A DNA stretch of 63,360 nucleotides from Acidithiobacillus sp. HP-2 (GTDB lineage Bacteria > Pseudomonadota > Gammaproteobacteria > Acidithiobacillales > Acidithiobacillaceae), in contig NZ_JACKZA010000017.1 of the NCBI RefSeq assembly GCF_015100155.1, positions 1-63,360 on the forward strand, in the 5' to 3' direction. Below are positions 1 to 63,360 of this stretch, piece by piece. A program made the translations under genes and the position numbers. Each line of letters opens with the position of its first letter. Positions within the stretch are counted from its first letter, which is position 1. The notes below the pieces were generated by a model. That model ran no database searches, was not told the DNA's origin, and saw nothing but the letters and a program-made list of their open reading frames with translations.

Positions 1-111
1 GACCATGATAGCCAACAGGATGAAGGGGAACCATTGAGCCCGTTCGCGCCCTAGTCGCGAATCAGAAAATGCCGATTGGAAAGGGAGGAGTAAATCGCGT
101 AGCATGGACAT
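1..111 (-). CDS. transposase N-terminus, cut by window edge
   Basis: An open frame runs off the left edge. The 37 visible residues begin MSMLRDLLLPFQSAF and continue with an SRLGRERAQWF stretch and a hydrophobic segment. This resembles the N-terminus of IS4-type transposases as I remember them; no catalytic residue is visible. A GTTCGATG context precedes the ATG at 111 and no strong ribosome binding site is seen. It suggests that an insertion sequence borders the accessory region. Family assignment is tentative. Confidence 0.5.
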   Translation of the reverse strand, partial: MSMLRDLLLPFQSAFSDSRLGRERAQWFPFILLAIMV

Positions 112-419
112 CGAACAGGGCCTCTTGCGTTTTATAATCAGTGCGTTAATGAACATTCATTATATCACGGAAGGCGGTTCTGTTCACCTTTATCTAACTG
201 ATTCACAAGAAATAAAACAAAAAAACAGGGTAACCAAATAGCGCGTTAATAAGTATAATTCATAGATAATTCATAATATTTAATGACCGACATTTTTGTT
301 AACCATGCCGATTTTCCTCGCGGGAAAACGGTGAAACTTCAGACATTAGGTAGTGCTGCCATTTTGGTAGTGGCATGGTGGTGTTGGAAGTAAAGAGGCA
401 ACGACTATAGAGCCCCTTT
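112..419. other. intergenic, AT-rich, no gene seen
   Basis: This stretch has no convincing open frame on either strand. It is AT-rich and holds a small palindrome (ATGAACATTCAT near 148-159), probably belonging to the flank of the insertion sequence. A MazF/PemK toxin, which often follows a DUF3018 antitoxin gene on the same strand, is not present here. Confidence 0.5.
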
Positions 420-635
420 TCACACCCATCCATCCGTATCTGCCGCTGCCTCAAGCCAGCTCATTACCTCCTTTTCTTGTGGGTCATTCCGCACGACAAG
501 GCACTGATGGCGACATTCCTCCGCAATGTCTGGACGGCGGGTGTCTGGCACGCATATTTGAATCGGCCTTAACCCTGCGGCACGCAAAGCGTCCCGGTGT
601 TTTTTAACCCGAATGTTCACATGTGCAGTGGTCAC
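420..635 (-). CDS. MazE-like antitoxin of DUF3018 type (orphan)
   Basis: The 71-residue product has the DUF3018 pattern: an N-terminal VNIRVKKHRDALRAAGLRPI segment, the PDTRRPDIAEECR motif and a C-terminal DGW. Members of this family are antitoxins normally paired with a PemK/MazF RNase toxin that they bind and inhibit, also acting as autorepressors. Translation starts at GTG 635 behind a GGAGGG ribosome binding site. No toxin gene follows within the 420 bases before the transposase remnant, so the antitoxin is orphaned or its partner was lost when an insertion sequence arrived. Family recognition is good; function here is inferred. Confidence 0.7.
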   Translation of the reverse strand: MTTAHVNIRVKKHRDALRAAGLRPIQICVPDTRRPDIAEECRHQCLVVRNDPQEKEVMSWLEAAADTDGWV

Positions 636-735
636 AAATCACCCTCCATTAAAATTACATGAAACGAGCTATATGACAGCGGCGTCGCGGGCAACGGCTC
701 ACTGAAAATGCCTGATAACAGAGTCCTAAGCGCGA

Positions 736-1035
736 CTAGACGCTAAAAGCCCGCTTCTTTCGCACAATAACTTCCACCTTGCGCTTTTCCTTTGCTTTTG
801 GTGCGACCTTGGCAGCTATCTTTGGTGCAGACGTGGCCGGAAGATCGAGATCCCTGGGGTACCAGAATGACGGGGTACCATTCGCAGAAGTCGTGCCAGG
901 ATCCCGTACATCCTTTGCGGATTCTTTTTGCACCGCAGGAATGAGCTCCGCAGGAGTCTCTTTGACGGGATCAGCCTTTAGATGCCCGCCAACCCCAAAC
1001 TGAGGGGCTTTTAAGTTTGTTTCGCGCCTAGCCAT
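736..1035 (-). CDS. hypothetical basic protein, coupled to PLD gene
   Basis: The 99-residue product starts MARRETNLKAPQFG and ends in a lysine/arginine-rich tail (KAKEKRKVEVIVRKKR) after a proline/alanine-rich middle. There is no recognisable domain, signal peptide or membrane helix. The ATG at 1035 overlaps the TAG of the PLD gene by 8 bases, so the two are probably translationally coupled. The basic tail could bind nucleic acid; that is speculation. Confidence 0.55.
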   Translation of the reverse strand: MARRETNLKAPQFGVGGHLKADPVKETPAELIPAVQKESAKDVRDPGTTSANGTPSFWYPRDLDLPATSAPKIAAKVAPKAKEKRKVEVIVRKKRAFSV

Positions 1036-1921
1036 GTGCAGCTCTGGCCCAGTCCCGATTGAATTGCGCCTGTAGCTCCGATACCGGCTTACCATTCAGT
1101 AACAGCCCCATTTCCCTGCTGACCTCTAGTGAAGTCTGGGTGAAATTCTCTGATCCCACGAAGGCCTCATTGCTGGAAATTACGGTCTTCGCGTGGATGT
1201 ATATCGGCTTCACCGGCATCAGGCGCACCTGTACGCCATGCGCTCGCAGGAAGGCTACATCCCGCTTGTCTTCGGCATTGATACTGGCAGGCAGTATCAC
1301 TCTGGCCAGATGCCCTTTCCGGGCGATAGCGTCCAATGTCGGGCGGTATGGCCCCATTTCCTCGCTCTCGATCTCTATCGGCCCCGGCTGGTCAATGACA
1401 CCGATGATCTGCGCGGCAGACGTGCCCGGAGAAAGGACCAGAACCCGATGTGTCCAGCCAGGAGCCCGTTGATTATTCCAGTCGGCATTGAAAACAGTGT
1501 TGGCCGCCTTGACCACGGCAGGATCTTTCGTGACATACAGGTACTCCCTATTGCGATGGAATGCGCTCCAGTCGAAGTTTGCCGTACCGATCTCGCATTC
1601 ATGGCCTGAACAGACGTACTTGGCATGGTAGAAAGCGTAATGATCCCCATGGCTGGTAAAGCGGTAAGGGGCCAGGTGCAGGGTGGCACCCGTCGCCTCG
1701 ATCTCCCGTTCTTCCTTTTTTACCTGCCAGGGCTTCATACCGTAGGGCTTGCCCTCGATAATCACCCGCACATCCACACCGCGCTCACGGGCGGATTTCA
1801 GTGCCCGAAGAATAGGGCGATCAGAGAGATAATAAACCCCGACGCTGACCTCGCGGCGGGCAGACTGGATAAGCTGCACAATCGGTGCGGGTCCAGCATG
1901 GGGTTCAATGTAGAGTGGCAT
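1028..1921 (-). CDS. phospholipase D-like phosphodiesterase
   Basis: The 297-residue product carries two PLD half-sites: YHAKYVCSG followed by IGTANFD near residue 115, and IHAKTVISS followed by VGSENFT near residue 250. The His and Lys of both HKD motifs are present but the Asp position is Gly or Ser, and the GS/GT-x-NF part is intact. PLD-superfamily enzymes cleave phosphodiesters of lipids or nucleic acids; plasmid-borne members are often Nuc-like endonucleases. No signal peptide is visible, so it is probably cytoplasmic. The ATG at 1921 shares its A with the TAA of the upstream zinc-ribbon gene (TAATG), indicating an operon. Confidence 0.8.
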   Translation of the reverse strand: MPLYIEPHAGPAPIVQLIQSARREVSVGVYYLSDRPILRALKSARERGVDVRVIIEGKPYGMKPWQVKKEEREIEATGATLHLAPYRFTSHGDHYAFYHAKYVCSGHECEIGTANFDWSAFHRNREYLYVTKDPAVVKAANTVFNADWNNQRAPGWTHRVLVLSPGTSAAQIIGVIDQPGPIEIESEEMGPYRPTLDAIARKGHLARVILPASINAEDKRDVAFLRAHGVQVRLMPVKPIYIHAKTVISSNEAFVGSENFTQTSLEVSREMGLLLNGKPVSELQAQFNRDWARAAHG

Positions 1922-2175
1922 TAAAGCCCACCGTGATACTTGAAGGACATCTCGCTGCACTGTGGGCAGACAAAAACCTGCACCTTCAGCTTTTTCTCAA
2001 AGGCCTCCTCACCATCATCAGCGAGCTGGCCACCGATCATGCCCAGGGCCGCACCGCCAAGGCCTGTGAGTCCTCCCATACGGATGCCATGGGCACCCAT
2101 ATCCTGCATGGGTGTCTGGCAGCATGGGCAAGTGGCGGTTTGTTGTTCTGCGGGTTTTTCTCCAAATCCAAACAT
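1921..2175 (-). CDS. small zinc-ribbon protein
   Basis: The 84-residue product has two cysteine pairs, CPCC near residue 16 and CPQC near residue 74, as expected for a zinc ribbon. Between them lies a glycine-rich hydrophobic stretch (GGLTGLGGAALGMIGG) that could insert in a membrane like a glycine-zipper. The stop overlaps the PLD start. The substrate is unknown; adjacency suggests it works with the PLD protein. Confidence 0.6.
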   Translation of the reverse strand: MFGFGEKPAEQQTATCPCCQTPMQDMGAHGIRMGGLTGLGGAALGMIGGQLADDGEEAFEKKLKVQVFVCPQCSEMSFKYHGGL

Positions 2176-2260
2176 GATGTTGCTCCTTTTTTGGGTAAAA
2201 ATAGGGCGCAGCTTGCGCTACACCGTTCTGATTGGACCCTGGCTAATCGCCAAAGTCGCG

Positions 2261-2596
2261 TCATTCGTCATTTGGGCTTCCAGGGGAACGCACGCTACCC
2301 CCAAGCGTAATTTTCGGTCGAGCTGGCGGGGCATAACTTCCAGGACGCATATACGGTCTAGGCTCCCCTCGGTATTCAGATCGAAACTCCGATCCTGAAT
2401 TTTCTGCCTGTTCCCGCAAGCGGTAGCAAATAGGCTTTTTCCCGTGCGTGCTGATCTTCCCAGACACTTCCAGCCGGGTAAGGGCTTCGCGCACTGTCGC
2501 AGCCCGTATATGCAGCCGGTCGGCTATTTCCTGGGCACTTTGCCAGGAATCATCCAACGCGCCCTCAACCGACGCGATAATTTCTCTGCTTAACAA
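2261..2596 (-). CDS. winged-helix DNA-binding protein
   Basis: The first 65 residues form a winged helix-turn-helix: SAQEIADRLHIRAATVREALTRLEVSGKI is the classic helix-turn-helix plus the start of the wing. The last 45 residues are Arg/Pro/Gly-rich and look unstructured. The start overlaps the end of the HAD gene by 32 bases. It is a candidate local regulator of the cargo operon, but no target is visible. Confidence 0.6.
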   Translation of the reverse strand: MLSREIIASVEGALDDSWQSAQEIADRLHIRAATVREALTRLEVSGKISTHGKKPICYRLREQAENSGSEFRSEYRGEPRPYMRPGSYAPPARPKITLGGSVRSPGSPNDE

Positions 2597-3137
2597 TCAT
2601 CTCTCCTATGCTTTCCAAAACCGGCACACCGGGAACCGGATCCCCGCCACCATCATGGTTTCCCCTGATTCGCACCACTCGCGGCACTCCAGCATCCACG
2701 GCTTCCCGGCAATGCGCCCACAAATCATCGGCAAAGATCTCCGGTTTCAAAATCCGAAGTGGATCGAACTTGCTGCCACCAAAGCCCACACCCATCAGCC
2801 GCACTTGCCGTAAGCCCAGCTTGTCCAAGGCTCTCTGACGTGCCTTTCGTGCTTCCACATCCACAGCGGAAATAACAAAAACCTCGTGATCAGCTTCCAG
2901 CCAGGTGTTGACGGCTTCCAGGGCATCCGGAATAACCGGGCAGTCTTCCCAGACATTAAAGCGATTGAACAGTGCCCAGCAGCGATGGTATTCCACCATG
3001 GATAAGCTATAGCGGATCATCAAATGATAGCTTTGGTTCCTTTCGACCAGTTCACGATTCAGGGTGTTTTCTGCGACCGTGTGCCAAGTCGAAAGAAAGT
3101 CGAAAAGCACCTGGTCGGCATCTATGGCTATTCTCAT
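2565..3137 (-). CDS. HAD-family 5'-nucleotidase-like protein
   Basis: The product begins MRIAIDADQVLFDF, a HAD motif I with the nucleophile Asp-x-Asp, and has VISAVD as a motif II candidate and IFADDL as motif IV. The size (190 residues) and the sequence after motif I match cytosolic 5'(3')-deoxyribonucleotidase-like proteins of phages and plasmids, which remove phosphate from nucleoside monophosphates. It starts inside the ATGA overlap with the membrane gene upstream. Substrate specificity cannot be read. Confidence 0.65.
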   Translation of the reverse strand: MRIAIDADQVLFDFLSTWHTVAENTLNRELVERNQSYHLMIRYSLSMVEYHRCWALFNRFNVWEDCPVIPDALEAVNTWLEADHEVFVISAVDVEARKARQRALDKLGLRQVRLMGVGFGGSKFDPLRILKPEIFADDLWAHCREAVDAGVPRVVRIRGNHDGGGDPVPGVPVLESIGEMIVKQRNYRVG

Positions 3138-3415
3138 CTTTGCCTCCTTCTGGTGTCCATGAAAAAAACGACTTCCTGATACAGATCATGAATCAAGTCA
3201 ACAGACGCCCATCCAACAAAGAAAAAGAAAGGAGAAACAAAAGCGGCGATCATCAGAATATACATAATATGGTTCAGACTGTGCGAAAAGCCGAAAATAA
3301 GCGCGAGCCCGTAAAGGATGCCGAGAGGGATAAAAGCCAATGCAATAATGGCTATGACTGCAGCAATCAGAATACCGAAGGTCACGAGGCCTGCCTTCGT
3401 TTTAATACTTTCCAT
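3134..3415 (-). CDS. two- or three-helix membrane protein
   Basis: The 93-residue product is mostly hydrophobic: one helix at about residues 8-35 and another at about 48-70, with a basic RRRQR end. No family is recognised. It overlaps the HAD gene by ATGA and the upstream gene by 14 bases, so it belongs to the same cotranscribed string. Confidence 0.5.
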   Translation of the reverse strand: MESIKTKAGLVTFGILIAAVIAIIALAFIPLGILYGLALIFGFSHSLNHIMYILMIAAFVSPFFFFVGWASVDLIHDLYQEVVFFMDTRRRQR

Positions 3416-3665
3416 GAATCACCTGCTTCTTATACCCGTCACATTCCCGAACAATCACCGGATGAAACTGGAATGGCCAGGCATGTTCAGGATGTTTTCC
3501 GCAGTCGCAAACCAGTCGGAACGGCTCTTCGATGACGCCTTTCTGCACGATGAAAGCGTAATACGCGATCATCACATCTACAGGCTGAACCTCGCGGATC
3601 TTGCATTCCAGCAGCTCAGGATCGTTGTGCTTTTTCCGCGCTCTCGCGCAATCATCACAAATCAT
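3402..3665 (-). CDS. hypothetical protein with cysteine pairs
   Basis: The 87-residue product starts MICDDCARARKK and has further cysteines in LVCDCGKH and VRECDG, which together could hold a metal. No signal peptide or known domain is seen. Its end overlaps the next membrane gene by 14 bases. Confidence 0.45.
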   Translation of the reverse strand: MICDDCARARKKHNDPELLECKIREVQPVDVMIAYYAFIVQKGVIEEPFRLVCDCGKHPEHAWPFQFHPVIVRECDGYKKQVIHGKY

Positions 3666-3683
3666 GTCGCCTCCAAGTTCGTG

Positions 3684-4100
3684 TCAGTCTCCAATAGCTT
3701 TCAGTTGCTTCGCTATGGCGGGGCTGTGCATCTTCTTCAAAACATCCTTGTCCTGCCTTTCTTTATCTACCTTGGCATGGGTCTTGATGTAATAGCGTGC
3801 CTGTATCTCTCTGTAAGCAAAAATACTAATGGGCCGGTGCTTCGTTTCTATGTAGTGACGCATCATCACCTTCTCTGCAACAGGCAAGTTTCTAAGCCAT
3901 GATTCAGGCACGTTATAATTCGTGCCTATCCCAGCGATAATCTCCGCTATAATAATTATTATTCCACCAACAATCCCAAGTTTATCACCAATCTTTTCGT
4001 TTTCTCTAAAGAAAAACCATCCAAGCAAAAATAGCAAAACGCCAACGCCCGCCATGGATAACAGGATTGTTGCATTAAAAAACCATAAAATATCGTCCAT
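3684..4100 (-). CDS. membrane protein, two N-terminal helices
   Basis: The first 65 residues contain two strong helices (about 10-32 and 42-63, the second isoleucine-rich); the remaining half is charged and probably cytoplasmic. No family is recognised. The gene abuts a 46-residue membrane gene upstream with no gap. Confidence 0.5.
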   Translation of the reverse strand: MDDILWFFNATILLSMAGVGVLLFLLGWFFFRENEKIGDKLGIVGGIIIIIAEIIAGIGTNYNVPESWLRNLPVAEKVMMRHYIETKHRPISIFAYREIQARYYIKTHAKVDKERQDKDVLKKMHSPAIAKQLKAIGD

Positions 4101-4241
4101 TTAACGCTCTCTCCGAATCCAGACCCGGAAATTGCGATACACTTGACGTACTTCCAACACTAGAACCCACACCAGTAATAAGCCTACGGCGGCGGGAATC
4201 ACCAGCCAGATCCAGGCGAAAAACGAAAGGTCAGCGGGCAT
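4101..4241 (-). CDS. 46-residue single-helix membrane protein
   Basis: A short frame from ATG 4241 to TAA 4101 encodes MPADLSFFAWIWLVIPAAVG followed by more hydrophobic residues and a basic tail ending RRER. It fills the only gap between two overlapping neighbours, overlaps the upstream stop by 11 bases and touches the next start, so it is very likely translated. Function unknown. Confidence 0.55.
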   Translation of the reverse strand: MPADLSFFAWIWLVIPAAVGLLLVWVLVLEVRQVYRNFRVWIRRER

Positions 4242-4404
4242 GGCTTTCTCGTTCCGAAATGCACGGGCAACCTATATAACTTTCGAGCAAACGAACCCGC
4301 GCCCTAAGCTGCTCGATCTCCTCTGCCGCTTCTTCCGCAATCGAGAGGTCGTCGTGCTGGTAGTTGGCCAGGGCGCGAAGCCTGTTCACGAGATCGTCAG
4401 CCAT
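4231..4404 (-). CDS. small coiled-coil phage-type protein
   Basis: The 57-residue product MADDLVNRLRALANYQHDD continues with EEAAEEIEQLRARVRLLE, a short coiled coil like many phage and plasmid accessory proteins, and ends in a CPC motif. ATG 4404 overlaps the stop of the DUF5131 gene by 8 bases; an upstream ATG at 4455 in the same frame is less likely because it lies fully inside that gene. Confidence 0.5.
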   Translation of the reverse strand: MADDLVNRLRALANYQHDDLSIAEEAAEEIEQLRARVRLLESYIGCPCISERESHAR

Positions 4405-5476
4405 CAATATCATCCGTGACCATTCCGACAGGCCAAGCCTGCCATTCTCGGCCATTCAGCCTGCATCCAGCCTTACGCACACCCACACGGAATACCGACA
4501 TACTCCTACTGCCTTGCTGGAAAGCCATTGGATCAGTGAGAGACAAGCAATCTCCGTCCTTATTCAGTACCGCTTGTGGCATGACGCAATGTTTCCCGAA
4601 CGCCTCATCAACATCCCATTGGCGTTCATCGGCCTTCGCTTTCCGATTAGAGCGGTAGAGCGTTTCCATAAACTCCGGCGTCATCTGATTCACAGGAAGC
4701 CACTCACCCCATTGTTTGAAGAAAAACGGTACATGAGCCTGGGTGCATTGTTCCTGAATAGCCTCTACCCAATCCGGGTGCATTGGCCGGGCATCCGGCC
4801 CTGATTCTCCGCCTACCACGACCCAATCCAGTTTGGTGGCGTTTATCTCTCCGTATGGCCGTAAGGGTTCGTTCATGCCAACAGGCACATCCTCAAGATC
4901 TATCGGGCCAAGAAGCGGCTCGGCACTGAGCCAACGAATTGCCGCAGGTGTATTCATCAAGTAAAAAAGCCTCTCATCAGCACTCTCTTGATCCTCAGCA
5001 GATACGCCAAGCCAAACATTCGGCAATGGCCACTCCAGAATGCCAAAACAATCCGACCGGACAGCAGGCATCGCCTCATTCCCGATAATGTCCATGCGCC
5101 CCGGCGTAGTCAGATACTTAAACATCCGTTCCGGTCGCTTGGTCAGAATTTGAAAAGTATGCTGCTCGGCCAGAGCCATCACCGCAAACACCTTGTCGAT
5201 AAAAGTGTCCGGCACCGATTCATGAAACAGGTCACTCATGGAATTGACAAAAATCATCCGGGGCTTTTTCCAGCGCAAGGGCTGGTCCAGACGATCTTCA
5301 TGACAGGCCACGCCCGTAAACGCCCGCCCGTAGTAGTTTATGGCCTTTGGATTGGCCGAAAGCCTTGCCCATTCCCGCTCCGCATAACAATGCTTGCAGC
5401 CTTGGGAAACCTTGGAGCAGCCCGTCACCGGGTTCCAGGTGGCATTTGTCCAGGCAATGCCGGTTTTGTCAGCCAT
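4397..5476 (-). CDS. DUF5131 (phage Gp37/Gp68-type) protein
   Basis: The 359-residue product begins MADKTGIAWTNATWNPVTGC and has the cysteine cluster GC-SKVSQGCKHCYAE, SMSDLFHESVP, ILTKRPERM, WLSAEPLLGPI and VVGGESGPDARPM, all hallmarks of DUF5131. The cysteine cluster is radical-SAM-like and may hold an iron-sulfur cluster. The reaction is unknown. Members are common on phages and plasmids. It overlaps the ATP-grasp remnant upstream by 8 bases. Confidence 0.85.
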   Translation of the reverse strand: MADKTGIAWTNATWNPVTGCSKVSQGCKHCYAEREWARLSANPKAINYYGRAFTGVACHEDRLDQPLRWKKPRMIFVNSMSDLFHESVPDTFIDKVFAVMALAEQHTFQILTKRPERMFKYLTTPGRMDIIGNEAMPAVRSDCFGILEWPLPNVWLGVSAEDQESADERLFYLMNTPAAIRWLSAEPLLGPIDLEDVPVGMNEPLRPYGEINATKLDWVVVGGESGPDARPMHPDWVEAIQEQCTQAHVPFFFKQWGEWLPVNQMTPEFMETLYRSNRKAKADERQWDVDEAFGKHCVMPQAVLNKDGDCLSLTDPMAFQQGSRSMSVFRVGVRKAGCRLNGREWQAWPVGMVTDDIDG

Positions 5477-6199
5477 GATCTACCCCTGTTATTTCATCCC
5501 ATCGGGCACACAAAAGATCAAAATAATCCGACGAAGAACAGGAACCTGAATAAAAGCCCAGTGCCCACCCATCGTTCACTTCTACCAATGCTACCTTGCC
5601 GTCATCCAGCACTCCTAAGTCTATGCTGTATCCCGCCGGAGCATCCTGATACTGCTTTGCCATTTCACTTGCCGCATAGTTCAGCATCATTTCAAAAACA
5701 GGATCTTCCGCATCATTATCGTCGTAGCGACCCGCACCCAAGATCTTGCCGTTGCAAACGTAGTACCGCCATTCCTGGGTAAATGAGACTGGATCCGCGC
5801 ACCAAAGCACATCATTTGCTGGTAAGTCTTTCAGAGCGATTTCCTGCCCATCACCATCCGGCATACGAAGCCTGTAAACAGCTTTTGGCGAGCGGAAGGT
5901 TTCACAAAAACCCTACGGCTATTCGCCAAAACATTTCCTGCCGTATCCAGCCAGGCTTCCCTATGCAAGAACTCGCGCAAGCACTCTGGATAGGTCGATA
6001 CATAAGACCGGTCCATTTGCTGATGAATCATAGCTGCCAGACAAAACTCCACCGAACCGACCGGCATCCATCCAGATTTCGGGAGATTCCCAATATCCTC
6101 TATGGAAGCGAGCGTAAGGCGATCCGCATGGGCGCGAACAGCCATGCCCTCGTGCAAAGATGAATTACGCTGTAAAACCACATCCCGTTTTTTGACCAT
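5469..6199 (-). pseudogene. frame-disrupted ATP-grasp (R2K-type) protein
   Basis: Two overlapping frames make one protein. The 122-residue upstream part (5831-6199) contains VGSVEFCLAAM and RRVFVKPSARQKLFTGF; the downstream part (5469-5864) contains LWCADPVSFTQEWRYYV, a GAGRYD segment and VALVEVNDGWALGFYSG, the ATP/metal-binding end of the small ATP-grasp family R2K. They would join near 5850 if one base were added or removed (the shared DNA reads FTGFVCRM in one frame and MPDGDGQE in the next). Either the gene is broken, or translation restarts at the internal ATG 5864, or there is an assembly error. ATP-grasp enzymes ligate carboxylates to amines or thiols; the substrate is unknown. Confidence 0.6.
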
Positions 6200-6213
6200 C
6201 GGAATTAGCCCTC

Positions 6214-6381
6214 TTAATTTGTCTCGGAATCTGCCTCACCAGCTCCGTCCAGATATTCCTCTGGCGTGCCATGATCTTCCTCATGGCAATAATCCGGCGG
6301 CGGGACTTGCTCACCAGGTTCGCGCCAACAGGGTGCGCCACAAAACAGGCAGAGGTATGGTGGATTCATGTAACTCATCAT
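6214..6381 (-). CDS. 55-residue cysteine-containing small protein
   Basis: A short frame encodes MMSYMNPPYLCLFCGAPCWR and then an acidic tail. Three cysteines and a CH pair (LCLFCGAPC, YCH) look like a single zinc knuckle. It starts 6 bases after the stop of the upstream membrane gene with no separate ribosome binding site, so translational coupling is likely. Confidence 0.5.
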   Translation of the reverse strand: MMSYMNPPYLCLFCGAPCWREPGEQVPPPDYCHEEDHGTPEEYLDGAGEADSETN

Positions 6382-6387
6382 TGGTAT

Positions 6388-6675
6388 TCACAAGTTAAAC
6401 GGCATATAAAACCACAGATAAAGACCAGTAAACTCAACAATCAAGAAAATAATAAATATAGTAAATGGCCAAACTGACACTTTTATGAACTCTTCACTTG
6501 TAATTGCACCGGATTGCACTGATTCAGCGTAAGCCTTTTTGTAAAAGGAATAGACCCTGTAAAACAAGACAATCATCATTGCAGAAAAGCCAATGGCAAT
6601 GATTATTTTCAAATCATAGCTGGAAAAATGAGAAGATTTTTCCAAGTTTAGCAAAACGTCTGTCAATTTACTCAT
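6388..6675 (-). CDS. two-helix membrane protein, possibly conjugation-related
   Basis: The 95-residue product has helices at about 22-42 and 70-90 separated by a charged loop with SGAITSEEFIKVSV. The layout recalls the small DUF3262/TIGR03758-type proteins of integrative conjugative elements, but similarity is weak. A good AAGGAGA site precedes ATG 6675. It could equally be an unrelated cargo protein. Confidence 0.45.
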   Translation of the reverse strand: MSKLTDVLLNLEKSSHFSSYDLKIIIAIGFSAMMIVLFYRVYSFYKKAYAESVQSGAITSEEFIKVSVWPFTIFIIFLIVEFTGLYLWFYMPFNL

Positions 6676-6707
6676 AAGTGTGTCTCCTTAAAAATGGTAT
6701 GGATAAT

Positions 6708-6986
6708 TCATAATGTCGCATCCATAACCGCCGTCCCATAAGCCATCATCACCCGGATCCCCCGTTCATCCACCATCGGGACCAGACGCACACCGATAAC
6801 TGTCTGGGCACCCAATGTACGGGCCTTCTCTTGCAGCATATTCAGCGTATCGTCCGGCTGGTGAGAAAAGCATTCACCATAAAAGGCCCGGTTCATCACG
6901 GTAATAATTTGCATATTTAGCGATTCCTGAATGGAATCTGTTGTGGACAAGGGTATTTTCTGCGCTTCAACGGGTTCTGTTTTCAT
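6708..6986 (-). CDS. YbjQ/DUF74-type protein
   Basis: The C-terminal two thirds read MNRAFYGECFS, LQEKARTLGAQTVIGVRLVP and VMMAYGTAVM, the core of the YbjQ (UPF0145) fold, a small pentameric protein proposed to bind heavy metal. It is about 92 residues, near family length. I chose ATG 6986 because it forms an ATGA overlap with the upstream gene. A second member is found at 41670-41996. Confidence 0.65.
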   Translation of the reverse strand: MKTEPVEAQKIPLSTTDSIQESLNMQIITVMNRAFYGECFSHQPDDTLNMLQEKARTLGAQTVIGVRLVPMVDERGIRVMMAYGTAVMDATL

Positions 6987-7378
6987 ACCCATATCCCTCC
7001 TGGTTGATAGGTAGGTAGCTTTAATTTGAAACCCACACTTGGTCCATACAGCGCCTCAAACTCACCTAAAAGATTGTGAAGATTGGTGACACCCAATCCC
7101 AAATCTACATTCATGTTGTAAAATTTCACGAAGATAGGGGCGCATGATTCGCAAACAACCCAGGACGCCAGGGGAACCTCATCGCCATAGATACGTTCTT
7201 CGACCTCATTGGCGTAATCCCGCCAACGCTCTACCTGGATATATTTCGCACCGTGCCGGACCATTTCACCGCATGAACAGCATCGCTTGCCTCTATTCTT
7301 GTCATAGGGCAAAAGACGCATGTTGGCACTCCACCACCACGCCGCCCCGTCGCATTCTATGGCACAAGAAATAGTCAT
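6983..7378 (-). CDS. phage-type protein with zinc cluster
   Basis: The 131-residue product has CCSCGE near residue 34 and CESCAP near residue 77, two cysteine pairs consistent with a treble-clef or zinc ribbon. The start MTISCAIECDGAAWWW resembles small conserved phage proteins with the same cysteine pattern. ATGA overlap with the YbjQ-like gene. Function unknown. Confidence 0.55.
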   Translation of the reverse strand: MTISCAIECDGAAWWWSANMRLLPYDKNRGKRCCSCGEMVRHGAKYIQVERWRDYANEVEERIYGDEVPLASWVVCESCAPIFVKFYNMNVDLGLGVTNLHNLLGEFEALYGPSVGFKLKLPTYQPGGIWV

Positions 7379-7390
7379 GGTTCTCTCCTT

Positions 7391-8500
7391 TTACTGATCA
7401 CAAAGCCCATAAGATGAAGCGCAGGCCGGCAGATTTAGATCACCATTATCAAATAAATCCATCGTGCCATTTTCACCCTTGGCCCAAGCCACCCGCGCAT
7501 GGATGTTCAGATCCGAAAAAATGGCGCGTCGGTCTTTTAGGTCGCTGGCATCACACATAAACGTCGAATATCCGCGCTTCGATGCTTGGCCAACCAAGTG
7601 TTCCCATTCAGACAGTCTTGTTATTTCTTCCGGATACCGAAACGACACCTGGGCCAAATCACTCTTGTTGCTATTGATACAGACGCACCCGACACGGCTT
7701 TGACCCTGGCTATACAATGGATTCAATGGGCAACCTTGACCGCGCACAAAATCGACGGTTTGTTGTGCGGTCCAGTCCACCAAAGGCCGACAAGCCCAAA
7801 GTTTGGGGCCGATGCGCTCCATCTTTTTGGCATAACGACGATTGGGTGATTCATCGCGGCGGATACCTTGCCAGGAAACCACATGCAAGCCTTGGTCAAT
7901 GAGTTGTAGCTGATAGGCTACGGCCATATTTCTTTTCAGTTCCTCAGTGCAGAATTGTGCCTTTCTTGAAGGAAAACGGCCCTTCCACAAGCACAAATCC
8001 AAAAATGGATTACCAGTAGGATGCAGCACATTTAACGCTCGTCGTTTGGCTTTATTGGACCAGCGTACTTTTCGACCGCCACCGATTTTCCGCGTTTTCT
8101 GGACAAGCTCTTGGGTCGAAACGCCACCACGCCGAACAGTGCGATACAATACGTTCCCATGATGGTCCCGCTTTGGCACTGGATTGCCATTGGCATCAAA
8201 CACCGGAGCGGTTTTGTATTCACGCCGGGTGCGTTGATCTTGGGCGACAAACCGCCGTTTAGCGATAATTTCACGACTAAAATCCGCTTTGAGTCGTGTT
8301 ATCTGTATGCCCAGATGTCTTTCCAGCTCATCCAGATGTTTGTAAGTTATCGGAATTTCATTGCCGGTATCACAAAATATCGCCTGGATGCTTTCTCTGG
8401 GTACACGATCCAAAGCGATCAGCAATGTGGCCGTACTGTCTTTGCCACCAGACACACTGATTACATGAACCGTTTTCACGCTACCATCCCTAAAAAACAT
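7391..8500 (-). CDS. PAPS-reductase-like PP-loop protein
   Basis: The product opens with VHVISVSGGKDSTATLL, a PP-loop (SGGKDS) that binds ATP or adenylyl sulfate, and then IFCDTGNE, both typical of the phosphoadenosine phosphosulfate reductase family. Later cysteine sites CTEELKR and GCVCINSNKSD match phage and plasmid members rather than the sulfur-assimilation enzyme. It is 369 residues from ATG 8500, which overlaps the upstream stop by 11 bases; the longer frame to 8566 has a Cys/Ser/Trp-rich, unlikely N-terminus. Reaction unknown; nucleotide or sulfur chemistry is probable. Confidence 0.8.
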   Translation of the reverse strand: MFFRDGSVKTVHVISVSGGKDSTATLLIALDRVPRESIQAIFCDTGNEIPITYKHLDELERHLGIQITRLKADFSREIIAKRRFVAQDQRTRREYKTAPVFDANGNPVPKRDHHGNVLYRTVRRGGVSTQELVQKTRKIGGGRKVRWSNKAKRRALNVLHPTGNPFLDLCLWKGRFPSRKAQFCTEELKRNMAVAYQLQLIDQGLHVVSWQGIRRDESPNRRYAKKMERIGPKLWACRPLVDWTAQQTVDFVRGQGCPLNPLYSQGQSRVGCVCINSNKSDLAQVSFRYPEEITRLSEWEHLVGQASKRGYSTFMCDASDLKDRRAIFSDLNIHARVAWAKGENGTMDLFDNGDLNLPACASSYGLCDQ

Positions 8501-8717
8501 GCACGACAAGCTGGTACAAAAAGAACAGCTCCGCGAGCGTGCCCAAGGCCAGAATGACCAGCACATGCACGAGATCCCCGAACAGCCGGGAGAAGTCGAT
8601 CTGCAGCCGGATGATCTGCATAAAATCCTCCGCTGCAGAAAAAAACAGCAAAGCGACTACCAGAATGGGGATGCCAATAACACCGAGTAACCAGATCATA
8701 AAAATCTCCTTAAACAC
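8490..8717 (-). CDS. two-helix membrane protein
   Basis: The 75-residue product has helices at about 5-27 and 47-70 joined by a short amphipathic segment. ATG 8717 follows a TTAAGGAG site. No family is recognised. It overlaps the PP-loop gene. Confidence 0.5.
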   Translation of the reverse strand: MFKEIFMIWLLGVIGIPILVVALLFFSAAEDFMQIIRLQIDFSRLFGDLVHVLVILALGTLAELFFLYQLVVHVF

Positions 8718-8742
8718 CTATCCGGCGCGAACACCGAAGCCT

Positions 8743-9090
8743 TTACGCTATTCTTTCCATCCCCGTTAGATATTTTGGATGATGGCCACTCAGCCATGCT
8801 GCCGCATGATTAACGGCAGCTACGGCAGCCTCATGCACGCTGGCCATAACGCGCACCACCTTGCTGGTCCGAACCTTCGCCGTCTGCAGGGCAGAAGATC
8901 TCAGGACAAACGCAGCCCGTCGTGCAGCGACCAGTGCCAGGGCAAAAAAGCCGACCCGCGCCCGTACCTGCTCGGCCACCTCACGGCCCTCGCCCATTTC
9001 ATGCAGGGCATTAAAAACGGCACGGGGCTGCTCAGTCATCGCAACACCCGCAACCACCAGCGCAAGCACCATCTGAAAAACTCGATTCAT
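8743..9090 (-). CDS. small exported or membrane protein, alanine-rich
   Basis: From ATG 9090 the product begins MNRVFQMVLALVVAGVAM, which reads as a signal peptide or anchor. The rest is alanine/valine-rich with basic helices. Alternative starts lie 6 and 9 bases upstream. No family recognised. Confidence 0.45.
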   Translation of the reverse strand: MNRVFQMVLALVVAGVAMTEQPRAVFNALHEMGEGREVAEQVRARVGFFALALVAARRAAFVLRSSALQTAKVRTSKVVRVMASVHEAAVAAVNHAAAWLSGHHPKYLTGMERIA

Positions 9091-9158
9091 AATCATCACC
9101 GTTATAAAATCGCAAATGGAAAATCTTATCCATGTGCGTTTTCCCTTTTATAATTTGT

Positions 9159-9569
9159 TTATTGTTCCGCCTTCTCTTTAATGCGCTCTAATAATGCGAG
9201 CCCTTCATCCAGAATCCATCCATCGTAAAACTCTCCAAATACCGGTTCAGCGGGTTTTGCTTTGAAGGTCAACATTGGATCACTTACCCACCCATCACCA
9301 GCGATACTATATTCCTTGTAATTGACAATCGTAGAATTAACCGCACGAATTGCACTCTCTATATCATTAGCTTTAATGCAACGAGCAATCTCCCCGAAAT
9401 AATGAATCGAATCAGACAGCCAAAGCACATGCTTACAATGTTCTTTCGCGCTCTCCCACCCTGAACGGTACCTGTAAGGGGTGTGCATCCGAATAGAAAT
9501 GGCCACACGCGACATAAACATTACCAGATCAGCCAACTCTGGAGTGAAATCAATGCTTGCAGTCATCAT
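9159..9569 (-). CDS. hypothetical soluble protein
   Basis: The 136-residue product is helical and contains no membrane segment or known motif (MTASIDFTPELADLVMFMSR start, LLERIKEKAEQ end). A GAGGGAGAAACAA ribosome site precedes the start, which overlaps the upstream gene by 20 bases. Confidence 0.5.
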   Translation of the reverse strand: MMTASIDFTPELADLVMFMSRVAISIRMHTPYRYRSGWESAKEHCKHVLWLSDSIHYFGEIARCIKANDIESAIRAVNSTIVNYKEYSIAGDGWVSDPMLTFKAKPAEPVFGEFYDGWILDEGLALLERIKEKAEQ

Positions 9570-9738
9570 TTGTTTCTCCCTCGGTCATTTCGTCGCACGC
9601 CCTTAGCCCGATAGCTCTATCAAATTCCGTCATATCACCCCAATAATTAAAACCACAATGGGGGCACCATTCATTTCCCGGAACATTCATACCAAAATTG
9701 CAACGCTGACAACCGTATCGGCTGGGTATCTTTTCCAT
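9550..9738 (-). CDS. 62-residue zinc-ribbon protein
   Basis: From ATG 9738 the product reads MEKIPSRYGCQRCNFGMNV and then EWCPHCGFNYWG, a two-CxxC zinc ribbon with an acidic tail. A longer upstream extension in frame is cysteine-rich junk over a terminator and is rejected. Confidence 0.55.
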   Translation of the reverse strand: MEKIPSRYGCQRCNFGMNVPGNEWCPHCGFNYWGDMTEFDRAIGLRACDEMTEGETNDDCKH

Positions 9739-9754
9739 GAAAACCTCATTTTCT

Positions 9755-9782
9755 CTAAAAAAGCCCGCCCAACTCGACGGGC
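9755..9782 (-). terminator. intrinsic terminator
   Basis: On the minus strand GCCCGTC-GAGTTG-GGCGGGC is followed by six T. It ends the transcript of the 87-residue gene upstream (9819-10082) and separates it from the cargo string. Confidence 0.75.
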
Positions 9783-9818
9783 AATACAACCGCATTCTGG
9801 GAGAGTGGCACCGCAAAA

Positions 9819-10082
9819 CTAATGCACCGCAAAAGATCCCGGCTTCGCCTGGTCCGGAGCGCAAATCACCCGGCTCCAGATATCCCAGATGGCAGGCTTG
9901 GCACACAACAGCCGGTATCCCCGGAAATACAGTTCTTCGGGCGTTGCCCAGAAGTCCACGACAGAGCCTTGGATATGTAGTTTCACAAAACCATCCACCG
10001 ATTCTGTTTTTAGAACGGGCAGGATGCTTCCTTCAGGACGGCGCACAAGGCCCGCAAACTGCTTTAGATGTGAAATCTGCAT
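9819..10082 (-). CDS. hypothetical 87-residue protein
   Basis: From ATG 10082 (behind TTGGGAGACTTGG) the product is MQISHLKQFAGLVRRPEG followed by a beta-rich body with FWATPEELYFRGYRLL. No known domain. It is a single-gene transcript bracketed by two similar terminators. Confidence 0.5.
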   Translation of the reverse strand: MQISHLKQFAGLVRRPEGSILPVLKTESVDGFVKLHIQGSVVDFWATPEELYFRGYRLLCAKPAIWDIWSRVICAPDQAKPGSFAVH

Positions 10083-10095
10083 ATCCAAGTCTCCC

Positions 10096-10121
10096 AAAAA
10101 AGCCCGTCCCGAAAGACGGGC
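10096..10121 (-). terminator. intrinsic terminator
   Basis: On the minus strand the perfect 7-bp stem GCCCGTC-TTTCGG-GACGGGC is followed by TTTTTT. It ends the HU operon. Confidence 0.8.
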
Positions 10122-10141
10122 AAATAGCCGCAAAACAACCG

Positions 10142-10369
10142 CTAAGAAGATGATCCCTGATGAACCGTCTGCGAAGCTGACGCAGCAGGAACAGCAGGGT
10201 GCGCTACAGGGGGCGCTGGATGGCCACCCATAAATTTGCCAATGATGAAAAACACAATGGTAAATGCCACAAATGCCGTCACCAGAATCAGGGTTAATCG
10301 CTTGCCGGATTCCTTCGGTTTCTTATGCAGATGCAGATGGTGTTCGGTGTTCTGGTCGTTGTCAGCCAT
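10142..10369 (-). CDS. small single-helix membrane protein
   Basis: From ATG 10369 the 75-residue product has a histidine-rich start (MADNDQNTEHHLHLHKK), one helix at about residues 23-42 and a Pro/Ala-rich tail probably outside the cytoplasm. The start overlaps the HU stop (ATGGCTGA), so it is coupled to a DNA-bending protein, an odd pairing. Confidence 0.5.
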   Translation of the reverse strand: MADNDQNTEHHLHLHKKPKESGKRLTLILVTAFVAFTIVFFIIGKFMGGHPAPPVAHPAVPAASASQTVHQGSSS

Positions 10370-10637
10370 GAACAGCCTCCTTGATGGTCTTGGCGGGCCT
10401 GAAGCGGACAACGCGACAGGCGGGGATGTCTATTTCTTCCCCGGTTTGTGGGTTGCGGCCCTTGCGGGCTTCCTTCATTACGACGGAAAAGGTACCCAGT
10501 CCTTGCAGCCGCAGGTCCGTGTCAACGGTTAGCGCATCGGAGATGGAGTGAACCACCGTCGCCAGGGCTTTTTCCGCCTGGGCGCGGGGCATATCCCCGT
10601 TGCGAGACATAAGATCGAGAAATTGTGCCTTGTTCAA
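10362..10637 (-). CDS. HU-family DNA-bending protein
   Basis: The 91-residue product has the HU/IHF length and motifs: MNKAQFLDLMSRNGDMPRAQ, LQGLGTFSV and the arm GRNPQTGEEIDIPA followed by FRPAKTIKEAV. HU dimers bend DNA without strong specificity and assist replication and recombination. The gene stands behind a TACACTA-type site (10732-10738), so it may be controlled by the element. A second HU/IHF-type gene is at 12462-12737. Confidence 0.9.
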   Translation of the reverse strand: MNKAQFLDLMSRNGDMPRAQAEKALATVVHSISDALTVDTDLRLQGLGTFSVVMKEARKGRNPQTGEEIDIPACRVVRFRPAKTIKEAVHG

Positions 10638-10731
10638 TGAAACATCCTCCTAAGATGTGTGTTATTACTACAACATATAAGAACGAAAAAAATACCAACT
10701 ATGCAAAAACAAAGCATACTTATATTTTTAA

Positions 10732-10738
10732 TACACTA
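10732..10738 (-). promoter_or_regulatory. TAGTGTA site upstream of HU gene
   Basis: Read toward the gene the site is TTGTAGTGTATTAAA, about 95 bases before the HU start. The same heptamer occurs upstream of five other minus-strand genes and in the partition region. It may be part of a promoter or an operator. Confidence 0.4.
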
Positions 10739-10767
10739 CAATATAAAATGCAAGCGTGAAGCGGATT

Positions 10768-11343
10768 TCAGTGATAGAACCCGTGGAAGGCGACGAAACC
10801 GAAGCTCACCACCATGATGAAGATCATCCCCCACTTATTCATCTGGGCGCGGGACTCTTTGCTAAGATGGATACCCAACAGGGGCAACCAGCTTTCGGCG
10901 ATTTTCCAGCCATCCAGCGGCGGGATGGGGATCAGATTGAATCCGGCCAGGGCAAAGTTGGCCATGGCCATGATGCCGAAGACCTGGTGCCAGTTCGCCG
11001 GAAAGCCAAGAAACGCGGAAAAGTGATGCAGAATCAGAAACAGATACGCGGTGAACAGGGATGCGGCAGGGCCGGCTACGAATATAAGCCGCCAGTCAGA
11101 CGGCGGGACATTCTCTTCAGCAAAACGTACATAGCCCCAGATAGGCAGAATGCCGACCCGCAGTACCCGTCCACGATAGAATGTCAGGGATCCTGCACGG
11201 ATCTCCAGAACCGCCTCTTTCCCGCGCAGCAGCGCAATGACCAGCGCGTGCCCCAGCTCGTGCAGCAGAAACGAGATGACGAACAACCCCAGGGTGACGA
11301 ACAGGGCTAGCAGGAAATAGAGGATGTGGAGTAGGGTGGCCAT
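10768..11343 (-). CDS. M50 site-2 protease family membrane protein
   Basis: The 191-residue product has the zinc-metalloprotease motif LLHELGHALV near residue 28 inside a membrane helix, and the second metal-site motif NLIPIPPLDGWK near residue 140, as in short M50 (SpoIVFB/Rce-type) proteases. These enzymes cut membrane-embedded substrates. I chose ATG 11343 because AGGA lies 9 bases upstream. No anti-sigma substrate is recognised nearby. Confidence 0.8.
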   Translation of the reverse strand: MATLLHILYFLLALFVTLGLFVISFLLHELGHALVIALLRGKEAVLEIRAGSLTFYRGRVLRVGILPIWGYVRFAEENVPPSDWRLIFVAGPAASLFTAYLFLILHHFSAFLGFPANWHQVFGIMAMANFALAGFNLIPIPPLDGWKIAESWLPLLGIHLSKESRAQMNKWGMIFIMVVSFGFVAFHGFYH

Positions 11344-11354
11344 GAAAGTCATTC

Positions 11355-11750
11355 CTAATCCCCCAAAAAATCCCTTTTCAGGTATCGTGGAACACGTCTT
11401 GACGTAAGAATAGACTGCGTAATGCGGTGGAGAATATCTGCCCCAACATCCTCTCCTGTATGCCATTGTCCACTAGCGATATGGGTAGTCAGTTCGGTGT
11501 TGTTCAGAAGGCGGGCGTGTTGAAAATCGGCATAGCTGGCATGGCGTATAAAAGGATGGCTACCGGCATCTAGTGGGCACTCGTGCTGCATCCTTGGAAT
11601 GGCAGAACAAATCGGAACAGCAATGAATTGCTCGGCTGTTCCGTATATCGAAAGTGTTTTCGGACCAATGATGATGACAAATAGATGCTCACCGTCAGGG
11701 CCGCTGGGTATGAAAATCGTTTTCCCCGGTCGCGGTACCCATGCACACAT
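11355..11750 (-). CDS. probable toxin partner of Panacea antitoxin
   Basis: The 131-residue product starts with GKTIFIPSGPDGEHLFVII, then AVPICSAIP and ECPLDAGSHPFIRHASY. I recall similar proteins encoded beside DUF4065 genes. Its ATG shares a base with the stop of the Panacea gene (TAATG), the usual antitoxin-first order. Enzymatic activity is not evident; a small beta-barrel RNase-like fold is possible. Confidence 0.5.
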   Translation of the reverse strand: MCAWVPRPGKTIFIPSGPDGEHLFVIIIGPKTLSIYGTAEQFIAVPICSAIPRMQHECPLDAGSHPFIRHASYADFQHARLLNNTELTTHIASGQWHTGEDVGADILHRITQSILTSRRVPRYLKRDFLGD

Positions 11751-12409
11751 TAGAATCGAATCTGTGGATTCAGACTGGAGTTGGTAGATGCCATCTGCTG
11801 AATGTTGTCACAGATGATCTGGATGGCGTCAGGCTGATAACCCATGCTTTTCAGCATGATTTCCATGGAAATCGGCTTGCTGGAACCGTTCGGATCTTCC
11901 CACTCAGGGCAGTTTTCTGAACTGTGCGTGTAGTTCCTTAATTTTATGGCACTAAAATCACCAAAGGTTTCCCAAACACCTTCCAGTATTTCGACATCAC
12001 TCTCGCTAATCTGCAAGAGATCATCCGTATTCCGCAGTTTGCCTTCTTTCAGGCACATATACTTGCCCGCACCCCTTTCCGCGATAAAGGAATCCCAGTA
12101 TTCCCCGCCTTCGCGTTCTTCTGGAACGGAGTTAATCAGATTCAGGGTTGTGGACATTACGGGTCCATGCGGAAGTGAATAAAGGCTATCGCCTACCATC
12201 GGAGCGCCGTAGATCCTGTAAGATTCCCTTTCGGCAAGGTACATCAACTTCATCAGCTTCAGAATGCTGATGTTTGCTCCCCTGGCTTGGGCCTTCAGAA
12301 GAAAAAAGGCAGCGACTTCTGTAGCCTTTTTTTCATCAAAAGGGAACGAAAGCGGTTTGGATGATTCCCTGCTTTCCGAGATTGCCTGATTCTGATCGTG
12401 CTTACCCAT
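11750..12409 (-). CDS. Panacea (DUF4065/SocA-like) antitoxin domain protein
   Basis: The 219-residue product contains ATEVAAFFLLKAQARGANIS, LKLMKLMYLAERESYRIYG and SLPHGPVMSTTLNLI, the signature of the Panacea domain (DUF4065). Panacea domains neutralise many unrelated toxins and are encoded next to them. Here the next gene downstream overlaps by one base and is the obvious partner. About 30 residues precede the domain. Confidence 0.75.
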   Translation of the reverse strand: MGKHDQNQAISESRESSKPLSFPFDEKKATEVAAFFLLKAQARGANISILKLMKLMYLAERESYRIYGAPMVGDSLYSLPHGPVMSTTLNLINSVPEEREGGEYWDSFIAERGAGKYMCLKEGKLRNTDDLLQISESDVEILEGVWETFGDFSAIKLRNYTHSSENCPEWEDPNGSSKPISMEIMLKSMGYQPDAIQIICDNIQQMASTNSSLNPQIRF

Positions 12410-12461
12410 GTAGTTATCCTATACGAAAAATCCGGTGGGTGCGATGCGAGATGCAATCCAC

Positions 12462-12737
12462 TTAACACTTTCCCCGCAAGGTCTGCCCGGCCCGCCAGGT
12501 CACTACCCGCCTGGCGATAATCTCAGACGGTTCTCCCGTTTTTGGGTTCCTTCCCGGTCGGGAAGTTTTTTCACGAATGGAAAAATTGCCGAATCCGGAG
12601 AGTTTCACTTCCTCGCCGGATGCCAGTGTGGAGCGGATCGTATCGAAAAAGGCTTCCACCAGGCGTTTGGTGTCTCGAACCGTGAGCCCGGTAACGTAGG
12701 CTACTTCTGTGGCTATTTCGAGTTTGGTAACGGTCAT
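12462..12737 (-). CDS. IHF/HU-family DNA-binding protein
   Basis: The 91-residue product has [13 protein letters not shown] followed by [11 protein letters not shown] and [12 protein letters not shown], closer to IHF-alpha than to HU. IHF bends DNA at specific sites and assists oriT processing and site-specific recombination in many conjugative elements. It overlaps the upstream lipoprotein gene by ATGA. Confidence 0.88.
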
Positions 12738-13420
12738 CCTTGGGCCTGCAATTTCTGGTTGGTATCCGCGAGTATTTTGGCGATGACTGCGCTCTGGCTC
12801 GATAGGTACACGTTGTCTGCTTTAGATGCAGATCCGTCGAAAGTGAACATCATGTGATCACTACCGGTTATCTGTTTCCTGACCGAGATCGGATAACCCT
12901 CTGAAAGAACGGTTTTGCCTGGTGATGAGGTGACGGTAACTACGTCATCCATGTGACCGATGACGTGATAGTATTTTGGCGAAAAGAAGCCATAAATGGG
13001 GATCACTCCCATGGCTAAACTATGTCCCAAATCGTAGTCGAGGAGGAACATATAGCGATGCCCCTTAGCAGGAACCATGTTGGTGTGAATGATGATGTCT
13101 GCGGGTGGTTCAGCTACCATTTTCGCCCCTTCTGCAGTGAGGGCTTCCGAGAGCAGCTTGTTATAATTTTTAATAGATTGCTTTGAATCCAACGTGGTGT
13201 TGCGACATGCTCTGGTAAGATATGTTAAACATTTGGGGTCATTAAACTTGTCGCCGGTTGTCGTCGTAACCAAAGCCACGGTTTTATCAGCCAGAGGCGA
13301 ATTCTGGACGGCAGGCCCGGTGTAAGCAACCTTGGGCATAGGTACTGTTGTGGCGCATCCGGAAAGTAGGGCGACGGCAGCGGAGAATGCGGCGAGGCGA
13401 AGCGTTTTTGTGTGGTGCAT
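12734..13420 (-). CDS. lipoprotein, function unknown
   Basis: The 228-residue product has a lipobox (ALLSGCATT) at about residue 22 after a basic start and hydrophobic core, so it should be lipid-anchored. The mature part is mixed alpha/beta without a known domain. Coupled to the IHF-type gene by ATGA. Confidence 0.65.
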
Positions 13421-13455
13421 TAAATCTTCCTTCTTTAATCAGATTTGTATGTATA

Positions 13456-13659
13456 TTACCAAGTCCACTCTGGGTCGTCGTTGTCCACGGGCAATTCATC
13501 CAAGGGTTCCCAGTCAGTTTCCGAATCGTAACTATCGAACCATCCGGCACGAGGGATGCTGTCGTGCATCTTGCTTATTTCTGCAACTTGGAATTGATAT
13601 TCACTAAACCTAGCATCCAGACCGGAGTGGCTACCACAAAACCGGCTGATTAACTTCAT
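13456..13659 (-). CDS. hypothetical acidic 67-residue protein
   Basis: The frame from ATG 13659 overlaps the preceding gene's end by 29 bases and ends in a strongly acidic tail (SETDWEPLDELPVDNDDPEW). No domain. It is plausible by position but the ribosome site is weak. Confidence 0.4.
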   Translation of the reverse strand: MKLISRFCGSHSGLDARFSEYQFQVAEISKMHDSIPRAGWFDSYDSETDWEPLDELPVDNDDPEWTW

Positions 13660-14668
13660 GCTCAATATGACAGTCTCCAGCGTGGCAAAGATAGGCTTCG
13701 CCCTTGGATTGGCGGGTAACGAAGGACCAATCACCATACTTCTCGGAAAGAATTTGGCATTGTGATTTCGCCCACTTAGCATTTTGGAACTCATGGCCAA
13801 CAGGTTTCCATGTCACGGTCATGGCGTATTCCTTCTTGGGCGTGATGGGTTTCAGATCTTCAGTCCACAGAAACACTGGAAGCATGGCTTGTTTGTGAAG
13901 GACATCAGGGTTACGGATTTCACCTTGGAAAACCACCCCGTAAACCGAACTGGAAACGGAGTAAAATGCTTTTCCAGGTGCCCAGAAAGCATTTTTCCCA
14001 ACCATGCGGGAGCCTTCCTGGTTCATTTCTTTGCCGGATGCGACCCTTTCGGCCCATAATATATCTTTAACCATAGCGACTTTAGCCGTTTGGTAATTCG
14101 GATAGGTCCGTACAGCAGAAAGTGCATGATGGAACTTCCAGTAGCGATAACCGGGGACATAATGTCCGCTTCCGCCCCCGCCAAGGCTACCCAATACTGA
14201 CAGGGCACCCAGAACAATTCCTCCTGTACCAATGCCACCGAAATTGCCTGCATTGAGTAGCTGATCGCCATTCGCGATCTGTAATCCCCCCATCACCACT
14301 CCACCCAGATTGGAGTGATGTACCTTATCTGTTGCCATGAACTCGGCTTCGGGGCGCATATTCCCGTTAAGCGGGATTGGTATCTCCCTTAGGTGATATG
14401 CTGCATCTTCCACATAAAGGGTGGCAGGACCAGAAGTTTCAACGATTTCACCGGCGCGACATTTGCGTTCATTGTTCAGCGTGCTTAGTCCGGCAAGGGT
14501 GCATGGGCCACCTATATTTCCTATCTCTGGAGAATATAGGGCTTTTGCCAGATATGGATGATTTTCTGATTTGGCAACATGGTTGAAATGCGGCCCAGGC
14601 ATACCGCATCCTGCAAGGCACAAAATGGATCCCGCGAGTATTGCCTGTTTTTTGTGAATTAACGGCAT
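13631..14668 (-). CDS. large lipoprotein, function unknown
   Basis: The 345-residue product has a lipobox (LCLAGCGMP) at about residue 21. A glycine-rich segment (GNFGGIGTGGIVLGALSVLG) around residue 145-165 could be membrane-active. Cysteines in the mature part could form disulfides. No family recognised. It shares a region with other small envelope genes (14.7-18.3 kb). Confidence 0.6.
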   Translation of the reverse strand: MPLIHKKQAILAGSILCLAGCGMPGPHFNHVAKSENHPYLAKALYSPEIGNIGGPCTLAGLSTLNNERKCRAGEIVETSGPATLYVEDAAYHLREIPIPLNGNMRPEAEFMATDKVHHSNLGGVVMGGLQIANGDQLLNAGNFGGIGTGGIVLGALSVLGSLGGGGSGHYVPGYRYWKFHHALSAVRTYPNYQTAKVAMVKDILWAERVASGKEMNQEGSRMVGKNAFWAPGKAFYSVSSSVYGVVFQGEIRNPDVLHKQAMLPVFLWTEDLKPITPKKEYAMTVTWKPVGHEFQNAKWAKSQCQILSEKYGDWSFVTRQSKGEAYLCHAGDCHIEHEVNQPVLW

Positions 14669-14728
14669 AAAAATTCCCTTGTCTGAAAGCCTTTAGAGGC
14701 TAATCCAAAAACTGCAAATTGGCACCTG

Positions 14729-15211
14729 CTAGTAATCCTTAAACAGTGTGTTTTCAATAGCGTGAACCTGCATTAGAAAAATTGTGTCATCTTCATCTGC
14801 TGGGTGTTTTTTTCTTGAGCGAACAGATGCCCTGCGAGCATTGGCATAGCGCATGAAAAATAATACTAATCCCATTGCAATAGCGACCATAAAAAAGATG
14901 GGAACACATATCCACTTTGCGAGTTTGCCACTCTCCACAAGTCCGCCGTCCGTCAGAACATCGGCCTGTGAGCATTGGTAAATAGGGAACATTTTTTTCT
15001 TAGAAAACAGTCTGTAAACAATAGCTGTAGGTAATAATATAGGGGCAGCTACCAACAAGGTTAGGAACGTGCCACCATAGCCAAAGAAATTTTCCGGTGA
15101 TCTTTCTTTGTGCAGAGGGTGCATCCTTACACGGCGGGTGAGAAACCATGCGTAAAAAAGTCCTGAAATTAAAACAATACAGACAAGACTAGACAATATA
15201 TTCTGGATCAT
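14729..15211 (-). CDS. membrane protein, three helices
   Basis: From ATG 15211, with GAGG 8 bases upstream, the 160-residue product has helices at about 5-25, 46-66 and 98-120 and a basic RSRKK segment. Starting earlier in this frame would overlap the upstream gene extensively. No family recognised. Confidence 0.5.
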   Translation of the reverse strand: MIQNILSSLVCIVLISGLFYAWFLTRRVRMHPLHKERSPENFFGYGGTFLTLLVAAPILLPTAIVYRLFSKKKMFPIYQCSQADVLTDGGLVESGKLAKWICVPIFFMVAIAMGLVLFFMRYANARRASVRSRKKHPADEDDTIFLMQVHAIENTLFKDY

Positions 15212-15224
15212 AAAATAAACCTCA

Positions 15225-15701
15225 TTAAGAATTTCTAAGCATTCCATTGCCCCAAAAAATAAAGAAAAGCCCAAGAATAGTGAGGGGGAAATCGAGGATA
15301 AGATTGTTCTGCGCCTGAATTTCTGCGTTTTCCATTTTCGCAACGGCGATTTTTAAGAAAAAGGGAGAGGACAAGAGCATCCCTACAAGACCGTTTTCGA
15401 CGCCGCCGCCCTGAGATTCCTTCGCTCGAAGATCCGCCAATTTCTGAGGCGTGTAAGAGGCTATCTGCTTTAATCCCGCCCTTTCGGTCTGCCATACATT
15501 GATATTCGTATAAGTGTTATATCCACCCCAGCCAGCCATTCCCAACCCCGCCAACAGAAATATAATCCCCCAAACAATCAGATATGCAGATCTCGGCCCA
15601 GCGTTGCTGCGGACGGATCTCTTGGGCTCAGGCAATTTGCGGAAGGCCCATTCATTTCTTTCAGGAAGATTTTTGTTCTTCTTGAAGTTCGGGAATTTCA
15701 C
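15225..15701 (-). CDS. membrane protein, two helices
   Basis: The 158-residue product has a basic cytoplasmic start, a helix at about 40-60, a soluble middle and a C-terminal helix at about 135-153. Function unknown. Confidence 0.5.
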   Translation of the reverse strand: MKFPNFKKNKNLPERNEWAFRKLPEPKRSVRSNAGPRSAYLIVWGIIFLLAGLGMAGWGGYNTYTNINVWQTERAGLKQIASYTPQKLADLRAKESQGGGVENGLVGMLLSSPFFLKIAVAKMENAEIQAQNNLILDFPLTILGLFFIFWGNGMLRNS

Positions 15702-15767
15702 GCCGATCCCTCCTTATCCATCCTGGATTCGTGTCCTTTGTAACTGTTACGCTTATTAGGGGTTCCA

Positions 15768-16298
15768 TTAACCACGTTCAGCGAGATGGATCTCATATTG
15801 TGCCAACGCCCCTTCAGTACCACCTTGTGCAGCCGCTTCCTTCCACCATTTTATTGCGGTCATTGTATTCTGCGGCACACCATACCCAGAGGAGTAATCA
15901 ACCCCCAAGTTAGCCTCCGCATCAGCATTACCCTGTGCCGCTGATTTTTTGAACCAGTAGTTCGCCTTCTCGTAATTTTGTGGCACGCCTTGGCCTTCAA
16001 AGTAGGCAAGCCCTAGACTCTCTTCCGCCCAGGCATTACCCTGTGCTGCTGACTTTTTGAACCAGTAGTCTGCCTTCGCGCTGTCTGATGCACTCCAATA
16101 GACGCCCAACCATCTTTGCGCCACAGCATCCCCTGATTTTGCCGCAGATTCCAATTTGGCTAAGTCCGTAGTGTTTCCCTTGTGTGTTGCGGCCATCATT
16201 AGGTCTTTTGCCTGAATATTTGTCATCGCATAGGCGCTGCCCACAGAAAACAGCCCCATGAGCGCCAACGGAATGACAATACGAGTCCTCATTTTCAA
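15768..16298 (-). CDS. exported Sel1-repeat protein
   Basis: A signal peptide (MKMRTRIVIPLALMGLFSVG, cut after AYA) precedes about three Sel1 repeats with the pattern A..G...A...LG..Y..G.GV.......A..W..KAA.QG. Sel1 solenoids mediate protein contacts, usually in the periplasm. It is a shorter paralogue of the next gene and overlaps its end by ATGA. Confidence 0.85.
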   Translation of the reverse strand: MKMRTRIVIPLALMGLFSVGSAYAMTNIQAKDLMMAATHKGNTTDLAKLESAAKSGDAVAQRWLGVYWSASDSAKADYWFKKSAAQGNAWAEESLGLAYFEGQGVPQNYEKANYWFKKSAAQGNADAEANLGVDYSSGYGVPQNTMTAIKWWKEAAAQGGTEGALAQYEIHLAERG

Positions 16299-17719
16299 TT
16301 TCCTTTTTCTATACGCCGAATTTCAGAACCATCACAGAACCCTTGAGTTTCAGCTTTTTTATACCAGTACAGTGCTTGTGTGCTACTCTGCCGGACTCCA
16401 CGGCCATGGTAATATGCCTTTCCCAGATCATATTCCGCCATGGCAACCCCCTGCATCGCAGCTTTGCGATACCAGTAAGAAGATTTCTTTTCGTTCTGCT
16501 GTAGGCCACCGAATCTTTCATAGCAAGATCCCAACATAAGTTCCGCATTGGCATATCCGCTTTTCGCTGCTTTTCGGTACCAGTGACAGCCGGTGGCTGT
16601 GTTAGATGGCACCCCCCAGCCGAAGGAATAGAGATCACCCAGTTTATTTTCTGCCCAGGAGTTTCCCTGTGAGGCAAGTTTGCGAAGTTGGTGAATAGCT
16701 TTACCATACCAATAATCGGCAATAGCTTTATCTTTCGGTACACCCAGTCCACTGGAATAATCCAACGCTAGAGAGGAATTGGCTCGAATATTTCCCTTTA
16801 GAGCAGCCTTGCGAAACCAGTGATCGGCGGTCACATAATTAAGTGGTACTCCCCAGCCATGAGAATAAGCACGGGCCAGTTGATATTCCGCATCGCCATT
16901 CCCCTGCGAGGCAGGTTTGCGGAGCTGATTAACGGCTCTATCGTACCAATAGTGGGCAGCAACTTTGCTTCTTGGTACACCCAAGTGTCCTATGCTGTAG
17001 TCCATTCCGAGTTCATACTCCGCACGAATATTTCCTTGTGCAGCAGCCTTGCGGTACCAGTAAGCTGATTTGGTGACGCTCGTTGGTACGCCCCAGCCAT
17101 GGTAATATGCCTCTCCCAGTTTGTATTCTGCCTCGGCGTTCCCTTGCAAGGCAGCTTTGTGGTACCAGTAATCTGCGGTGTTGTAACTTCCAGGTACGCC
17201 CAATCCATAATAATAGGCATATCCCAGCCTGTATTCCGCCCACGAGTTTCCCTGTTCAGCAGCCTTGCGATACCACAAGTCGGCGGTGACGTAACTCTGT
17301 GGCACACCTTGACCATAGTAGTAGGCAGATCCCAGATTATACTCTGCCGATACTTATCGTTGCGCTGCCGCTTTCTCGTACCAGTAGTTTGCCTTGGCAT
17401 AGCTCTGCGGTAGCCCTTGGCCGTTGGAGTAGGCCAAACCCAGTTTATTTTCTGCCCAGGAATTTCCCTGTGCAGCAGTCTTCCTGTACCAGAATATCGC
17501 CTTCACGTAGTCTTTTTTTGTATCCCAATAGGTGGCTAACCATTTTTGCGCGGCAATATCCCCAGCTTTTGCTGCAGCCTCCAGTTTGGAGAGGTCCATA
17601 CTGTTTCCAGTGGCCGCTCCAATCCCCAGAATCTCTGCCTGCGTATTAGTCAGGGCATAAGCATTGCCAACTGAAAACAGCCCAATAAACGCCAACGGAA
17701 TGACAATGCGAACCTTCAT
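16295..17719 (-). pseudogene. Sel1-repeat protein interrupted by in-frame stop
   Basis: One reading frame of 475 codons begins with a signal peptide (MKVRIVIPLAFIGLFSVGNA) nearly identical to that of the neighbour, runs through a dozen Sel1 repeats and is broken by a single TAA at 17354-17356. The repeat register is preserved: KAAAQ-R-stop-VS-AEYNLG occupies the same length as the usual KAAAQGNSWAEYNLG. The downstream 336 residues could only restart at GTG 17305 without a signal peptide. The simplest reading is recent inactivation, stop readthrough or an assembly error. Confidence 0.75.
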
Positions 17720-17722
17720 TTT

Positions 17723-18331
17723 TTAATAATTCCGGGACTGCTGCCGCCCCGCCACATACCCCGTAGCAACACCAGCATTGAAATCCCGCGCACGCTGGCG
17801 ATTTACCCCTGCACCGGTATCCGCTGCCAGCACTTCATCGCGCAGAAAACGCTTCCGCTCTGCAGCGTCAAGACGCTGCAGAACCCGGTTGCGCTTATTT
17901 TCCAGGTCCACCATGCTCGTGCCACTCCGCAGATCGTTCAGGTATTCCTCCCGGAAAAATTCAGTAGCTTCATAACCGCTCAGGCTCCGGACATAAGCAT
18001 TGCGGCGATCCAGACGCACTTCCCAGTCCGGCACCTTGCGGTAGCCTAACATCCGGCGGATCAGGGGAAGAAAAATCCACAGGCCGCCAAGGTAGAAGCC
18101 ACCAAGTGTGCCAAATGTGCAGTCAAACACTAATAGCCAAGAGTATCCCAACAGATAATTGGTGACCAGAAATACAACTCCCGTCGCAAGTAGCGTAAAC
18201 GGCATGAGCCAAGGTTCCAGCCGGTACATGATATACTCGGCTACCGGATGCGTACGATTCTGCCTCCGGATGCGGAGATAACGCTCCCCGCCGCCATCGG
18301 ACGTAATGAGATAGTTGTCGTTGTAGCCCAT
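17723..18331 (-). CDS. membrane protein with two helices and charged C-terminal domain
   Basis: The 202-residue product has a basic start, helices at about 44-62 and 70-92, then an Arg-rich, helical cytoplasmic domain (RNRVLQRLDAAERKRFLRDE). It stands first in the transcript that contains the Sel1 genes, behind a TAGTGTA-type site. Family unknown. Confidence 0.55.
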   Translation of the reverse strand: MGYNDNYLITSDGGGERYLRIRRQNRTHPVAEYIMYRLEPWLMPFTLLATGVVFLVTNYLLGYSWLLVFDCTFGTLGGFYLGGLWIFLPLIRRMLGYRKVPDWEVRLDRRNAYVRSLSGYEATEFFREEYLNDLRSGTSMVDLENKRNRVLQRLDAAERKRFLRDEVLAADTGAGVNRQRARDFNAGVATGYVAGRQQSRNY

Positions 18332-18378
18332 GATCGAATCCTCGAAATTCCTTTAATTTACTCGCAAGATATGCGTTA

Positions 18379-18385
18379 TAGTGTA
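18379..18385 (-). promoter_or_regulatory. TACACTA site
   Basis: Read toward the gene at 18331 this is TTTTACACTATAACG, about 50 bases before the start. It belongs to the same family as the sites at 10732, 25822, 32503, 37491 and 43510. Confidence 0.4.
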
Positions 18386-18493
18386 AAATCTTTTTTAGAT
18401 ATAGCGCGGTTAAAAGCAATTTGCAAATCCTGATGCGAAACTAGGTGTTACCACATCCTAAGAGGATTCTATAAGGGCAGATCAGTGAGGATT

Positions 18494-19093
18494 TTAACCA
18501 ATCCCCGTGTCCTTTCCCGCCTCCTCAAACACCAACCGTTCATCACCTGAAACCCGCCGCACCAGCAGGTAGCCGTGCTTCTCCAGATACTCGACAATCT
18601 CTCCGACCGTGGCCACCATCGCGCCTTGTGCCAGTTGTTTCACTTGGTAGCGTCCATCCGTTTCCAGCGTCAGCAGCATCTTGCTACCCGGTGAACCGGG
18701 CAGGGCGGGCACGGCAGGAGAGGGTGCCGATGGCGCATAACTGCCCGTGCGCCGGATTTCCGGCAGCACTTCCAGCGTCACCCAGCGCCGGAACGGTTTG
18801 GCTTCCCGCTTACGGCTTTTGAGTAACGCGTGAAACAGTCCGGATTCGGAAATAATGGTGACTTCGCGGGTCTGGATGGTGCCATTCTCGGATCTGGTAC
18901 TCATGATGTGAGTATCAGCTTCGTCGTCATCGAGGACGCGGGTCATGTTGATCGCATCTCGATAGCCTAGTGCCTTGGCAATATCACCAGCGACAAACCA
19001 TACCTGGCCATCTTGTTCTATAGTGCGGACTTCAGTGGATTGAAAAAGAAAAACATTGGGTGCGGAATCGCTTTTTTTAGCTTTCATGTTCAT
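18494..19093 (-). CDS. BRO-N domain protein (antirepressor-like)
   Basis: The 199-residue product carries a BRO-N domain: VFLFQSTEVRTIEQDGQVWF, VAGDIAKALGYRDA, ISESGLFHALLKSRK and EAKPFRRWVTLEVLPEIRRTG. The C-terminal 80 residues are a second small domain. BRO-N proteins bind DNA and act as phage antirepressors or virus regulators. ATG 19093 follows AGGAG with 7 bases of spacing. A 300-base structured region precedes it. Confidence 0.85.
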   Translation of the reverse strand: MNMKAKKSDSAPNVFLFQSTEVRTIEQDGQVWFVAGDIAKALGYRDAINMTRVLDDDEADTHIMSTRSENGTIQTREVTIISESGLFHALLKSRKREAKPFRRWVTLEVLPEIRRTGSYAPSAPSPAVPALPGSPGSKMLLTLETDGRYQVKQLAQGAMVATVGEIVEYLEKHGYLLVRRVSGDERLVFEEAGKDTGIG

Positions 19094-19395
19094 TGCGGAT
19101 CTCCTAGAGTGCGTGTTTTTACCGCCTACCTTTGACGCCAATCAAAAGGTGGACGGAACCGAACGGGTTGGCGTACCGGACTCTAGGAACCGGCGAGCCT
19201 TGCGGCTCCCCGCCCGGCCCGCCCATAGAGCACTGCCGGACAACGGACATAAAAAACGCCGCAAGAACTCCCCGTTAGGGGAAGGGCGGCTGTCCGCCTA
19301 GAGATTCCGGGACGCCAATCCCGATCACCGGATAAACGATGATGGGGTGAGATTCATCCAGGAAGCGGCTTTTGTCAAGAAAAAAACCGCCCACG
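19094..19395. other. structured GC-rich intergenic region (leader or oriT candidate)
   Basis: No gene lies between the BRO start and the TraG stop. The region contains hairpins GAGCC-TTGC-GGCTC (19195-19208), CCCC-GTTA-GGGG (19270-19281), GGCGG-CTGT-CCGCC (19285-19298), a long-range 8-bp inverted repeat CCTAGAGT/ACTCTAGG (19103-19110 and 19180-19187), a third CCTAGAG at about 19297, and the direct repeat GACGCCAATC at about 19134 and 19311. A minus-strand TTGACA at 19373-19378 could be a -35 box driving a leader of about 260 nt before BRO. It may be a structured 5' leader, a small RNA, or the transfer origin. Confidence 0.5.
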
Positions 19396-22300
19396 TCACC
19401 CACCATCAATCGGTATATCATCATCACCAACCGCTTCTCCTGGATTTTTCAGTGGCTCGTTCAACCGATATTCATCTGCACTCAGATTCCTGTCGAGATC
19501 TTTTAACGCAGCTTCGCCATGGCCTTCCATAAGCTCTTTAACCATGTTCAGGTCATTTGTTGCTGCTTCTCCAGGGGATTCAGGAACGCCATCTGATGCC
19601 GGGGGCTTGTAATTCCCGGTCAACCTCGCATGCGTGTCTGACGGTTCCATCGGGTCACGCATACCCGGTTTAGCAGATTTGGGGCCATCTCCAGCATCCT
19701 TTGCCGCTTTTGCATCTTTCATGCGCTGTAACGCCTTCCTGCCGCCATAAACCGCTGCACCAGTAGCGGCAGCTCCTACTGCCGCAGCACCGCCCATAGC
19801 CAGTGCCGGATGGTCCTCTATTTCTTTTGCCACTTCCATCAGCGCGTTGCCGTTCATACCCGCTTTGTCTTGGGCGAGTTTTTTGTTGAACGCCGCAACA
19901 TTCAGCCCAAAACCTTTGGCGATGCTATCGGCATAACTGGTATCTGGCGCAGATGGCTGATAATCCGCATTCGGATTGGTTTCGTTATAACGCCCTTGTG
20001 CTCCCGCTTGAATGGCTGCTGACTGTGCCGCGTTGCCTGCTGCATTGGCCGGGGGGGTTGCCGCATCTACCTGCTGCTGCAGTGCAGCCCCCGGTTTAGG
20101 CATTGTGGCCCCTTTCGCCATCCCTTCCTGAACCGCCGCACCGGTTTTGGCCTGATTCCCTGCTGAGGCAAAGCGATTCAGGGTGTCATTCCAGAAATTA
20201 CCGGCGGCCTGGTACTGGCCCTGGGCCAGCGCACCATTAACCGTCATCAGATTCGCTACCGCTGCGGCAGCATTAGGATTCAAATTTTGGCTCGCCGCAT
20301 TGTAGGCGCGGTTCCAGGCGTTCTCTAACCCGTTTTGCTCTGCGTAGTGTCTGGACATCATGACGGCATCTCCCAGGCCACTGGGTTTGTTTTTGTCATA
20401 GTTGGCCATCATGCCTTCCATGGTGCCCATATTTACCGCATCACTGCCTGCTACACTGTTCGACGCATTAACCATGCGGGAGAGGCTATTGGCCCGTTTG
20501 CGGGCCGCTGTCGCATTTCGGGTATCCTGGCCAGATAGTGCTGCATCATGGGTCATGGAAGCAGACGCCGTTCTGCCCGCTGTGGTTTCTGAGCCTGTAG
20601 CAATGGAATGCAGTAATTTGGCGTTTTTGGATGAAGTTACACTGTCAGCCAGCTTGCGATTTGATGTCTTCTGCAGAGCGTGTTGGATTTTAGCAACTTC
20701 GCCCGCATCGGCACTTACGCCCACATTGGCACTTTTAATAGCGTTCGCAATACCTGCTGCACCCTTTTCCCCCGCAAACGCACTGGCCCCCAGTCCCATG
20801 AAATCTGCACCAAACTGACCTTTCATCGCGGCAGAAACTGCCACGGCCTGTTCCGCCGTCATGTTCCATTGGTTCCCAAGTTCCTGGCTTTCCTGCTTCA
20901 TTTGCGAAAGCCCATGATCTGCGTTGGTGTTGTGCTTTAAGTAGCTTTTTACACCTGTTTCGCTACTATTGGCGTACTGGAATCCGGTCTTCCAGGCATT
21001 TGCGCTGGCCGCCATCGCGCTTTGTGTGTAGGCGGCTTCCTGCTGTTGGGCTTCCTGAATGGCGGAACTCATTTGCGAGCCCACATTGACAGACAACCCC
21101 GCATAAGCCGGGCTCATCCCAGCGATTCCTGAAGACCCTCTACCCGTGTAGCCGACACCTGTGGTGTTCTGCTGAACCCCCGCAACCCCCTGACTGAGTG
21201 TATCCGTGCCCTCCATCGGTGTCGTTTCCCCAATGGCTTTTGAGGCAGAACTTTCCTCGCTCTGATCCTGTGCCAGTCGTGTGGCGGCATAAGCGCCGCC
21301 CAAACCCAGCAGGACCATCGTGACTACCGGCGTCAAGGCCAGCATCTTGTCCGCCATCGCCTGTTGACGCATGGCATGTTCCAGCAGGATCGGGATGTTA
21401 TGGGATGCCGTGATATTCCCCCCGTTTAGAGTGCCGACGAGCCGCGACATGGTTTGGTGCATGTTGCTCTGGGCATAATTCGAGATAATCTGGGCAATCG
21501 GTATCCAGGCCAGTGTCGTCGCTCCGAACGCCATGAATGCTCCGATCTTGCCGAATCCGTTTGGCCCCATCGCCATAGCCACCACAATGATGATCGGAAA
21601 GCCCGCAAAGAACAGGAATTGCAGGATCGCCATCATCGGAATCATGTTCATTTCAAACAGGGAAGCATTCGCCGCATTCAGGGTCACACTCCGTCCGAAT
21701 GCGGTCGCCTTGGTCGAGCAATAGCTCGACATCTGGTTTGTAGGGCCGCTGCTGTCCCAGTAGAAATTCGCGTTGGCTCCGGCTTCCACTGCACAATTCA
21801 GGATCATGTTGTTCATGAAGTCGTAACCGGTGTTGCCCGTTTTCATGAAAACGTCATCCAGCAGTGAATTTGCTTGGGACGCTTTCAGGCTGGCAACGGA
21901 GCCATTATCCAGTTGGGTGTCAATGGTTTCACCCAGGTTTTCATTACCACTGGGCATGGACCCGGACTCGAAAACTTCCCAGGCGCTTTTCAGGGTACTG
22001 GCGGCTTTGGAACAGGTTTCATTGTAGTGAGCCACAGGTTGGGCGGAACTATTGACGAAGAGGGTGTCCGTGAGATTAGGCTTGGGTGGCGTCGTTGCGA
22101 ACAATGTTGTCGCCAGATCCTTTTGTGAACCCATCGTATAAAGCAGGCTTGTATCCGGAGCTTCACAAAAGTCCACATAATTCACGATGGAGTGATTCAG
22201 CGCCGGATTCATACTGGAAAATGTCGAATACAGCCCGCGCAGGTTATACATGAGTGCCAGGGGGCCATCGAAACCATAGACCTGATTGGATGTCGGATCG

Positions 22301-22743
22301 CCAGAGGAGTTTACGCTGAACATATTGGTATCGGCACCTGAACCAACTACGCCATCCGCCTGCTCCATTTGCGTGGTGATTGCCCAAAAAACCGATGAAA
22401 AGATTGAAGCGGGTACCGCGACACCGATAGGGATACCAGGCACAATCTGCGACTCACCGTTATAGATGTTCTCTATATTGACCTGAGTAGTAACCCCGAA
22501 GAGCACCGCATACGCAATCGCCATGATCATAATGTGATGAATCAGGAATCGCCCCTGCATGAAAGACGCGACCACGATAATAATCAAGCTGATGATGAGC
22601 ATGAGGCCGATCAGCGGCCCGCCCCAGGCACTGCCGTTGGTCGCCCAGGCCGTGTTGTTGCCGGGATCGAACAACATCTGCAGCATGGTGAACACGCCAA
22701 AAAAACTCTTGATGTTGCCGATAACATAAATGTTCCAAGTCAT
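19396..22743 (-). CDS. traG: F-type conjugation protein TraG (mating-pair stabilisation)
   Basis: The 1115-residue product resembles F-plasmid TraG in layout. Its N-terminal 480 residues contain membrane helices (about 43-65, 68-90, 370-395, 400-425, 465-490) and the conserved IPIGVAVPASIFSSVFWAIT stretch; the rest is a long Ala/Gln/Asn-rich soluble domain predicted to reach the periplasm. TraG stabilises mating pairs and takes part in entry exclusion. It overlaps TraH by ATGA. The C-terminal 150 residues carry an additional hydrophobic segment. Confidence 0.8.
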   Translation of the reverse strand: MTWNIYVIGNIKSFFGVFTMLQMLFDPGNNTAWATNGSAWGGPLIGLMLIISLIIIVVASFMQGRFLIHHIMIMAIAYAVLFGVTTQVNIENIYNGESQIVPGIPIGVAVPASIFSSVFWAITTQMEQADGVVGSGADTNMFSVNSSGDPTSNQVYGFDGPLALMYNLRGLYSTFSSMNPALNHSIVNYVDFCEAPDTSLLYTMGSQKDLATTLFATTPPKPNLTDTLFVNSSAQPVAHYNETCSKAASTLKSAWEVFESGSMPSGNENLGETIDTQLDNGSVASLKASQANSLLDDVFMKTGNTGYDFMNNMILNCAVEAGANANFYWDSSGPTNQMSSYCSTKATAFGRSVTLNAANASLFEMNMIPMMAILQFLFFAGFPIIIVVAMAMGPNGFGKIGAFMAFGATTLAWIPIAQIISNYAQSNMHQTMSRLVGTLNGGNITASHNIPILLEHAMRQQAMADKMLALTPVVTMVLLGLGGAYAATRLAQDQSEESSASKAIGETTPMEGTDTLSQGVAGVQQNTTGVGYTGRGSSGIAGMSPAYAGLSVNVGSQMSSAIQEAQQQEAAYTQSAMAASANAWKTGFQYANSSETGVKSYLKHNTNADHGLSQMKQESQELGNQWNMTAEQAVAVSAAMKGQFGADFMGLGASAFAGEKGAAGIANAIKSANVGVSADAGEVAKIQHALQKTSNRKLADSVTSSKNAKLLHSIATGSETTAGRTASASMTHDAALSGQDTRNATAARKRANSLSRMVNASNSVAGSDAVNMGTMEGMMANYDKNKPSGLGDAVMMSRHYAEQNGLENAWNRAYNAASQNLNPNAAAAVANLMTVNGALAQGQYQAAGNFWNDTLNRFASAGNQAKTGAAVQEGMAKGATMPKPGAALQQQVDAATPPANAAGNAAQSAAIQAGAQGRYNETNPNADYQPSAPDTSYADSIAKGFGLNVAAFNKKLAQDKAGMNGNALMEVAKEIEDHPALAMGGAAAVGAAATGAAVYGGRKALQRMKDAKAAKDAGDGPKSAKPGMRDPMEPSDTHARLTGNYKPPASDGVPESPGEAATNDLNMVKELMEGHGEAALKDLDRNLSADEYRLNEPLKNPGEAVGDDDIPIDGG

Positions 22744-24368
22744 CAGAGGTTCCCGTGTTCTTTTTTCAGTGTGTTGTGCAATCCCCGAACCAGAGCTTCG
22801 GCATTCAGGATTTTTTGTGCATCCGAGTTTTCGTCACGCATATAGACATCTTCGCTCTGAGCAAGCTGGTTGATGGCCGACCCGTAGGATTTCGGGATGA
22901 CGACATGGGGATTTCCGGAGTAAACGCTCTGTTCTGCACCCAGCAGTGCGGATGCCATATTCACGGCATACAGATTCACTGCCACTGGCTCCATCAATGC
23001 CAGGACTTCATTGACCATATTTTGAGAGCTTTGTGCCTGCCGGAGTAAGGTGTACATGCCCCCCGGCATGGTTTGCAGGAACTGGATTTGTTCCGTGGAT
23101 AATGAGGTTCCGTCTTCGATGTCTGGCCCGATTCCTGGGTCGTCATTTGGCCCACCCCCGAAGAGCATGTGTTGAATATGCGGCTTGATGCCCTCGAAGC
23201 CCATGGAACCCAAGGTGGTGCCACGAGTCTCCACGGCTTCGCAGCCCATGGTGGTGGAATAGGCGGAATATTTTTGACTATTTGTGGGCCACGGTTCGCA
23301 GGTCATCACGGAAGCGTTCTTGGTGCCATTGACCAGATCTTGCAGGGTGAGCGTGGGCGCTGCCGTATCTGGACTCTGGGAGTAGGCGGCATTGGGAGTG
23401 GCCTGCGTGCTGCTTTCCTGTTCGGCATTCTGATCCGCATTGGCGGTTGTGCTGGAACCGGGGTGCAGGATCTCTGTACCGACCAGAGACATGAGGATTT
23501 CCTTGGTACAGGCGTGATCGTGATTTTTACAGGGCAGGGACGTGTTGGTAGAGGGGTCATCTATGCCTTCCAGCATATTGTAAGCCTCACTGCCGCCAAT
23601 CGCTTTCCAGAACATATTGCCTTCGGGGATCAGCGAGGCAGCCGAGACACTTTTAGTCTTCGAGTTTTTAACAACGGATCCACTGGAAGTGATCGTATCC
23701 CAGGACTTTTCGATGTTGGTCTTGAACGTATCCAGAACATTCTGCAGCACGCCTTCATGATTGGCGGAATCATAAGCAGAGGATACGTCCGTAGAGGCAC
23801 CTGAGCTGAATCCAAAAACTTTTTCGGCATTCTTCCCGACCTGTTTGAAATCTCCGGCTATATCCCCGGCATTAAAAATGCCGTGGGCCAGTTGGCAGGT
23901 GTTGTGCAGGGAGTTATTCATGGCCTGAATGGTTTTCTCGATAGAAGCGAGTAAAGCCCCGCACTGATGGCACATGGCATCAATCGCCAACTGGAAAGCA
24001 TACCCCAGGGCTTCCTGGCCGATAGTCCGGAGTAATGCCAGGAACTCCTGGCCATTGATGAAATGAAAGGAACCCATGTAAAGGTTGATTCCCCCACATC
24101 CTGCGGAGATGTCGGGTGGACTGAAGCTGACGATATTGGCTCCAGAAAGCGGCGTCCGGACTTCGGCATACCCACCGGAGAGGGTAACGCCATTGCCGAG
24201 ACTGGCCGCCTGGGGAACGGACGTGGCCGCAAACATGCCGCTTAAAAAGCCCTGCATTCCGGCATAGGCAGCCTCGGACTGCAACATACTGGTCGTAACC
24301 AATGATGCTGTCATGGCCAGCAGTACGCCTTTGGAAATCTTCTTTTTGAATGGTTCTGTCTTTGCCAT
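22743..24368 (-). CDS. traH: F-type conjugation protein TraH
   Basis: From ATG 24368 (AGAGGATAAACAC upstream) the 541-residue product has a signal peptide, then the TraH hallmark SFSPPDISAGCGGINLYMGS, FHFINGQEFLALLRTIGQEA and CHQCGALLASI. TraH is a periplasmic/outer-membrane-associated pilus assembly protein of F-type type IV secretion systems. The gene order F-H-G is the same as on F. Paired cysteines in the central part suggest disulfides formed with help from the thioredoxin-fold TraF. Confidence 0.88.
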   Translation of the reverse strand: MAKTEPFKKKISKGVLLAMTASLVTTSMLQSEAAYAGMQGFLSGMFAATSVPQAASLGNGVTLSGGYAEVRTPLSGANIVSFSPPDISAGCGGINLYMGSFHFINGQEFLALLRTIGQEALGYAFQLAIDAMCHQCGALLASIEKTIQAMNNSLHNTCQLAHGIFNAGDIAGDFKQVGKNAEKVFGFSSGASTDVSSAYDSANHEGVLQNVLDTFKTNIEKSWDTITSSGSVVKNSKTKSVSAASLIPEGNMFWKAIGGSEAYNMLEGIDDPSTNTSLPCKNHDHACTKEILMSLVGTEILHPGSSTTANADQNAEQESSTQATPNAAYSQSPDTAAPTLTLQDLVNGTKNASVMTCEPWPTNSQKYSAYSTTMGCEAVETRGTTLGSMGFEGIKPHIQHMLFGGGPNDDPGIGPDIEDGTSLSTEQIQFLQTMPGGMYTLLRQAQSSQNMVNEVLALMEPVAVNLYAVNMASALLGAEQSVYSGNPHVVIPKSYGSAINQLAQSEDVYMRDENSDAQKILNAEALVRGLHNTLKKEHGNL

Positions 24369-24379
24369 GTGTTTATCCT

Positions 24380-25339
24380 CTACCAATTCTTTGCCCTTGC
24401 CGCCGTCTGCATTTCGACATACCGGCTGATGGCCTTGGGGTTTGTGATGCCGGCCTTGGCCGCTGCGTGGATTTCTTGGGTGGTCAGCACGCCGCGTTCG
24501 TAGGCGTTTTCCGACCACTCCGACATTTTCTTGGGAAGCAGGTGCAGATAGCTGGCGTCGGCCAGCAGGTTTTGCTCCAGGCTCGCCATGACCTGATACC
24601 CCTGGGAAATAATGGCGAAGTTGTCCGGGGGGTAAACCATGACGATGGAGGGGGTTTCGACCAGGTGCAGGAGCTTGGCCTGACCGTGATCCCGAACAAA
24701 GACCGCGTTTTTCGGAATGTCAGATACGGGACCATCGCTGGCGTCGATATAAATCGTCTTGAAATGGGCCTGCTGTAACAGATGCCGGTATTGCCGAAGC
24801 TGCAAATTGCAGAACGGGCAGTCGTGCTTCACGAAAACCCACATCCCCACATGATGCGTGAGATATTGCAGGGCATGTTGCTTGTTCCAGGCGATGTAGG
24901 TATTGAACTCGCTGTTGGCGGCGTTGGATCGCGGCACGAAATTGGAGTAGTTCAGGACCGGGTTGGTGTTGGCCACCCGCACGAACTTTTCGGCAAAGTT
25001 CTGGGCCTTGTCGAACATGACTTTCTGCACGGAAAGATACTGGGTGACGTTCTTCGTGCTGGGATTGTTAATAGCCGCATCCCGGAGCTTGGGTAACTCG
25101 ACGCGAATCCACTGCACCGACAGGGGTGGTGGCGCTTTCTTTTTGGGTTTTAGGGGCTTTGGCTTGGCGACGACCGGCTTGGGAATCGGCTTGGGCACGA
25201 TCTTGGGCTTTGGCGGCGGGGGAGGGGGAAGCTGGTACCAGAACCAGCCGTGTTCGGCAACGGCCTGTCCTGCCCAGAGCAAGCAGGCTGTTGTGACCAA
25301 TCCGCGTAAGATACGGGCTTTAATGTTTGCCTCCTTCAA
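24380..25339 (-). CDS. traF: F-type conjugation protein TraF, thioredoxin fold
   Basis: The 319-residue product has a signal peptide (cut after AVA, about residue 28), a Pro/Lys-rich linker and a C-terminal thioredoxin-like domain with the active-site motif CPFC near residue 176 (WVFVKHDCPFCNLQLRQY). TraF assists pilus assembly and disulfide chemistry in the periplasm. Unlike F TraF, which lacks the CxxC, this one retains it. It overlaps the transglycosylase gene by 20 bases. Confidence 0.85.
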   Translation of the reverse strand: MKEANIKARILRGLVTTACLLWAGQAVAEHGWFWYQLPPPPPPKPKIVPKPIPKPVVAKPKPLKPKKKAPPPLSVQWIRVELPKLRDAAINNPSTKNVTQYLSVQKVMFDKAQNFAEKFVRVANTNPVLNYSNFVPRSNAANSEFNTYIAWNKQHALQYLTHHVGMWVFVKHDCPFCNLQLRQYRHLLQQAHFKTIYIDASDGPVSDIPKNAVFVRDHGQAKLLHLVETPSIVMVYPPDNFAIISQGYQVMASLEQNLLADASYLHLLPKKMSEWSENAYERGVLTTQEIHAAAKAGITNPKAISRYVEMQTAARAKNW

Positions 25340-25781
25340 TTACCAGCCCTGCCGCCAAATAGTGTTGTTTCGGTTGACCGTTGATGCTCAATCCCAAATG
25401 CGCCGCGAAACGCTGCACATAGCCGTCATTCCAAGCTGCCTGCATATCGCCAGTACCCGCGTTGTAACAGGCGCTCGCGGCAATCAGATTGCCAGTGGCC
25501 GCAAGACAGCGGGCAAATACCCAAGTGCCCGCCATGACGTTCGCGCAGGCGTTGTTTTTCAATATGTAATAACTATAGCCAAAAGCTCGTAATGTTGGTA
25601 GATGGCAGGTGTTGACTTGCATAGGGCCAAGGTCTTGCGTTCCATTGCTATCACGAACCGCGACACCAGGCGCAGCACCCTCGTTTTTCATGAGGGCCAC
25701 AATATCCCGGCGCGGTACACCATAGATAGCAGAGGCTTGCTGGATGCAGCTATCGGGTACGCCGTGGAAGTCGTGGAACAA
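25320..25781 (-). CDS. lytic transglycosylase (VirB1/Orf169-like)
   Basis: The 153-residue product has the SLT features: VPRRDIVALMKNEG with the catalytic Glu, NGTQDLGPMQVNT and a SACYNAGTGD segment. Such enzymes open peptidoglycan locally for the transfer channel. No signal peptide is evident from ATG 25781, which is unusual for a periplasmic enzyme. First gene of the transglycosylase-traF-traH-traG transcript; a TAGTGTA-type site lies about 45 bases upstream. Confidence 0.82.
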   Translation of the reverse strand: MFHDFHGVPDSCIQQASAIYGVPRRDIVALMKNEGAAPGVAVRDSNGTQDLGPMQVNTCHLPTLRAFGYSYYILKNNACANVMAGTWVFARCLAATGNLIAASACYNAGTGDMQAAWNDGYVQRFAAHLGLSINGQPKQHYLAAGLVIEGGKH

Positions 25782-25821
25782 GAGAACCCCTTTTGAGAAG
25801 AACGTAATAGATTAAAAATAA

Positions 25822-25828
25822 TACACTA
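25822..25828 (-). promoter_or_regulatory. TAGTGTA site before tra operon
   Basis: Read toward the tra genes the site is TTTCTAGTGTATTATTTTT; TATTAT directly after it could be a -10 box. The divergent cassette element 1 begins 43 bases away. Confidence 0.45.
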
Positions 25829-25870
25829 GAAACAAATTTTAGCAAAACACAGGCCGCACAGCTTGCTCGA

Positions 25871-25896
25871 CTGCGCTTCCATACTTTTTGTCCAGC
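25871..25896 (+). promoter_or_regulatory. cassette element, copy 1 (CT variant)
   Basis: The core TCCATACTTTTTGTCCA (25878-25894) follows CTGCGCT. The start codon lies 43 bases downstream. The leader segment CTTGTGTTTG pairs at 9 of 10 positions with CAAACTCAAG, whose end is part of the ribosome site AAGGAG. Confidence 0.75.
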
Positions 25897-25937
25897 CTCT
25901 TGTGTTTGGCACTCACTCAAACTCAAGGAGTTTATTT

Positions 25938-26156
25938 ATGAAAGCGCACGTTAGCACTGCAAGCGGTAAAGCCAACATCTACCAGGACGAAACTGGGGTT
26001 CATCTCCGAATTTTTGAAACCACCGGGACAGTCTGGGAAGCAGGATTCTTCCCGGCGGCATCCTACGATGAAGTCTCTAAGGCGTGGGAAAGCGCATTGT
26101 CGCTTGCCCGTGAAATCATCAATCCCGCAACTGCCAATTTTGGCACTCGTCACTAG
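25938..26156 (+). CDS. hypothetical 72-residue protein
   Basis: From ATG 25938 behind CTCAAGGAG the product is MKAHVSTASGKANIYQDETG with a beta-rich body and a helical end (YDEVSKAWESALSLAREI). No family recognised. First gene of a two-gene cassette with the DUF3150 gene. Confidence 0.6.
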   Translation: MKAHVSTASGKANIYQDETGVHLRIFETTGTVWEAGFFPAASYDEVSKAWESALSLAREIINPATANFGTRH

Positions 26157-26166
26157 GAGGTGGATT

Positions 26167-27144
26167 ATGAAGACCATAGTTTTTTTACCGGAATTTCGAT
26201 CCATCTCCGGGTCACGGTCTTTACCGCGTGACCTGATTGAATCTCGTGACGGCAGGGATCTGGATAAGGTGCTAGCCAGCTCTGGCACCATTCAGATCCT
26301 TCCCAGAGAAGCCGTCAGGGTTTTCGGAACTGCGCGGAAGGCCATCGAGACAACCTTGCTCGCTAAGGGGACAAGGTTCTTCGGCGGATTCCTCGTTTCA
26401 GAGGAAAATGCAGGAGATGTCCAAAAATCCCTGGAGAAAATCCAGAGCGCAGTCTTGGAGGCGAGGTCAAAACTGGCCAATAATCTTCCACGGATTCTGG
26501 AAGATCGGATCGCTGAGGCTCCCGAATGGGAGGATGTGATCCGGAAATCTGCTCCTTCTCAAGCGGACATCGAGGAGTCCGTCAGCTTTGGCTGGATCAA
26601 AACTCCAGTCAACCTGGCGGATCCGGAGATCAAACAGGTGCTAAAGGGAAACCCCCTGCACATAAAAATAGCCAAGGAGATGTCCCAAATGGCCAGTACC
26701 TATCTGGGGCGGCCTTTAGGATCCGGAAAGCGTGGTATTCCGGGTCTTGGGACGCTGAAGGCTATCCAGGCCAAAGCACGCGCCTTGGCGTTCCTTGATG
26801 GTCGTTTCAGCGGCCTAGATGAAGCGATAAAGGTGATAATTGATGGTACAGGATCCGGTGGCCCTGCTGCTGGAATGACGGTCTTGGGCGTGCTCAAGGT
26901 GTTGAGCGACCCCAAGGCTGTTTTGGAGTTCGATTCTGAGGAGGCCGGCGCGTTGTTGCCCGAAGAAACAGAATCTCCAGTAGCAGCGGTTTCTGATCCA
27001 GCTCCGGACGTTCAATCTGTAGAGGATCCGGAACCCGACTCAGCTATTGAAGCGGCTGAAGAGGACAATGATATGGAAGATGAACATCCGTCTTTCATTC
27101 CGCAGCCTGCCAAGACCAGTCGTATCCCAGACTGGACCTTTTAA
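26167..27144 (+). CDS. DUF3150-like protein
   Basis: The 325-residue product has the features I associate with DUF3150: an N-terminal region with SSGTIQILPREAVRVFGTAR and KGTRFFGGFLVSEENAGDV, a helical centre, and an acidic tail (DSAIEAAEEDNDMEDEHPSF). DUF3150 genes often lie near CobS/CobT-like AAA and VWA genes on plasmids and ICEs; here a VWA gene with the same upstream element is found at 48298-49800. ATG 26167 follows AGGAGGTGGATT. Function unknown. Confidence 0.6.
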   Translation: MKTIVFLPEFRSISGSRSLPRDLIESRDGRDLDKVLASSGTIQILPREAVRVFGTARKAIETTLLAKGTRFFGGFLVSEENAGDVQKSLEKIQSAVLEARSKLANNLPRILEDRIAEAPEWEDVIRKSAPSQADIEESVSFGWIKTPVNLADPEIKQVLKGNPLHIKIAKEMSQMASTYLGRPLGSGKRGIPGLGTLKAIQAKARALAFLDGRFSGLDEAIKVIIDGTGSGGPAAGMTVLGVLKVLSDPKAVLEFDSEEAGALLPEETESPVAAVSDPAPDVQSVEDPEPDSAIEAAEEDNDMEDEHPSFIPQPAKTSRIPDWTF

Positions 27145-27155
27145 TCTTTACCCCA

Positions 27156-27186
27156 CCCCATTGCTTCGGCATTGGGGTTTTTCTTT
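27156..27186 (+). terminator. TTCG-loop terminator
   Basis: CCCCATTGC-TTCG-GCATTGGGG followed by TTTTTC ends the DUF3150 cassette. The stem has one T-T mismatch. Confidence 0.85.
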
Positions 27187-27204
27187 GTCATCCCCCCCCT
27201 CTAA

Positions 27205-27230
27205 CTGCGCTTCCATACTTTTTGTCCACC
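27205..27230 (+). promoter_or_regulatory. cassette element, copy 2 (CT variant)
   Basis: Core at 27212-27228; start codon 44 bases downstream. In the leader CTCCCTT pairs perfectly with AAGGGAG, the ribosome site itself. Confidence 0.75.
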
Positions 27231-27272
27231 CACTCCCTTGCGGTACGCATAGATAACAAAGGGAGCGAAACC

Positions 27273-27479
27273 ATGAATTTTAATTTTAACCATCGTCTTC
27301 GTGAAGACATCATCCGCACGTTTAACGTGCTGGCTTACGCAGGCGGGATCACCCAGCTTGGCGCACTGGCATACAACCTTTTCGAGCACGACAAGGGTAT
27401 GTCTGGATTCCTTGCGGCCATTGGGTATATCCTTGTTTGCAAGAGTATCGTTTGGCTGGTTATGGCCTGCGAAGACTAA
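27273..27479 (+). CDS. 68-residue membrane protein
   Basis: ATG 27273 follows AAAGGGAGCGAAACC. The product has two helices (about 17-33 and 45-64) and ends MACED. No family. It shares a cassette with the next 44-residue gene. Confidence 0.6.
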   Translation: MNFNFNHRLREDIIRTFNVLAYAGGITQLGALAYNLFEHDKGMSGFLAAIGYILVCKSIVWLVMACED

Positions 27480-27496
27480 ACACAAGGAGATCACCC

Positions 27497-27631
27497 ATGA
27501 GTTCGGACATCGTTTTTTGGCAATGGATGGCTACAGCTTTAGTGGCTGTAGTCGGCTATCCACTGGCGTTTTTCGCTATACGATCCGCAAAAAAGGAAAA
27601 GCAGTCGCGCCATCATCAGCGGCACGCCTAA
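27497..27631 (+). CDS. 44-residue single-helix membrane protein
   Basis: ATG 27497 follows CAAGGAGATCACCC. The product MSSDIVFWQWMATALVAVVG continues through one helix to a basic, histidine-rich tail. Its size and layout resemble the microproteins at 46457-46873. Function unknown. Confidence 0.55.
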   Translation: MSSDIVFWQWMATALVAVVGYPLAFFAIRSAKKEKQSRHHQRHA

Positions 27632-27645
27632 TCTATCCACCCACA

Positions 27646-27675
27646 CCCCAACGCTTCGGCTTTGGGGTTTTTCTT
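27646..27675 (+). terminator. TTCG-loop terminator
   Basis: CCCCAACGC-TTCG-GCTTTGGGG followed by TTTTTC ends the two-gene membrane cassette. It lies directly beside the convergent stop of the regulator gene at 27679. Confidence 0.85.
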
Positions 27676-27678
27676 TGC

Positions 27679-28518
27679 CTATCGTTTCCACCCGCGATTG
27701 CGGATCTCCAGAGCCAGTTTCAGGTTCCTCTTTGCCCCGGACTCTCCCTGACTCCAGCGCCGAATACTTCGTGGGCTCACGCCCATAATATCCGCCAGGT
27801 ATTTGCTGAAAGCCACGGCATCCTTGCCCGTGCTCTGGCAACCGTCTTCAATCAGCTCCGGCCAGGTCCATGGCCGGGATTCCTGTTGTATCCGGATGGC
27901 CTGCATGACCCGATGATGATGCTCCACGGACAGTTCGCCTTTCCGGTACAGAATCTCACGCAAACGGCTTGGGGTGATATGCAGGTAATGACAGACCTCT
28001 TTTTGCGTCCATCCCGTTATCTGGATCAGCTCGCGCAATCGGTCGGCTGATTCCGTCGCGTTTGGACCGCGCATTGCTGTGGCCGCCGATCCGCGCTCGA
28101 TGCGTTTTTCTGGCTGCGAATCCGGATCAGACCAGGAACTTAGAGCCCCGCGCAAACGCTGCATTGCCGCTTCCTTTTCAGATTCACGCAAATGGAGATT
28201 TTCAGCTTGTGCCACCCTTTCCAGGGGATCATCTGACTCCGCGCCTGCAGGTTCCGGCATGGCTTCCGGTGGCATGGTTCTGAGATACCAGTGGACCGAA
28301 GATTTCTGGATGCTCTCCACCTTTAGACGAACCAGTGTCTTGATTCGGTCCCCGGTGATTTCTTCTTCCGGCATTTGCAGTAAAGCCATACAGACTTCCT
28401 GCACGGCTTCGTCCTGCAAATCTTCACTAACTGGCATTCCATACTTACGCCGACGAAAATAAAAGTGTTTTGCGACCTGCTGTTTAATCCGATCTACGTC
28501 GGTTATGTCAAAGGGCAT
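27679..28518 (-). CDS. sigma-like regulator with two C-terminal HTH domains
   Basis: From ATG 28518 the 279-residue product starts MPFDITDVDRIKQQVAKHFY and SEDLQDEAVQEVCMALLQ, similar in pattern to sigma-70 region 2 (helical, acidic DLQDEAVQEV). Further on, QITGWTQKEVCHYLHITPSR is a helix-turn-helix and FSKYLADIMGVSPRSIRRWS a second one. This could be a transcription factor specific for the element. It overlaps the HD/TraI-like gene by 11 bases and is last in its transcript. The sigma similarity is my reading of pattern only. Confidence 0.55.
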   Translation of the reverse strand: MPFDITDVDRIKQQVAKHFYFRRRKYGMPVSEDLQDEAVQEVCMALLQMPEEEITGDRIKTLVRLKVESIQKSSVHWYLRTMPPEAMPEPAGAESDDPLERVAQAENLHLRESEKEAAMQRLRGALSSWSDPDSQPEKRIERGSAATAMRGPNATESADRLRELIQITGWTQKEVCHYLHITPSRLREILYRKGELSVEHHHRVMQAIRIQQESRPWTWPELIEDGCQSTGKDAVAFSKYLADIMGVSPRSIRRWSQGESGAKRNLKLALEIRNRGWKR

Positions 28519-30922
28519 CGGCATCCTCGCTGGATTCGGCAGGAGCGATAAAGTTGCTGGACTGCATATCCACTTTCCCCTCCAGATCCGTAACAATCTT
28601 TAATATCATCCGTACTTCCATCAAAAGATAAGAGCCAGGAGCAAGCGCAGACAAGGTTTCCGTAACAAGGGTTTTAGCTTCCCCCGGCGGATCCAGATCA
28701 AGAAGGGGCTGAACATAACCACGGTATTGTTGCTGGCCAGAGCCTTCCGCCAAACGTGCATCTCTCTGGATTTCGTCCAGCCAAACCATGGAGAAAAGCA
28801 ATCTTTTCCGTTTCTTGTCCGGTATCTCCGGGAGTATTTGAGGGTAAGTATTCAGCAGGTCACGGACGCGCTGTCTGACCGTGGCGACCCGTTGTTCGGG
28901 AGTTTGCATAATGGGGTTAATCATCCTGTTATGGCTGTGTTGCTGTTCTGCCTTGCGCCTTGCGGCCTGTATTTCCTGTAGCCGACGTTCCCGGCTGTCT
29001 GCATCCAGTGTTGCCGGCGCAGCAGGACGTGTTTCCGGCTCTGTTACGGGTTCTTGAGAGGGTTCCACCGGAGAAGGGTCTGTATCTTCTGTGCGGGGGA
29101 ATGCTGGGCTTTCTACAGGTGTGCATCCCCAAAGACTTTCTCCCTCATCCGGCGGGAGATCATCCGAATCATCCTGAGAAGCCGTATCCGGCTGTGTCTC
29201 TCCGGCGAAAGGGTCTGCATCATCGGCATCATCCTGATCTTCTGTCCGCTGATCCGGAGTTCGTTGCTGTTCCTGGTCTTGCTCCGTTGATGGCTCGACC
29301 TGGGTGGTTTCCGGAGACTCAGCCGGTTCAGAATCGGCATCCTGCGCGGATGTGTCCTGCTTCTGCGACCCTGTTTCCTCTGCTTCCGAGGACTCTTCCG
29401 GTTTCTTGAAATACTGCGGCCAGGTTGGAGAGGCAACCCCCAGCTTGGCCCGGTAGTCTTCAAGTTCCGCGAACCGGGAGAACAGGTCGCTTCCATCTAT
29501 CCGGACTAGGTAGTAAGGGATTTTCTCCTCGACTTCACTGGCTTCGCCATCCTTCGTGGTTCCCTCAATCGTTAGATAAAAGCCAGCACCTTCCGGTTTC
29601 TTGCAACTTTTGGTTTCGGGGTATCCATAATCTTTTTTCAGAATGCCTTGTTCATCGAGTTTGGCGGAAATGATTTTGATGATCGGACCCGGATTCCCGT
29701 TGTTGTCGGCAACGTAGTCCGCCCGCGTGAGCCCAAGATGGGCACATATCTGGGCGCGTATCCGCTTTTCCGCCAGGAAAACCAGATTGCCCTGTTTGTA
29801 TCCGATACGCTGTTCCGGGCTTTTGTGGTTGATCAGGTTGGTATGGGAAAGCAGGTACAGGAACGATTCCCAGATTTGTTCTTCCATTTTCCTTTCCGGA
29901 AGATCATTGCTGTCCTGGTAGTCGTTCGCCACTTCGTCTGCACGGCCTTCAATCTGGCCGGCGACCAGATCCGCCTTGCGAATCGCCTGCATCAGATCCA
30001 CCACAGCTTCATCGGTCTGGATAAAGTTTCTTTTGTATCCAGAACCGGGATAGGCGTAGGCGTGATGATAAAAACAGATGGATTGCGTCAACATGCGCTG
30101 CAGAAAGTTGTCATGCTGCCCATGACTATCCATCAGCTCCCAAAAGGCATCCAGTCTGGCCAGCAGGCGGCTGCCCTCGATGTCGTGCAGGCCGACGACC
30201 TCAATGTTCTCCCCGTCCCTCCGAAAACAGAGTACCTTGCCTATGTCATGGGCCATGCCTGCAAGGATGGCGGTTTCCCGATCAAAGGATTTACTGGAAG
30301 CCTTTCCGCCTGCGCGTACCGCCTCGATCCCGGCCTGGTCCATCTCGGCCCAACCACGGGCCATGGCCGCCGCTACACGCAGGCTATGTTCCAGCAATGA
30401 CGCATCCCCGTGGGATCCGTGATAGGGCGAAGCGGGCAGGCCAGATTCTTCCAGAATCCCATAAATGGCCCAGAACAGTTCTGTTCTGGGGTTATTATGC
30501 TGCAGGGCGAATTGCCGTAATGCCGGTTTATCCAGTTGTGTTTCTGCTTTGTCGCGTTGAAACCTGGCGATGGCCGCATCCAGTTGTGCGGCCCTTTTCT
30601 TGTGGGGAATGGGGGATTGCGGGGCCGTGATGCCGCTGGATCGGGGCAACATCCCGATGGTTGTGGTGCTTAATCCGCGCCGTGATTGCGGGCGCAATCC
30701 GAGTGTGACCGCAAAAACTTCTGCCGCTTCCCAGAACAGCAGCAAGGCAATGGCGGCAAATATGCAAGCCAATACCCAGAGGATACGATCCAGAAGGAAG
30801 GGCAGGTTGTCAGAAAAGGTGTGGCTGAAAAAGAAAAACGACACCCCCAACGCCACCAGGGTCCAGAATCCCACGACGGTTGCCGTGGCAGAGATCAGGC
30901 GTCGATGAACGGGTACGGCCAC
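28508..30922 (-). CDS. membrane-anchored HD-domain protein, MobH/TraI-like relaxase candidate
   Basis: The 804-residue product starts at GTG 30922 behind AGAGGGGAAATT. Two membrane helices (about 10-33 and 42-70) precede an HD domain with LLEHSLRVAAAMARGW near residue 175, GMAHDIGKVL near 222 and FYHHAYAYPG near 285, as in MobH relaxases and the TraI_2 family. A Gln/Glu/Pro-rich acidic linker (about 500-630) and a C-terminal helical domain follow. MobH relaxases nick oriT; here membrane anchoring is unusual. Context (TraD, RHH, tra genes) supports a conjugation role. Confidence 0.65.
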   Translation of the reverse strand: MAVPVHRRLISATATVVGFWTLVALGVSFFFFSHTFSDNLPFLLDRILWVLACIFAAIALLLFWEAAEVFAVTLGLRPQSRRGLSTTTIGMLPRSSGITAPQSPIPHKKRAAQLDAAIARFQRDKAETQLDKPALRQFALQHNNPRTELFWAIYGILEESGLPASPYHGSHGDASLLEHSLRVAAAMARGWAEMDQAGIEAVRAGGKASSKSFDRETAILAGMAHDIGKVLCFRRDGENIEVVGLHDIEGSRLLARLDAFWELMDSHGQHDNFLQRMLTQSICFYHHAYAYPGSGYKRNFIQTDEAVVDLMQAIRKADLVAGQIEGRADEVANDYQDSNDLPERKMEEQIWESFLYLLSHTNLINHKSPEQRIGYKQGNLVFLAEKRIRAQICAHLGLTRADYVADNNGNPGPIIKIISAKLDEQGILKKDYGYPETKSCKKPEGAGFYLTIEGTTKDGEASEVEEKIPYYLVRIDGSDLFSRFAELEDYRAKLGVASPTWPQYFKKPEESSEAEETGSQKQDTSAQDADSEPAESPETTQVEPSTEQDQEQQRTPDQRTEDQDDADDADPFAGETQPDTASQDDSDDLPPDEGESLWGCTPVESPAFPRTEDTDPSPVEPSQEPVTEPETRPAAPATLDADSRERRLQEIQAARRKAEQQHSHNRMINPIMQTPEQRVATVRQRVRDLLNTYPQILPEIPDKKRKRLLFSMVWLDEIQRDARLAEGSGQQQYRGYVQPLLDLDPPGEAKTLVTETLSALAPGSYLLMEVRMILKIVTDLEGKVDMQSSNFIAPAESSEDADAL

Positions 30923-30937
30923 AATTTCCCCTCTTTC

Positions 30938-31345
30938 TTAAAACGCTATGGCAGAGAAATCGACGCGAGGCCGGGGTCGGGTCTGGAAGACACCGGCAGC
31001 CCTTTGCAGGCGATCTTCCAGATCGGTTTCCAGTGCCCAGTAGTGCCGTTCATGCCGCCGCTGGGCATCTGCTAATGCTTTCTGCATCCTCGCAGGATTT
31101 TCCAGAAGCGTTACGGGATGGGATCCGTAAGGATTGAAGCTGCCCAGTCCCAACAGGCTTCGCAGTTCGGCACGGGCATCGCTGCCTCGGAAAGATTTTT
31201 TGTAACCCGACGCGAAATGCACCGCCACCAGGGGTTCCGGTCGGCTGGCCACTGCACCGATGACCATGCCTCCGCCGAAACTGGCGTGCGAAACCGGCAA
31301 GCCCAACCAGGCTGCGCGATAATCTTCTGCTCGGTAAGTGTTCAT
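30938..31345 (-). CDS. hypothetical protein in tra operon
   Basis: From ATG 31345 (ATGA overlap with the upstream stop) the 135-residue product starts MNTYRAEDYRAAWLGLPVSH and continues SFGGGMVIGAVASRPEPLVA; the C-terminal half is helical and basic. No family recognised. Confidence 0.55.
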   Translation of the reverse strand: MNTYRAEDYRAAWLGLPVSHASFGGGMVIGAVASRPEPLVAVHFASGYKKSFRGSDARAELRSLLGLGSFNPYGSHPVTLLENPARMQKALADAQRRHERHYWALETDLEDRLQRAAGVFQTRPRPRVDFSAIAF

Positions 31346-31857
31346 CAAAAGTTCCTCCAAAAACTCGCCCAACTTTGCGAACGAGGCAGGCCTGCGCGGG
31401 TCAGTGGGCTGTGCCCCACGCAGTACCAGAAGTGTTGATAGGAAGCCAGCAGGATGCCCGCCTCATCCAGACGCTCCAGAGCGTCTTGGTCATCCGAATG
31501 GCGGCATAACCGTTCACTGGAAATACCGGGAAACTCCCAGACCCGGTGCAATAGCCAGGAACCGGAATCGCCCGCCAGGGCGTAGGCCTCTTCCAGTATC
31601 CGTTCAGGTACCGGGACGATCAGCCCTTTGATCTTTTCTGAAAGCTGAATGTCCTTGCGCCAGAACTCCAGATGGAGTCTCAGACGCATGATCCAGGGGC
31701 GGCAATCCAGGACGTTGCAGCAGTCCTCAAACGCGGCATTTTCCAGCAGGGTACCCGCTGAAAACATCCATTCCAGCAGCCGGGCTTTTTTCGCCATGCT
31801 GATCCGTACCAGAAAAACCGAGCGAACCTGTGTGGCCAGGAACCGGAAGACCACCAC
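31345..31857 (-). CDS. hypothetical protein in tra operon, start uncertain
   Basis: The frame is open far upstream (to 32463), but residues upstream of about 31890 are shadows of the membrane gene that overlaps there. The convincing protein begins near the membrane gene's stop: LSPEQVVVFRFLATQ, AKKARLLEWMFSAGTLL, WIMRLRLHLEFWRKD. GTG 31857 is the first acceptable start after TAA 31890; ATG 31797 is another. Helical; function unknown. Confidence 0.5.
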   Translation of the reverse strand: MVVFRFLATQVRSVFLVRISMAKKARLLEWMFSAGTLLENAAFEDCCNVLDCRPWIMRLRLHLEFWRKDIQLSEKIKGLIVPVPERILEEAYALAGDSGSWLLHRVWEFPGISSERLCRHSDDQDALERLDEAGILLASYQHFWYCVGHSPLTRAGLPRSQSWASFWRNF

Positions 31858-31889
31858 CTGTTCCGGACTCAGATCCTCCAGTAGCGCGG

Positions 31890-32225
31890 TTACTTCTTTG
31901 GTTTCTGTAAGGTGGGATGAATGTTGCGATAGGAAGAAAGCAGGTTCCTCCCCAGAACATAGTGCGCCTGCCCGATCCACTTGATCTTCTTGATCAGCCA
32001 GCGCAGTGAAATCTGGAAGATCGCCGAAAAGCCCGGAATCAACAGCTTGCCAATAATCTCCCTCAATATCTCCCTGGTAATCGGCATCCAGAGTAGCAGC
32101 AGAAACACCAGTATCCCGATCCCGATCAGAAAGGCCGTGTGTGGATTCGCCATAATGGACGGCGCGTGTTTCGCCGCGTGATGCGCGAGCGTTTTCGCGG
32201 AGGCTGCAGTCGCCGTGGGTGCCAT
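31890..32225 (-). CDS. single-helix membrane protein in tra operon
   Basis: From ATG 32225 (AAGGAG with 7 bases spacing) the 111-residue product has an Ala/His-rich start, one strong helix (about 30-50) and a basic amphipathic tail. It follows the RHH gene by 20 bases. Confidence 0.6.
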   Translation of the reverse strand: MAPTATAASAKTLAHHAAKHAPSIMANPHTAFLIGIGILVFLLLLWMPITREILREIIGKLLIPGFSAIFQISLRWLIKKIKWIGQAHYVLGRNLLSSYRNIHPTLQKPKK

Positions 32226-32245
32226 CCTCATACTCCTTAGCTGGG

Positions 32246-32476
32246 TTAAACATGAAACCTTTTTCCCAATTCTTCCAACGCCTCTTCCACGACCCGGCGC
32301 TTGGTCCAGCCCGTTTTCTGGACCAATGCCAGCAGGGTGGTGGTCGCCTGCGCGGAAAGAAAAAGCTGGAATCGCGTGCGATTGAGGCCATCGGGATCCA
32401 CCAGGGCGCGATGCCGCCAGGCGGCCTGACGCTCGCTGGGCGTCTGCTTTTGGGGTTGATCAAAAGACTTGGGCAA
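32246..32476 (-). CDS. ribbon-helix-helix-like DNA-binding protein
   Basis: The 76-residue product ends with TRFQLFLSAQATTTLLALVQ, KTGWTKRRVVEEALEEL: a strand followed by two helices as in RHH (MetJ/Arc/CopG) repressors. It is the first gene of the operon RHH - membrane protein - 170 aa - 135 aa - HD/TraI - regulator. The TAGTGTA site lies 27 bases upstream, so it is a prime candidate for the protein that binds that site family and represses its own operon. Binding is inferred. Confidence 0.6.
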   Translation of the reverse strand: MPKSFDQPQKQTPSERQAAWRHRALVDPDGLNRTRFQLFLSAQATTTLLALVQKTGWTKRRVVEEALEELGKRFHV

Positions 32477-32502
32477 AATGCCTCCTCTATTTACACAAGT
32501 TG

Positions 32503-32509
32503 TACACTA
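32503..32509 (-). promoter_or_regulatory. TAGTGTA site before RHH/TraI operon
   Basis: Read toward the gene: TTGTTATAGTGTACAACTTG. TATAGT can serve as a -10 box, which would put a repressor on top of the promoter. It shares ATAGTGTA and ACTTG with the parM site at 43510. Confidence 0.5.
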
Positions 32510-32560
32510 TAACAATAATCTCGAAAATGTCTGGGTGCAAGCCAGGCAGGTTGTGCAAGG

Positions 32561-34456
32561 CTATGCTTTCCGCCGCCGCGCGTTCCCCTTGTTGGATTCT
32601 TCACCTTGCTGCGTATCGCCCGCCTGCGGATCTTTATCTTTCTTGGGGGGTGGAGCCTTGGGGAACTGGGACTTGATGTATTCCTCGTCGGCCTTGATGA
32701 CGGCATCCATGCGGTCCATCAGCCCGTAATCGCTGCGATAGGGCCGTGGGCGTTTGGGGACTTCCGGTGCCCAGATCCGGAATGGTCCCGCCCATTTTTT
32801 GAACTCCGGGGAGAAATTCAGCAGGGGTACCCGAATGTGGTAATAGTGCTTGCCATTGCGGGTGAACAGGCATTCGCCTTTATCCAGTGCTTTCAGATCA
32901 TCAGCGGATACGCGATACATCTCCTGTTCCCGCTCGCCATAAGCCGTGCCTGCGCCGCCGGACGCGGCTCCGCTGCCTGCCAGATCCGTAGAGGCTTCAC
33001 TGGCCGAATCTGAAGAGGATTCATTCAGGGTTCGCAAGACCGCCAAATGCTTACCGATGAAATCCGCACCATATTCCGCCGAGTCCTGATCGCCCAGGCC
33101 AAAGAACATCTTGTTGGCACAGTTGCCGACCACCTTATTGAACAGGTTATCCGAAATGGTATCGAGGTTCCCCTTGGTTTGCGGAGAGAGCACGATTCTT
33201 TGTCGGGCAGATCGGGCCTGTTCAAAGATGCGATCCCAGTTCTCAGAGATATACGAGCCCGGTTCATCCAGAAACACCAGCGTACTGGGGCGCGGCCTGC
33301 GCTCTTCCGGCATGGTCTGTATCCAGGACAATGCCGTGCGGTAATCCCCGATAAACAGCTTGGCAAAGTCCGAGGCAGTTTCTTCCTTGCCCATGGTGGG
33401 CAGGGGCACATAAACGATTTTGTTCTGTGTGAGGCACTCAAAGATGCTGATGTCGGGCTTGGTGGTGTTCACCACTTCACCAAACTTGCCTGATCCCATC
33501 ATTCCCAGGCGGCCACCGATGCCGCCGAACAGATCCTTGACCTTATCCACGTTGATCATCGTGCCGCCAGCCTTGTTGGGCACCCGGAAGCGGTTGATGA
33601 ATAGGGCGACCGTTCGGCCCTCCGACGTTCCCCGTATCCCCGGAAGATTCGGGAGCTTGTCGAGTTCGGTGGGGCTATTCAACAAGAGTGACAGATCGGC
33701 TGCCGTGTACGCATATCCACCCCGCTGCAGGGCGGCTATGACGGCCATGAGCGCCTGTGTTGCGGACTTGCGGTAGTAGTCTGCACCTGCATTGCCCGTG
33801 GCCAGAGGGACCGTAGCCATGATGCGTGAGGCGACTTCATCGGCGTCACCAAACAGCAACGGATTGTAACGGTTGCTGATGGACGGATCACCGGGATGGA
33901 TAATCACCAGATCGTGCTCGCGCCCTGTATATTTCAGCAGGTTCCAGAGATTTGAGATGTTTTTTTCGTCTATTTTCCCGTCGGCAAAAAGGATCCCGCC
34001 GCCGTTGATGAGCTGTTGATACATGAGAAAATTGGCGGCAACGGTTTTGCCCATGCCGGACATGCCGAGAATGGCCATGTGATCATTGGATGGATCGGCT
34101 TCCCGAAAGCCTGCAGAGGATACGAGCGGCATCCAGAATGGTTGGCCAGAGTTGGTGATATAGCCCAGCAAGGCCGAATCCGGGGGCTGATCTTCCGGGT
34201 TGACCGGGAAAATGGGATCGGCGGAATCTATTTCCAGATTGGAATCGAGGATATGACGACCATTGTGATACCACTCGACGATGCGCTTACTCAGATGCAG
34301 GGTACCCACTGCCGCCAGACTGCCAGCGGCCACTTTCCAGTCGATATTCAGCGTTCCTGGGACGTAAGGCCCACAGGCCCAGGCCGCTGACCCCAAAGCC
34401 AGCATGGATAAGGCGTCATTGGATCCACCGAACTTGAGCTTTACACGGTCTGCCAT
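32561..34456 (-). CDS. traD: type IV coupling protein TraD-like ATPase
   Basis: From ATG 34456 the 631-residue product has an N-terminal hydrophobic stretch (about 15-50), Walker A in ILGMSGMGKTVAANF near residue 140, and Walker B in STLVFLDEPGSYIS near residue 395, with the RIVLSPQTKGNL motif after it: the VirD4/TraD family that links the relaxosome to the type IV channel. The C-terminal tail is Lys/Pro-rich and may contact the relaxase. It lies directly upstream of the RHH/TraI operon. Confidence 0.88.
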   Translation of the reverse strand: MADRVKLKFGGSNDALSMLALGSAAWACGPYVPGTLNIDWKVAAGSLAAVGTLHLSKRIVEWYHNGRHILDSNLEIDSADPIFPVNPEDQPPDSALLGYITNSGQPFWMPLVSSAGFREADPSNDHMAILGMSGMGKTVAANFLMYQQLINGGGILFADGKIDEKNISNLWNLLKYTGREHDLVIIHPGDPSISNRYNPLLFGDADEVASRIMATVPLATGNAGADYYRKSATQALMAVIAALQRGGYAYTAADLSLLLNSPTELDKLPNLPGIRGTSEGRTVALFINRFRVPNKAGGTMINVDKVKDLFGGIGGRLGMMGSGKFGEVVNTTKPDISIFECLTQNKIVYVPLPTMGKEETASDFAKLFIGDYRTALSWIQTMPEERRPRPSTLVFLDEPGSYISENWDRIFEQARSARQRIVLSPQTKGNLDTISDNLFNKVVGNCANKMFFGLGDQDSAEYGADFIGKHLAVLRTLNESSSDSASEASTDLAGSGAASGGAGTAYGEREQEMYRVSADDLKALDKGECLFTRNGKHYYHIRVPLLNFSPEFKKWAGPFRIWAPEVPKRPRPYRSDYGLMDRMDAVIKADEEYIKSQFPKAPPPKKDKDPQAGDTQQGEESNKGNARRRKA

Positions 34457-34480
34457 CCCAAAAATCCTCTGCAGAAAAAA

Positions 34481-34508
34481 GAAAAACCCCAAAGCCGAAG
34501 CTGTGGGG
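34481..34508 (-). terminator. TTCG-loop terminator
   Basis: On the minus strand CCCCACAGC-TTCG-GCTTTGGGG then TTTTTC, ending the SSB cassette just upstream of traD. Confidence 0.85.
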
Positions 34509-34580
34509 TGGGGGAAAGTTAAGGACGCTCGAAACCCGTAAGGGTATCAAGCAGTAAGGAAGAGATGTGACTCATTGATT

Positions 34581-35015
34581 TCAAAAAGGAATATCGTCAT
34601 CAAAATCATCTTCCGCAGGAGGCGGAGTATTTTCGGCTGGAGCCTTGTGAGAGGCCTGGGAATTGCCTGATTCCTGAGAATCAGATTTCCCACCAACAAG
34701 CTGCAGCCGATCACCCACAATTTCTGTGGTGTAACGATCCTGACCTTCCTTATCGGTCCACTTGCGGGTCTGCAGACGGCCTTCAACGTAAGCCATACTG
34801 CCTTTACGCAGGTATTCGCCAGCAACTTCGGCAGTACGCCCAAACAGCACCGCACGATGCCATTCAGTGCGTTCTACTTTGTTACCGTCCTTATCCTTGA
34901 AGTTTTCGGATGTCGCAATACTAAGATTGGCTACAGCCTTACCAGCAGGGGTATAACGAATTTCCGGATCCTGACCCAACCGACCCATGATAATTACTTT
35001 ATTAACTCCACTCAT
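34581..35015 (-). CDS. ssb: single-stranded DNA-binding protein
   Basis: The 144-residue product is a standard [57 protein letters not shown] and the acidic tip DDDIPF that binds partner proteins. Plasmid SSBs protect the incoming strand during transfer. It has its own cassette element, long leader and terminator. Confidence 0.95.
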
Positions 35016-35035
35016 GACACTCTCCTTATTGAGAA

Positions 35036-35063
35036 AGAAAAAAGAACTCGAACGGGATGTTCG
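35036..35063 (-). promoter_or_regulatory. attenuator-like hairpin in ssb leader
   Basis: On the minus strand CGAAC-ATCCC-GTTCG is followed after four bases by TTCTTTTTT, then AATAAGGAG. It looks like a weak intrinsic terminator inside the leader. CTTATT at the leader start is complementary to AATAAG of the ribosome site. Confidence 0.5.
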
Positions 35064-35083
35064 ATGATTTCCGCAAATAAGTG

Positions 35084-35109
35084 GGTGGACAAAAAGTATG
35101 GAAGCGCAG
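35084..35109 (-). promoter_or_regulatory. cassette element, copy 3 (CT variant)
   Basis: Core at 35086-35102 on the minus strand, preceded by ACTGCGCT; ssb start 70 bases downstream (long-leader class). Confidence 0.75.
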
Positions 35110-35166
35110 TCTGAAGGGTAAAATCGGGAGATTTTTTTGAATTTCTGAAAATTCTTTTGACGTTTT

Positions 35167-35199
35167 GGGTCGGATCGGACGCATTGCTGCCTCCGACCC
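35167..35199 (-). repeat. 8-bp inverted repeat downstream of unknown gene
   Basis: GGGTCGGA at 35167-35174 and TCCGACCC at 35192-35199 form a perfect stem with a 17-base loop. It lies between the stop of the 333-residue gene and the ssb promoter. It lacks a T tract directly after the stem; it may be a terminator or operator. Confidence 0.35.
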
Positions 35200-35268
35200 T
35201 TTCTACACGTCACCGGCAAGAGGCCGGGCACCCGGTTATTCTAACAGAAATGCGCCTCCTACCAAACA

Positions 35269-36270
35269 TCAGAGATTGTCCACCAAATCCGAGAGACTTC
35301 CCGATGGTGGAAGTCCCTCATCGTCCTCTTCGGTTTCCTGCGATTCGTTTACCGCGTGATCCAGAGGATCCTGGGCGGTGTGAGCCGCTTTATCATCTTG
35401 TGCATCCTGCGCGGATTCGGTATCCGTGGACGCGCTCGATGCGGCTTCCGGATTTCGGTAGCGGTCCATGATTTCGTTAATCCACGGTGGAATTGACAGA
35501 ATATCCACGCCACGGCGGGCATTGAGAATGGTCCGGCACCAGATGTACCCGACCTGCTCACCTGTCGGCACTTCCAGCCCATCTTCGTCGATCCGCTTGA
35601 GATCCCGCGCACGCAGCTTGCCATCCACCAGGATAGGCCGGCCCATACGCAGTTCACGACGCACGGACTGGGCAATGGCCGCATTGACCATTCGCACTGG
35701 AATCAGTGCGTTGGGATTGCTTGTCAGTCGCACCCAGACTTCGACGCCGATGACGGTGTTATTATGCTCGTGCAGAATGGATTGCACCCGGTCCACAATA
35801 CCTGCGATCTTGACCCGGTTAGCCCCTTCCCGAAGGGTGGTTTCTCGATGACTGCCCTCTGCCAGCGCAAAGGGATTGAAGTCATCGGTTTTCGTTTCCT
35901 TCCGATTCTGTATGGCGTCTGACCAGGCCAGGGAAGTCGGCATTTCAATCACTGAAGGCGAGGACACATCCAGTGGATCCAGATAAGCGTGATAGTCCGT
36001 GACATCCTGCCTGCCATTGTTCCAGACGATTTTTCGGGATCGAATTCTGCCGATCAGCTTCACTGGCTGCTCGTTGCTGATGTTCAATCTACGGGAACTC
36101 CGGTGTTCAATGGGCACCATGCGGGAAATATCCCGCGTCTGCTGTATTTTTCCGCGCAAAGCCCCTGAATCGGTACGCTTGAAGTCACGGGCATAACCGC
36201 TGACATAACCGATATTCAAAAACCCTTTTTCATAGCCATATTGTGAGAGACTGCTATTTACAAGCGACAT
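35269..36270 (-). CDS. unknown protein cotranscribed with topoisomerase-like gene
   Basis: From ATG 36270 the 333-residue product starts MSLVNSSLSQYGYEKGFLNI. The middle has two beta-rich segments (VKLIGRIRSRKIVWNNGR and VKIAGIVDRVQSI) that could be OB-like, and the C-terminal 70 residues are acidic and unstructured, as in SSB-type proteins. Five bases separate it from the topoisomerase-like gene. A single-strand DNA-binding role is a guess from composition and neighbours. Confidence 0.5.
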   Translation of the reverse strand: MSLVNSSLSQYGYEKGFLNIGYVSGYARDFKRTDSGALRGKIQQTRDISRMVPIEHRSSRRLNISNEQPVKLIGRIRSRKIVWNNGRQDVTDYHAYLDPLDVSSPSVIEMPTSLAWSDAIQNRKETKTDDFNPFALAEGSHRETTLREGANRVKIAGIVDRVQSILHEHNNTVIGVEVWVRLTSNPNALIPVRMVNAAIAQSVRRELRMGRPILVDGKLRARDLKRIDEDGLEVPTGEQVGYIWCRTILNARRGVDILSIPPWINEIMDRYRNPEAASSASTDTESAQDAQDDKAAHTAQDPLDHAVNESQETEEDDEGLPPSGSLSDLVDNL

Positions 36271-36274
36271 ATTT

Positions 36275-37480
36275 CTATCCTTTCCCCAATAGGGAAACCA
36301 GGTCAACGACATACTTTTCCGCCCACGAGCGAAACGCCAGGAGCCGGGTTTCCAGCTCAGTTTCCTCATCTTTTTCGCCATGACTCAGGCGATCCAAGGC
36401 CTGCGTCCATAGCACCGTCATTCCCAGATCAGTAAGGGATTCGGGTAATTTCTGATAAATGGTCTGACCCAGGGGTGTCAGGTTCATGGTGGCGGGGTCC
36501 ACCCATCCCTGACGAATCAGTTGAGTAAAATGGTTCATGCGGCCTCGCGCAGAACCCAACTGGATATTTCGTGCGGCCAATTTCAGGGCATCGTCCTGCA
36601 CCCAAGGACTGACATCCCGCAAGGATTCGAGCCAGTCAGCAAGGGGATGCTGCGGGCTGTTTTCCCTGGAACCTGATCCATGAAATGCGGCATAAACCGG
36701 ATCGGATGGTGCGGTAGGGTATTGTTCCAGAGTGGTTATTTTTCCTGATGTGATGAACGGATAGGTGATTTGGCCACGTTCCCAGGCACGGGCAAGCTGT
36801 ATCAGTGCATCCTCCGGGGGAAAATCAAATCCGCGCAGGATTCTGGCTTGCAAGATGGCCGTATCCATTCCAGATTCGGTTTGCCGGGATAGGCCCGTTT
36901 CATTTACAGGGAATGTAGAAAGCATGGCGCTCAATACCCGCCCGACAGGGATGGCGGTCGCTACCCGTCTGGAAAGCGTCATGGCGCGTGATCCGTTCAG
37001 GCCAATGATCCAGTCGGCATGAACCCGTAATTTTTCAACCTGCACCCAATGCGCCACGTCCTTGCGTGGGTGTGCAATGGCCCGCACCAGGTCTTCATCC
37101 CGTAAGGACGTGGTATCCCAGATCGTGACTGGGCCATTAAAACCCGCATAATCGAGAAGTAACTGCAGGTCCATCAACCCGGCGGGATCCGGGGGAGGGG
37201 CGAGGATTACCCGGTCGCAGCGCATGATGGCGGATTTGTATTCGCGGATTCTTTCGGTAGTACCGGATCTAGGTCGGAACCGGGGTTCCGGCAGCAAGGG
37301 CAGGTCTTCGGCTCGCCATTTATCCCACTTGAGATGGTATTCCTTGGGGCTGGCGTGCCGAAACAGGGCACCGCCGGTCGCTATAACCTTCGGGTGATAA
37401 CTGGACGTGCTCGACAGCACTCGCCGCAGGGCGAGAGCCATTCCGGGGGTCGCTGTGAGGACAAGGACAATAGGTTGCAT
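36275..37480 (-). CDS. degenerate topoisomerase III (type IA) homologue
   Basis: The product (about 401 residues) shows type IA landmarks in order: ATGGALFRHASPKEYHLKW and KWRAEDLPLLPEPRF (as in TopB), VHADWIIGLNGSRAMTLSRR, IPVGRVLSAML, and QITYPFITS with the position of the catalytic Tyr. But the TOPRIM acidic residues are gone: the usual EKPS is TATPG and the usual DPDREG is PPDPAG. The protein is also much shorter than TopB (about 650 residues), lacking most of domain II. The catalytic Tyr is retained. It may bind DNA without metal-dependent religation. Confidence 0.7.
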   Translation of the reverse strand: MQPIVLVLTATPGMALALRRVLSSTSSYHPKVIATGGALFRHASPKEYHLKWDKWRAEDLPLLPEPRFRPRSGTTERIREYKSAIMRCDRVILAPPPDPAGLMDLQLLLDYAGFNGPVTIWDTTSLRDEDLVRAIAHPRKDVAHWVQVEKLRVHADWIIGLNGSRAMTLSRRVATAIPVGRVLSAMLSTFPVNETGLSRQTESGMDTAILQARILRGFDFPPEDALIQLARAWERGQITYPFITSGKITTLEQYPTAPSDPVYAAFHGSGSRENSPQHPLADWLESLRDVSPWVQDDALKLAARNIQLGSARGRMNHFTQLIRQGWVDPATMNLTPLGQTIYQKLPESLTDLGMTVLWTQALDRLSHGEKDEETELETRLLAFRSWAEKYVVDLVSLLGKG

Positions 37481-37490
37481 CAAAAAATAA

Positions 37491-37497
37491 TAGTGTA
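37491..37497 (-). promoter_or_regulatory. TACACTA site before topoisomerase-like gene
   Basis: Read toward the gene: AAATACACTATTATTTTTTGATG. TATTAT lies about 10 bases before the start codon, so if it were a -10 box the transcript would be leaderless or nearly so. Confidence 0.45.
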
Positions 37498-37552
37498 TTT
37501 AACATTGCAAGACAAATCTGGCAAGACAAATCTGTATCCATGCGGTACCCGA

Positions 37553-37578
37553 CTGCGCTTCCATAGATTTTGTCCAGC
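37553..37578 (+). promoter_or_regulatory. cassette element, copy 4 (GA variant)
   Basis: Core TCCATAGATTTTGTCCA at 37560-37576; ERF start 65 bases downstream (long-leader class). Confidence 0.75.
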
Positions 37579-37599
37579 CACTTCTCTCTGGAAGTAGAA

Positions 37600-37628
37600 G
37601 CTGAACATGGGGTTCAGCGTTTTTTTTA
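37600..37628 (+). promoter_or_regulatory. attenuator-like hairpin in ERF leader
   Basis: GCTGAAC-ATGGG-GTTCAGC, a perfect 7-bp stem, is followed by G and eight T: an intrinsic terminator signature placed only 14 bases before the start codon. CTCTC near the leader start can pair with GAGAG of the ribosome site CAGGAGAG. Confidence 0.6.
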
Positions 37629-37641
37629 ACAGGAGAGTGTC

Positions 37642-38295
37642 ATGGAAAATCAGAATCAGAAATTGTTTGGAGCCTTATTACAGGCTCAAAAGGCTTTCAG
37701 CGCCGTTCGCAAGGATGGCAAGAACCCGATGTACAAATCGCAATACGCGACCTTGGATTCCGTGCTGGATGCGGTTCGTCAGCCTTTGCTGGATGCGGGG
37801 ATTCTGCTCATGCAGCCCCCGGTTGATACCGGTGAACGGTTAGAAAAGCCCTGCGCCACTGTAAGAACCACTTTGATTCATGCTGAATCGGGTGAATCGC
37901 TGGAAGTGGTGACAAGCATCCCCTTGGCCAAGAACGACGCACAGGGTTACGGCAGCGCAGTAACATACGCCCGCCGCTATGCGCTTATGGGTCTTTTGGG
38001 CATCGCTCCAGAAGATGATGACGGTAATGCCGCATCTTCTTCTGCTGGCAATGCAGGTCGTCAGCAGGTTCAACGGCCACGTCAGCAGCAGAATCAGCAG
38101 GCTGCGGCAACATCTTCCGAGAAAAAGGAAGCTGCCAAAGCTGGTCCATCGCTGGAATCAGCCTTGGAAAAGGTCAAGAAGTCTCCAGTCGAAAAACTGG
38201 ACTTCGCAGAACAGTGGTGCCGGATGAATTTCACCGGCGATGATTTGAAGGCCTTGGAAAAGGCCATCGCTGAACGGCGCTCTGCTGCTGCTTAA
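37642..38295 (+). CDS. ERF-family single-strand annealing recombinase
   Basis: The 217-residue product has the ERF pattern: LFGALLQAQKAFSAVRKDG, KNPMYKSQYATLDSVLDAVR and DAQGYGSAVTYARRYALMGLLG. ERF proteins anneal complementary single strands, like phage P22 Erf and lambda Bet. A Gln-rich linker leads to a small C-terminal helical domain. With the YqaJ exonuclease at 40183-41079 it makes a Red-type recombination pair. Confidence 0.92.
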   Translation: MENQNQKLFGALLQAQKAFSAVRKDGKNPMYKSQYATLDSVLDAVRQPLLDAGILLMQPPVDTGERLEKPCATVRTTLIHAESGESLEVVTSIPLAKNDAQGYGSAVTYARRYALMGLLGIAPEDDDGNAASSSAGNAGRQQVQRPRQQQNQQAAATSSEKKEAAKAGPSLESALEKVKKSPVEKLDFAEQWCRMNFTGDDLKALEKAIAERRSAAA

Positions 38296-38310
38296 TTTTA
38301 CTCTACCCCA

Positions 38311-38340
38311 CCCCAACGCTTCGGCTTTGGGGTTTTTCTT
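38311..38340 (+). terminator. TTCG-loop terminator
   Basis: CCCCAACGC-TTCG-GCTTTGGGG-TTTTTC after the ERF gene. Confidence 0.85.
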
Positions 38341-38357
38341 TGCCATTTTCCCCTCGA

Positions 38358-38383
38358 CTGCGCTTCCATACTTTTTGTCCAGC
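38358..38383 (+). promoter_or_regulatory. cassette element, copy 5 (CT variant)
   Basis: Core at 38365-38381; start codon 40 bases downstream. GCCACT at the leader start pairs perfectly with AGTGGC just after the ribosome site, and CGGA with TCCG, closing a hairpin that contains AAGGAG. Confidence 0.75.
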
Positions 38384-38421
38384 CACTTATTTGCGGAATT
38401 CATCCGAAAAGGAGTGGCCTA

Positions 38422-38511
38422 ATGGCTATCGTCATGTGCGGTTGCGTGATCGCGGGTTTCAGCATTTATGCTGGGATTCGCGGTTCACTCCTCCGCTCCG
38501 GTATCGTCTGA
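38422..38511 (+). CDS. 29-residue hydrophobic microprotein
   Basis: ATG 38422 lies 7 bases after AAGGAG. The product is MAIVMCGCVIAGFSIYAGIR then GSLLRSGIV and stop: one short membrane helix with a basic tail. It is the only gene in its own cassette, with element upstream and terminator downstream, which argues that it is really expressed. About 60 bases of its 3' region (38570-38598) fold as an AATAAGCTG/CAGCTTGTT hairpin. Confidence 0.55.
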   Translation: MAIVMCGCVIAGFSIYAGIRGSLLRSGIV

Positions 38512-38613
38512 TACTGGATCCCCTGCTGCATTTGGCAAGCCGGGGAGCACGTCACCCCTGGGAACAGAAGGTAATAAGCTGGAACTCAGCTTGTTATCAC
38601 GACAAAACACCTA

Positions 38614-38643
38614 CCCCAACGCTTCGGCTTTGGGGTTTTTCTT
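38614..38643 (+). terminator. TTCG-loop terminator
   Basis: CCCCAACGC-TTCG-GCTTTGGGG-TTTTTC ends the microprotein cassette. Confidence 0.85.
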
Positions 38644-38646
38644 TGC

Positions 38647-38672
38647 CTGCCATTCCATACTTTTTGTCCAGC
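38647..38672 (+). promoter_or_regulatory. cassette element, copy 6 (CT variant)
   Basis: Core at 38654-38670; DUF4942 start 69 bases downstream (long-leader class). Confidence 0.75.
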
Positions 38673-38693
38673 CACTTATCTCCGGAAGTAGAA

Positions 38694-38721
38694 GCTGAAC
38701 ATGGGGTTCAGCAGTTTTTTT
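38694..38721 (+). promoter_or_regulatory. attenuator-like hairpin in DUF4942 leader
   Basis: GCTGAAC-ATGGG-GTTCAGC then AG and seven T, the same hairpin as in the ERF leader. TCTCC at the leader start is complementary to GGAGA of the ribosome site. Confidence 0.6.
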
Positions 38722-38739
38722 CAATTAAGGAGAAATGTT

Positions 38740-39558
38740 ATGAACAACGGAGAGATGATTATCAGTGCATCTGTGGCGGAAATGATTGAGAGCCGGAACC
38801 AGATTCAGGCTAAAATTCTGGGCGCGTTCCAAACGCTGTCCGAAGCCATTTCTACTGAGTTGGCGGTTACTTCCAAGAAATACTCTATTCTTGAGAGTTT
38901 TTTGGCTGGAGGAAGGTGGCACTCTGCATCACTGAAGGATCCTGAAGACACCATGGTTCTCGCCATGCAGCAGGTTGACGCCGGATTCTGGGATGCCTTG
39001 ATGGAAAAGTCAGGTATCCGGGCATTTATGTCTGCGGCAAAGCGAGATCAGTGGCGCGATCTAATCTCTGAAGGCAAAACCCCGCCTTTCGAGATGGATT
39101 CCATCAAATCAACCTTCGCGGATCTCTATGAGAAACGCGCTGACATGATGGAGGAGGGGATGATTGATCTCTTCCGGCGGCTCTCCTGGAATTACAAGAC
39201 GAACAATCCTGTAAAGATGGAGAAAAAACTGATTGTTGAGCGTGTCCTTAATTCTTACGGCATGGTCAACAACAGTGTCGCCAACGAACTGGATGATCTG
39301 GTGCGGATTCTTTCCGTCTATGACGGGAAGCCTATTCCGGAACATCGGCACGGCATGTATGCCGTTATCTCGGATGCGATGGCCCAGCAGGATTCCGTTG
39401 TGGATACGGAATACTTCACGATGAAGGTCTATAAGAAAGGCTCTGGTCATATCGTTTTCAAAGATAAGGCTATGCCGCTTCTTGGCCAGTGCAACCGGGT
39501 GATCGCCAGGGCGTTCCCCGGCGCACTTCCCGCCGCCAGTGGCCGCAAGGCTGCATAG
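38740..39558 (+). CDS. DUF4942 protein
   Basis: The 272-residue product contains FRRLSWNYKTNNPVKMEKKL, ANELDDLVRILSVYDGKPIP and TEYFTMKVYKKGSGHIVFK, the DUF4942 pattern seen on plasmids and phages. The function of the family is unknown; some members are fused to methyltransferase domains, absent here. ATG 38740 follows AAGGAGAAATGTT. The next gene follows after 10 bases. Confidence 0.75.
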   Translation: MNNGEMIISASVAEMIESRNQIQAKILGAFQTLSEAISTELAVTSKKYSILESFLAGGRWHSASLKDPEDTMVLAMQQVDAGFWDALMEKSGIRAFMSAAKRDQWRDLISEGKTPPFEMDSIKSTFADLYEKRADMMEEGMIDLFRRLSWNYKTNNPVKMEKKLIVERVLNSYGMVNNSVANELDDLVRILSVYDGKPIPEHRHGMYAVISDAMAQQDSVVDTEYFTMKVYKKGSGHIVFKDKAMPLLGQCNRVIARAFPGALPAASGRKAA

Positions 39559-39568
39559 GGGGTGTGTC

Positions 39569-40066
39569 ATGATTCATATCAGAATAGGTGTCAGAGAAGA
39601 TAAGTGCCGTAGTGTTTACGGCATTTTATATTCTGAAGAGGGGAAGCTGGATGGGGCATCTGCCATGGATGCCGCATCATTCTGGTGTGGGATCCTCGAC
39701 GGAAACGCCAATATCCGGGCACACACCAGTAACGAGGTCATCGCCCGGTACCGATCTCGCGTACTGGAACCTGACGCTGAGTACCGGGAAGTCTGCAACG
39801 TAAAGCTGGAACCCGTAGGGAATCTCAGCTACTACGAGATGGCCAAGAAGATTACGACCTATCTCCAGAAAGGTCACAACAAAACTTCCAGTCCGGAAAA
39901 GGTGTTGACGGGTTTTCCGAAGTTTATGGCTACGATGAGCATATCACCCGTTCATATTTTGGGATGCGAGAATGATTATGGCCTTGCACCCGAAACACCC
40001 GAATCCGCGCCGGATTTAAGGGCTGCTTTGAGAAGTATTCAGGGATCCTGTCCCTGGGCTTTCTAA
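39569..40066 (+). CDS. hypothetical protein cotranscribed with DUF4942 gene
   Basis: From ATG 39569 the 165-residue product starts MIHIRIGVREDKCRSVYGIL and ends GSCPWAF. The closing motif C-x-W-x-F also ends the gene at 41196-41618 (CGCDWSF), suggesting a shared C-terminal signal. No known family. Confidence 0.55.
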   Translation: MIHIRIGVREDKCRSVYGILYSEEGKLDGASAMDAASFWCGILDGNANIRAHTSNEVIARYRSRVLEPDAEYREVCNVKLEPVGNLSYYEMAKKITTYLQKGHNKTSSPEKVLTGFPKFMATMSISPVHILGCENDYGLAPETPESAPDLRAALRSIQGSCPWAF

Positions 40067-40076
40067 CCTTTTCCCA

Positions 40077-40105
40077 CCCCACGCCTTGTGCCTGGGGTTT
40101 TTCTT
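40077..40105 (+). terminator. cassette terminator
   Basis: CCCCACGCCTTGTGCCTGGGG followed by TTTTTC; same position and stem ends as the others but the loop is TTGT. Confidence 0.75.
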
Positions 40106-40115
40106 TGTCCTTTGC

Positions 40116-40141
40116 CTGCCCATCCATAGATTTTGTCCAGC
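40116..40141 (+). promoter_or_regulatory. cassette element, copy 7 (GA variant)
   Basis: Core at 40123-40139; exonuclease start 43 bases downstream. CTTGTTGTTG can pair with CAAACTCAAG (7 of 10), which includes the ribosome site's first bases. Confidence 0.75.
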
Positions 40142-40182
40142 CTCTTGTTGTTGGTACTCACTCAAACTCAAGGAGATTGGTC

Positions 40183-41079
40183 ATGAATGTCATTACATTG
40201 GAACAAAATACGTCAGAATGGTTGGATTGGAGAAAGGGCGGTCTGGGTGGATCCGATGCGCCCATTATCATGGGGGTTTCACCATTCAAAAAGCCCTATA
40301 CCCTGTTTACAGAAAAAACGGGCATCACTAAACCGGCAACACCCCATCCCGCCGCAGCCGCAGCTATGCAGCGCGGGCATGATCTGGAACCGGTTGCTCG
40401 TGATCTGGTCTGCAGCATCACCAAGGAGTTTTTTTCTCCTATTTGTGGCGAACACGAGAATCACTCTTGGATGCGGCTGTCTGCAGATGGGATCTCTATG
40501 GATGGCAGTACGCTCCTGGAGATTAAATGCCCCGGACAAAAGGACTGGGAAGTAGCCCAATCCGGAAAGGTTCCAGAAAAGTATGTGGGCCAAATCCAGC
40601 ACGCTTTTGCAGTGAGCGGGGCAGAAAAGCTGTTGTATGCCACTTATCGACCTGAAGAAGCGGAAAATCCGATCATCCTTGAGGTTTTCCCCGATAAGGA
40701 TTACCAGCAACGCTTAATCGAGCGAGAGCAGGCCTTTTGGCAGGCTGTCCAGGCGGAAGACTGGACCATCTTTGATGGGTTGGTGTCAGACGCATTGCCA
40801 TCCGGCTTTGCCGAGGCTGCTGCGGAATGGGTCGATTTTCAGGAGATGATGGAGAGTTTCAAGGCCAATGAGAAGAAATTGCGCGAAAAGCTCTTGTCAT
40901 TTCTTCCCAAAACCGGAGAAGGCTGTATCAAAGGGGCAGGGATTGAAGTCTCCCGCAAAAATACGAAGGGATCCGTCGATTATCCCCGATTGTTAAAAGA
41001 TCTGGATGTTACAGAATCCGTTGTGGATAGCTACCGCAAGGCGGATAGCACACGCGAGACTGTCCGCAAAGCATCCTGA
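40183..41079 (+). CDS. YqaJ/lambda-exonuclease-type nuclease
   Basis: The 298-residue product has the YqaJ fold signature: EWLDWRKGGLGGSDAPIIMG, RGHDLEPVARDL, and the catalytic MDGS...LLEIKCPGQ (Glu-x-Lys). Such 5'-3' exonucleases make single-strand tails for the annealing protein; ERF lies in a separate cassette 2 kb upstream. The C-terminal 80 residues are helical. ATG 40183 follows CTCAAGGAGATTGGTC. Confidence 0.92.
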   Translation: MNVITLEQNTSEWLDWRKGGLGGSDAPIIMGVSPFKKPYTLFTEKTGITKPATPHPAAAAAMQRGHDLEPVARDLVCSITKEFFSPICGEHENHSWMRLSADGISMDGSTLLEIKCPGQKDWEVAQSGKVPEKYVGQIQHAFAVSGAEKLLYATYRPEEAENPIILEVFPDKDYQQRLIEREQAFWQAVQAEDWTIFDGLVSDALPSGFAEAAAEWVDFQEMMESFKANEKKLREKLLSFLPKTGEGCIKGAGIEVSRKNTKGSVDYPRLLKDLDVTESVVDSYRKADSTRETVRKAS

Positions 41080-41090
41080 TACCTACCTTA

Positions 41091-41125
41091 CCCCAACCCC
41101 GCGCTTCGGCCTGGGGTTTTTCTTT
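41091..41125 (+). terminator. cassette terminator
   Basis: CCCCAACCCCGCGCTTCGGCCTGGGG followed by TTTTTC after the exonuclease gene. Confidence 0.8.
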
Positions 41126-41127
41126 GG

Positions 41128-41153
41128 GTGCCATCCCATAGATTTTGTCCAGC
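41128..41153 (+). promoter_or_regulatory. cassette element, copy 8 (GA variant)
   Basis: Core CCCATAGATTTTGTCCA at 41135-41151 with one change at its first base; start codon 44 bases downstream. CTTTTGT pairs with ACACAAG (6 of 7) at the ribosome site. Confidence 0.7.
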
Positions 41154-41195
41154 CTCTTTTGTTTGGAAATCACACTCGACACAAGGAGATTCACT

Positions 41196-41618
41196 ATGAT
41201 GGTGAACGTCAAAATTGCCCAAGCAGCTAATAGTCCCACCAAAAAGGTCTGGGGCGCGTTAATCCCCAATATAAAAGAGGACACAAAAGATGCAGCCATT
41301 TTTTACGGCCCATCTACAAAGGGCGGCGGTTCGATCTATACCAAGCCGCGTGTCACTGCCGTCGATATGTATTATAAGAAACTCAGCGGCGAATATGCCG
41401 AAATTTATTCGGCACAGTTTGACACGGATGTACCGCTGGAGAGTGCAGCCAAGGACATTCTACGGGCCTTGCAGTTTGGAAACTTTGATATGATTATCAG
41501 AAGCCTCCAGTGGAAGGATCCGAAGCCTGATCCTGTTCCCGTGCAGCCCAAAAAGCCCATCCCGGACATTGCAGCATCTATCCGTCAAATCCCCTGCGGA
41601 TGCGACTGGTCGTTCTGA
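41196..41618 (+). CDS. hypothetical 140-residue protein
   Basis: From ATG 41196 (or 41199) the product starts MMVNVKIAQAANSPTKKVWG, with a beta-rich body, a Pro/Lys-rich linker and the end CGCDWSF. Family unknown. Single-gene cassette. Confidence 0.55.
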   Translation: MMVNVKIAQAANSPTKKVWGALIPNIKEDTKDAAIFYGPSTKGGGSIYTKPRVTAVDMYYKKLSGEYAEIYSAQFDTDVPLESAAKDILRALQFGNFDMIIRSLQWKDPKPDPVPVQPKKPIPDIAASIRQIPCGCDWSF

Positions 41619-41628
41619 CTTTCCCCAA

Positions 41629-41658
41629 CCCCATTGCTTCGGCATTGGGGTTTTTCTT
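41629..41658 (+). terminator. TTCG-loop terminator
   Basis: CCCCATTGC-TTCG-GCATTGGGG-TTTTTC; it also separates this cassette from the convergent YbjQ-like gene. Confidence 0.85.
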
Positions 41659-41669
41659 TGGGTGCGATC

Positions 41670-41996
41670 CTAGCGCAGAACAACGGCGGTCCCGTAGGCT
41701 GTTACCTCGATGAACTCTTCTTCCTCGCCGCCGCCCATGGAGGATGCGCTGAATCGGAAGCTGACTACGGCATTGGCTCCGGCCTGTTCCGCCTGGGCGA
41801 TCATGGCTGCAACTGCCCCCTGATTGGCGGACATCACCAGCTTTTCATACCCTCCCATTTTGCCGCCTGCAATGGCGCGTATCTTCCCCAGAAAATTGCC
41901 CATTTCGCTGCGCGAACGCACGGCCACACCGAAAACGGCTCCTAGTGTCTGTTCCACGGATTTCCCGGCAATTACCGGGTCGGTAACGATTAGCAT
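41670..41996 (-). CDS. YbjQ/DUF74 family protein
   Basis: The 108-residue product is a standard YbjQ: MLIVTDPVIAGKSVEQTLGA, GVAVRSRSEMGNFLGKIRAI, GANAVVSFRFSAS and the end VTAYGTAVVLR. Proposed to be a small oligomeric, possibly heavy-metal-binding protein. It follows the partition genes by 9 bases. A shorter relative is at 6708-6986. Confidence 0.85.
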   Translation of the reverse strand: MLIVTDPVIAGKSVEQTLGAVFGVAVRSRSEMGNFLGKIRAIAGGKMGGYEKLVMSANQGAVAAMIAQAEQAGANAVVSFRFSASSMGGGEEEEFIEVTAYGTAVVLR

Positions 41997-42005
41997 GATA
42001 CCCCC

Positions 42006-42503
42006 TTAACTTTGGCCTGTTTGTGCTTCCTGTTCGTCCAGTGCCTTGAGCATTCCCTTGAGCGTGATCAGCTCTTTCAAGGTGTAAGGAACAGGTCGCG
42101 GGAACCGTTCCGCACAAGCCTGCAAATCTGGTGTGCAGCCTTCTGGCAAATGGGCCAGGGTGAATTTCAGTAGGTCTTCACCTTTCTGTGCTACGGGTTT
42201 CTCTGTGGGCTTTTCGGCAGGTTTTCTTTCCTGCGGTCGCTCTTGCAGCGGCATCTTGGACGCTTCAGGATGTGCCTGTTCTGCCGGTTTTTTTACAGAA
42301 TACGGTAATTCCTGTGTTCCTGGTGATGGTTTTCTCCTTACCCAAGGAAGATAAGCATCCACATCGGCAAGCCCGCTATTAACGGCATTAAGGACGGCAA
42401 TTTTAACCATCATGGTGCGATATTTGTCCGGTATAGACTCGTACCAGTCTTTAAGATATTGATCATCACGTCCAAGCGAAAAGGTAATTCGATTGCTTTT
42501 CAA
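42006..42503 (-). CDS. ParR/StbB-like partition adaptor
   Basis: The 165-residue product starts RITFSLGRDDQYLKDWYES, a strand followed by helices suggesting an RHH-type DNA-binding N-terminus, has a Pro/Glu/Lys-rich linker and a C-terminal helical part. It lies 11 bases after the parM-like gene, the position of ParR/StbB, which binds the centromere repeats and caps the ParM filament. Identification rests mainly on position and layout. Confidence 0.6.
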   Translation of the reverse strand: MKSNRITFSLGRDDQYLKDWYESIPDKYRTMMVKIAVLNAVNSGLADVDAYLPWVRRKPSPGTQELPYSVKKPAEQAHPEASKMPLQERPQERKPAEKPTEKPVAQKGEDLLKFTLAHLPEGCTPDLQACAERFPRPVPYTLKELITLKGMLKALDEQEAQTGQS

Positions 42504-42514
42504 GGCTACCCCCT

Positions 42515-43480
42515 TTATGCCCGAACATTGCGGATGTTCCAGAATCCTTCGCAGATGCGCCGAAATCCCTCAGCTACGGCATATCTTGGATCTTCTACCA
42601 GCTCCGCCTGTGGCCAGTATTTTCCCAACCCGTCGAACATCAATTCGGCTCCACCGCCTGCTACCAGGATTTTCTCCAGCTTTCGTCCAGAGTCCCCGAA
42701 CTTGCTGGATACGGCATCAAAAATCTCCGATGAAAGTGCCTGCAATGCGATCTTGTTGTAAGGCGATGTATCTATCTGCTTGCCGTTATACTGAATCGTT
42801 CCTTTCCAGAGCGCGTCATCAGCATCCAGATAGTCCACCTTGTACCCATCTTCCCGCAGTTTCTTGAGGACCATATTGGCTGCGCCACTCATTCCACGGG
42901 AAGATCCTGCTGCATCTTCAATCCAGCGCCCATCGAGCATGGCCATGGAGTCGGTGGTGTACCTGCCGATAGCTACCACACCCAGATTCTTGGTCACGTC
43001 CTCTCGCATCATCCCGTTTTCATCCAGGATGTACCGTGAGGAAACCCCGCTGGGTTCCTGATAGACCCTGACTTCAGCATCCGTGCATGTGGACACGATG
43101 TTCCGCATTTTCAGGCTTTGTTCCCGAAAAATAGAAGGCGGCAGTCCTGTTGCAATGCTGTCAATCTTGCCAGCGTCTTCTTTCACAATGTTGATGGCAC
43201 CCTGAACAAGCGCCTGGAACTCCGGCATATCCAGCCATCTGTCATGCAAACCTGCGACCTTGATGGATCCGGACTCGTGTATGGCGGTTTCCCCAATGTA
43301 ATACGGATTGCCATTGACCGGGACCATTTCCTTGGCCGCCTGTTCGGAAGCGGTACTGTCACTGATGGTCATCGCGGGAATCGCTACTGAGGGGAACATC
43401 ATTTTTTTGGTGGACCCGTCCTTACTGCGCCAAGCGAACTTTACCGCCGAGTGACCCACATCAATTCCTACGCACGTCAT
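42515..43480 (-). CDS. parM: ParM/StbA-like actin ATPase
   Basis: The 321-residue product has actin-fold signatures: phosphate-1 VGIDVGHSAVKFAW, phosphate-2 LGVVAIGRYTTDSMAM, and adenosine motif KILVAGGGAEL. This is the type II plasmid partition motor that polymerises to push sister copies apart. ATG 43480 follows AAGGAGGAGTT. An array of 10-bp repeats lies 90-325 bases upstream. Confidence 0.85.
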   Translation of the reverse strand: MTCVGIDVGHSAVKFAWRSKDGSTKKMMFPSVAIPAMTISDSTASEQAAKEMVPVNGNPYYIGETAIHESGSIKVAGLHDRWLDMPEFQALVQGAINIVKEDAGKIDSIATGLPPSIFREQSLKMRNIVSTCTDAEVRVYQEPSGVSSRYILDENGMMREDVTKNLGVVAIGRYTTDSMAMLDGRWIEDAAGSSRGMSGAANMVLKKLREDGYKVDYLDADDALWKGTIQYNGKQIDTSPYNKIALQALSSEIFDAVSSKFGDSGRKLEKILVAGGGAELMFDGLGKYWPQAELVEDPRYAVAEGFRRICEGFWNIRNVRA

Positions 43481-43509
43481 AACTCCTCCTTTCTTAATAA
43501 AACAAGTTT

Positions 43510-43516
43510 TACACTA
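43510..43516 (-). promoter_or_regulatory. TAGTGTA site before parM
   Basis: Read toward parM: TTTTTTATAGTGTAAAACTTG; TATAGT is a possible -10. Another pair of half-sites, ACACTA-ATA-TAGTGT, a perfect 6-3-6 inverted repeat, is at 43722-43736 inside the repeat array. Confidence 0.5.
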
Positions 43517-43568
43517 TAAAAAACTACAAGGCGCAACAAGTGCAAAAGCACACGTCATCCCAAATCGA

Positions 43569-43805
43569 CACCGACTAGCACCGACAAACACCCAACAACA
43601 CCAGTCAGCACCAACCAACAACAAAACGCAACAATAGTGGAAACCAAAACTGCTGCATGGCTCACTGTAGCGCACCGAGTGTAACCGGACAACACCCGAT
43701 TACACCGAAATTCACTGACACACACTAATATAGTGTAATAAAACGCAACTGATTGCACCGATAATCACTGACTAGCACCGACAAGCACCGGCAAGCACCG
43801 AGAAG
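43569..43805. repeat. 10-bp repeat arrays, candidate centromere (parC) or iterons
   Basis: Three blocks of degenerate tandem decamers with consensus CACCGACAAG: 43569-43638 (seven units), 43673-43732 (six units) and 43756-43805 (five units, the most regular: CACCGATAAT, CACTGACTAG, CACCGACAAG, CACCGGCAAG, CACCGAGAAG). Ten bases is one helical turn, so bound proteins would line up on one face. Position upstream of parM-parR matches parC; replication iterons are the alternative. Confidence 0.7.
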
Positions 43806-43906
43806 ATGAAATATGCACAGCAAAACACCGAAAAAAAACCGCAAGACTGCGCCTCTAACCTTATATTATCATTGCTGCGCCAAGTTCTCGTTTACGGTTC
43901 AAAAAC

Positions 43907-44515
43907 ATGCCAAAAATCTCCAAAACCACCATTCCGGATGAAATCGCCGCTGTCGTGGATCTTCCCGAAACATCCACCCGCGCTCCGATTCCAGCCGGAA
44001 GCGACCAAAATATGACGCAATATCTCCATACCCAGCTCACACGGACAATCCGCCTGTTAGGTGAGATCGACGAGACATTGGCGCTTCATGGCCGGATATT
44101 GGACAGTTACCAGCCCAAGAGTAACGAAAAGATCGGATTGTTCTGGGATCGTCGGGAAGGCCGTATGAACGGTGCGCTGCAGCCCTTGATGGTTCGCTGG
44201 CTCATGCGCCACTTTTCCGGTGGATACCGCTGGTTTTATACGGTTCTGCCGTTAAAGGGGCTTTCCCGCAAAGCAAAGAGCAAAGGCGGGTGGGGGCTCG
44301 GTGTTGAGCAAACGCGGGAATCTCTTGTCCGGATGCAAGATTTGATTGAGCACCGCCGTTTGATTGTGCATCAGTGGAATTACCTGGCCAGGTCACTGAC
44401 GCAGGCAGAAAGCTATGCCTGCGATCTGAAGATCGAGCGTGCATCCTTGCGCGATGCGATACCCAAAGGTCCGTTCTACGCGCAATCCCTGAAATACAAC
44501 CGCCCTGCAGAATAG
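43907..44515 (+). CDS. hypothetical 202-residue protein divergent from parM
   Basis: The product starts MPKISKTTIPDEIAAVVDLP and is helical and basic with WDRREGRMNGALQPLMVRWL in the middle. No signal peptide or known domain. Its location across the repeat array from parM would suit a replication or partition accessory protein, but nothing in the sequence proves it. Confidence 0.5.
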   Translation: MPKISKTTIPDEIAAVVDLPETSTRAPIPAGSDQNMTQYLHTQLTRTIRLLGEIDETLALHGRILDSYQPKSNEKIGLFWDRREGRMNGALQPLMVRWLMRHFSGGYRWFYTVLPLKGLSRKAKSKGGWGLGVEQTRESLVRMQDLIEHRRLIVHQWNYLARSLTQAESYACDLKIERASLRDAIPKGPFYAQSLKYNRPAE

Positions 44516-44524
44516 CAGACAAAG

Positions 44525-44557
44525 AAAAACCCCAAGCCAAAGGCGAGGGGTTGGGGT
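44525..44557 (-). terminator. cassette terminator, possibly bidirectional
   Basis: On the minus strand CCCCAACCCCTCGCCTTTGGCTTGGGG then TTTTTC. It ends the minus-strand gene at 44566 and lies 10 bases after the plus-strand stop. Confidence 0.75.
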
Positions 44558-44565
44558 AAGGATAA

Positions 44566-44889
44566 TTAAACTTGCGTGAGATGCGCCGAGAAAACCTTGC
44601 GAAGATCGTTATGAATCCGCGCACGATCCTGCTCTGTCGTTTCCTTTGGAGATGCGCCATTACGCATTTCGGCTAGATCTTCAGGGCTGGGGTAGTCCTC
44701 TGCAATGGCGGGATCCACCAGATCTACAAAGAGTCGGGTGATGGCCATAGACAGAAGTCTTTGGTCTGTTTCCCACGGATATTTAGCCCTGATTTCGGCA
44801 AGCATCTGCTTCATGCTCTGCACCTCACCATCGGTAAAGCCAGATACCAGAAAGTCCACTGGTAGCCCTCCAAAAACATAAGATTTCAT
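44566..44889 (-). CDS. hypothetical 107-residue protein, possible antitoxin
   Basis: The product is helical and acidic (MKSYVFGGLPVDFLVSGFTD start, TTEQDRARIHNDLRKVF near the end). It overlaps the PemK-like gene by ATGA, so the two form a pair. No DNA-binding motif is obvious; the antitoxin role is only suggested by pairing. Confidence 0.5.
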   Translation of the reverse strand: MKSYVFGGLPVDFLVSGFTDGEVQSMKQMLAEIRAKYPWETDQRLLSMAITRLFVDLVDPAIAEDYPSPEDLAEMRNGASPKETTEQDRARIHNDLRKVFSAHLTQV

Positions 44890-45266
44890 TGATCATACTC
44901 CTCTTGATTGAACAATCCAGCCGCCTTACAAGCCCTGAACAGCGCATAAACCAGTTTGGGTGAAAACCTGATATTGCTGTTTTCGCAGAATTTATCTGAC
45001 GGCAACCATTCAGTTTTCCCCAGGTTGAATCGGGTTGGCCTTTTCAGCTTCGCCCTTCTTAAATCTTCTGAATTATCAATTAACAATTCATATTCGAGTG
45101 GACTCGAATCAATGTGACTGGACGTTCCTAGTGCCGCCAAAAAGAGGCCTTTGTCTTCATCCACACTTAACACCAGGCAATAATGACTGGTTTTCATCCT
45201 GTTCGTGATAGTTGTGGGGAATGGGCCATAGACCACATCCCCAGACTGCATCTTCTTCAGATCCAT
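44886..45266 (-). CDS. PemK/MazF-like fold candidate
   Basis: From ATG 45266 the 126-residue product starts MDLKKMQSGDVVYGPFPTTI, then KTSHYCLVLSVDEDKG and RFNLGKTEWLPSDKF. The GDVV opening and the beta-strand pattern recall the PemK/MazF family of ribonuclease toxins, but the similarity is partial. It has its own cassette element and pairs with the next gene. Confidence 0.45.
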   Translation of the reverse strand: MDLKKMQSGDVVYGPFPTTITNRMKTSHYCLVLSVDEDKGLFLAALGTSSHIDSSPLEYELLIDNSEDLRRAKLKRPTRFNLGKTEWLPSDKFCENSNIRFSPKLVYALFRACKAAGLFNQEEYDQ

Positions 45267-45306
45267 GGCCAAGTCTCTCCAGTTGTCGGAATACCAACAA
45301 CAAGTG

Positions 45307-45332
45307 GCTGGACAAAATCTATGGAAGCGCAG
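45307..45332 (-). promoter_or_regulatory. cassette element, copy 9 (GA variant)
   Basis: Core at 45309-45325; start codon 42 bases downstream. In the leader GTTGTTGG pairs with CCGACAAC (7 of 8) just before the ribosome site. Confidence 0.75.
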
Positions 45333-45336
45333 GCAA

Positions 45337-45366
45337 AGAAAAACCCCAAAGCCTAAGCTGTGGGGT
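45337..45366 (-). terminator. cassette terminator
   Basis: On the minus strand CCCCACAGC-TTAG-GCTTTGGGG then TTTTTC, ending the cassette of the gene at 45383. Confidence 0.85.
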
Positions 45367-45382
45367 GGGGGAGAGTTAAAAA

Positions 45383-46057
45383 TCACGCAGCAGCAGCCGC
45401 ACACTGAACTTCCGCAACAGCGGCAACCTTCTGAGCGAGATCCCAGAAATACTCTTCCTTGGCCGAATTTCTAGCCGCATTCAGAGTCTTGGGATCCTTA
45501 ATGCCCGCTGCTTTTAATGCCTCAACTGCAGCCATCACCTTTTCATTAGCAATCTTGAAGTGTGGCTTGGTAGCCTTCACCTCATGGCCATCTGCATCCT
45601 TAACTGACGCCTTGAAATTGATGAACTTGCGTCCATCAGCCCGTTCCTCTTCGACCGGAAAGGCCGATATGGATATGTTGGATCCCAGACCCAACTGCAT
45701 GACGGCAGAACCGAGTTTTGGGACGAGGCTTTCACCAAACTCTGTCCCAACATCCAAAGAGAGGATTGTGACGGTGCCACTCTCATCAGCCAGATGCACC
45801 CGGACCTTATGGTACTCATTTCCAGAGCTATCTTTTGTTTCCTTGGTGGAAACGCCGATGAGATTGCCAGAGAACTTGAACTGGAAGGGTGCTTTCGCAT
45901 CCTTGAGCTTGGCGCGAATCATTTTCGCGTTGTCCTCGGAATACCCCTTCTTCCAAGACGGATCACCAATTACTGACTTGGCCGCAGCCAAAGCCTTACT
46001 GGTTGCCTCGTCATTGACGAGGACAAAACAACCTGCGACCGTATTATGTTGATACAT
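45383..46057 (-). CDS. hypothetical 224-residue protein, possibly OB-fold
   Basis: The middle (QFKFSGNLIGVSTKETKDSS, HKVRVHLADESGTVTILSLD, AVMQLGLGSNISISAF) has the alternating beta pattern of an OB fold and the C-terminus is an alanine-rich helix pair. Its leader is nearly identical to that of ssb. A single-strand DNA-binding role is plausible but unproven. Confidence 0.5.
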   Translation of the reverse strand: MYQHNTVAGCFVLVNDEATSKALAAAKSVIGDPSWKKGYSEDNAKMIRAKLKDAKAPFQFKFSGNLIGVSTKETKDSSGNEYHKVRVHLADESGTVTILSLDVGTEFGESLVPKLGSAVMQLGLGSNISISAFPVEEERADGRKFINFKASVKDADGHEVKATKPHFKIANEKVMAAVEALKAAGIKDPKTLNAARNSAKEEYFWDLAQKVAAVAEVQCAAAAA

Positions 46058-46075
46058 AGCACTTCTCCTTATTAA

Positions 46076-46102
46076 GAAAAAAGAATCCGAACGGGATGTT
46101 CG
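46076..46102 (-). promoter_or_regulatory. attenuator-like hairpin in leader
   Basis: CGAAC-ATCCC-GTTCG then GATTCTTTTTT on the minus strand, as in the ssb leader; CTTATT pairs with AATAAG of the ribosome site. Confidence 0.5.
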
Positions 46103-46122
46103 ATGATTTCCGCAAATAAGTG

Positions 46123-46148
46123 GGTGGACAAAAAGTATGGAAAGGCAG
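46123..46148 (-). promoter_or_regulatory. cassette element, copy 10 (CT variant)
   Basis: Core at 46125-46141; start codon 67 bases downstream (long-leader class). Upstream flank is ACTGCCT. Confidence 0.75.
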
Positions 46149-46456
46149 TCGCTTGATTCCCCCCGGCGTATCCGCTATTTTTGATACAGGCCAAAGAGCA
46201 TCCCCCTCACGTTGGGATGTGATCTCCTTCCCTGCCTTGGGGTTTTCTTAAATCTTCGGCCCGTCAAGGACAGTCAGTTCCGGGTTCCGTTGCAAGGGCT
46301 GGCTGTGAGTAAAGATTCCCCTCACTGTTCGAGGGCAGCGGACGCCCGCCCAAGTGTGAACAGAGGGCTTTAATTTTGCGCGATGCCCAAAGAAAAACCC
46401 CAATGCCGAAGCAGAGGGGTGGGGTTGATCTGATCGCTTGTGGCGATGTCTTAATG
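46142..46456. other. intergenic region with terminator, no gene seen
   Basis: Between the upstream edge of element 10 and the microprotein cluster there is no credible gene. The long minus-strand frame over 46264-46506 is Cys/Pro-rich and covers a terminator, so I reject it. The region holds several short GC-rich inverted repeats. Confidence 0.5.
46391..46419 (-). terminator. TTCG-loop terminator
   Basis: On the minus strand CCCCTCTGC-TTCG-GCATTGGGG then TTTTTC, ending the microprotein operon that begins at 48141. Confidence 0.85.
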
Positions 46457-46540
46457 TTAGTGCCGAGACAGCAGATACAGCAGCCCGCCACCAACAACAA
46501 AGCCAATAACCGTCATCGTAATTTCGTATGTTAAGGACAT
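46457..46540 (-). CDS. 27-residue membrane microprotein 1
   Basis: ATG 46540 follows AGAGGGTGAT. The product MSLTYEITMTVIGFVVGGGL ends LYLLSRH. One helix with a short basic end, sharing the YLL-(S/T)-R/K ending with microproteins 2-4. Function unknown. Confidence 0.55.
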   Translation of the reverse strand: MSLTYEITMTVIGFVVGGGLLYLLSRH

Positions 46541-46541
46541 A

Positions 46542-46643
46542 TCACCCTCTTAGTGCTTGTTGCTTTTTTTTGGTCAACAGGTAGAAAAATCCCCAGATTA
46601 AAACAAAACCACCAACGGATAGGATTCCTGAATACCAGAGCAT
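46542..46643 (-). CDS. 33-residue membrane microprotein 2
   Basis: ATG 46643 follows AAGGAGAGTGTA. The product MLWYSGILSVGGFVLIWGFF ends YLLTKKKQQALRG. One helix, basic C-terminus. Confidence 0.6.
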   Translation of the reverse strand: MLWYSGILSVGGFVLIWGFFYLLTKKKQQALRG

Positions 46644-46666
46644 TACACTCTCCTTGCCAAGCCAGA

Positions 46667-46768
46667 TCAGTGCTTGTTGCCTTTCCGGGTCAACAGGTAA
46701 ATCAGTGTCCCGGATATGGCAAGCCCACTACACGAAACGATTAAACCATACCAATCCAGTGATGACAT
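46667..46768 (-). CDS. 33-residue membrane microprotein 3
   Basis: ATG 46768 follows GAGAGGATAAT. The product MSSLDWYGLIVSCSGLAISG ends TLIYLLTRKGNKH, identical to microprotein 4 over YLLTRKGNKH. Confidence 0.6.
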   Translation of the reverse strand: MSSLDWYGLIVSCSGLAISGTLIYLLTRKGNKH

Positions 46769-46777
46769 ATTATCCTC

Positions 46778-46873
46778 TCAGTGTTTGTTGCCTTTTCGGG
46801 TCAACAGGTAGAAAGAAACTGCCAGGACCACAAACCCGATAGAGAGCATGATCACGTTATACAAGATCAACAT
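46778..46873 (-). CDS. 31-residue membrane microprotein 4
   Basis: ATG 46873 follows AAAGGAGGATGCTAAG. The product MLILYNVIMLSIGFVVLAVS ends FYLLTRKGNKH. The stop is followed by GAGAGGATAAT, the ribosome site of microprotein 3. DNA encoding the shared ends (AACAGGTA...GGCAACAA) recurs in the cluster, so the genes probably arose by tandem duplication. Confidence 0.6.
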   Translation of the reverse strand: MLILYNVIMLSIGFVVLAVSFYLLTRKGNKH

Positions 46874-46874
46874 C

Positions 46875-47111
46875 TTAGCATCCTCCTTTGCCGAGGATCA
46901 TATACCCAATCACCTCAAATCCGGCCCATTCCAACAAGCACAATCCGACGGTCAGGTTTATGACAAGATCAACACCTTTGTCAGACAGGATAGCATGTAC
47001 ATCTGGCCCTGCCACCGCCGCAAAAAAAGCAATTCCGGCAATCCGGAAGCTGCCTGCCAGATGCTTCGCCTGCTCGCAACCTGGTTTCCAACCACTTAGA
47101 TCGAAGCTCAT
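46875..47111 (-). CDS. 78-residue membrane protein
   Basis: The product starts MSFDLSGWKPGCEQAKHLAG and has two helices (about 22-42 and 47-72), ending GKGGC. It overlaps the upstream gene by ATGA; its stop is just before microprotein 4. Confidence 0.55.
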   Translation of the reverse strand: MSFDLSGWKPGCEQAKHLAGSFRIAGIAFFAAVAGPDVHAILSDKGVDLVINLTVGLCLLEWAGFEVIGYMILGKGGC

Positions 47112-47335
47112 ACAGATTCCTCCTTAATCGCACGCGCATACTTGCAAAAACGTGCTTTCAACATTATTCCCCTTGCTATTGCTGGCATCCTTCGGTCTGT
47201 TTTCTGATCGAAGTACACCATTTTCGGGTTCAGTGCTGTAATCAGCACCTTACGGTCCATGCTCCGATCTTCTGGGTACATCTTATTTGCCAGCATGTAC
47301 CAGTCACCGACTTTTAGTTCCACTGACGATTTCAT
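47108..47335 (-). CDS. hypothetical 75-residue protein
   Basis: From ATG 47335 (ATGA overlap) the product starts MKSSVELKVGDWYMLANKMY with a beta-rich body ending in basic helices. Soluble; family unknown. Confidence 0.55.
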   Translation of the reverse strand: MKSSVELKVGDWYMLANKMYPEDRSMDRKVLITALNPKMVYFDQKTDRRMPAIARGIMLKARFCKYARAIKEESV

Positions 47336-48141
47336 ACAGCCTCCTTGCGGTTTCCTGTGATTATCTCCAACCACTCCGTCGCAGTGATGGTGAGATTGGC
47401 GATGGGCTTCTTATCCACCCTGAACGGCACAAAAGCACCGACAGGCCCGTAAGAACTACCAACCCGAAAGAACCGGACACCATCACTCAGGAACCGGCAT
47501 TCTGCCTGGTCTAACAGCTCCCCCGTCACCGCACGCCCTATGACTACCGGACGTGTGACCAAAATGCCGGCTTCCCCGTCTATGGTCACAGTCCCCACAT
47601 CCAGTCCGGAATCCGGCAAAACATAAGGATCCCCTACGGACTCTCTCCGGCCTTCCCGAAGATCGTTGACAGCCTTCCGAAACACCCAGGCTTTCTCCTG
47701 TGCCCAGGCCAGATAATCCGCTTCGGAAATATCTTCGATAGGCGGGGTAAGTGGGGCTATTAGGTTCAGTTTGTCCTGACACCAGCGACGGATTGCCGCC
47801 AGATTGTTGCCCTTGTCGATCATGGTAATGATGTCCTGAGCTTTAATCATCTCGTCGCCATCGGTCACGACCAGCTCCTCGGTCTTGCCGCCCTTACGAA
47901 AACGCGAAAACATAGTTTCCCCGCGATATTCGTAATATTCCGCAGAAGTCCGGTCATACGGGATTCCCAGAGTATCAAACTCACCGCAAACCCACGGAAC
48001 ACCATCTGTAGCTTCCTCTTCCGCAAAGGAAACGGTTTTGCTGTCTGCCAGTAACTCCAGGCGGGCATCATCAACTAGACCCGGAATGTACTTGCAGGCC
48101 CATTCGGGGAACACAACCTCACCATAAAACTTATCAGACAT
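47332..48141 (-). CDS. hypothetical 269-residue protein
   Basis: First gene of a seven-gene cassette (this gene, two small genes, four microproteins). The product MSDKFYGEVVFPEWACKYIP is soluble, acidic in the first 150 residues and beta-rich at the end (VGTVTIDGEAGILVTRPVVI). No family recognised. Confidence 0.6.
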   Translation of the reverse strand: MSDKFYGEVVFPEWACKYIPGLVDDARLELLADSKTVSFAEEEATDGVPWVCGEFDTLGIPYDRTSAEYYEYRGETMFSRFRKGGKTEELVVTDGDEMIKAQDIITMIDKGNNLAAIRRWCQDKLNLIAPLTPPIEDISEADYLAWAQEKAWVFRKAVNDLREGRRESVGDPYVLPDSGLDVGTVTIDGEAGILVTRPVVIGRAVTGELLDQAECRFLSDGVRFFRVGSSYGPVGAFVPFRVDKKPIANLTITATEWLEIITGNRKEAV

Positions 48142-48154
48142 GGCACTCTCCTAT

Positions 48155-48181
48155 TAAAAGACGCTGAACCCCATGTTCAGC
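48155..48181 (-). promoter_or_regulatory. hairpin in leader of microprotein operon
   Basis: On the minus strand GCTGAAC-ATGGG-GTTCAGC then GTCTTTTAATAGGAG, the same stem-loop as in the ERF and DUF4942 leaders but with a weaker T tract. TCTCC pairs with GGAGA of the ribosome site. Confidence 0.5.
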
Positions 48182-48202
48182 TTCTACTTCCGGAGATAAG
48201 TG

Positions 48203-48228
48203 GCTGGACAAAAAGTATGGAATGGCAG
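48203..48228 (-). promoter_or_regulatory. cassette element, copy 11 (CT variant)
   Basis: Core at 48205-48221; start codon 63 bases downstream (long-leader class). Confidence 0.75.
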
Positions 48229-48238
48229 TCGATGGACA

Positions 48239-48268
48239 AAGAAAAACCCCAATGCCGAAGCAAAGGGG
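48239..48268 (-). terminator. TTCG-loop terminator
   Basis: On the minus strand CCCCTTTGC-TTCG-GCATTGGGG then TTTTTC, ending the VWA gene. Confidence 0.85.
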
Positions 48269-48297
48269 TAGGGGAAAATCGAAAACGCCTGGGAAAC

Positions 48298-49800
48298 TCA
48301 GGCAAAAGTACGGAACGCGCCGATCATGGCCGTGGCCGTGTTCTGCATTTCCCCGTGAGATACACGGTCCTTGGCGAAGCCGAAGCCCTGCAATGCCCCA
48401 ATCAAGACATACCGGACTTCAATACCCTGATCCATCAGGGCATCGTCGATAGGCTTTGTTTTAGCCTCGTTTGCTCTGCCGTCGGTAAGGACCAGTAATA
48501 GCTTCCGGTCTGTTTCGGCCTCGCAGACAAGCTGCTTACCCGCCTCAGACATGGCCTTGGGAAGTTCCGTGTAACCACCCGCAACCACCAGCCAGGGATC
48601 TTTGGGAGACAGTGGCGCACTGGAGTACGTCCTTCCTGGGTAATATTCGTCATCAAACCAGGATACGGACCATTCGATCCCCAAAGCACTGAAAAGCTGT
48701 ACCAGAGCAAAAGCCCCGGCATTTGCCCAGTAGTTGCTCTTTTCTTTTACATTCACAGCCCCCATGCTTCCGCTGGAATCCAGGAGGAGATGAACCGTCA
48801 TGGACCGACTATCGCCGTCCACACGGTTCCTGAATACGCGCCCGGTAGTCTGGACGTTATACAGGGAGTTGGACACCACACCCGCTGTTCCGGTGCGGGA
48901 TACCCATTCATCCTCTTGCGCCTTGGCCCAGAGTTTAGCTTCCAACGGACCTGCTACCTTACGGTAAACCCGTTTGGATTCACCCTTGGACAAATCCAAA
49001 TATGAAGCAATGGGGCTTTCCTTGACCGGCTGGACAAGGTGCTTTTCTATGGGAACGTCAGTGCCATTTTTGGCAGCGGTAGAATCAGACGGTAGCATTT
49101 CTGCCAGATCCGTCTGATCCAGATCGTTGTCCTCGGATTCTGCAGCCTGTTTCGCTGCATTAGCATCCTTACCGGCCAGCAAGCGACATATTTCATCTGC
49201 TGCATACCAGGGAGCCTCTGGGTTGTTCGCAACCACAGCCTTGTCAGCAATGGCCACCATCCTATCCCAGAGATCAGGTCCAAAAGTTTTGATGGCCTTT
49301 TTCTCCCAGGCATCCGCGATGGCATCCAAAGCGTGCTGCCCCAGAAAATGCGCCCGATAATGAAACAGCAATCCGAACAAAACCAGATTACCCGGCTTCG
49401 TCTTCCGCGAAGGATTCCGAAACCAACCTTCACGAATGGCGAACGTCACCAGGGCGTCCAGAAACTTCCTGGAGCCGGGGTAACGCTTAAAACCCCTATG
49501 CTCTATCCGGGCATCCTCCAGAGCGTTCTGGAGGCGTTTTTTTAAGGGGGTATAGGTTATCCCTTCCGGCGGCAAACCTTTCAGTCTGCCACCGAGATAG
49601 GTATCCCGGATGTGGAAGCTCTCATGGCATACCAGGCCGAGTGTGACATCGGCCCGCTCTTCGTCTACCAAAACCGGAAGCACGGGGAGAACGACCTTTC
49701 TTCCATTCGTATATGCCGTGGACGCATTGGGGTCCACTTCGACCTGAATTCCGCCAAGGCTTTTGCCCAAGGCGGCGGCAACAATTTGTAGTGCTTTCAT
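48298..49800 (-). CDS. VWA-domain, CobT-like protein with HExxH motif
   Basis: The 500-residue product has an N-terminal metallopeptidase-like helix (LGLVCHESFHIRDTYLGG, HExxH near residue 59), an acidic middle and a C-terminal von Willebrand A domain with MIDAS motif LLLDSSGSMG near residue 345 and VLTDGRANE later. This is the architecture of CobT-like partners of MoxR/CobS AAA ATPases. No AAA partner gene is visible in the window; DUF3150 at 26167 is the other expected neighbour. ATG 49800 follows CAACAAGGAGTTGATTT. Confidence 0.8.
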   Translation of the reverse strand: MKALQIVAAALGKSLGGIQVEVDPNASTAYTNGRKVVLPVLPVLVDEERADVTLGLVCHESFHIRDTYLGGRLKGLPPEGITYTPLKKRLQNALEDARIEHRGFKRYPGSRKFLDALVTFAIREGWFRNPSRKTKPGNLVLFGLLFHYRAHFLGQHALDAIADAWEKKAIKTFGPDLWDRMVAIADKAVVANNPEAPWYAADEICRLLAGKDANAAKQAAESEDNDLDQTDLAEMLPSDSTAAKNGTDVPIEKHLVQPVKESPIASYLDLSKGESKRVYRKVAGPLEAKLWAKAQEDEWVSRTGTAGVVSNSLYNVQTTGRVFRNRVDGDSRSMTVHLLLDSSGSMGAVNVKEKSNYWANAGAFALVQLFSALGIEWSVSWFDDEYYPGRTYSSAPLSPKDPWLVVAGGYTELPKAMSEAGKQLVCEAETDRKLLLVLTDGRANEAKTKPIDDALMDQGIEVRYVLIGALQGFGFAKDRVSHGEMQNTATAMIGAFRTFA

Positions 49801-49840
49801 AAATCAACTCCTTGTTGAGTGTGAATACCGACAACAAGAG

Positions 49841-49866
49841 GCTGGACAAAATCTATGGATGAGCAG
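49841..49866 (-). promoter_or_regulatory. cassette element, copy 12 (GA variant)
   Basis: Core at 49843-49859; start codon 42 bases downstream. CTTGTTG pairs perfectly with CAACAAG of the ribosome site CAACAAGGAG. Confidence 0.75.
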
Positions 49867-50023
49867 ATGCAGGGGTTTTTGAAAAAAACAATCGAAAAAC
49901 CATTCTCAGCTTCGAGCAGTTTATGGCAGTTTTTGTTAAATCTATGCTATCTAATGTGTTCCAGGTTGGGGTGAGTCGAATTTCGTTAATAGATTCATTA
50001 CGTTAAAGACGATTTTTGGGCTT

Positions 50024-50051
50024 CTCTACATATAATCGGCTATATGTAGAG
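50024..50051. repeat. 28-bp perfect inverted repeat, recombination-site-like
   Basis: CTCTACATATA-ATCGGC-TATATGTAGAG: 11-bp arms around a 6-bp spacer, the geometry of XerC/XerD core sites. No T tract follows the hairpin, so it is not a typical terminator. The arms do not match the usual dif consensus closely. Confidence 0.5.
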
Positions 50052-50385
50052 TTGGCGGGTTTTTGCCCAAAAGGGTTTGCTTCAGATGGACCGTTTGCGA
50101 TGCTTGATAGAGATGGATCGTAGGTCTATAAAAGCGGGGTTAAGTTCGTGTTCCCTTGGGAGCATATATATTATTTTGATATAGCAATTAAAATAATTAA
50201 TCAAAATGCTATCATAGTAAGCTATCATCTGCCGACCTGTGCAAGATGTGTTTGTTAAACAGCGTCTTTTTTCGCTATACATCAGCATCACGCTTTTACA
50301 GCACAATTTCGTGAAGAATAAATATTAACAAATTGATAGATAAAAATAATTTTCGGAATATGGAGCAGGTCATAGGTAAACCGTA

Positions 50386-50435
50386 TTGACGCTGTTTTCT
50401 ACTGAAAACTGACAAACCTCAGGGGCTTTTTGACA
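50386..50435 (+). repeat. direct repeat copy A (IS-end-like)
   Basis: The stretch containing TTTTCTACTGAAAACTGACA and GGGGCTTTTTGACA aligns at about three quarters of positions with 57601-57647, same orientation, 7.2 kb apart. It may be the end of a lost insertion sequence. Confidence 0.4.
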
Positions 50436-50581
50436 CATACCCTCAACATGGAGCCATTTTATCATGATTAACCTTAAGTTTCACCAAGAATATAACGCTA
50501 CACTAGCATGCAAAAATAATTTAATAATCATGAATTACGGAGTGTCTACGTGATGAATAAATTATACAGCAGGTAATATGA

Positions 50582-51832
50582 TCAAGAGCGATACTGCATT
50601 AAAGTCAAAGCCGCTTCAGTATGAATCCATTTAAGTGTCGCTTCTCGATAAGCCCTCAAGGCATGAGGTACCTTATTCACAGTATTTTTTGCCTTTAAAT
50701 CGCCATTATCTCGTGATAGTAATCGTTTTAAAAAATTATACCAATACTGAGTGCGGTTTTTCCAGAACCGTTCCTTTTTGTGGTAAATGGGTAACTTTAT
50801 TTTAGTAATTTTATGTTCTTGCTGACTTTTTAAAGCATCTTGCTTGAGCTTCAGAAGGATGTTTTCCCGATCAATATCGAGCTGCTGATTCGCATGATGT
50901 ACTGCACCCATGATGTCGATCGGCATGTTCAGGTACAAACCACCGATGATTGCCATTTTCGTTCTTCCCGCTGCAGGGTAGTAGGAGGGTCTCACAAAAA
51001 GCTTTAACTTTACATCAAGAAATCGTAACCAACCGAGTTTGCGCTGCCCATGATAATAGCGTATTAAACCTTCAATAGCCGGATGCAGGCGGAGCACGCT
51101 TGGTGGAATTCTGTGTGCATTTTCTTTTTTTAACTTTGGTCGCTTAGGGATAAATGAATGAAACTTGTGTCCTATAGTCTCGATCATCTTGTGTAAAGAT
51201 ATTTCTGTACGCATGCGTGCAAGATAAGTCGTTAGCCGCAACCTTTCAAGAATTCCATGAACACCTCCTGGAATTTTTTTATTACGTTTAAAAAATATTA
51301 AAACCTTTTTTAACTCTTTTGCTATCTTATAATTTTCCCAGTAGGTTACATATGACTTCTGAATATTCATTCTGATATTTCTTGACTCTGAGTCATATTT
51401 AGAAAGATTTTGGTAGTATGTGGGCTCGGCTTCTGCGGTAATGTGACGCAAATATTTATTTCCACCAAATAAATAATATTTAAAACCGAGTTTTGGTTTC
51501 ATAATGTAGGCGCGTGGAATACCGTCATAGTTGAAGTGGGTATAATGACCAGCCTTTATTCTCCCTTGGAGAATGGGCGAGCTTTCTGCGTGTAAAATTT
51601 TAATTTCCTGCCGGGCTGCACGTACGTCATTTTCTTTCTCGCGCATTGCCGGTGACTGCTGCGCAATATTTTCTATTTGGCTTAATGTCATCACTTGCTT
51701 TCCATAAGCAGGATTCACATAAAATGTGGCTATACACAATAAGAACGATGATAACCACCATGTAAATTTAATTCTATCAATAGAAATGATTGTAGCCCTC
51801 CATTTCACGTTTGCAGGCAACTTTATGAACAT
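50582..51832 (-). CDS. TolC-like outer-membrane efflux protein
   Basis: From ATG 51832 the product has a signal-like hydrophobic segment ending before GKQVMTLSQIENIAQQSPAM, then the long helical repeats typical of TolC-family proteins (REKENDVRAARQEIKILHAE). It is about 416 residues, near family length, and unusually rich in Lys, Tyr and Ile. No inner-membrane pump or adaptor gene is adjacent. Family assignment is by pattern. Confidence 0.55.
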   Translation of the reverse strand: MFIKLPANVKWRATIISIDRIKFTWWLSSFLLCIATFYVNPAYGKQVMTLSQIENIAQQSPAMREKENDVRAARQEIKILHAESSPILQGRIKAGHYTHFNYDGIPRAYIMKPKLGFKYYLFGGNKYLRHITAEAEPTYYQNLSKYDSESRNIRMNIQKSYVTYWENYKIAKELKKVLIFFKRNKKIPGGVHGILERLRLTTYLARMRTEISLHKMIETIGHKFHSFIPKRPKLKKENAHRIPPSVLRLHPAIEGLIRYYHGQRKLGWLRFLDVKLKLFVRPSYYPAAGRTKMAIIGGLYLNMPIDIMGAVHHANQQLDIDRENILLKLKQDALKSQQEHKITKIKLPIYHKKERFWKNRTQYWYNFLKRLLSRDNGDLKAKNTVNKVPHALRAYREATLKWIHTEAALTLMQYRS

Positions 51833-51846
51833 TAAATCACAAACAT

Positions 51847-52374
51847 CTATAACATTCCCAAAAAATATCCAGCGCCGCCCCAAAACGCAACCCATATGAC
51901 TGCACCTAATATATTCCAGAGATAAAAATCCTGTAGTGTTGTTTCTGCGGATCCAGAGATATATCCTTGAAGCTGTCGCAACGGAACAATGAATCGGCCA
52001 AATAGCACCACTATGGAGCCATATTTATTCATGAAAGTATGCGTCTTATTTAGGCGTTCTGCTGTAATCCCTATCCATCGACCATGTTTTTTGACCCATT
52101 TGATACCGACTTTGTAACCTATGTAATAGGCGGTGAACCAACCGGCACTGGTCCCTATTATGCCGAGGGCAAATAATACTAGCGGATTAAAGGCACCTTG
52201 GCTGGCTACAAAACCTGCACCAATCAACAAGGTCTCCCCAGGTAAAAAAATGACACCGGCGCTTTCCAGGAACAATCCAGCCACGACTATGGCCAACCCA
52301 TATTGATCTACCACACCCGAAGCCGAAACGACTGCGGCATGGAGATAGCTCAAAAAATAGCTGGAAACTGACAT
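51847..52374 (-). CDS. DedA-family membrane protein
   Basis: The 175-residue product has the DedA pattern: GLFLESAGVIFLPGETLLIG, GTSAGWFTAYYIGYKVG and VVLFGRFIVPLRQLQGYISG. DedA proteins are integral membrane lipid flippases/transporters important for envelope integrity. The stop of the cytochrome gene overlaps its start by one base. Confidence 0.88.
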   Translation of the reverse strand: MSVSSYFLSYLHAAVVSASGVVDQYGLAIVVAGLFLESAGVIFLPGETLLIGAGFVASQGAFNPLVLFALGIIGTSAGWFTAYYIGYKVGIKWVKKHGRWIGITAERLNKTHTFMNKYGSIVVLFGRFIVPLRQLQGYISGSAETTLQDFYLWNILGAVIWVAFWGGAGYFLGML

Positions 52375-52964
52375 CAGGATTTGGGGTTCGTACGTGATAA
52401 GCGAACGGGTAACATTCTGGTCAGCGTATGATCGCGAAGCACGTAATGATGATAAAGTGCTGCCAGGCTATGAATAACGATTAAAAACGCCAGCGTCAAC
52501 GCTACTGCTGCATGCCATTGCAATACAGTAGAAAAAGCAAAGTGGGGATCGGGGGTAATGGGAAGCGGCATATGCCATGCCAGAATCGTCAAGCCCTTAC
52601 CCAGAAGCCCCATCATCCAGATACCGATGGCACACTCAACGATAATGAGCCCATAAAAAGCACCATGGACCATCTTGGCCCATAGCTGGTGACTTGGTTG
52701 TGCGCCTGCGCCTGATCTGCGTTCAGTAATGACCCGTACAATAAATAACGACAGCGTGAGCAATAAAATAAGCAGCCCAATCTCTTCATGCACCACAATG
52801 GCACTTGCCAGATGGTCTTGCAGCCAGGCTATACGTAAGTTTGCAGCACCCAATAGGCCCTGAAAAACAATCAGCACGGCGATCAACCAATGCAATACTT
52901 TAAAAAGGCTACTCTCCCCAGTGAACGACGTTTCTGCAATTTGTTCAACCTCATTGGGTGTCAT
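52374..52964 (-). CDS. cytochrome b561-type membrane protein
   Basis: Four helices with conserved histidines: KVLHWLIAVLIVFQG, VVHEEIGLLILLLT, GAFYGLIIVECAIG and LQWHAAVALTLAFLIVIHS, as in diheme b561 proteins that move electrons across the membrane. 196 residues, usual length. It is tightly followed by the DedA gene. Confidence 0.82.
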   Translation of the reverse strand: MTPNEVEQIAETSFTGESSLFKVLHWLIAVLIVFQGLLGAANLRIAWLQDHLASAIVVHEEIGLLILLLTLSLFIVRVITERRSGAGAQPSHQLWAKMVHGAFYGLIIVECAIGIWMMGLLGKGLTILAWHMPLPITPDPHFAFSTVLQWHAAVALTLAFLIVIHSLAALYHHYVLRDHTLTRMLPVRLSRTNPKS

Positions 52965-52999
52965 TCATGCTCCTATTTAAATGTTTCATGCACATCAAA

Positions 53000-53650
53000 C
53001 TAACGAATAGCATGCATCTGTTGCTTTAATGTGGGTAACCAGGAATTTTTTGAAAAACCAGGTTCACGAGAGAGCTTTTCTAATGCTTTTCGGGCTGCAC
53101 CATGGTCCTTGTCTGGTAACCAGAGGGTCGCCTGCTTTTCTGATTTCAGAATGCTGCGATTCGCAACGCGGCGTCCATACCATTTTTCAACACCGGCAAA
53201 AAGTCCTTGTGGTGGATGTTCCGCAGCATGAAGCATGAGATGATAGATGTGTGGATGGCGTAAACTGGCAATGCCTACCAACCATAACCAGGATTGCTCT
53301 GCAGGGGCTAACCGTCTGAACCAGGTAGGCGCAGCGGCAACACATTCTGCCTTTTTGCCAACAATGGCTGTGAGGTAAGGCGCCTCTGGAATATGGGCGA
53401 CACGCCTAATAGACTGAGGCTGGTCTATATACAGGGCAACCTTTTGCCTGGACCATGATTCTGCAGTGTGAGCCGAATTCTGCATGTCACGATTTGTGAT
53501 GGCATGCTCCTTGAGATAGTCGCAAGCTGCTGTGGAATGCAAGAAGATATGTCCAGCAGCGGGCAAGGCCATTCCTTGCCCTCCTATCAGGGCAAGGATA
53601 TACAGTAACTTGCGCGCCCTGTATGGATATTTTTTGCGGACCGTTTTCAT
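53000..53650 (-). CDS. exported protein, function unknown
   Basis: The 216-residue product has a basic start and a signal peptide ending near PAAGHIFLHS. The mature part is helical with two cysteines. No family recognised. Same strand and spacing as the genes around it, so probably one operon from opgG to the TolC-like gene. Confidence 0.55.
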   Translation of the reverse strand: MKTVRKKYPYRARKLLYILALIGGQGMALPAAGHIFLHSTAACDYLKEHAITNRDMQNSAHTAESWSRQKVALYIDQPQSIRRVAHIPEAPYLTAIVGKKAECVAAAPTWFRRLAPAEQSWLWLVGIASLRHPHIYHLMLHAAEHPPQGLFAGVEKWYGRRVANRSILKSEKQATLWLPDKDHGAARKALEKLSREPGFSKNSWLPTLKQQMHAIR

Positions 53651-53663
53651 TATTTTCCAATCG

Positions 53664-53930
53664 TTAGCAATGCTGGTGAATATACCAGATTTTATGAAGA
53701 GTTTTGTTCATCAGCTGGGTGTCATGCAGGGCGGTTTTCCAATGGCGCGCCTTCAACGCCAAAATGGTGTCATAACTGAGTCGTTCCGCCTTGTTTTTCA
53801 TTATTTTTGTTTGATATTGAGGGTTTTGCGGAGCATGATCCTCATGGGCCATAGCATGAACTGACGTTAAACATAAAATACTTACGACAAGTGATTGAAC
53901 TATTTTTTTGCGATTCATCTTTAAGCTCAT
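53664..53930 (-). CDS. small exported His-rich protein
   Basis: ATG 53930 follows GGAGATTTGC and overlaps the upstream stop by ATGA. After a signal peptide (cut near HAMA) the mature part of about 60 residues starts HEDHAPQNPQYQTK and ends WYIHQHC, so it may bind metal. Function unknown. Confidence 0.5.
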   Translation of the reverse strand: MSLKMNRKKIVQSLVVSILCLTSVHAMAHEDHAPQNPQYQTKIMKNKAERLSYDTILALKARHWKTALHDTQLMNKTLHKIWYIHQHC

Positions 53931-54595
53931 GCAAATCTCCACACGGTTGCTGGCTTAGCCAGATTGAAATACTCTTGGGATAAGCACGCGGATCGCTTGA
54001 ACCCCACGGAGATATGGATGATTGCATAGGCCTTGCGCGTCTGTTGTGCAGAAGAATAAGGGTAGGAAGAGGACCATCTTTTCGAATATCCTGAAATCTG
54101 TTGCGCACCCACATGAATAACTCGTTGCCTTCCCGTATTTTTCGCGCAGGATGTTGTCCTGGGGGTCCTGATCGGTATACAGTCTTCCCGGATATATTCC
54201 CGAATCTTCCGGACGAATCGCTTTGACGCCATAGAAGAACGTAATAAAGCTGGAAATTGTTGCTTTTTAAACCAACGTGCTGGATGGTTTTGCGCACGAG
54301 CTGCCGGTGATGCAGTGGCCAGACGAGCGTTGAGTTCATCGCTATCCTCAGCCAACGCGCCAATAGCGGTTTGCATCAGTGCAAACCAAGCTGGACTTAT
54401 TTCATTGCGTTGGCCAACCTGTGCTTGTAGACCTCTTACGACCTGGCTTTCTACCCAATTCCGTTGGGCGGAAGACAATCCAAGTTTGTCCAGGTAATGT
54501 GTCGCAGCAATGGGTAGTCTGACAGTGTCGGTAGACGGGTCGTTACTGGGTCGAACTGGATGCAGAATATCGAAACTATCCGGGCTTCTATACAT
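53927..54595 (-). CDS. hypothetical protein after opgG, possibly decayed
   Basis: The start is coupled to opgG (TAATG) and the stop to the next gene (ATGA), which supports a real 222-residue gene. The N-terminal 115 residues (LPIAATHYLDKLGLSSAQRN) look like a helical soluble protein; the C-terminal half is Arg/Ser-rich, and another frame there (YGVKAIRPEDSGIYPGRLYT) looks more protein-like, so a frameshift is possible. It is not recognisable as OpgH, the usual partner. Confidence 0.4.
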   Translation of the reverse strand: MYRSPDSFDILHPVRPSNDPSTDTVRLPIAATHYLDKLGLSSAQRNWVESQVVRGLQAQVGQRNEISPAWFALMQTAIGALAEDSDELNARLATASPAARAQNHPARWFKKQQFPALLRSSMASKRFVRKIREYIREDCIPIRTPRTTSCAKNTGRQRVIHVGAQQISGYSKRWSSSYPYSSAQQTRKAYAIIHISVGFKRSACLSQEYFNLAKPATVWRFA

Positions 54596-56142
54596 TATGC
54601 TGCCTCCTTTTGTGGAGCCAATAGATATAACCAGGTATCACTGAGCGTTTTCCCTTGTGAAGCCAGAAACAGGCTGATGTTACCGGGATGTTGTCTGGCC
54701 GGCAGAATTTGTGCGTTCACCTGCCATTGGTGCTTCAAGGGATTGAATCGCACTGACGAATGGAGAATATGCACCCCTGCTCCGACGGTAAAATGGGCGT
54801 GCATGGGGGTTTGTGCGGGGAGATGACCCAATCCATCTCCGGCGAAATCCACCACCAATGTCTTGGCGCCCTTCATGTGCGGATCGTTACCCAGAAAGGT
54901 AGCGACTGGATGCCCGCCAGATGGGAGCTGTTTGTCGTTCCGGAAAAACCGGATCTGGTAATGCACCCGCAGTGATTCACCCGGTCGCAGGGGTTTCGCG
55001 GGGACCCAAAAGGTCACCATGTTATCCGTATTACGGTTGTTTGTCGGCAACTCTACCAGCTCCACTTGTCCTTTCCCCCAGTGATTAAGCGGGTGAATCC
55101 AGACGCTGGGCCTTTTTTGATACTGTGTAATTAATCCTTCGTAGTTAGAAAAGCGGCGATCCTGTTGAAAGAGTCCGAAACCAATGGGGTTATTGAGAAG
55201 ATAACGGGTCACCTGAATGTGCAGGGGGTTATTCAACGGTCTTGTGATCCATTGACCATCACGGGCCGCCATGATCAGATCGCTGGAATCATGTTGTTGA
55301 GGGTGCCAGTCCCCGGCTCTGATACCTCGACCACGACCATGCCAGTACATGCTTGAAAGCGGTGCAATTTCAAGCTGCTTGATTTTTTTGCGCGGATACA
55401 AAACGGCCCGTACGCGGATGCGTGTACTTTTCCCAGGGGTCACAGTAAAACGGTAGGCCCCGGTTATTACAGGGCTATTCAGCAGGGCATAAATGATCAT
55501 GTGCCGCGCTCCTGGCTTGGGCCGTTGCAACCAGAACTCCTGGAAATAAGGAAAAATTTCACCAGAAGGTAAGGCTGTATCTATTCCAAGGCCTCTCGCT
55601 GAAGTTCCATAGACGGCCCCTTTGCCGACAGCACGGAAATAACTGGCACCGAGGAAAGACACAAACTCGTTGTGGTAAGGAGGAGTATCCAGTGGGTAAA
55701 GCAAAGAAAATCCTGCGTATCCTCCTTTACGCGGGAGTTGCGACTGACTAACTACCCCATGGGTAGCAAACAGCCTGGCACTGTAGGGCAGCGGAAAGGA
55801 CTGTCCGTGCTGAATAACATTGATTTTTACCGGGTGGATAAAAGTATGTCCCACGGGATAGAAAGCGACTTCAAACGGTAAATCCTGCCCCTTCCAGAGG
55901 GGGTGTACGTCCAGAATCCGACCATATGCCTGTGGGCTCAGCCTGCGCAGATATTGGCCAGCGGAAATGGGGCGCGGTTTCCAAGCTCTGCGGGACAACT
56001 TTTGTGCAGATTTCTGGACATTTGCAAAGGAAAAAGGATCTGCAAATGCAGTAGAAACGCCTGAAAGCGCAAATATCGCACCTAATCCCAGCACAGCATA
56101 AGAGAAAAGCGGGTTTTTATTTTTTGAGACAAAAATAAACAT
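54595..56142 (-). CDS. opgG: periplasmic glucan biosynthesis protein OpgG
   Basis: The 515-residue product has a signal peptide ending near AFA, then MdoG/OpgG motifs: FEVAFYPVGHTFIHPVKIN, FLGASYFRAVGKGAVYGTSA, ARGLGIDTALPSGEIFPYF and QDRRFSNYEGLITQYQKRPS. OpgG acts in the periplasm on osmoregulated glucans. No opgH glucosyltransferase follows in the window. Confidence 0.92.
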   Translation of the reverse strand: MFIFVSKNKNPLFSYAVLGLGAIFALSGVSTAFADPFSFANVQKSAQKLSRRAWKPRPISAGQYLRRLSPQAYGRILDVHPLWKGQDLPFEVAFYPVGHTFIHPVKINVIQHGQSFPLPYSARLFATHGVVSQSQLPRKGGYAGFSLLYPLDTPPYHNEFVSFLGASYFRAVGKGAVYGTSARGLGIDTALPSGEIFPYFQEFWLQRPKPGARHMIIYALLNSPVITGAYRFTVTPGKSTRIRVRAVLYPRKKIKQLEIAPLSSMYWHGRGRGIRAGDWHPQQHDSSDLIMAARDGQWITRPLNNPLHIQVTRYLLNNPIGFGLFQQDRRFSNYEGLITQYQKRPSVWIHPLNHWGKGQVELVELPTNNRNTDNMVTFWVPAKPLRPGESLRVHYQIRFFRNDKQLPSGGHPVATFLGNDPHMKGAKTLVVDFAGDGLGHLPAQTPMHAHFTVGAGVHILHSSVRFNPLKHQWQVNAQILPARQHPGNISLFLASQGKTLSDTWLYLLAPQKEAA

Positions 56143-56529
56143 AACAGAACTTCAGCAAATTCTATGCCAAATATATAATCACATGATTACCATGCTGTAA
56201 ATGTTGAGCACAAAATATTTACTGCGGCTTATGTCGCTGTAGGGCTACGGTTATATTTTCAATTTTTGATCACAGTTTTTTCTTATATTAAAAAAATATA
56301 AAATAAAATCATCTATTTAATTATGATAATTGCTTATTTTATAAAAACATAACAATGTCGCCAGTAAGCGACATTTAAGCATTTAATCATGCCTGTTAGA
56401 AAGCAAAAGTTGTTAAACGGTATCACGCTTTTATCAATAAATATCTCTTAAAATCAATAAGTAATCACCTAATAGGTTGAAACTATTTCCTGAAACAGAT
56501 CCGGCCATGGGTAAACTGGCGCGCTCTAA
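56143..56529. other. AT-rich intergenic region
   Basis: No gene is visible. The sequence is very AT-rich, as expected for the promoter region of opgG (minus strand), and is bounded on the right by the IS30-type element. Confidence 0.5.
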
Positions 56530-57582
56530 AATGAAGTGCAACACCTCTGGTCGAAGTCAGACGGAGGTGAGAGATGGCCAGAAAATACAGGCAATTGATG
56601 CCCGATCAACGAAACCAGATACAGCGTGGATTGAATCAGGGGCTGAGTATTCGTGGCATTGCCAGGCAGTTGGGCCGAAGCCCTAGCACGATCAGTCGGG
56701 AGATTCAGCGAGGTCGTGTGGAAGAGACCTATGACGCCGTATGCGCTCGGTAAGAAGCGCAGAGGCGCCGACGCAAGGGAGTCAGGAAGTTGACTGAAGG
56801 TTCGCCTTTAACCCTCGCGGTGACACACGCTATTCTGCAAAGGAAGTGGTCACCGGAGCAGATAGCGGGGAGGTTGCGGATGGACTATCCCGAAGACAAA
56901 CAGTGGCACGTCTCTCATGAGACTATTTACCAGTTTATCTATGCCCACCCGGCGGGTGAACTGCGCAAGGCATTGATTGCAGGGCTGCGCAGAGGGCACA
57001 GCAAACGCAAGCCCCGCACACGAGGTAAAGACCGTCGTGGTGGAATCACGAACATGCGCTCGATCCGTGAGCGCCCGGAGGAAGCACAAGCTCGCGAAGT
57101 ACCCGGTCACTGGGAAGGCGACCTGATCAAGGGGGCATTCAATGCCAGTGCTATTGGCACGTTAGTGGATCGTAGCAGTCGCTTCGTCATCCTCGCGCGA
57201 GTGGAGGATGCTACGGCAGAGGCGATTCTGGAAAGCTTTACGCGGCGTTTGCGTACGCTGCCCAAGAGCTTCCGGCAAACGCTCACCTATGATCAGGGTC
57301 GCGAAATGGCTCGGCATCAGGAACTGGAGCGAAATACGGGCATACGTGTTTATTTCGCTGACCCACATAGCCCCTGGCAGCGTCCGACCAATGAAAATAC
57401 GAATGGCCTACTACGTCAGTATTTCCCCAAGGGCACGGACTTATCCGAATATTCACAACGGCGTTTGACTCAGGTAGCGGAGGAACTCAATAATCGGCTC
57501 AGGAAATCCTTGGGATTCCGAACTCCAGCCGAAGTGATGGCACAGCAAATCAGGCAGTTAAACAGCGGTGTTGCACTTCAAA
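56530..57582 (+). mobile_element. IS30-family insertion sequence
   Basis: About 1.05 kb bounded by inverted repeats with the core TGAAGTGCAACACC (56532-56545 and complement 57567-57580). It contains one transposase gene with an internal stop. Ends are approximate and no target duplication was established. Confidence 0.7.
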
Positions 57583-57587
57583 CTTGA
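56574..57587 (+). pseudogene. IS30-family transposase with nonsense mutation
   Basis: ATG 56574 follows GGAGGTGAGAG. The first 59 codons encode an IS30 helix-turn-helix (LNQGLSIRGIARQLGRSPST), then TAA at 56751-56753 interrupts the same frame, which continues with KLTEGSPLTLAVTHAILQRK, a GHWEGDLIKG catalytic segment (first Asp), YDQGREMARHQ (second Asp) and NENTNGLLRQYFPKGTDLS (Glu). A single CAA to TAA change would explain it. The remaining frame could be read only from an internal start. Confidence 0.8.
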
Positions 57588-58048
57588 AACCGCCACTGAT
57601 TTGACATTTTCTGCTAAAAACTGATAAATCCCCGGTGCTGTTTGACAGACCTATATAAAGGTGGTCAAGGGTGGAGCATCCTGAAAAAGAAAACCATCTC
57701 TTTGAGCTATCTATGGATTTTTACGAGATCGAATTGTACAGTACTTGACGTACGTTTTTGTTCCATTGGACTTTAACCCCATGTGCTACTGGATCATCCA
57801 TTCAACCATCAGATCACTAGCCCAAGTGATATCTTGGTCGATAATTTTCGGGTGTCTTGTCGCGGACGAGTTATTCCGGACGCTATCATCTGGTTCGTCC
57901 ACGGTGTGTCAAAGACGAACTAAAAGATACCACTATGGTGGCAAATGGGAATTTCCGCGAAAATCAGCCATACCGCAGGTAAAGTACGCACGCTTTTCTA
58001 GGCGCACCTATGACTGATGATAATAGCAGCAGGTCAGAGGGCGCTCAC
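57588..58048. other. intergenic region with direct repeat copy B
   Basis: No convincing gene. 57601-57647 (TTTTCTGCTAAAAACTGATA, then GGTGCTGTTTGACA) is the partner of 50386-50435. The plus-strand frame at 57745-58017 has no ribosome site and atypical composition. Confidence 0.45.
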
Positions 58049-59257
58049 ATGCCGCATCGGACGGATGGTCCAACATGGTGGTTCCCGCTCTTGTGCGGCG
58101 TGGGTTTTGGTGGACGATTAAGCTACGAAATGATCCGTAGTCCCCTGACCGCCCTCTATGCTTGGCATTTGGGGGCGCCAACGGCGGTGATCGGTCTGCT
58201 CGTTGCGGCAGCAACCATCACCGGGATTTTTGTCAAGCTGCCTGCGGGTAGCCTGACAAATCAATTTGGATTTAGGCAGTTGATGCTGGCCGGAATGATG
58301 GTGACCGCAATCGGGCCGTTTTTGTATCTGCTGGTGTGGTTTTGGCCGCAATTGTTAGCCGTTCGTTTTTTTAATGGCCTATCCACGGCGCTTTACGCCC
58401 CCGCCGCATCTGCGAAGGTAGCCAAGTCCTTTCCGTCGCAGCGTGGGCACAGGCTCGGTTTTTACGGAGCAGCCGAAAATGCCGGGGTCGTATTGGGACC
58501 GATCATTGCCGCAGCTACGATTGCACATTTGGGTTTTGCGGCGGCCTTCATCGTCTCAGGATGCATTGGCCTTCTTGCGCTTTTAGCAATTCTCCCTTTT
58601 CCACGGGATGCGCCGATTCATGATGGTCGGCGGACTACCGGTGAAGTTCTCCACGTAGCCGTTCAAGGTGTGCGCCAGATCATCGGCGACCCGGCTATTC
58701 GTCTGGTGAGTCTGATAGAAGCTGCCCTCTATTTCGGCGTAGGTACGATGCAGGCATATCTGCCTCTGTACGCACTGAATCAGCATGTCTCCATCCTGAA
58801 TATCGGCTTCTTATTTGGTGCTCAGGGGATAGCGTCGATTTTCTTCCGTCCCGTCTTTGGAAGGGCCTCTGACCACGTTGGGAGAAAACCTTTTATCGTG
58901 GCAGGGATCGGACTATGTGCAACGGTAATGGCAACCATCCCCTATATGGGACAACTCCTGCCATTACTTGCCCTGAGCACGTTATTTGGATTAGGCACGG
59001 CTATGGTTACACCGGCGACGACGGCGATGATAGGAGATATCGTCAGAAACCAGGATTTCGGTGCGGCCATGGGCGTATTTGGTAGTCTATGGGATGTGGG
59101 GCATGCCAGTGGTCCATTAATGGCAGGTGTTTTTATCGCATGGATGGGTTACCGCATCGGGTTTCTGATAATCGCCTGCGTCATGGTCACTGCTCTGGTT
59201 ATATTCCTTTGTGGCAACTGGAAAAATCCGCAAGATAATGATGGTATTATCAGTTAA
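58049..59257 (+). CDS. MFS transporter
   Basis: About 402 residues with twelve helices. The loop after helix 2 reads GSLTNQFGFRQLM and the matching loop after helix 8 reads FGRASDHVGRKPF, the MFS signature. Drug or metabolite export is likely; substrate unknown. I prefer ATG 58049 because AGAGG lies 8 bases upstream; ATG 58010 is an alternative with a weak site. Confidence 0.85.
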   Translation: MPHRTDGPTWWFPLLCGVGFGGRLSYEMIRSPLTALYAWHLGAPTAVIGLLVAAATITGIFVKLPAGSLTNQFGFRQLMLAGMMVTAIGPFLYLLVWFWPQLLAVRFFNGLSTALYAPAASAKVAKSFPSQRGHRLGFYGAAENAGVVLGPIIAAATIAHLGFAAAFIVSGCIGLLALLAILPFPRDAPIHDGRRTTGEVLHVAVQGVRQIIGDPAIRLVSLIEAALYFGVGTMQAYLPLYALNQHVSILNIGFLFGAQGIASIFFRPVFGRASDHVGRKPFIVAGIGLCATVMATIPYMGQLLPLLALSTLFGLGTAMVTPATTAMIGDIVRNQDFGAAMGVFGSLWDVGHASGPLMAGVFIAWMGYRIGFLIIACVMVTALVIFLCGNWKNPQDNDGIIS

Positions 59258-59447
59258 CTCTAATTCGATAATTGATTCTGCGTGTGTTCATTAAGGAACA
59301 CTATTGTTGTTATAAAAACAACCGTTTATTAGCGTTTGACGAACTCCGTTTTGTATTGTTAGCGTACTGTCGTCGTGGAGGATTCCACGTACTACGGTCA
59401 ATATCTATTTGACTACTTTCTATCGATTTTTTAGATGGAGGATCTTA

Positions 59448-59891
59448 ATGCAAGACTCAAATTCGAGATTAATGATGGGCCTTGGTGTATTCGCCTTAGG
59501 TGTTTCTATGGCTTTTGCGAGTTCCATGACCCCTGCCAATGCGGCGACCCCAGGATATCAACCACAGGGACAGTCATCCTCACACGCCATGCAGCATGGC
59601 GCCTCTTCCTCTGCCCAGCCTTACAGAGGACAGTCATCAGCCAGTGCGGCAACCCCGAGATACCAGCCTCAGGGACAACCCTCTTCACCGGCCATGCAAC
59701 ACGGTTCTTCTGCTGCCAGCCCTCCTTATGGCGGACAGTCATCGGCAGGTGCGGCGACTCCGGCATACCATTCTCAGGGACAGTCACACTCATACTCCAT
59801 GCAGCATGGGGCCTCAGCCTCTGCTCAATCCCCCGAAGGCCAACCAGCGACTCAATCGAATCCGAATCAACCGCCAGCCAAAACATCATAA
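59448..59891 (+). CDS. exported repeat protein, Gln/Ser/Ala-rich
   Basis: ATG 59448 follows GGAGGATCTTA. After a signal peptide (MMGLGVFALGVSMAFA) there are three imperfect repeats of about 35 residues with AATP-YQPQGQ, AMQHGAS and GQSS elements (roughly 105-bp DNA repeats). Low-complexity, probably disordered in the periplasm. Function unknown. Confidence 0.65.
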   Translation: MQDSNSRLMMGLGVFALGVSMAFASSMTPANAATPGYQPQGQSSSHAMQHGASSSAQPYRGQSSASAATPRYQPQGQPSSPAMQHGSSAASPPYGGQSSAGAATPAYHSQGQSHSYSMQHGASASAQSPEGQPATQSNPNQPPAKTS

Positions 59892-60305
59892 CCATAAGGT
59901 ACTGGATGGTCTTGTCTCCGCAAGATCATCCGCAAACGTAATTTATACTTATCGTAGAATCCGTTGCGCATGAATTGCCGTATCTAGGAATGATGATTAC
60001 CCATAGATCACGCCAGCATGCTTATCTACACGGGTGGTGGTAAAAAAACAAATATTAATGTGGTATATCAGTTTTCTGTTAAATTACAGAAGAGATTTCC
60101 TATAAACATTAACGTGTTTTCTGGCTCCATGTTGAATATGCGCAACACTCATATTTTGACCAGTTTAAATACTTGTTAAATTTGATTCACCTATTTGACA
60201 ATACAGATTATCTGTTGTTACCGTAAAAACGCTTGTGCAATTTTACTCAAGCAATTACGAGCATAATCCATGCTCTTTTCTTTTACCCAAAAGGGAGATG
60301 AACTA
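59892..60305. other. AT-rich intergenic region
   Basis: No gene seen. TGGCTCCATGTTGA at 60125-60138 is the exact complement of 50443-50456, next to the direct repeat copy A; significance unknown. The rest presumably holds the promoter of the next gene. Confidence 0.4.
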
Positions 60306-60800
60306 TTGAAAAGCATTCAGACTAACGTAATCACGGCACTCGGAATATTCGTGTTTAGCACATCCGTTGCTTTTGCAAGCATGAGCAGCCCCATGTCCAC
60401 CACTCAACCCCAACCGTCCTCACCGGCAATGCAGAACGGTGCGTCTACACCGCCTATGGCTTCCGGAGCGCCGCAAGCGGGAGCGCAATCTGGCTCCCAG
60501 CCAATGATGCCCTCTGCACCTCAGGCGGGCCCTGCGGTGAGTAACGCTGAAATCATGCATTTTGCTTCTGCTCTGCGAGCAATCGAGCCCCTGGATTCCA
60601 AAATGCGTACGGAAGCCATGCAAAAAGGCGTAAGCAAAGCCAAGCAAAAAGCACTTGCACAGACCTATGCAAAGGATGTTCACGGCATTCTGGCCAAAAA
60701 TGACCTCTCCGCAAGCAGTTATGAGATGCTCATGAGAAAAGCCCATAGCGATCCACAGTTCGCTCAAAAGGTCGAGGCCGCTATCAAGTCTGGTGCATAG
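60306..60800 (+). CDS. exported DUF4168-like protein
   Basis: TTG 60306, 8 bases after GGGAG, gives a clean signal peptide (KSIQTNVITALGIFVFSTSV, cut near AFA); an ATG at 60270 in the same frame is the alternative. A Pro/Gln/Ala-rich linker leads to a helical domain (SNAEIMHFASALRAIEPLDS, GILAKNDLSASSYEMLMRKA, DPQFAQKVEAAI) matching the DUF4168 pattern. Periplasmic; function unknown. Its low-complexity start is related to the preceding gene. Confidence 0.7.
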   Translation: MKSIQTNVITALGIFVFSTSVAFASMSSPMSTTQPQPSSPAMQNGASTPPMASGAPQAGAQSGSQPMMPSAPQAGPAVSNAEIMHFASALRAIEPLDSKMRTEAMQKGVSKAKQKALAQTYAKDVHGILAKNDLSASSYEMLMRKAHSDPQFAQKVEAAIKSGA

Positions 60801-60830
60801 TCGCACTACCTTGATTGGTAAATCATGGAA

Positions 60831-60862
60831 CGTCAGGGATACCATTCACGGCATCTCTGACG
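60831..60862 (+). terminator. probable terminator
   Basis: CGTCAGGGAT and ATCTCTGACG form a 10-bp stem with one mismatch, followed by GTTATTTT, 30 bases after the DUF4168 stop. Confidence 0.6.
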
Positions 60863-60902
60863 GTTATTTTCGGCCCTATTCTATCTTTTATCCAAAATCT
60901 TA

Positions 60903-61241
60903 ATGAAAAACATTTTAACACTCTCTTTTTTGTTGCTTTTTACTGTTATCGGAATGTCTGGATGTTCCTTCGGACCTAGCCATCAGGATGTACGTCGGGC
61001 ACTCAAAAAAGCAGATATTATCCGCGCCATTAAAGACAACAACATGGACATGAATATTACCAAGAGTCAGATGCAGCATATTGATCAGGAAGTCAAAGAA
61101 ACAAAAATCAATCAGTGCAGACATTTGCACGGTCTGATTTATCGATGCTCCATGATCAGTAACGGTCAAATTCAGATGATCGAAGTCGGGAAACCGGGCG
61201 GAAGCCATTGGGAGGTCATTAACAATAATCATCTGAACTAA
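60903..61241 (+). CDS. small lipoprotein
   Basis: The 112-residue product has a lipobox (GMSGCSFGP) at about residue 21. The mature part has two cysteines (NQCRHLHGLIYRCSM) and a helical start. No family recognised. Confidence 0.65.
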   Translation: MKNILTLSFLLLFTVIGMSGCSFGPSHQDVRRALKKADIIRAIKDNNMDMNITKSQMQHIDQEVKETKINQCRHLHGLIYRCSMISNGQIQMIEVGKPGGSHWEVINNNHLN

Positions 61242-61417
61242 CCCAGTCATGGCAGCGTGTTTTGAGATCGTGGCGACGATGGGCTGAGACCTGAATCGTT
61301 AAGCGTCCACTATGCCTGTTGCATTGCTACGTAAAACGAAGGAAAGCGTCAATTATGGCCCTCTGTTTGGGGTCCCTTTATGCATACTGCAGAACCAAAA
61401 CTCCTAAGGAGAGTCCT

Positions 61418-62938
61418 ATGGCGAATAGTCGCCCGAAAACCCTGTTGAAACGCCCGAAACTACTGATTACTGCTGTTGTCGCTGCGTGCTTTGGTTTTAC
61501 CCTGGGCGCCACCGAATGGGCACAGGCCGATGCCACCTCTACGGCACCTGCCTTATCCATCCACACCAACACCGCACCCCAACAGGCGCTGGTTGCCCTC
61601 CCGGACTTTACCCCCATTATTGATCGCTATGGTCCGGCAGTGGTGAACATCAGCAGCACCACCAACAAAGTCATCCACCAACAGCACAACCCGTTTCCGC
61701 CAAATTCTCCTTTTTACCAGTTTTTTCAGCACTTCGGCGCACCCGGACAAGCCGGTCCCAGCCATCAGCAGCACGAAAAAATTCAATCACTGGGTTCCGG
61801 ATTCATCATCAGCCCGGATGGTTACATTGTCACCGCCGGTCACGTAGTACGGGGTGCCAATCATATTGTCGTCACGCTGACCAATCATCATGCCTATCCC
61901 GCCAAACTGATCGGACTTTCAGTGCGCTACGACACCGCCCTGCTGAAAATTGATGCCAAGGATCTGCCCACTGTCCCTATCGGCAATTCTGATCATCTGA
62001 AAGTCGGACAGTGGTTGCTGGCTGTAGGTGCGCCCTTCGGTTTTTACAATACCGTCACCCAGGGGGTAGTCAGCGCCATGAACCGGCCGTTGCCTGATGA
62101 CGAATACATCCCTTTCATCCAGAGCGACGTGCCCATTAATCCTGGCAATTCCGGTGGTCCGCTCTTTAACATGAAGGGCCAGGTAATCGGCATCAATGAT
62201 CAGATATACACCAACAGCGGCGGATACATGGGCTTGTCTTTCTCCATCCCCATCAATACCGTCATGCGCGTGGTGCAGGACTTCAAGGACCATAAACCCA
62301 TTCAGTTCGGGTACCTGGGTGTCGAAGTGCAGGATGTCACCCCGCAAATGGCGCAAGCCCTGCATCTTCAGGAACCGGTCGGCGCCCTCGTGGCTTCGGT
62401 GATGCCGGGCAGCCCCGCTGCCAAGGCTGGCATCCAGCCCGGTGAAGTCATTGTGACTTATGACAGCAAACCGATTTACAACATCAGCCAACTGCCGCCC
62501 ATGGTCGGCAACACGGTTCCCGGCACCCATGCCAGCGTGGGCATCCTTCATCATGGCGTCGCGGAAACCAAAAATGTTCTGGTCACCGCCCTGCCGAAAA
62601 ACATGGACGAGCAGCCCGGCAGTACCCAACCGGCAGCGCCTGCAAAGACCCTGAAAATCAGTCGGATGGATATTCATGTTCAAAATCTGACTCCAGATAT
62701 TGAAAAACAGCTGGATGTTCACCATGGTGTGGTGGTGGTAGGCGTCAGTGAAGGCCCTGCCGCTGAAGCAGGCCTGATGCCCGGAATGATCATTCAGCAG
62801 ATCAATCAGCAGGATGTCCAAAATGTCAGCGAGCTGGCGCACATTGTCGCCGGGTTACCAAAAGACCAACCCATTCCCATGTTGGTCCGTCAGGGTAAAG
62901 CCAGCATCTATGTGGTCATTACGCTCGCAAAGAAATAA
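61418..62938 (+). CDS. degQ: HtrA/DegQ-type periplasmic serine protease
   Basis: ATG 61418 follows AAGGAGAGTCCT. The 506-residue product has a signal peptide, a trypsin-like domain with catalytic His in YIVTAGHVVRG, Asp in RYDTALLKID and Ser in NPGNSGGPLFN, and two PDZ domains (VTPQMAQALHLQEP and VQNLTPDIEKQLDV starts). DegQ/DegP proteases degrade or refold misfolded envelope proteins. The Gln/His/Pro-rich loop before the His is typical of the LA loop. Confidence 0.95.
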   Translation: MANSRPKTLLKRPKLLITAVVAACFGFTLGATEWAQADATSTAPALSIHTNTAPQQALVALPDFTPIIDRYGPAVVNISSTTNKVIHQQHNPFPPNSPFYQFFQHFGAPGQAGPSHQQHEKIQSLGSGFIISPDGYIVTAGHVVRGANHIVVTLTNHHAYPAKLIGLSVRYDTALLKIDAKDLPTVPIGNSDHLKVGQWLLAVGAPFGFYNTVTQGVVSAMNRPLPDDEYIPFIQSDVPINPGNSGGPLFNMKGQVIGINDQIYTNSGGYMGLSFSIPINTVMRVVQDFKDHKPIQFGYLGVEVQDVTPQMAQALHLQEPVGALVASVMPGSPAAKAGIQPGEVIVTYDSKPIYNISQLPPMVGNTVPGTHASVGILHHGVAETKNVLVTALPKNMDEQPGSTQPAAPAKTLKISRMDIHVQNLTPDIEKQLDVHHGVVVVGVSEGPAAEAGLMPGMIIQQINQQDVQNVSELAHIVAGLPKDQPIPMLVRQGKASIYVVITLAKK

Positions 62939-63320
62939 TTCACGGTGCATCAGTACGCGTGTTGTCCCCAAAACCATAATGGACAACGCAGTTAGGGGAT
63001 TTTAGTTTTTTGCATCGAGTCACAGCTGGCGGAAGAGGAAGTCCATCTCATCCATTCATTCTGGAACAGAACCTGGTACGAATTATTTAATTGCTTTAAT
63101 CGGTGCATCACTTTGGTATAAAATCTCTATTCCAGATTAATAGCTTCTGGGTATTCCAGCCTGTAGTGACATTGTGAATACCCTTTTGTCCTTATTTCCA
63201 GGCTTTTCGCTTTGATCTAAGGATGGCGTTAATCCTATCAAGAACTTTTGACATACTGGGTAGACAAGCTGATTTGCCACCTTGCTACCAGTTTCATGAG
63301 AGAGAAAATAAGGAACGTCA
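62939..63320. other. intergenic region, no gene seen
   Basis: The minus-strand frame at 63137-63346 lacks a ribosome site and covers the start of the next plus-strand gene; I reject it. Nothing else stands out. Confidence 0.4.
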
Positions 63321-63360
63321 ATGAACACAGCTGTCTTCAACCGCACTTCCGGAAATGCAC
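63321..63360 (+). CDS. start of a gene cut by window edge
   Basis: ATG 63321 follows AAGGAACGTCA. Only 13 residues are visible (MNTAVFNRTSGNA). No identification is possible. Confidence 0.35.
   Translation, partial: MNTAVFNRTSGNA

Follow-up and report, generated by a model that had tools for sequence, protein, structure and literature searches.

The window analysed here, a 63,360-nucleotide stretch of DNA from Acidithiobacillus sp. HP-2, encodes a 401-amino-acid protein, T, and next to it a 333-amino-acid partner, N (Table 1). By sequence, T is a descendant of topoisomerase III (TopB) with a conserved partner, and it is not a TopB by the features that define the function of that enzyme. An initial sequence-only reading had proposed either a DNA-binding or strand-capture factor or a nicking protein that works without TOPRIM. 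Because four of six named groove residues are kept in all five distinct T proteins, the catalytic positions are lost, and glutamate mutants of related enzymes bind DNA uncut, the first of these proposals fits best. We therefore lean towards the view that T is a non-cutting holder of single-stranded DNA (ssDNA) that would act with N on the DNA of the element, probably in transfer or repair.

Table 1. Genes of the window considered in this study, with window coordinates.
Feature	Coordinates	Strand	Basis or remark
F-type transfer genes TraG (19396-22743), TraH (22743-24518), TraF (24380-25339)	19396..25339	-	
HD-domain protein, possibly MobH-type relaxase (weak)	28508..30922	-	Pfam HD 26.6 of 22 bits; MobH NF041494 16.2 of 200 bits, E=0.0037
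TraD/VirD4-like coupling protein	32561..34492	-	Pfam TrwB_AAD_bind 33.9 of 20.5 bits; TraG-D_C 29.4 of 22
ssb, ends DDDIPF; next gene after N, same direction	34581..35015	-	Pfam SSB E=1.4e-39 on 34581-35027; start at MSG
N, 333-aa partner	35269..36270	-	Start 4 bases past the T stop codon
T, 401-aa TopB-derived protein	36275..37480	-	Tyr is Y240; remaining Asp of DxD is D98; Phe for Arg is F242
ERF-family single-strand annealing protein, divergent neighbour of T	37642..38295	+	Pfam ERF E=3.8e-29
YqaJ/lambda-type exonuclease, start codon uncertain	40105..41079	+	Pfam YqaJ E=2.3e-24; TIGR03033 E=2.1e-38

Catalytic and groove residues of T

The reading frame of T is intact over its 401 codons on the minus strand, and the TopB-like landmarks quoted in the sequence-only reading are present. 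TopB models match the protein in two stretches (NF005829, E=1.5e-24; TIGR01056, E=7.3e-22), yet the scores lie far below the curated NCBIfam cut-offs (86.7 of 597 bits and 77.6 of 515.75 bits, respectively, about one seventh of the membership score). Since the E-values are small and the scores so far under these cut-offs, T is, as judged from its sequence, homologous to TopB beyond chance and abnormal as a TopB. Against Pfam PF01131 it scores 40.5 bits, just above the cut-off of 35.1. In PADLOC, T matches only the topoisomerase-like start of the DpdF model (E=1e-6 for the window protein and 9e-20 for the T of L009:970-2331); the DpdF model itself seems to contain a topoisomerase-like part. A promoter scan gave four hits where 2.6 were expected, which is about chance.

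Residues of T were mapped on the numbering of E. coli TopB, with E. coli TopB and TopA as yardsticks, for five distinct T proteins from six Acidithiobacillus genomes (window, A. concretivorus, A. marinus, A. ferruginosus and G014, listed below in that order). In the window protein, E7 is replaced by A10, K8 by T11, D103 by P96, E107 by A100, R330 by F242 and D332 by T244. Across the five proteins the residues are A/A/A/S/Q at E7, Thr throughout at K8, P/P/P/S/A at D103, A/A/P/G/A at E107 and T/N/N/N/R at D332. The arginine two residues past the catalytic tyrosine, R330, is Phe in all five, and the domain III histidine, H381, falls in a gap in four and is retained in one. All 25 reference type IA enzymes carry E7, D103, E107, Y328, R330, D332 and H381, and D105 is Gly in three of them. 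These references come from a 36-protein residue table from which seven rows were left out (L021, L022, L024, L025, L027, L032 and L033); five of the seven look intact, L033 is in the wrong frame, and L032, a truncated row, shows K/T at E7/K8. The losses are common to the homologues, and the claim that T is without the TOPRIM acidic residues holds for E7, D103 and E107. It does not hold for the second Asp of the DxD motif (D105, D98 of T), which all five proteins retain, as they do the catalytic tyrosine (Y328, Y240 of T).

Section 5 of a review on these enzymes (PMC7587558) names six contacts of E. coli TopI with the cleaved strand, R168, D172, G194, R195, Q197 and R507. The first four correspond to R165, D169, G196 and R197 of E. 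coli TopB and are retained in all five T proteins. The other two, Q199 and R538 (E. coli TopI Q197 and R507), are not retained, and Q199 is also absent from two of the 25 references. Because the catalytic positions are replaced and four of the six strand contacts are kept in five of five proteins, most of the chemistry is, by this comparison, gone from T and much of the groove, though not all of it, is left. Twenty T-invariant positions are common to at least 80% of the references. Twelve positions are invariant in T and found in at most 10% of the 25 other type IA enzymes (T9, T11, G13, R41, H42, E149, H154 and F242 among them), which points to new constraint that arose in T.

The observation that a large part of TopB is missing was borne out in the three T proteins compared for this purpose (window, A. 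concretivorus and A. marinus), which have no counterpart of E. coli TopB residues 214-281, 352-385, 393-401, 406-433, 439-481 and 607-653 (apart from 623-625) and lack the C-terminus of that enzyme. Residues 214-281 and most of 352-481 we take to be the arch (domain II) and the second half of domain III. An AlphaFold model of T built from five sequences has a mean pLDDT of 63 and a pTM of 0.59, with residues 40-70 and 153-201 under 50; the latter stretch contains most of the groove residues. As the sequence-only reading had suggested checking, the model was superposed on known structures, which gave alignments with E. coli TopIII (1d6m; Z 20.0 over 361 residues, rmsd 5.1, across chain 1-609) and E. 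coli TopI (1cy6; Z 20.3 over 346 residues, rmsd 4.4, across chain 2-582). These two enzymes are its best structural matches (Foldseek E-values as low as 4.8e-10). The model also resembles a 415-aa protein recorded as 'DNA topoisomerase' from an uncultured Caudovirales phage (BFVD A0A6J5S849; E=5.4e-5, TM 0.45/0.44).

The catalytic glutamate bears directly on whether T could cut. According to section 18 of PMC6101483, Glu to Ala or Gln mutants of M. tuberculosis and M. smegmatis TopI and the E. coli E9Q mutant show no cleavage, and ssDNA binding by the M. tuberculosis mutants is unchanged; the same section mentions an older conflicting report of cleavage by E. coli E9Q. Cleavage by T is thus unlikely, because its Glu is replaced by Ala, Ser or Gln, and T is therefore taken as an ssDNA holder acting with N. 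The proposal of a nicking protein without TOPRIM fares poorly for the same reason and with the loss of K8, of the Arg near the Tyr and, in four of the five proteins, of the domain III His.

Against a purely passive binder, however, D98 and Y240 are still invariant and are not obviously needed for binding. Both would have a use if T kept a one-way chemistry, in which Y240 attacks ssDNA once and stays bound, with Phe (F242) in place of Arg and with D98 or N aiding the metal. An aromatic residue in place of this Arg allows metal-dependent cleavage and blocks religation in E. coli and Yersinia TopI, as described in a passage of PMC7587558, and an Arg to Trp change self-traps human TOP3A according to PMC10079683; T has the aromatic Phe in all five proteins. 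We nonetheless regard such self-trapping as very improbable, given that, in the three enzymes tested, cleavage depends on the Glu that is replaced in T (PMC6101483, section 18) and that the first Asp, K8 and, in four of five proteins, the domain III His are also gone. Thus T resembles the self-trapping mutants E. coli TopI R321W and human TOP3A R364W in the aromatic residue that replaces the Arg near the Tyr, but unlike them it is also without the catalytic Glu, the first Asp and the arch.

Distribution, constraint and origin of T

T is found in six of 17 genomes of the genus (profile scores of 528-692 bits; best other match 118 bits), and none of the six loci has an internal stop. For the pair formed by the window and A. 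concretivorus, dN/dS is 0.175 for T, with regional values of 0.10-0.33, and 0.142 for N. This is the only unsaturated pair for T; the other between-species T pairs had dS above 1.5 or were saturated and were left out. The A. ferruginosus/A. ferrivorans pair gives 0.066 for N, from few changes. A frameshift, which the sequence-only reading had considered as a possible cause of the differences from TopB, and a pseudogene are ruled out by the six loci free of stops and by the dN/dS of 0.175 in the one pair. These values also weigh against a related idea, that T is a decaying remnant kept only since N is translated from its 3' end. The start of N, 4 bases past the end of T or inside it, and the drift at catalytic positions (A/S/Q and P/S/A) would be expected of such a remnant, but the 12 new family-specific invariant positions would not, and with the intact loci and the constraint on T we find this idea scarcely credible.

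At the A. ferruginosus and A. ferrivorans loci, T is identical over 454 codons and the adjoining N differs at about 10% of synonymous sites, which hints at a recent local exchange.

No T was detected outside the genus among 369 genomes of the class or 398 of the phylum, with at most four candidates per genome scored. In the class set 42 matched the T profile at 1e-12, the best outside the genome of origin reaching 118.8 bits against 692 for T, and in the phylum set only the genome of origin matched at 1e-34. Short open frames, such as those of G261 (285 aa) and G313 (562 aa), stand outside this conclusion. In PLSDB the window T matches one record and the window N none, and the A. ferruginosus T matches at least 5000 records, none among the matches listed covering 80% of it. 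A gene of a P. aeruginosa plasmid that matches T in one long piece was rejected as a T-like protein, being a full 714-aa TopB. A phage or viral origin of T or N was likewise rejected: no relative was confirmed in viral_contigs with T, N or a T alignment, and a phage search with the A. ferruginosus T returned 19 records, of which none covers more than 80% of the query and those annotated are TopB-like.

In trees, T forms one group (100/100 and 100/99) on long branches. Candidate parents tie in profile score (152.1 for an Allochromatium plasmid TopB and 151.9 for a TopB of the same genome), and neither trees nor profile scores point to a single parent lineage. A limited literature search found no description of T or N, of an inactive TOPRIM topoisomerase III on conjugative elements, of a type IA topoisomerase pseudoenzyme or of a 'topo mini-A' topoisomerase.

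The window genome (3.2 Mb) carries four further full-size type IA topoisomerases besides T, and a dead paralogue could compete with such enzymes for ssDNA or partners. Even so, a role for T as a dominant-negative regulator of a host or competitor TopB appears improbable to us. The draft genomes G003 and G016 match at E<=1e-6 only with T and one weaker frame, probably TopA, and therefore T seems to be without a TopB to inhibit there. Furthermore, such a role would leave the tight pairing of T with N unexplained.

The partner protein N and its plasmid relatives

The neighbour of T had been described as beta-rich with an acidic tail, and this is confirmed: the first half of N is beta-rich and conserved and its C-terminal tail is acidic. 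What the first reading missed is that N is a conserved partner with a predicted SSB-like domain that elsewhere adjoins an intact TopB. N is present in six of 29 genomes of the family, the same six as T, and adjoins or overlaps T in each, with a 4-base gap in three loci and overlaps of 7, 7 and 4 bases in the other three. A genome_contigs scan with two short N peptide patterns, which distant relatives can escape, returned 4 loci, all from Acidithiobacillus.

Residues ~149-252 of N are predicted to adopt an OB fold of the SSB/PriB kind (best match at Z 11.3 over 87 residues, rmsd 2.6) in a model of low confidence (mean pLDDT 45.6). A profile built from 14 N proteins matched 17 PDB sequences at E<=1, of which 16 are SSBs (best E=2.3e-5), and Pfam SSB matches three of the 14 (best 4.6e-5). 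By HHalign, N against SSB gave 84% over 30 columns, and the second half against SSB with only six close sequences gave 23%; the first half did not match SSB (0.3%), and a check for tandem OB domains gave 43% between the two halves. The window N itself matches no Pfam family at E<=1 and no NCBIfam model. Together these results predict an SSB-like OB domain in N, and the family is apparently unnamed in Pfam and NCBIfam, with weak SSB matches in few of its 14 members. A Caballeronia homologue of N (L080:5950-6996) is annotated in its record as 'single-stranded DNA-binding protein', in agreement with the OB prediction.

The N profile found two distant relatives in the 398 phylum genomes besides the genome of origin, and one of them, in G632, lies just before a full-length TopB. 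PLSDB matches numbered 30 records for the G632 protein, 18 for the other distant N and eight for the N of G014, and the plasmids that carry these distant relatives are large ones from Pseudomonas, Cupriavidus and Burkholderia. We viewed 12 N neighbourhoods, chosen non-randomly. In seven of these (Caballeronia, C. metallidurans, P. veronii, P. fungorum, B. vietnamiensis, Methylibium and Pseudomonas pSTY) N stands directly before a full-length TopB or is separated from it by one small ORF. An HD protein comes after N in Cupriavidus malaysiensis and Aromatoleum EbN1, where the TopB gene sits at another site of the plasmid. Allochromatium pAt1 has a TopB 1.7 kb upstream of N, and in pMOL30 of C. 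metallidurans CH34 (L092:4998-7562) N is fused to an HD protein. The twelfth neighbourhood is that of Stenotrophomonas, where the stretch after N is without annotation. Within the pMOL30 fusion, residues 1-177 share 86% identity with N and residues 149-854 share 91% with the HD protein, with no TopB between; its HD part is the HD protein found elsewhere beyond TopB.

Each of the eight N-bearing records searched whole has a single PF01131 match that exceeds the cut-off. In six TopBs of N-bearing plasmids (L079-L084) the Glu, the Lys, the first Asp, the last Glu and the Tyr, Arg and His are intact; the Cmal row, which is the HD protein, and the out-of-frame L076 row were left out of this residue table. 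The same six TopBs read D-x-G-R-E-G, with Gly in place of the second TOPRIM Asp, which is the opposite of what T shows. In the tree, the TopBs linked to N form two separate groups, and by this evidence N goes with the locus and not with one TopB lineage. Because N directly precedes TopB in seven of the 12 neighbourhoods, it looks like an older companion of plasmid TopB, in which case the pair persisted in Acidithiobacillus once the chemistry of TopB had gone. The N family would give bacterial plasmid TopB a candidate OB-fold partner.

Genetic context, proposed function and known systems

The gene order T, N, ssb, traD recurs in A. concretivorus, in A. marinus and, as far as the contig extends, in A. 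ferruginosus; in G014 the T-N pair is oriented opposite to ssb and traD. The HD protein of the window resembles the HD protein near N on five of seven plasmids tested. We do not call it a relaxase, because its likeness to MobH is weak and because MOB-suite assigns five of the plasmids viewed to MOBF or MOBP. An IncC plasmid, of type MOBH, carries a full TopB at a distance of one ORF from mobH-traD. DUF3150 and CobT-like proteins are encoded at 26014-27144 and 48298-49800 of the window, and DUF3150, an AAA ATPase and a VWA protein are also found near N on several distant plasmids. A further part of the window (1028-12409) is possible defence cargo, with a DrmC-like PLD nuclease (1028-1960), a PAPS-reductase/SspD/BrxP-like protein (7391-8566) and a SocA/Panacea antitoxin-like protein (11750-12409).

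We propose that T descended from the full-length TopB of a conjugative element. Its lineage would have lost the acid/base and metal residues (E7, D103 and E107), the two residues that deal with the scissile phosphate (Lys K8 and Arg R330) and the arch that forms the strand-passage hole. It would have retained the scaffold of the TOPRIM domain, some of the groove for the cleaved strand and the buried Tyr. T may then bind ssDNA in the groove without cutting it, possibly in a physical complex with N. Together with the co-translated protein N, with its predicted OB fold, and the SSB of the element, it would hold or present element ssDNA. The likeliest stage would be conjugative DNA processing at the coupling protein, or else delivery to the ERF/YqaJ annealing pair. 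Disruption of topB in ICEHin1056 lowered transfer up to 100,000-fold (PMC3739013, section 14), so an element-borne TopB can matter for transfer. Gene order and this precedent suggest a role of T in transfer; the ICEHin1056 TopB is presumably active, and its phenotype may be catalytic.

Alternatively, T and N could serve the recombination side of the element and load or protect ssDNA for annealing instead of for transfer. The ERF gene begins only 162 bases from T, the YqaJ gene is nearby, and an ERF gene is also found near T in A. concretivorus and A. marinus. In G014, however, over 10 kb separate T from the ERF homologue, yet T and N are together, and most of the distant plasmids viewed are without an annotated annealing gene within ~6 kb of N (EbN1 has a YqaJ gene nearby). 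An exclusive role in recombination thus seems unlikely.

If T is non-cutting and kept by selection, the strand-holding of TopB has been split from its chemistry in nature, and a role of TopB on conjugative elements beyond untangling becomes testable. A broader and decidedly tentative view is that T-N is a pseudo-topoisomerase complex, a TopB minus arch and cutting that retains the groove and a Tyr-Pro-Phe core and serves a conjugative element as an ssDNA holder, possibly single-turnover and self-trapping, with an SSB-like partner that in other places goes with an active plasmid TopB. The N-TopB pairs of plasmids would then be a bacterial counterpart of TOP3-RMI/TDRD3.

Compared with the TopBs of plasmids and ICEs, such as those of the IncC plasmid and ICEHin1056, T has a homologous TOPRIM scaffold, the domain IV groove motif GRV, the catalytic Tyr segment and a GT..(T/S)R-type segment, and it too is carried by conjugative elements. 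In contrast to them, it is without E7, K8, D103, E107, R330, D332 and the arch, and it has 401 aa against 639-893 aa in the plasmid TopBs compared. Similarly, residues 149-252 of N are predicted to fit the OB fold of bacterial SSB and PriB, whereas N differs from these in its doubled length, in a conserved N-terminal half rich in beta structure and in the absence of the DDIPF tip. In TOP3A-RMI1 and TOP3B-TDRD3, topoisomerase III is paired with an OB-fold partner. T-N would share this arrangement, a relative of topoisomerase III beside a predicted OB-fold protein, with the differences that the OB domain of N resembles SSB, that T by its sequence is not an active enzyme, and that T-N is known as a gene pair.
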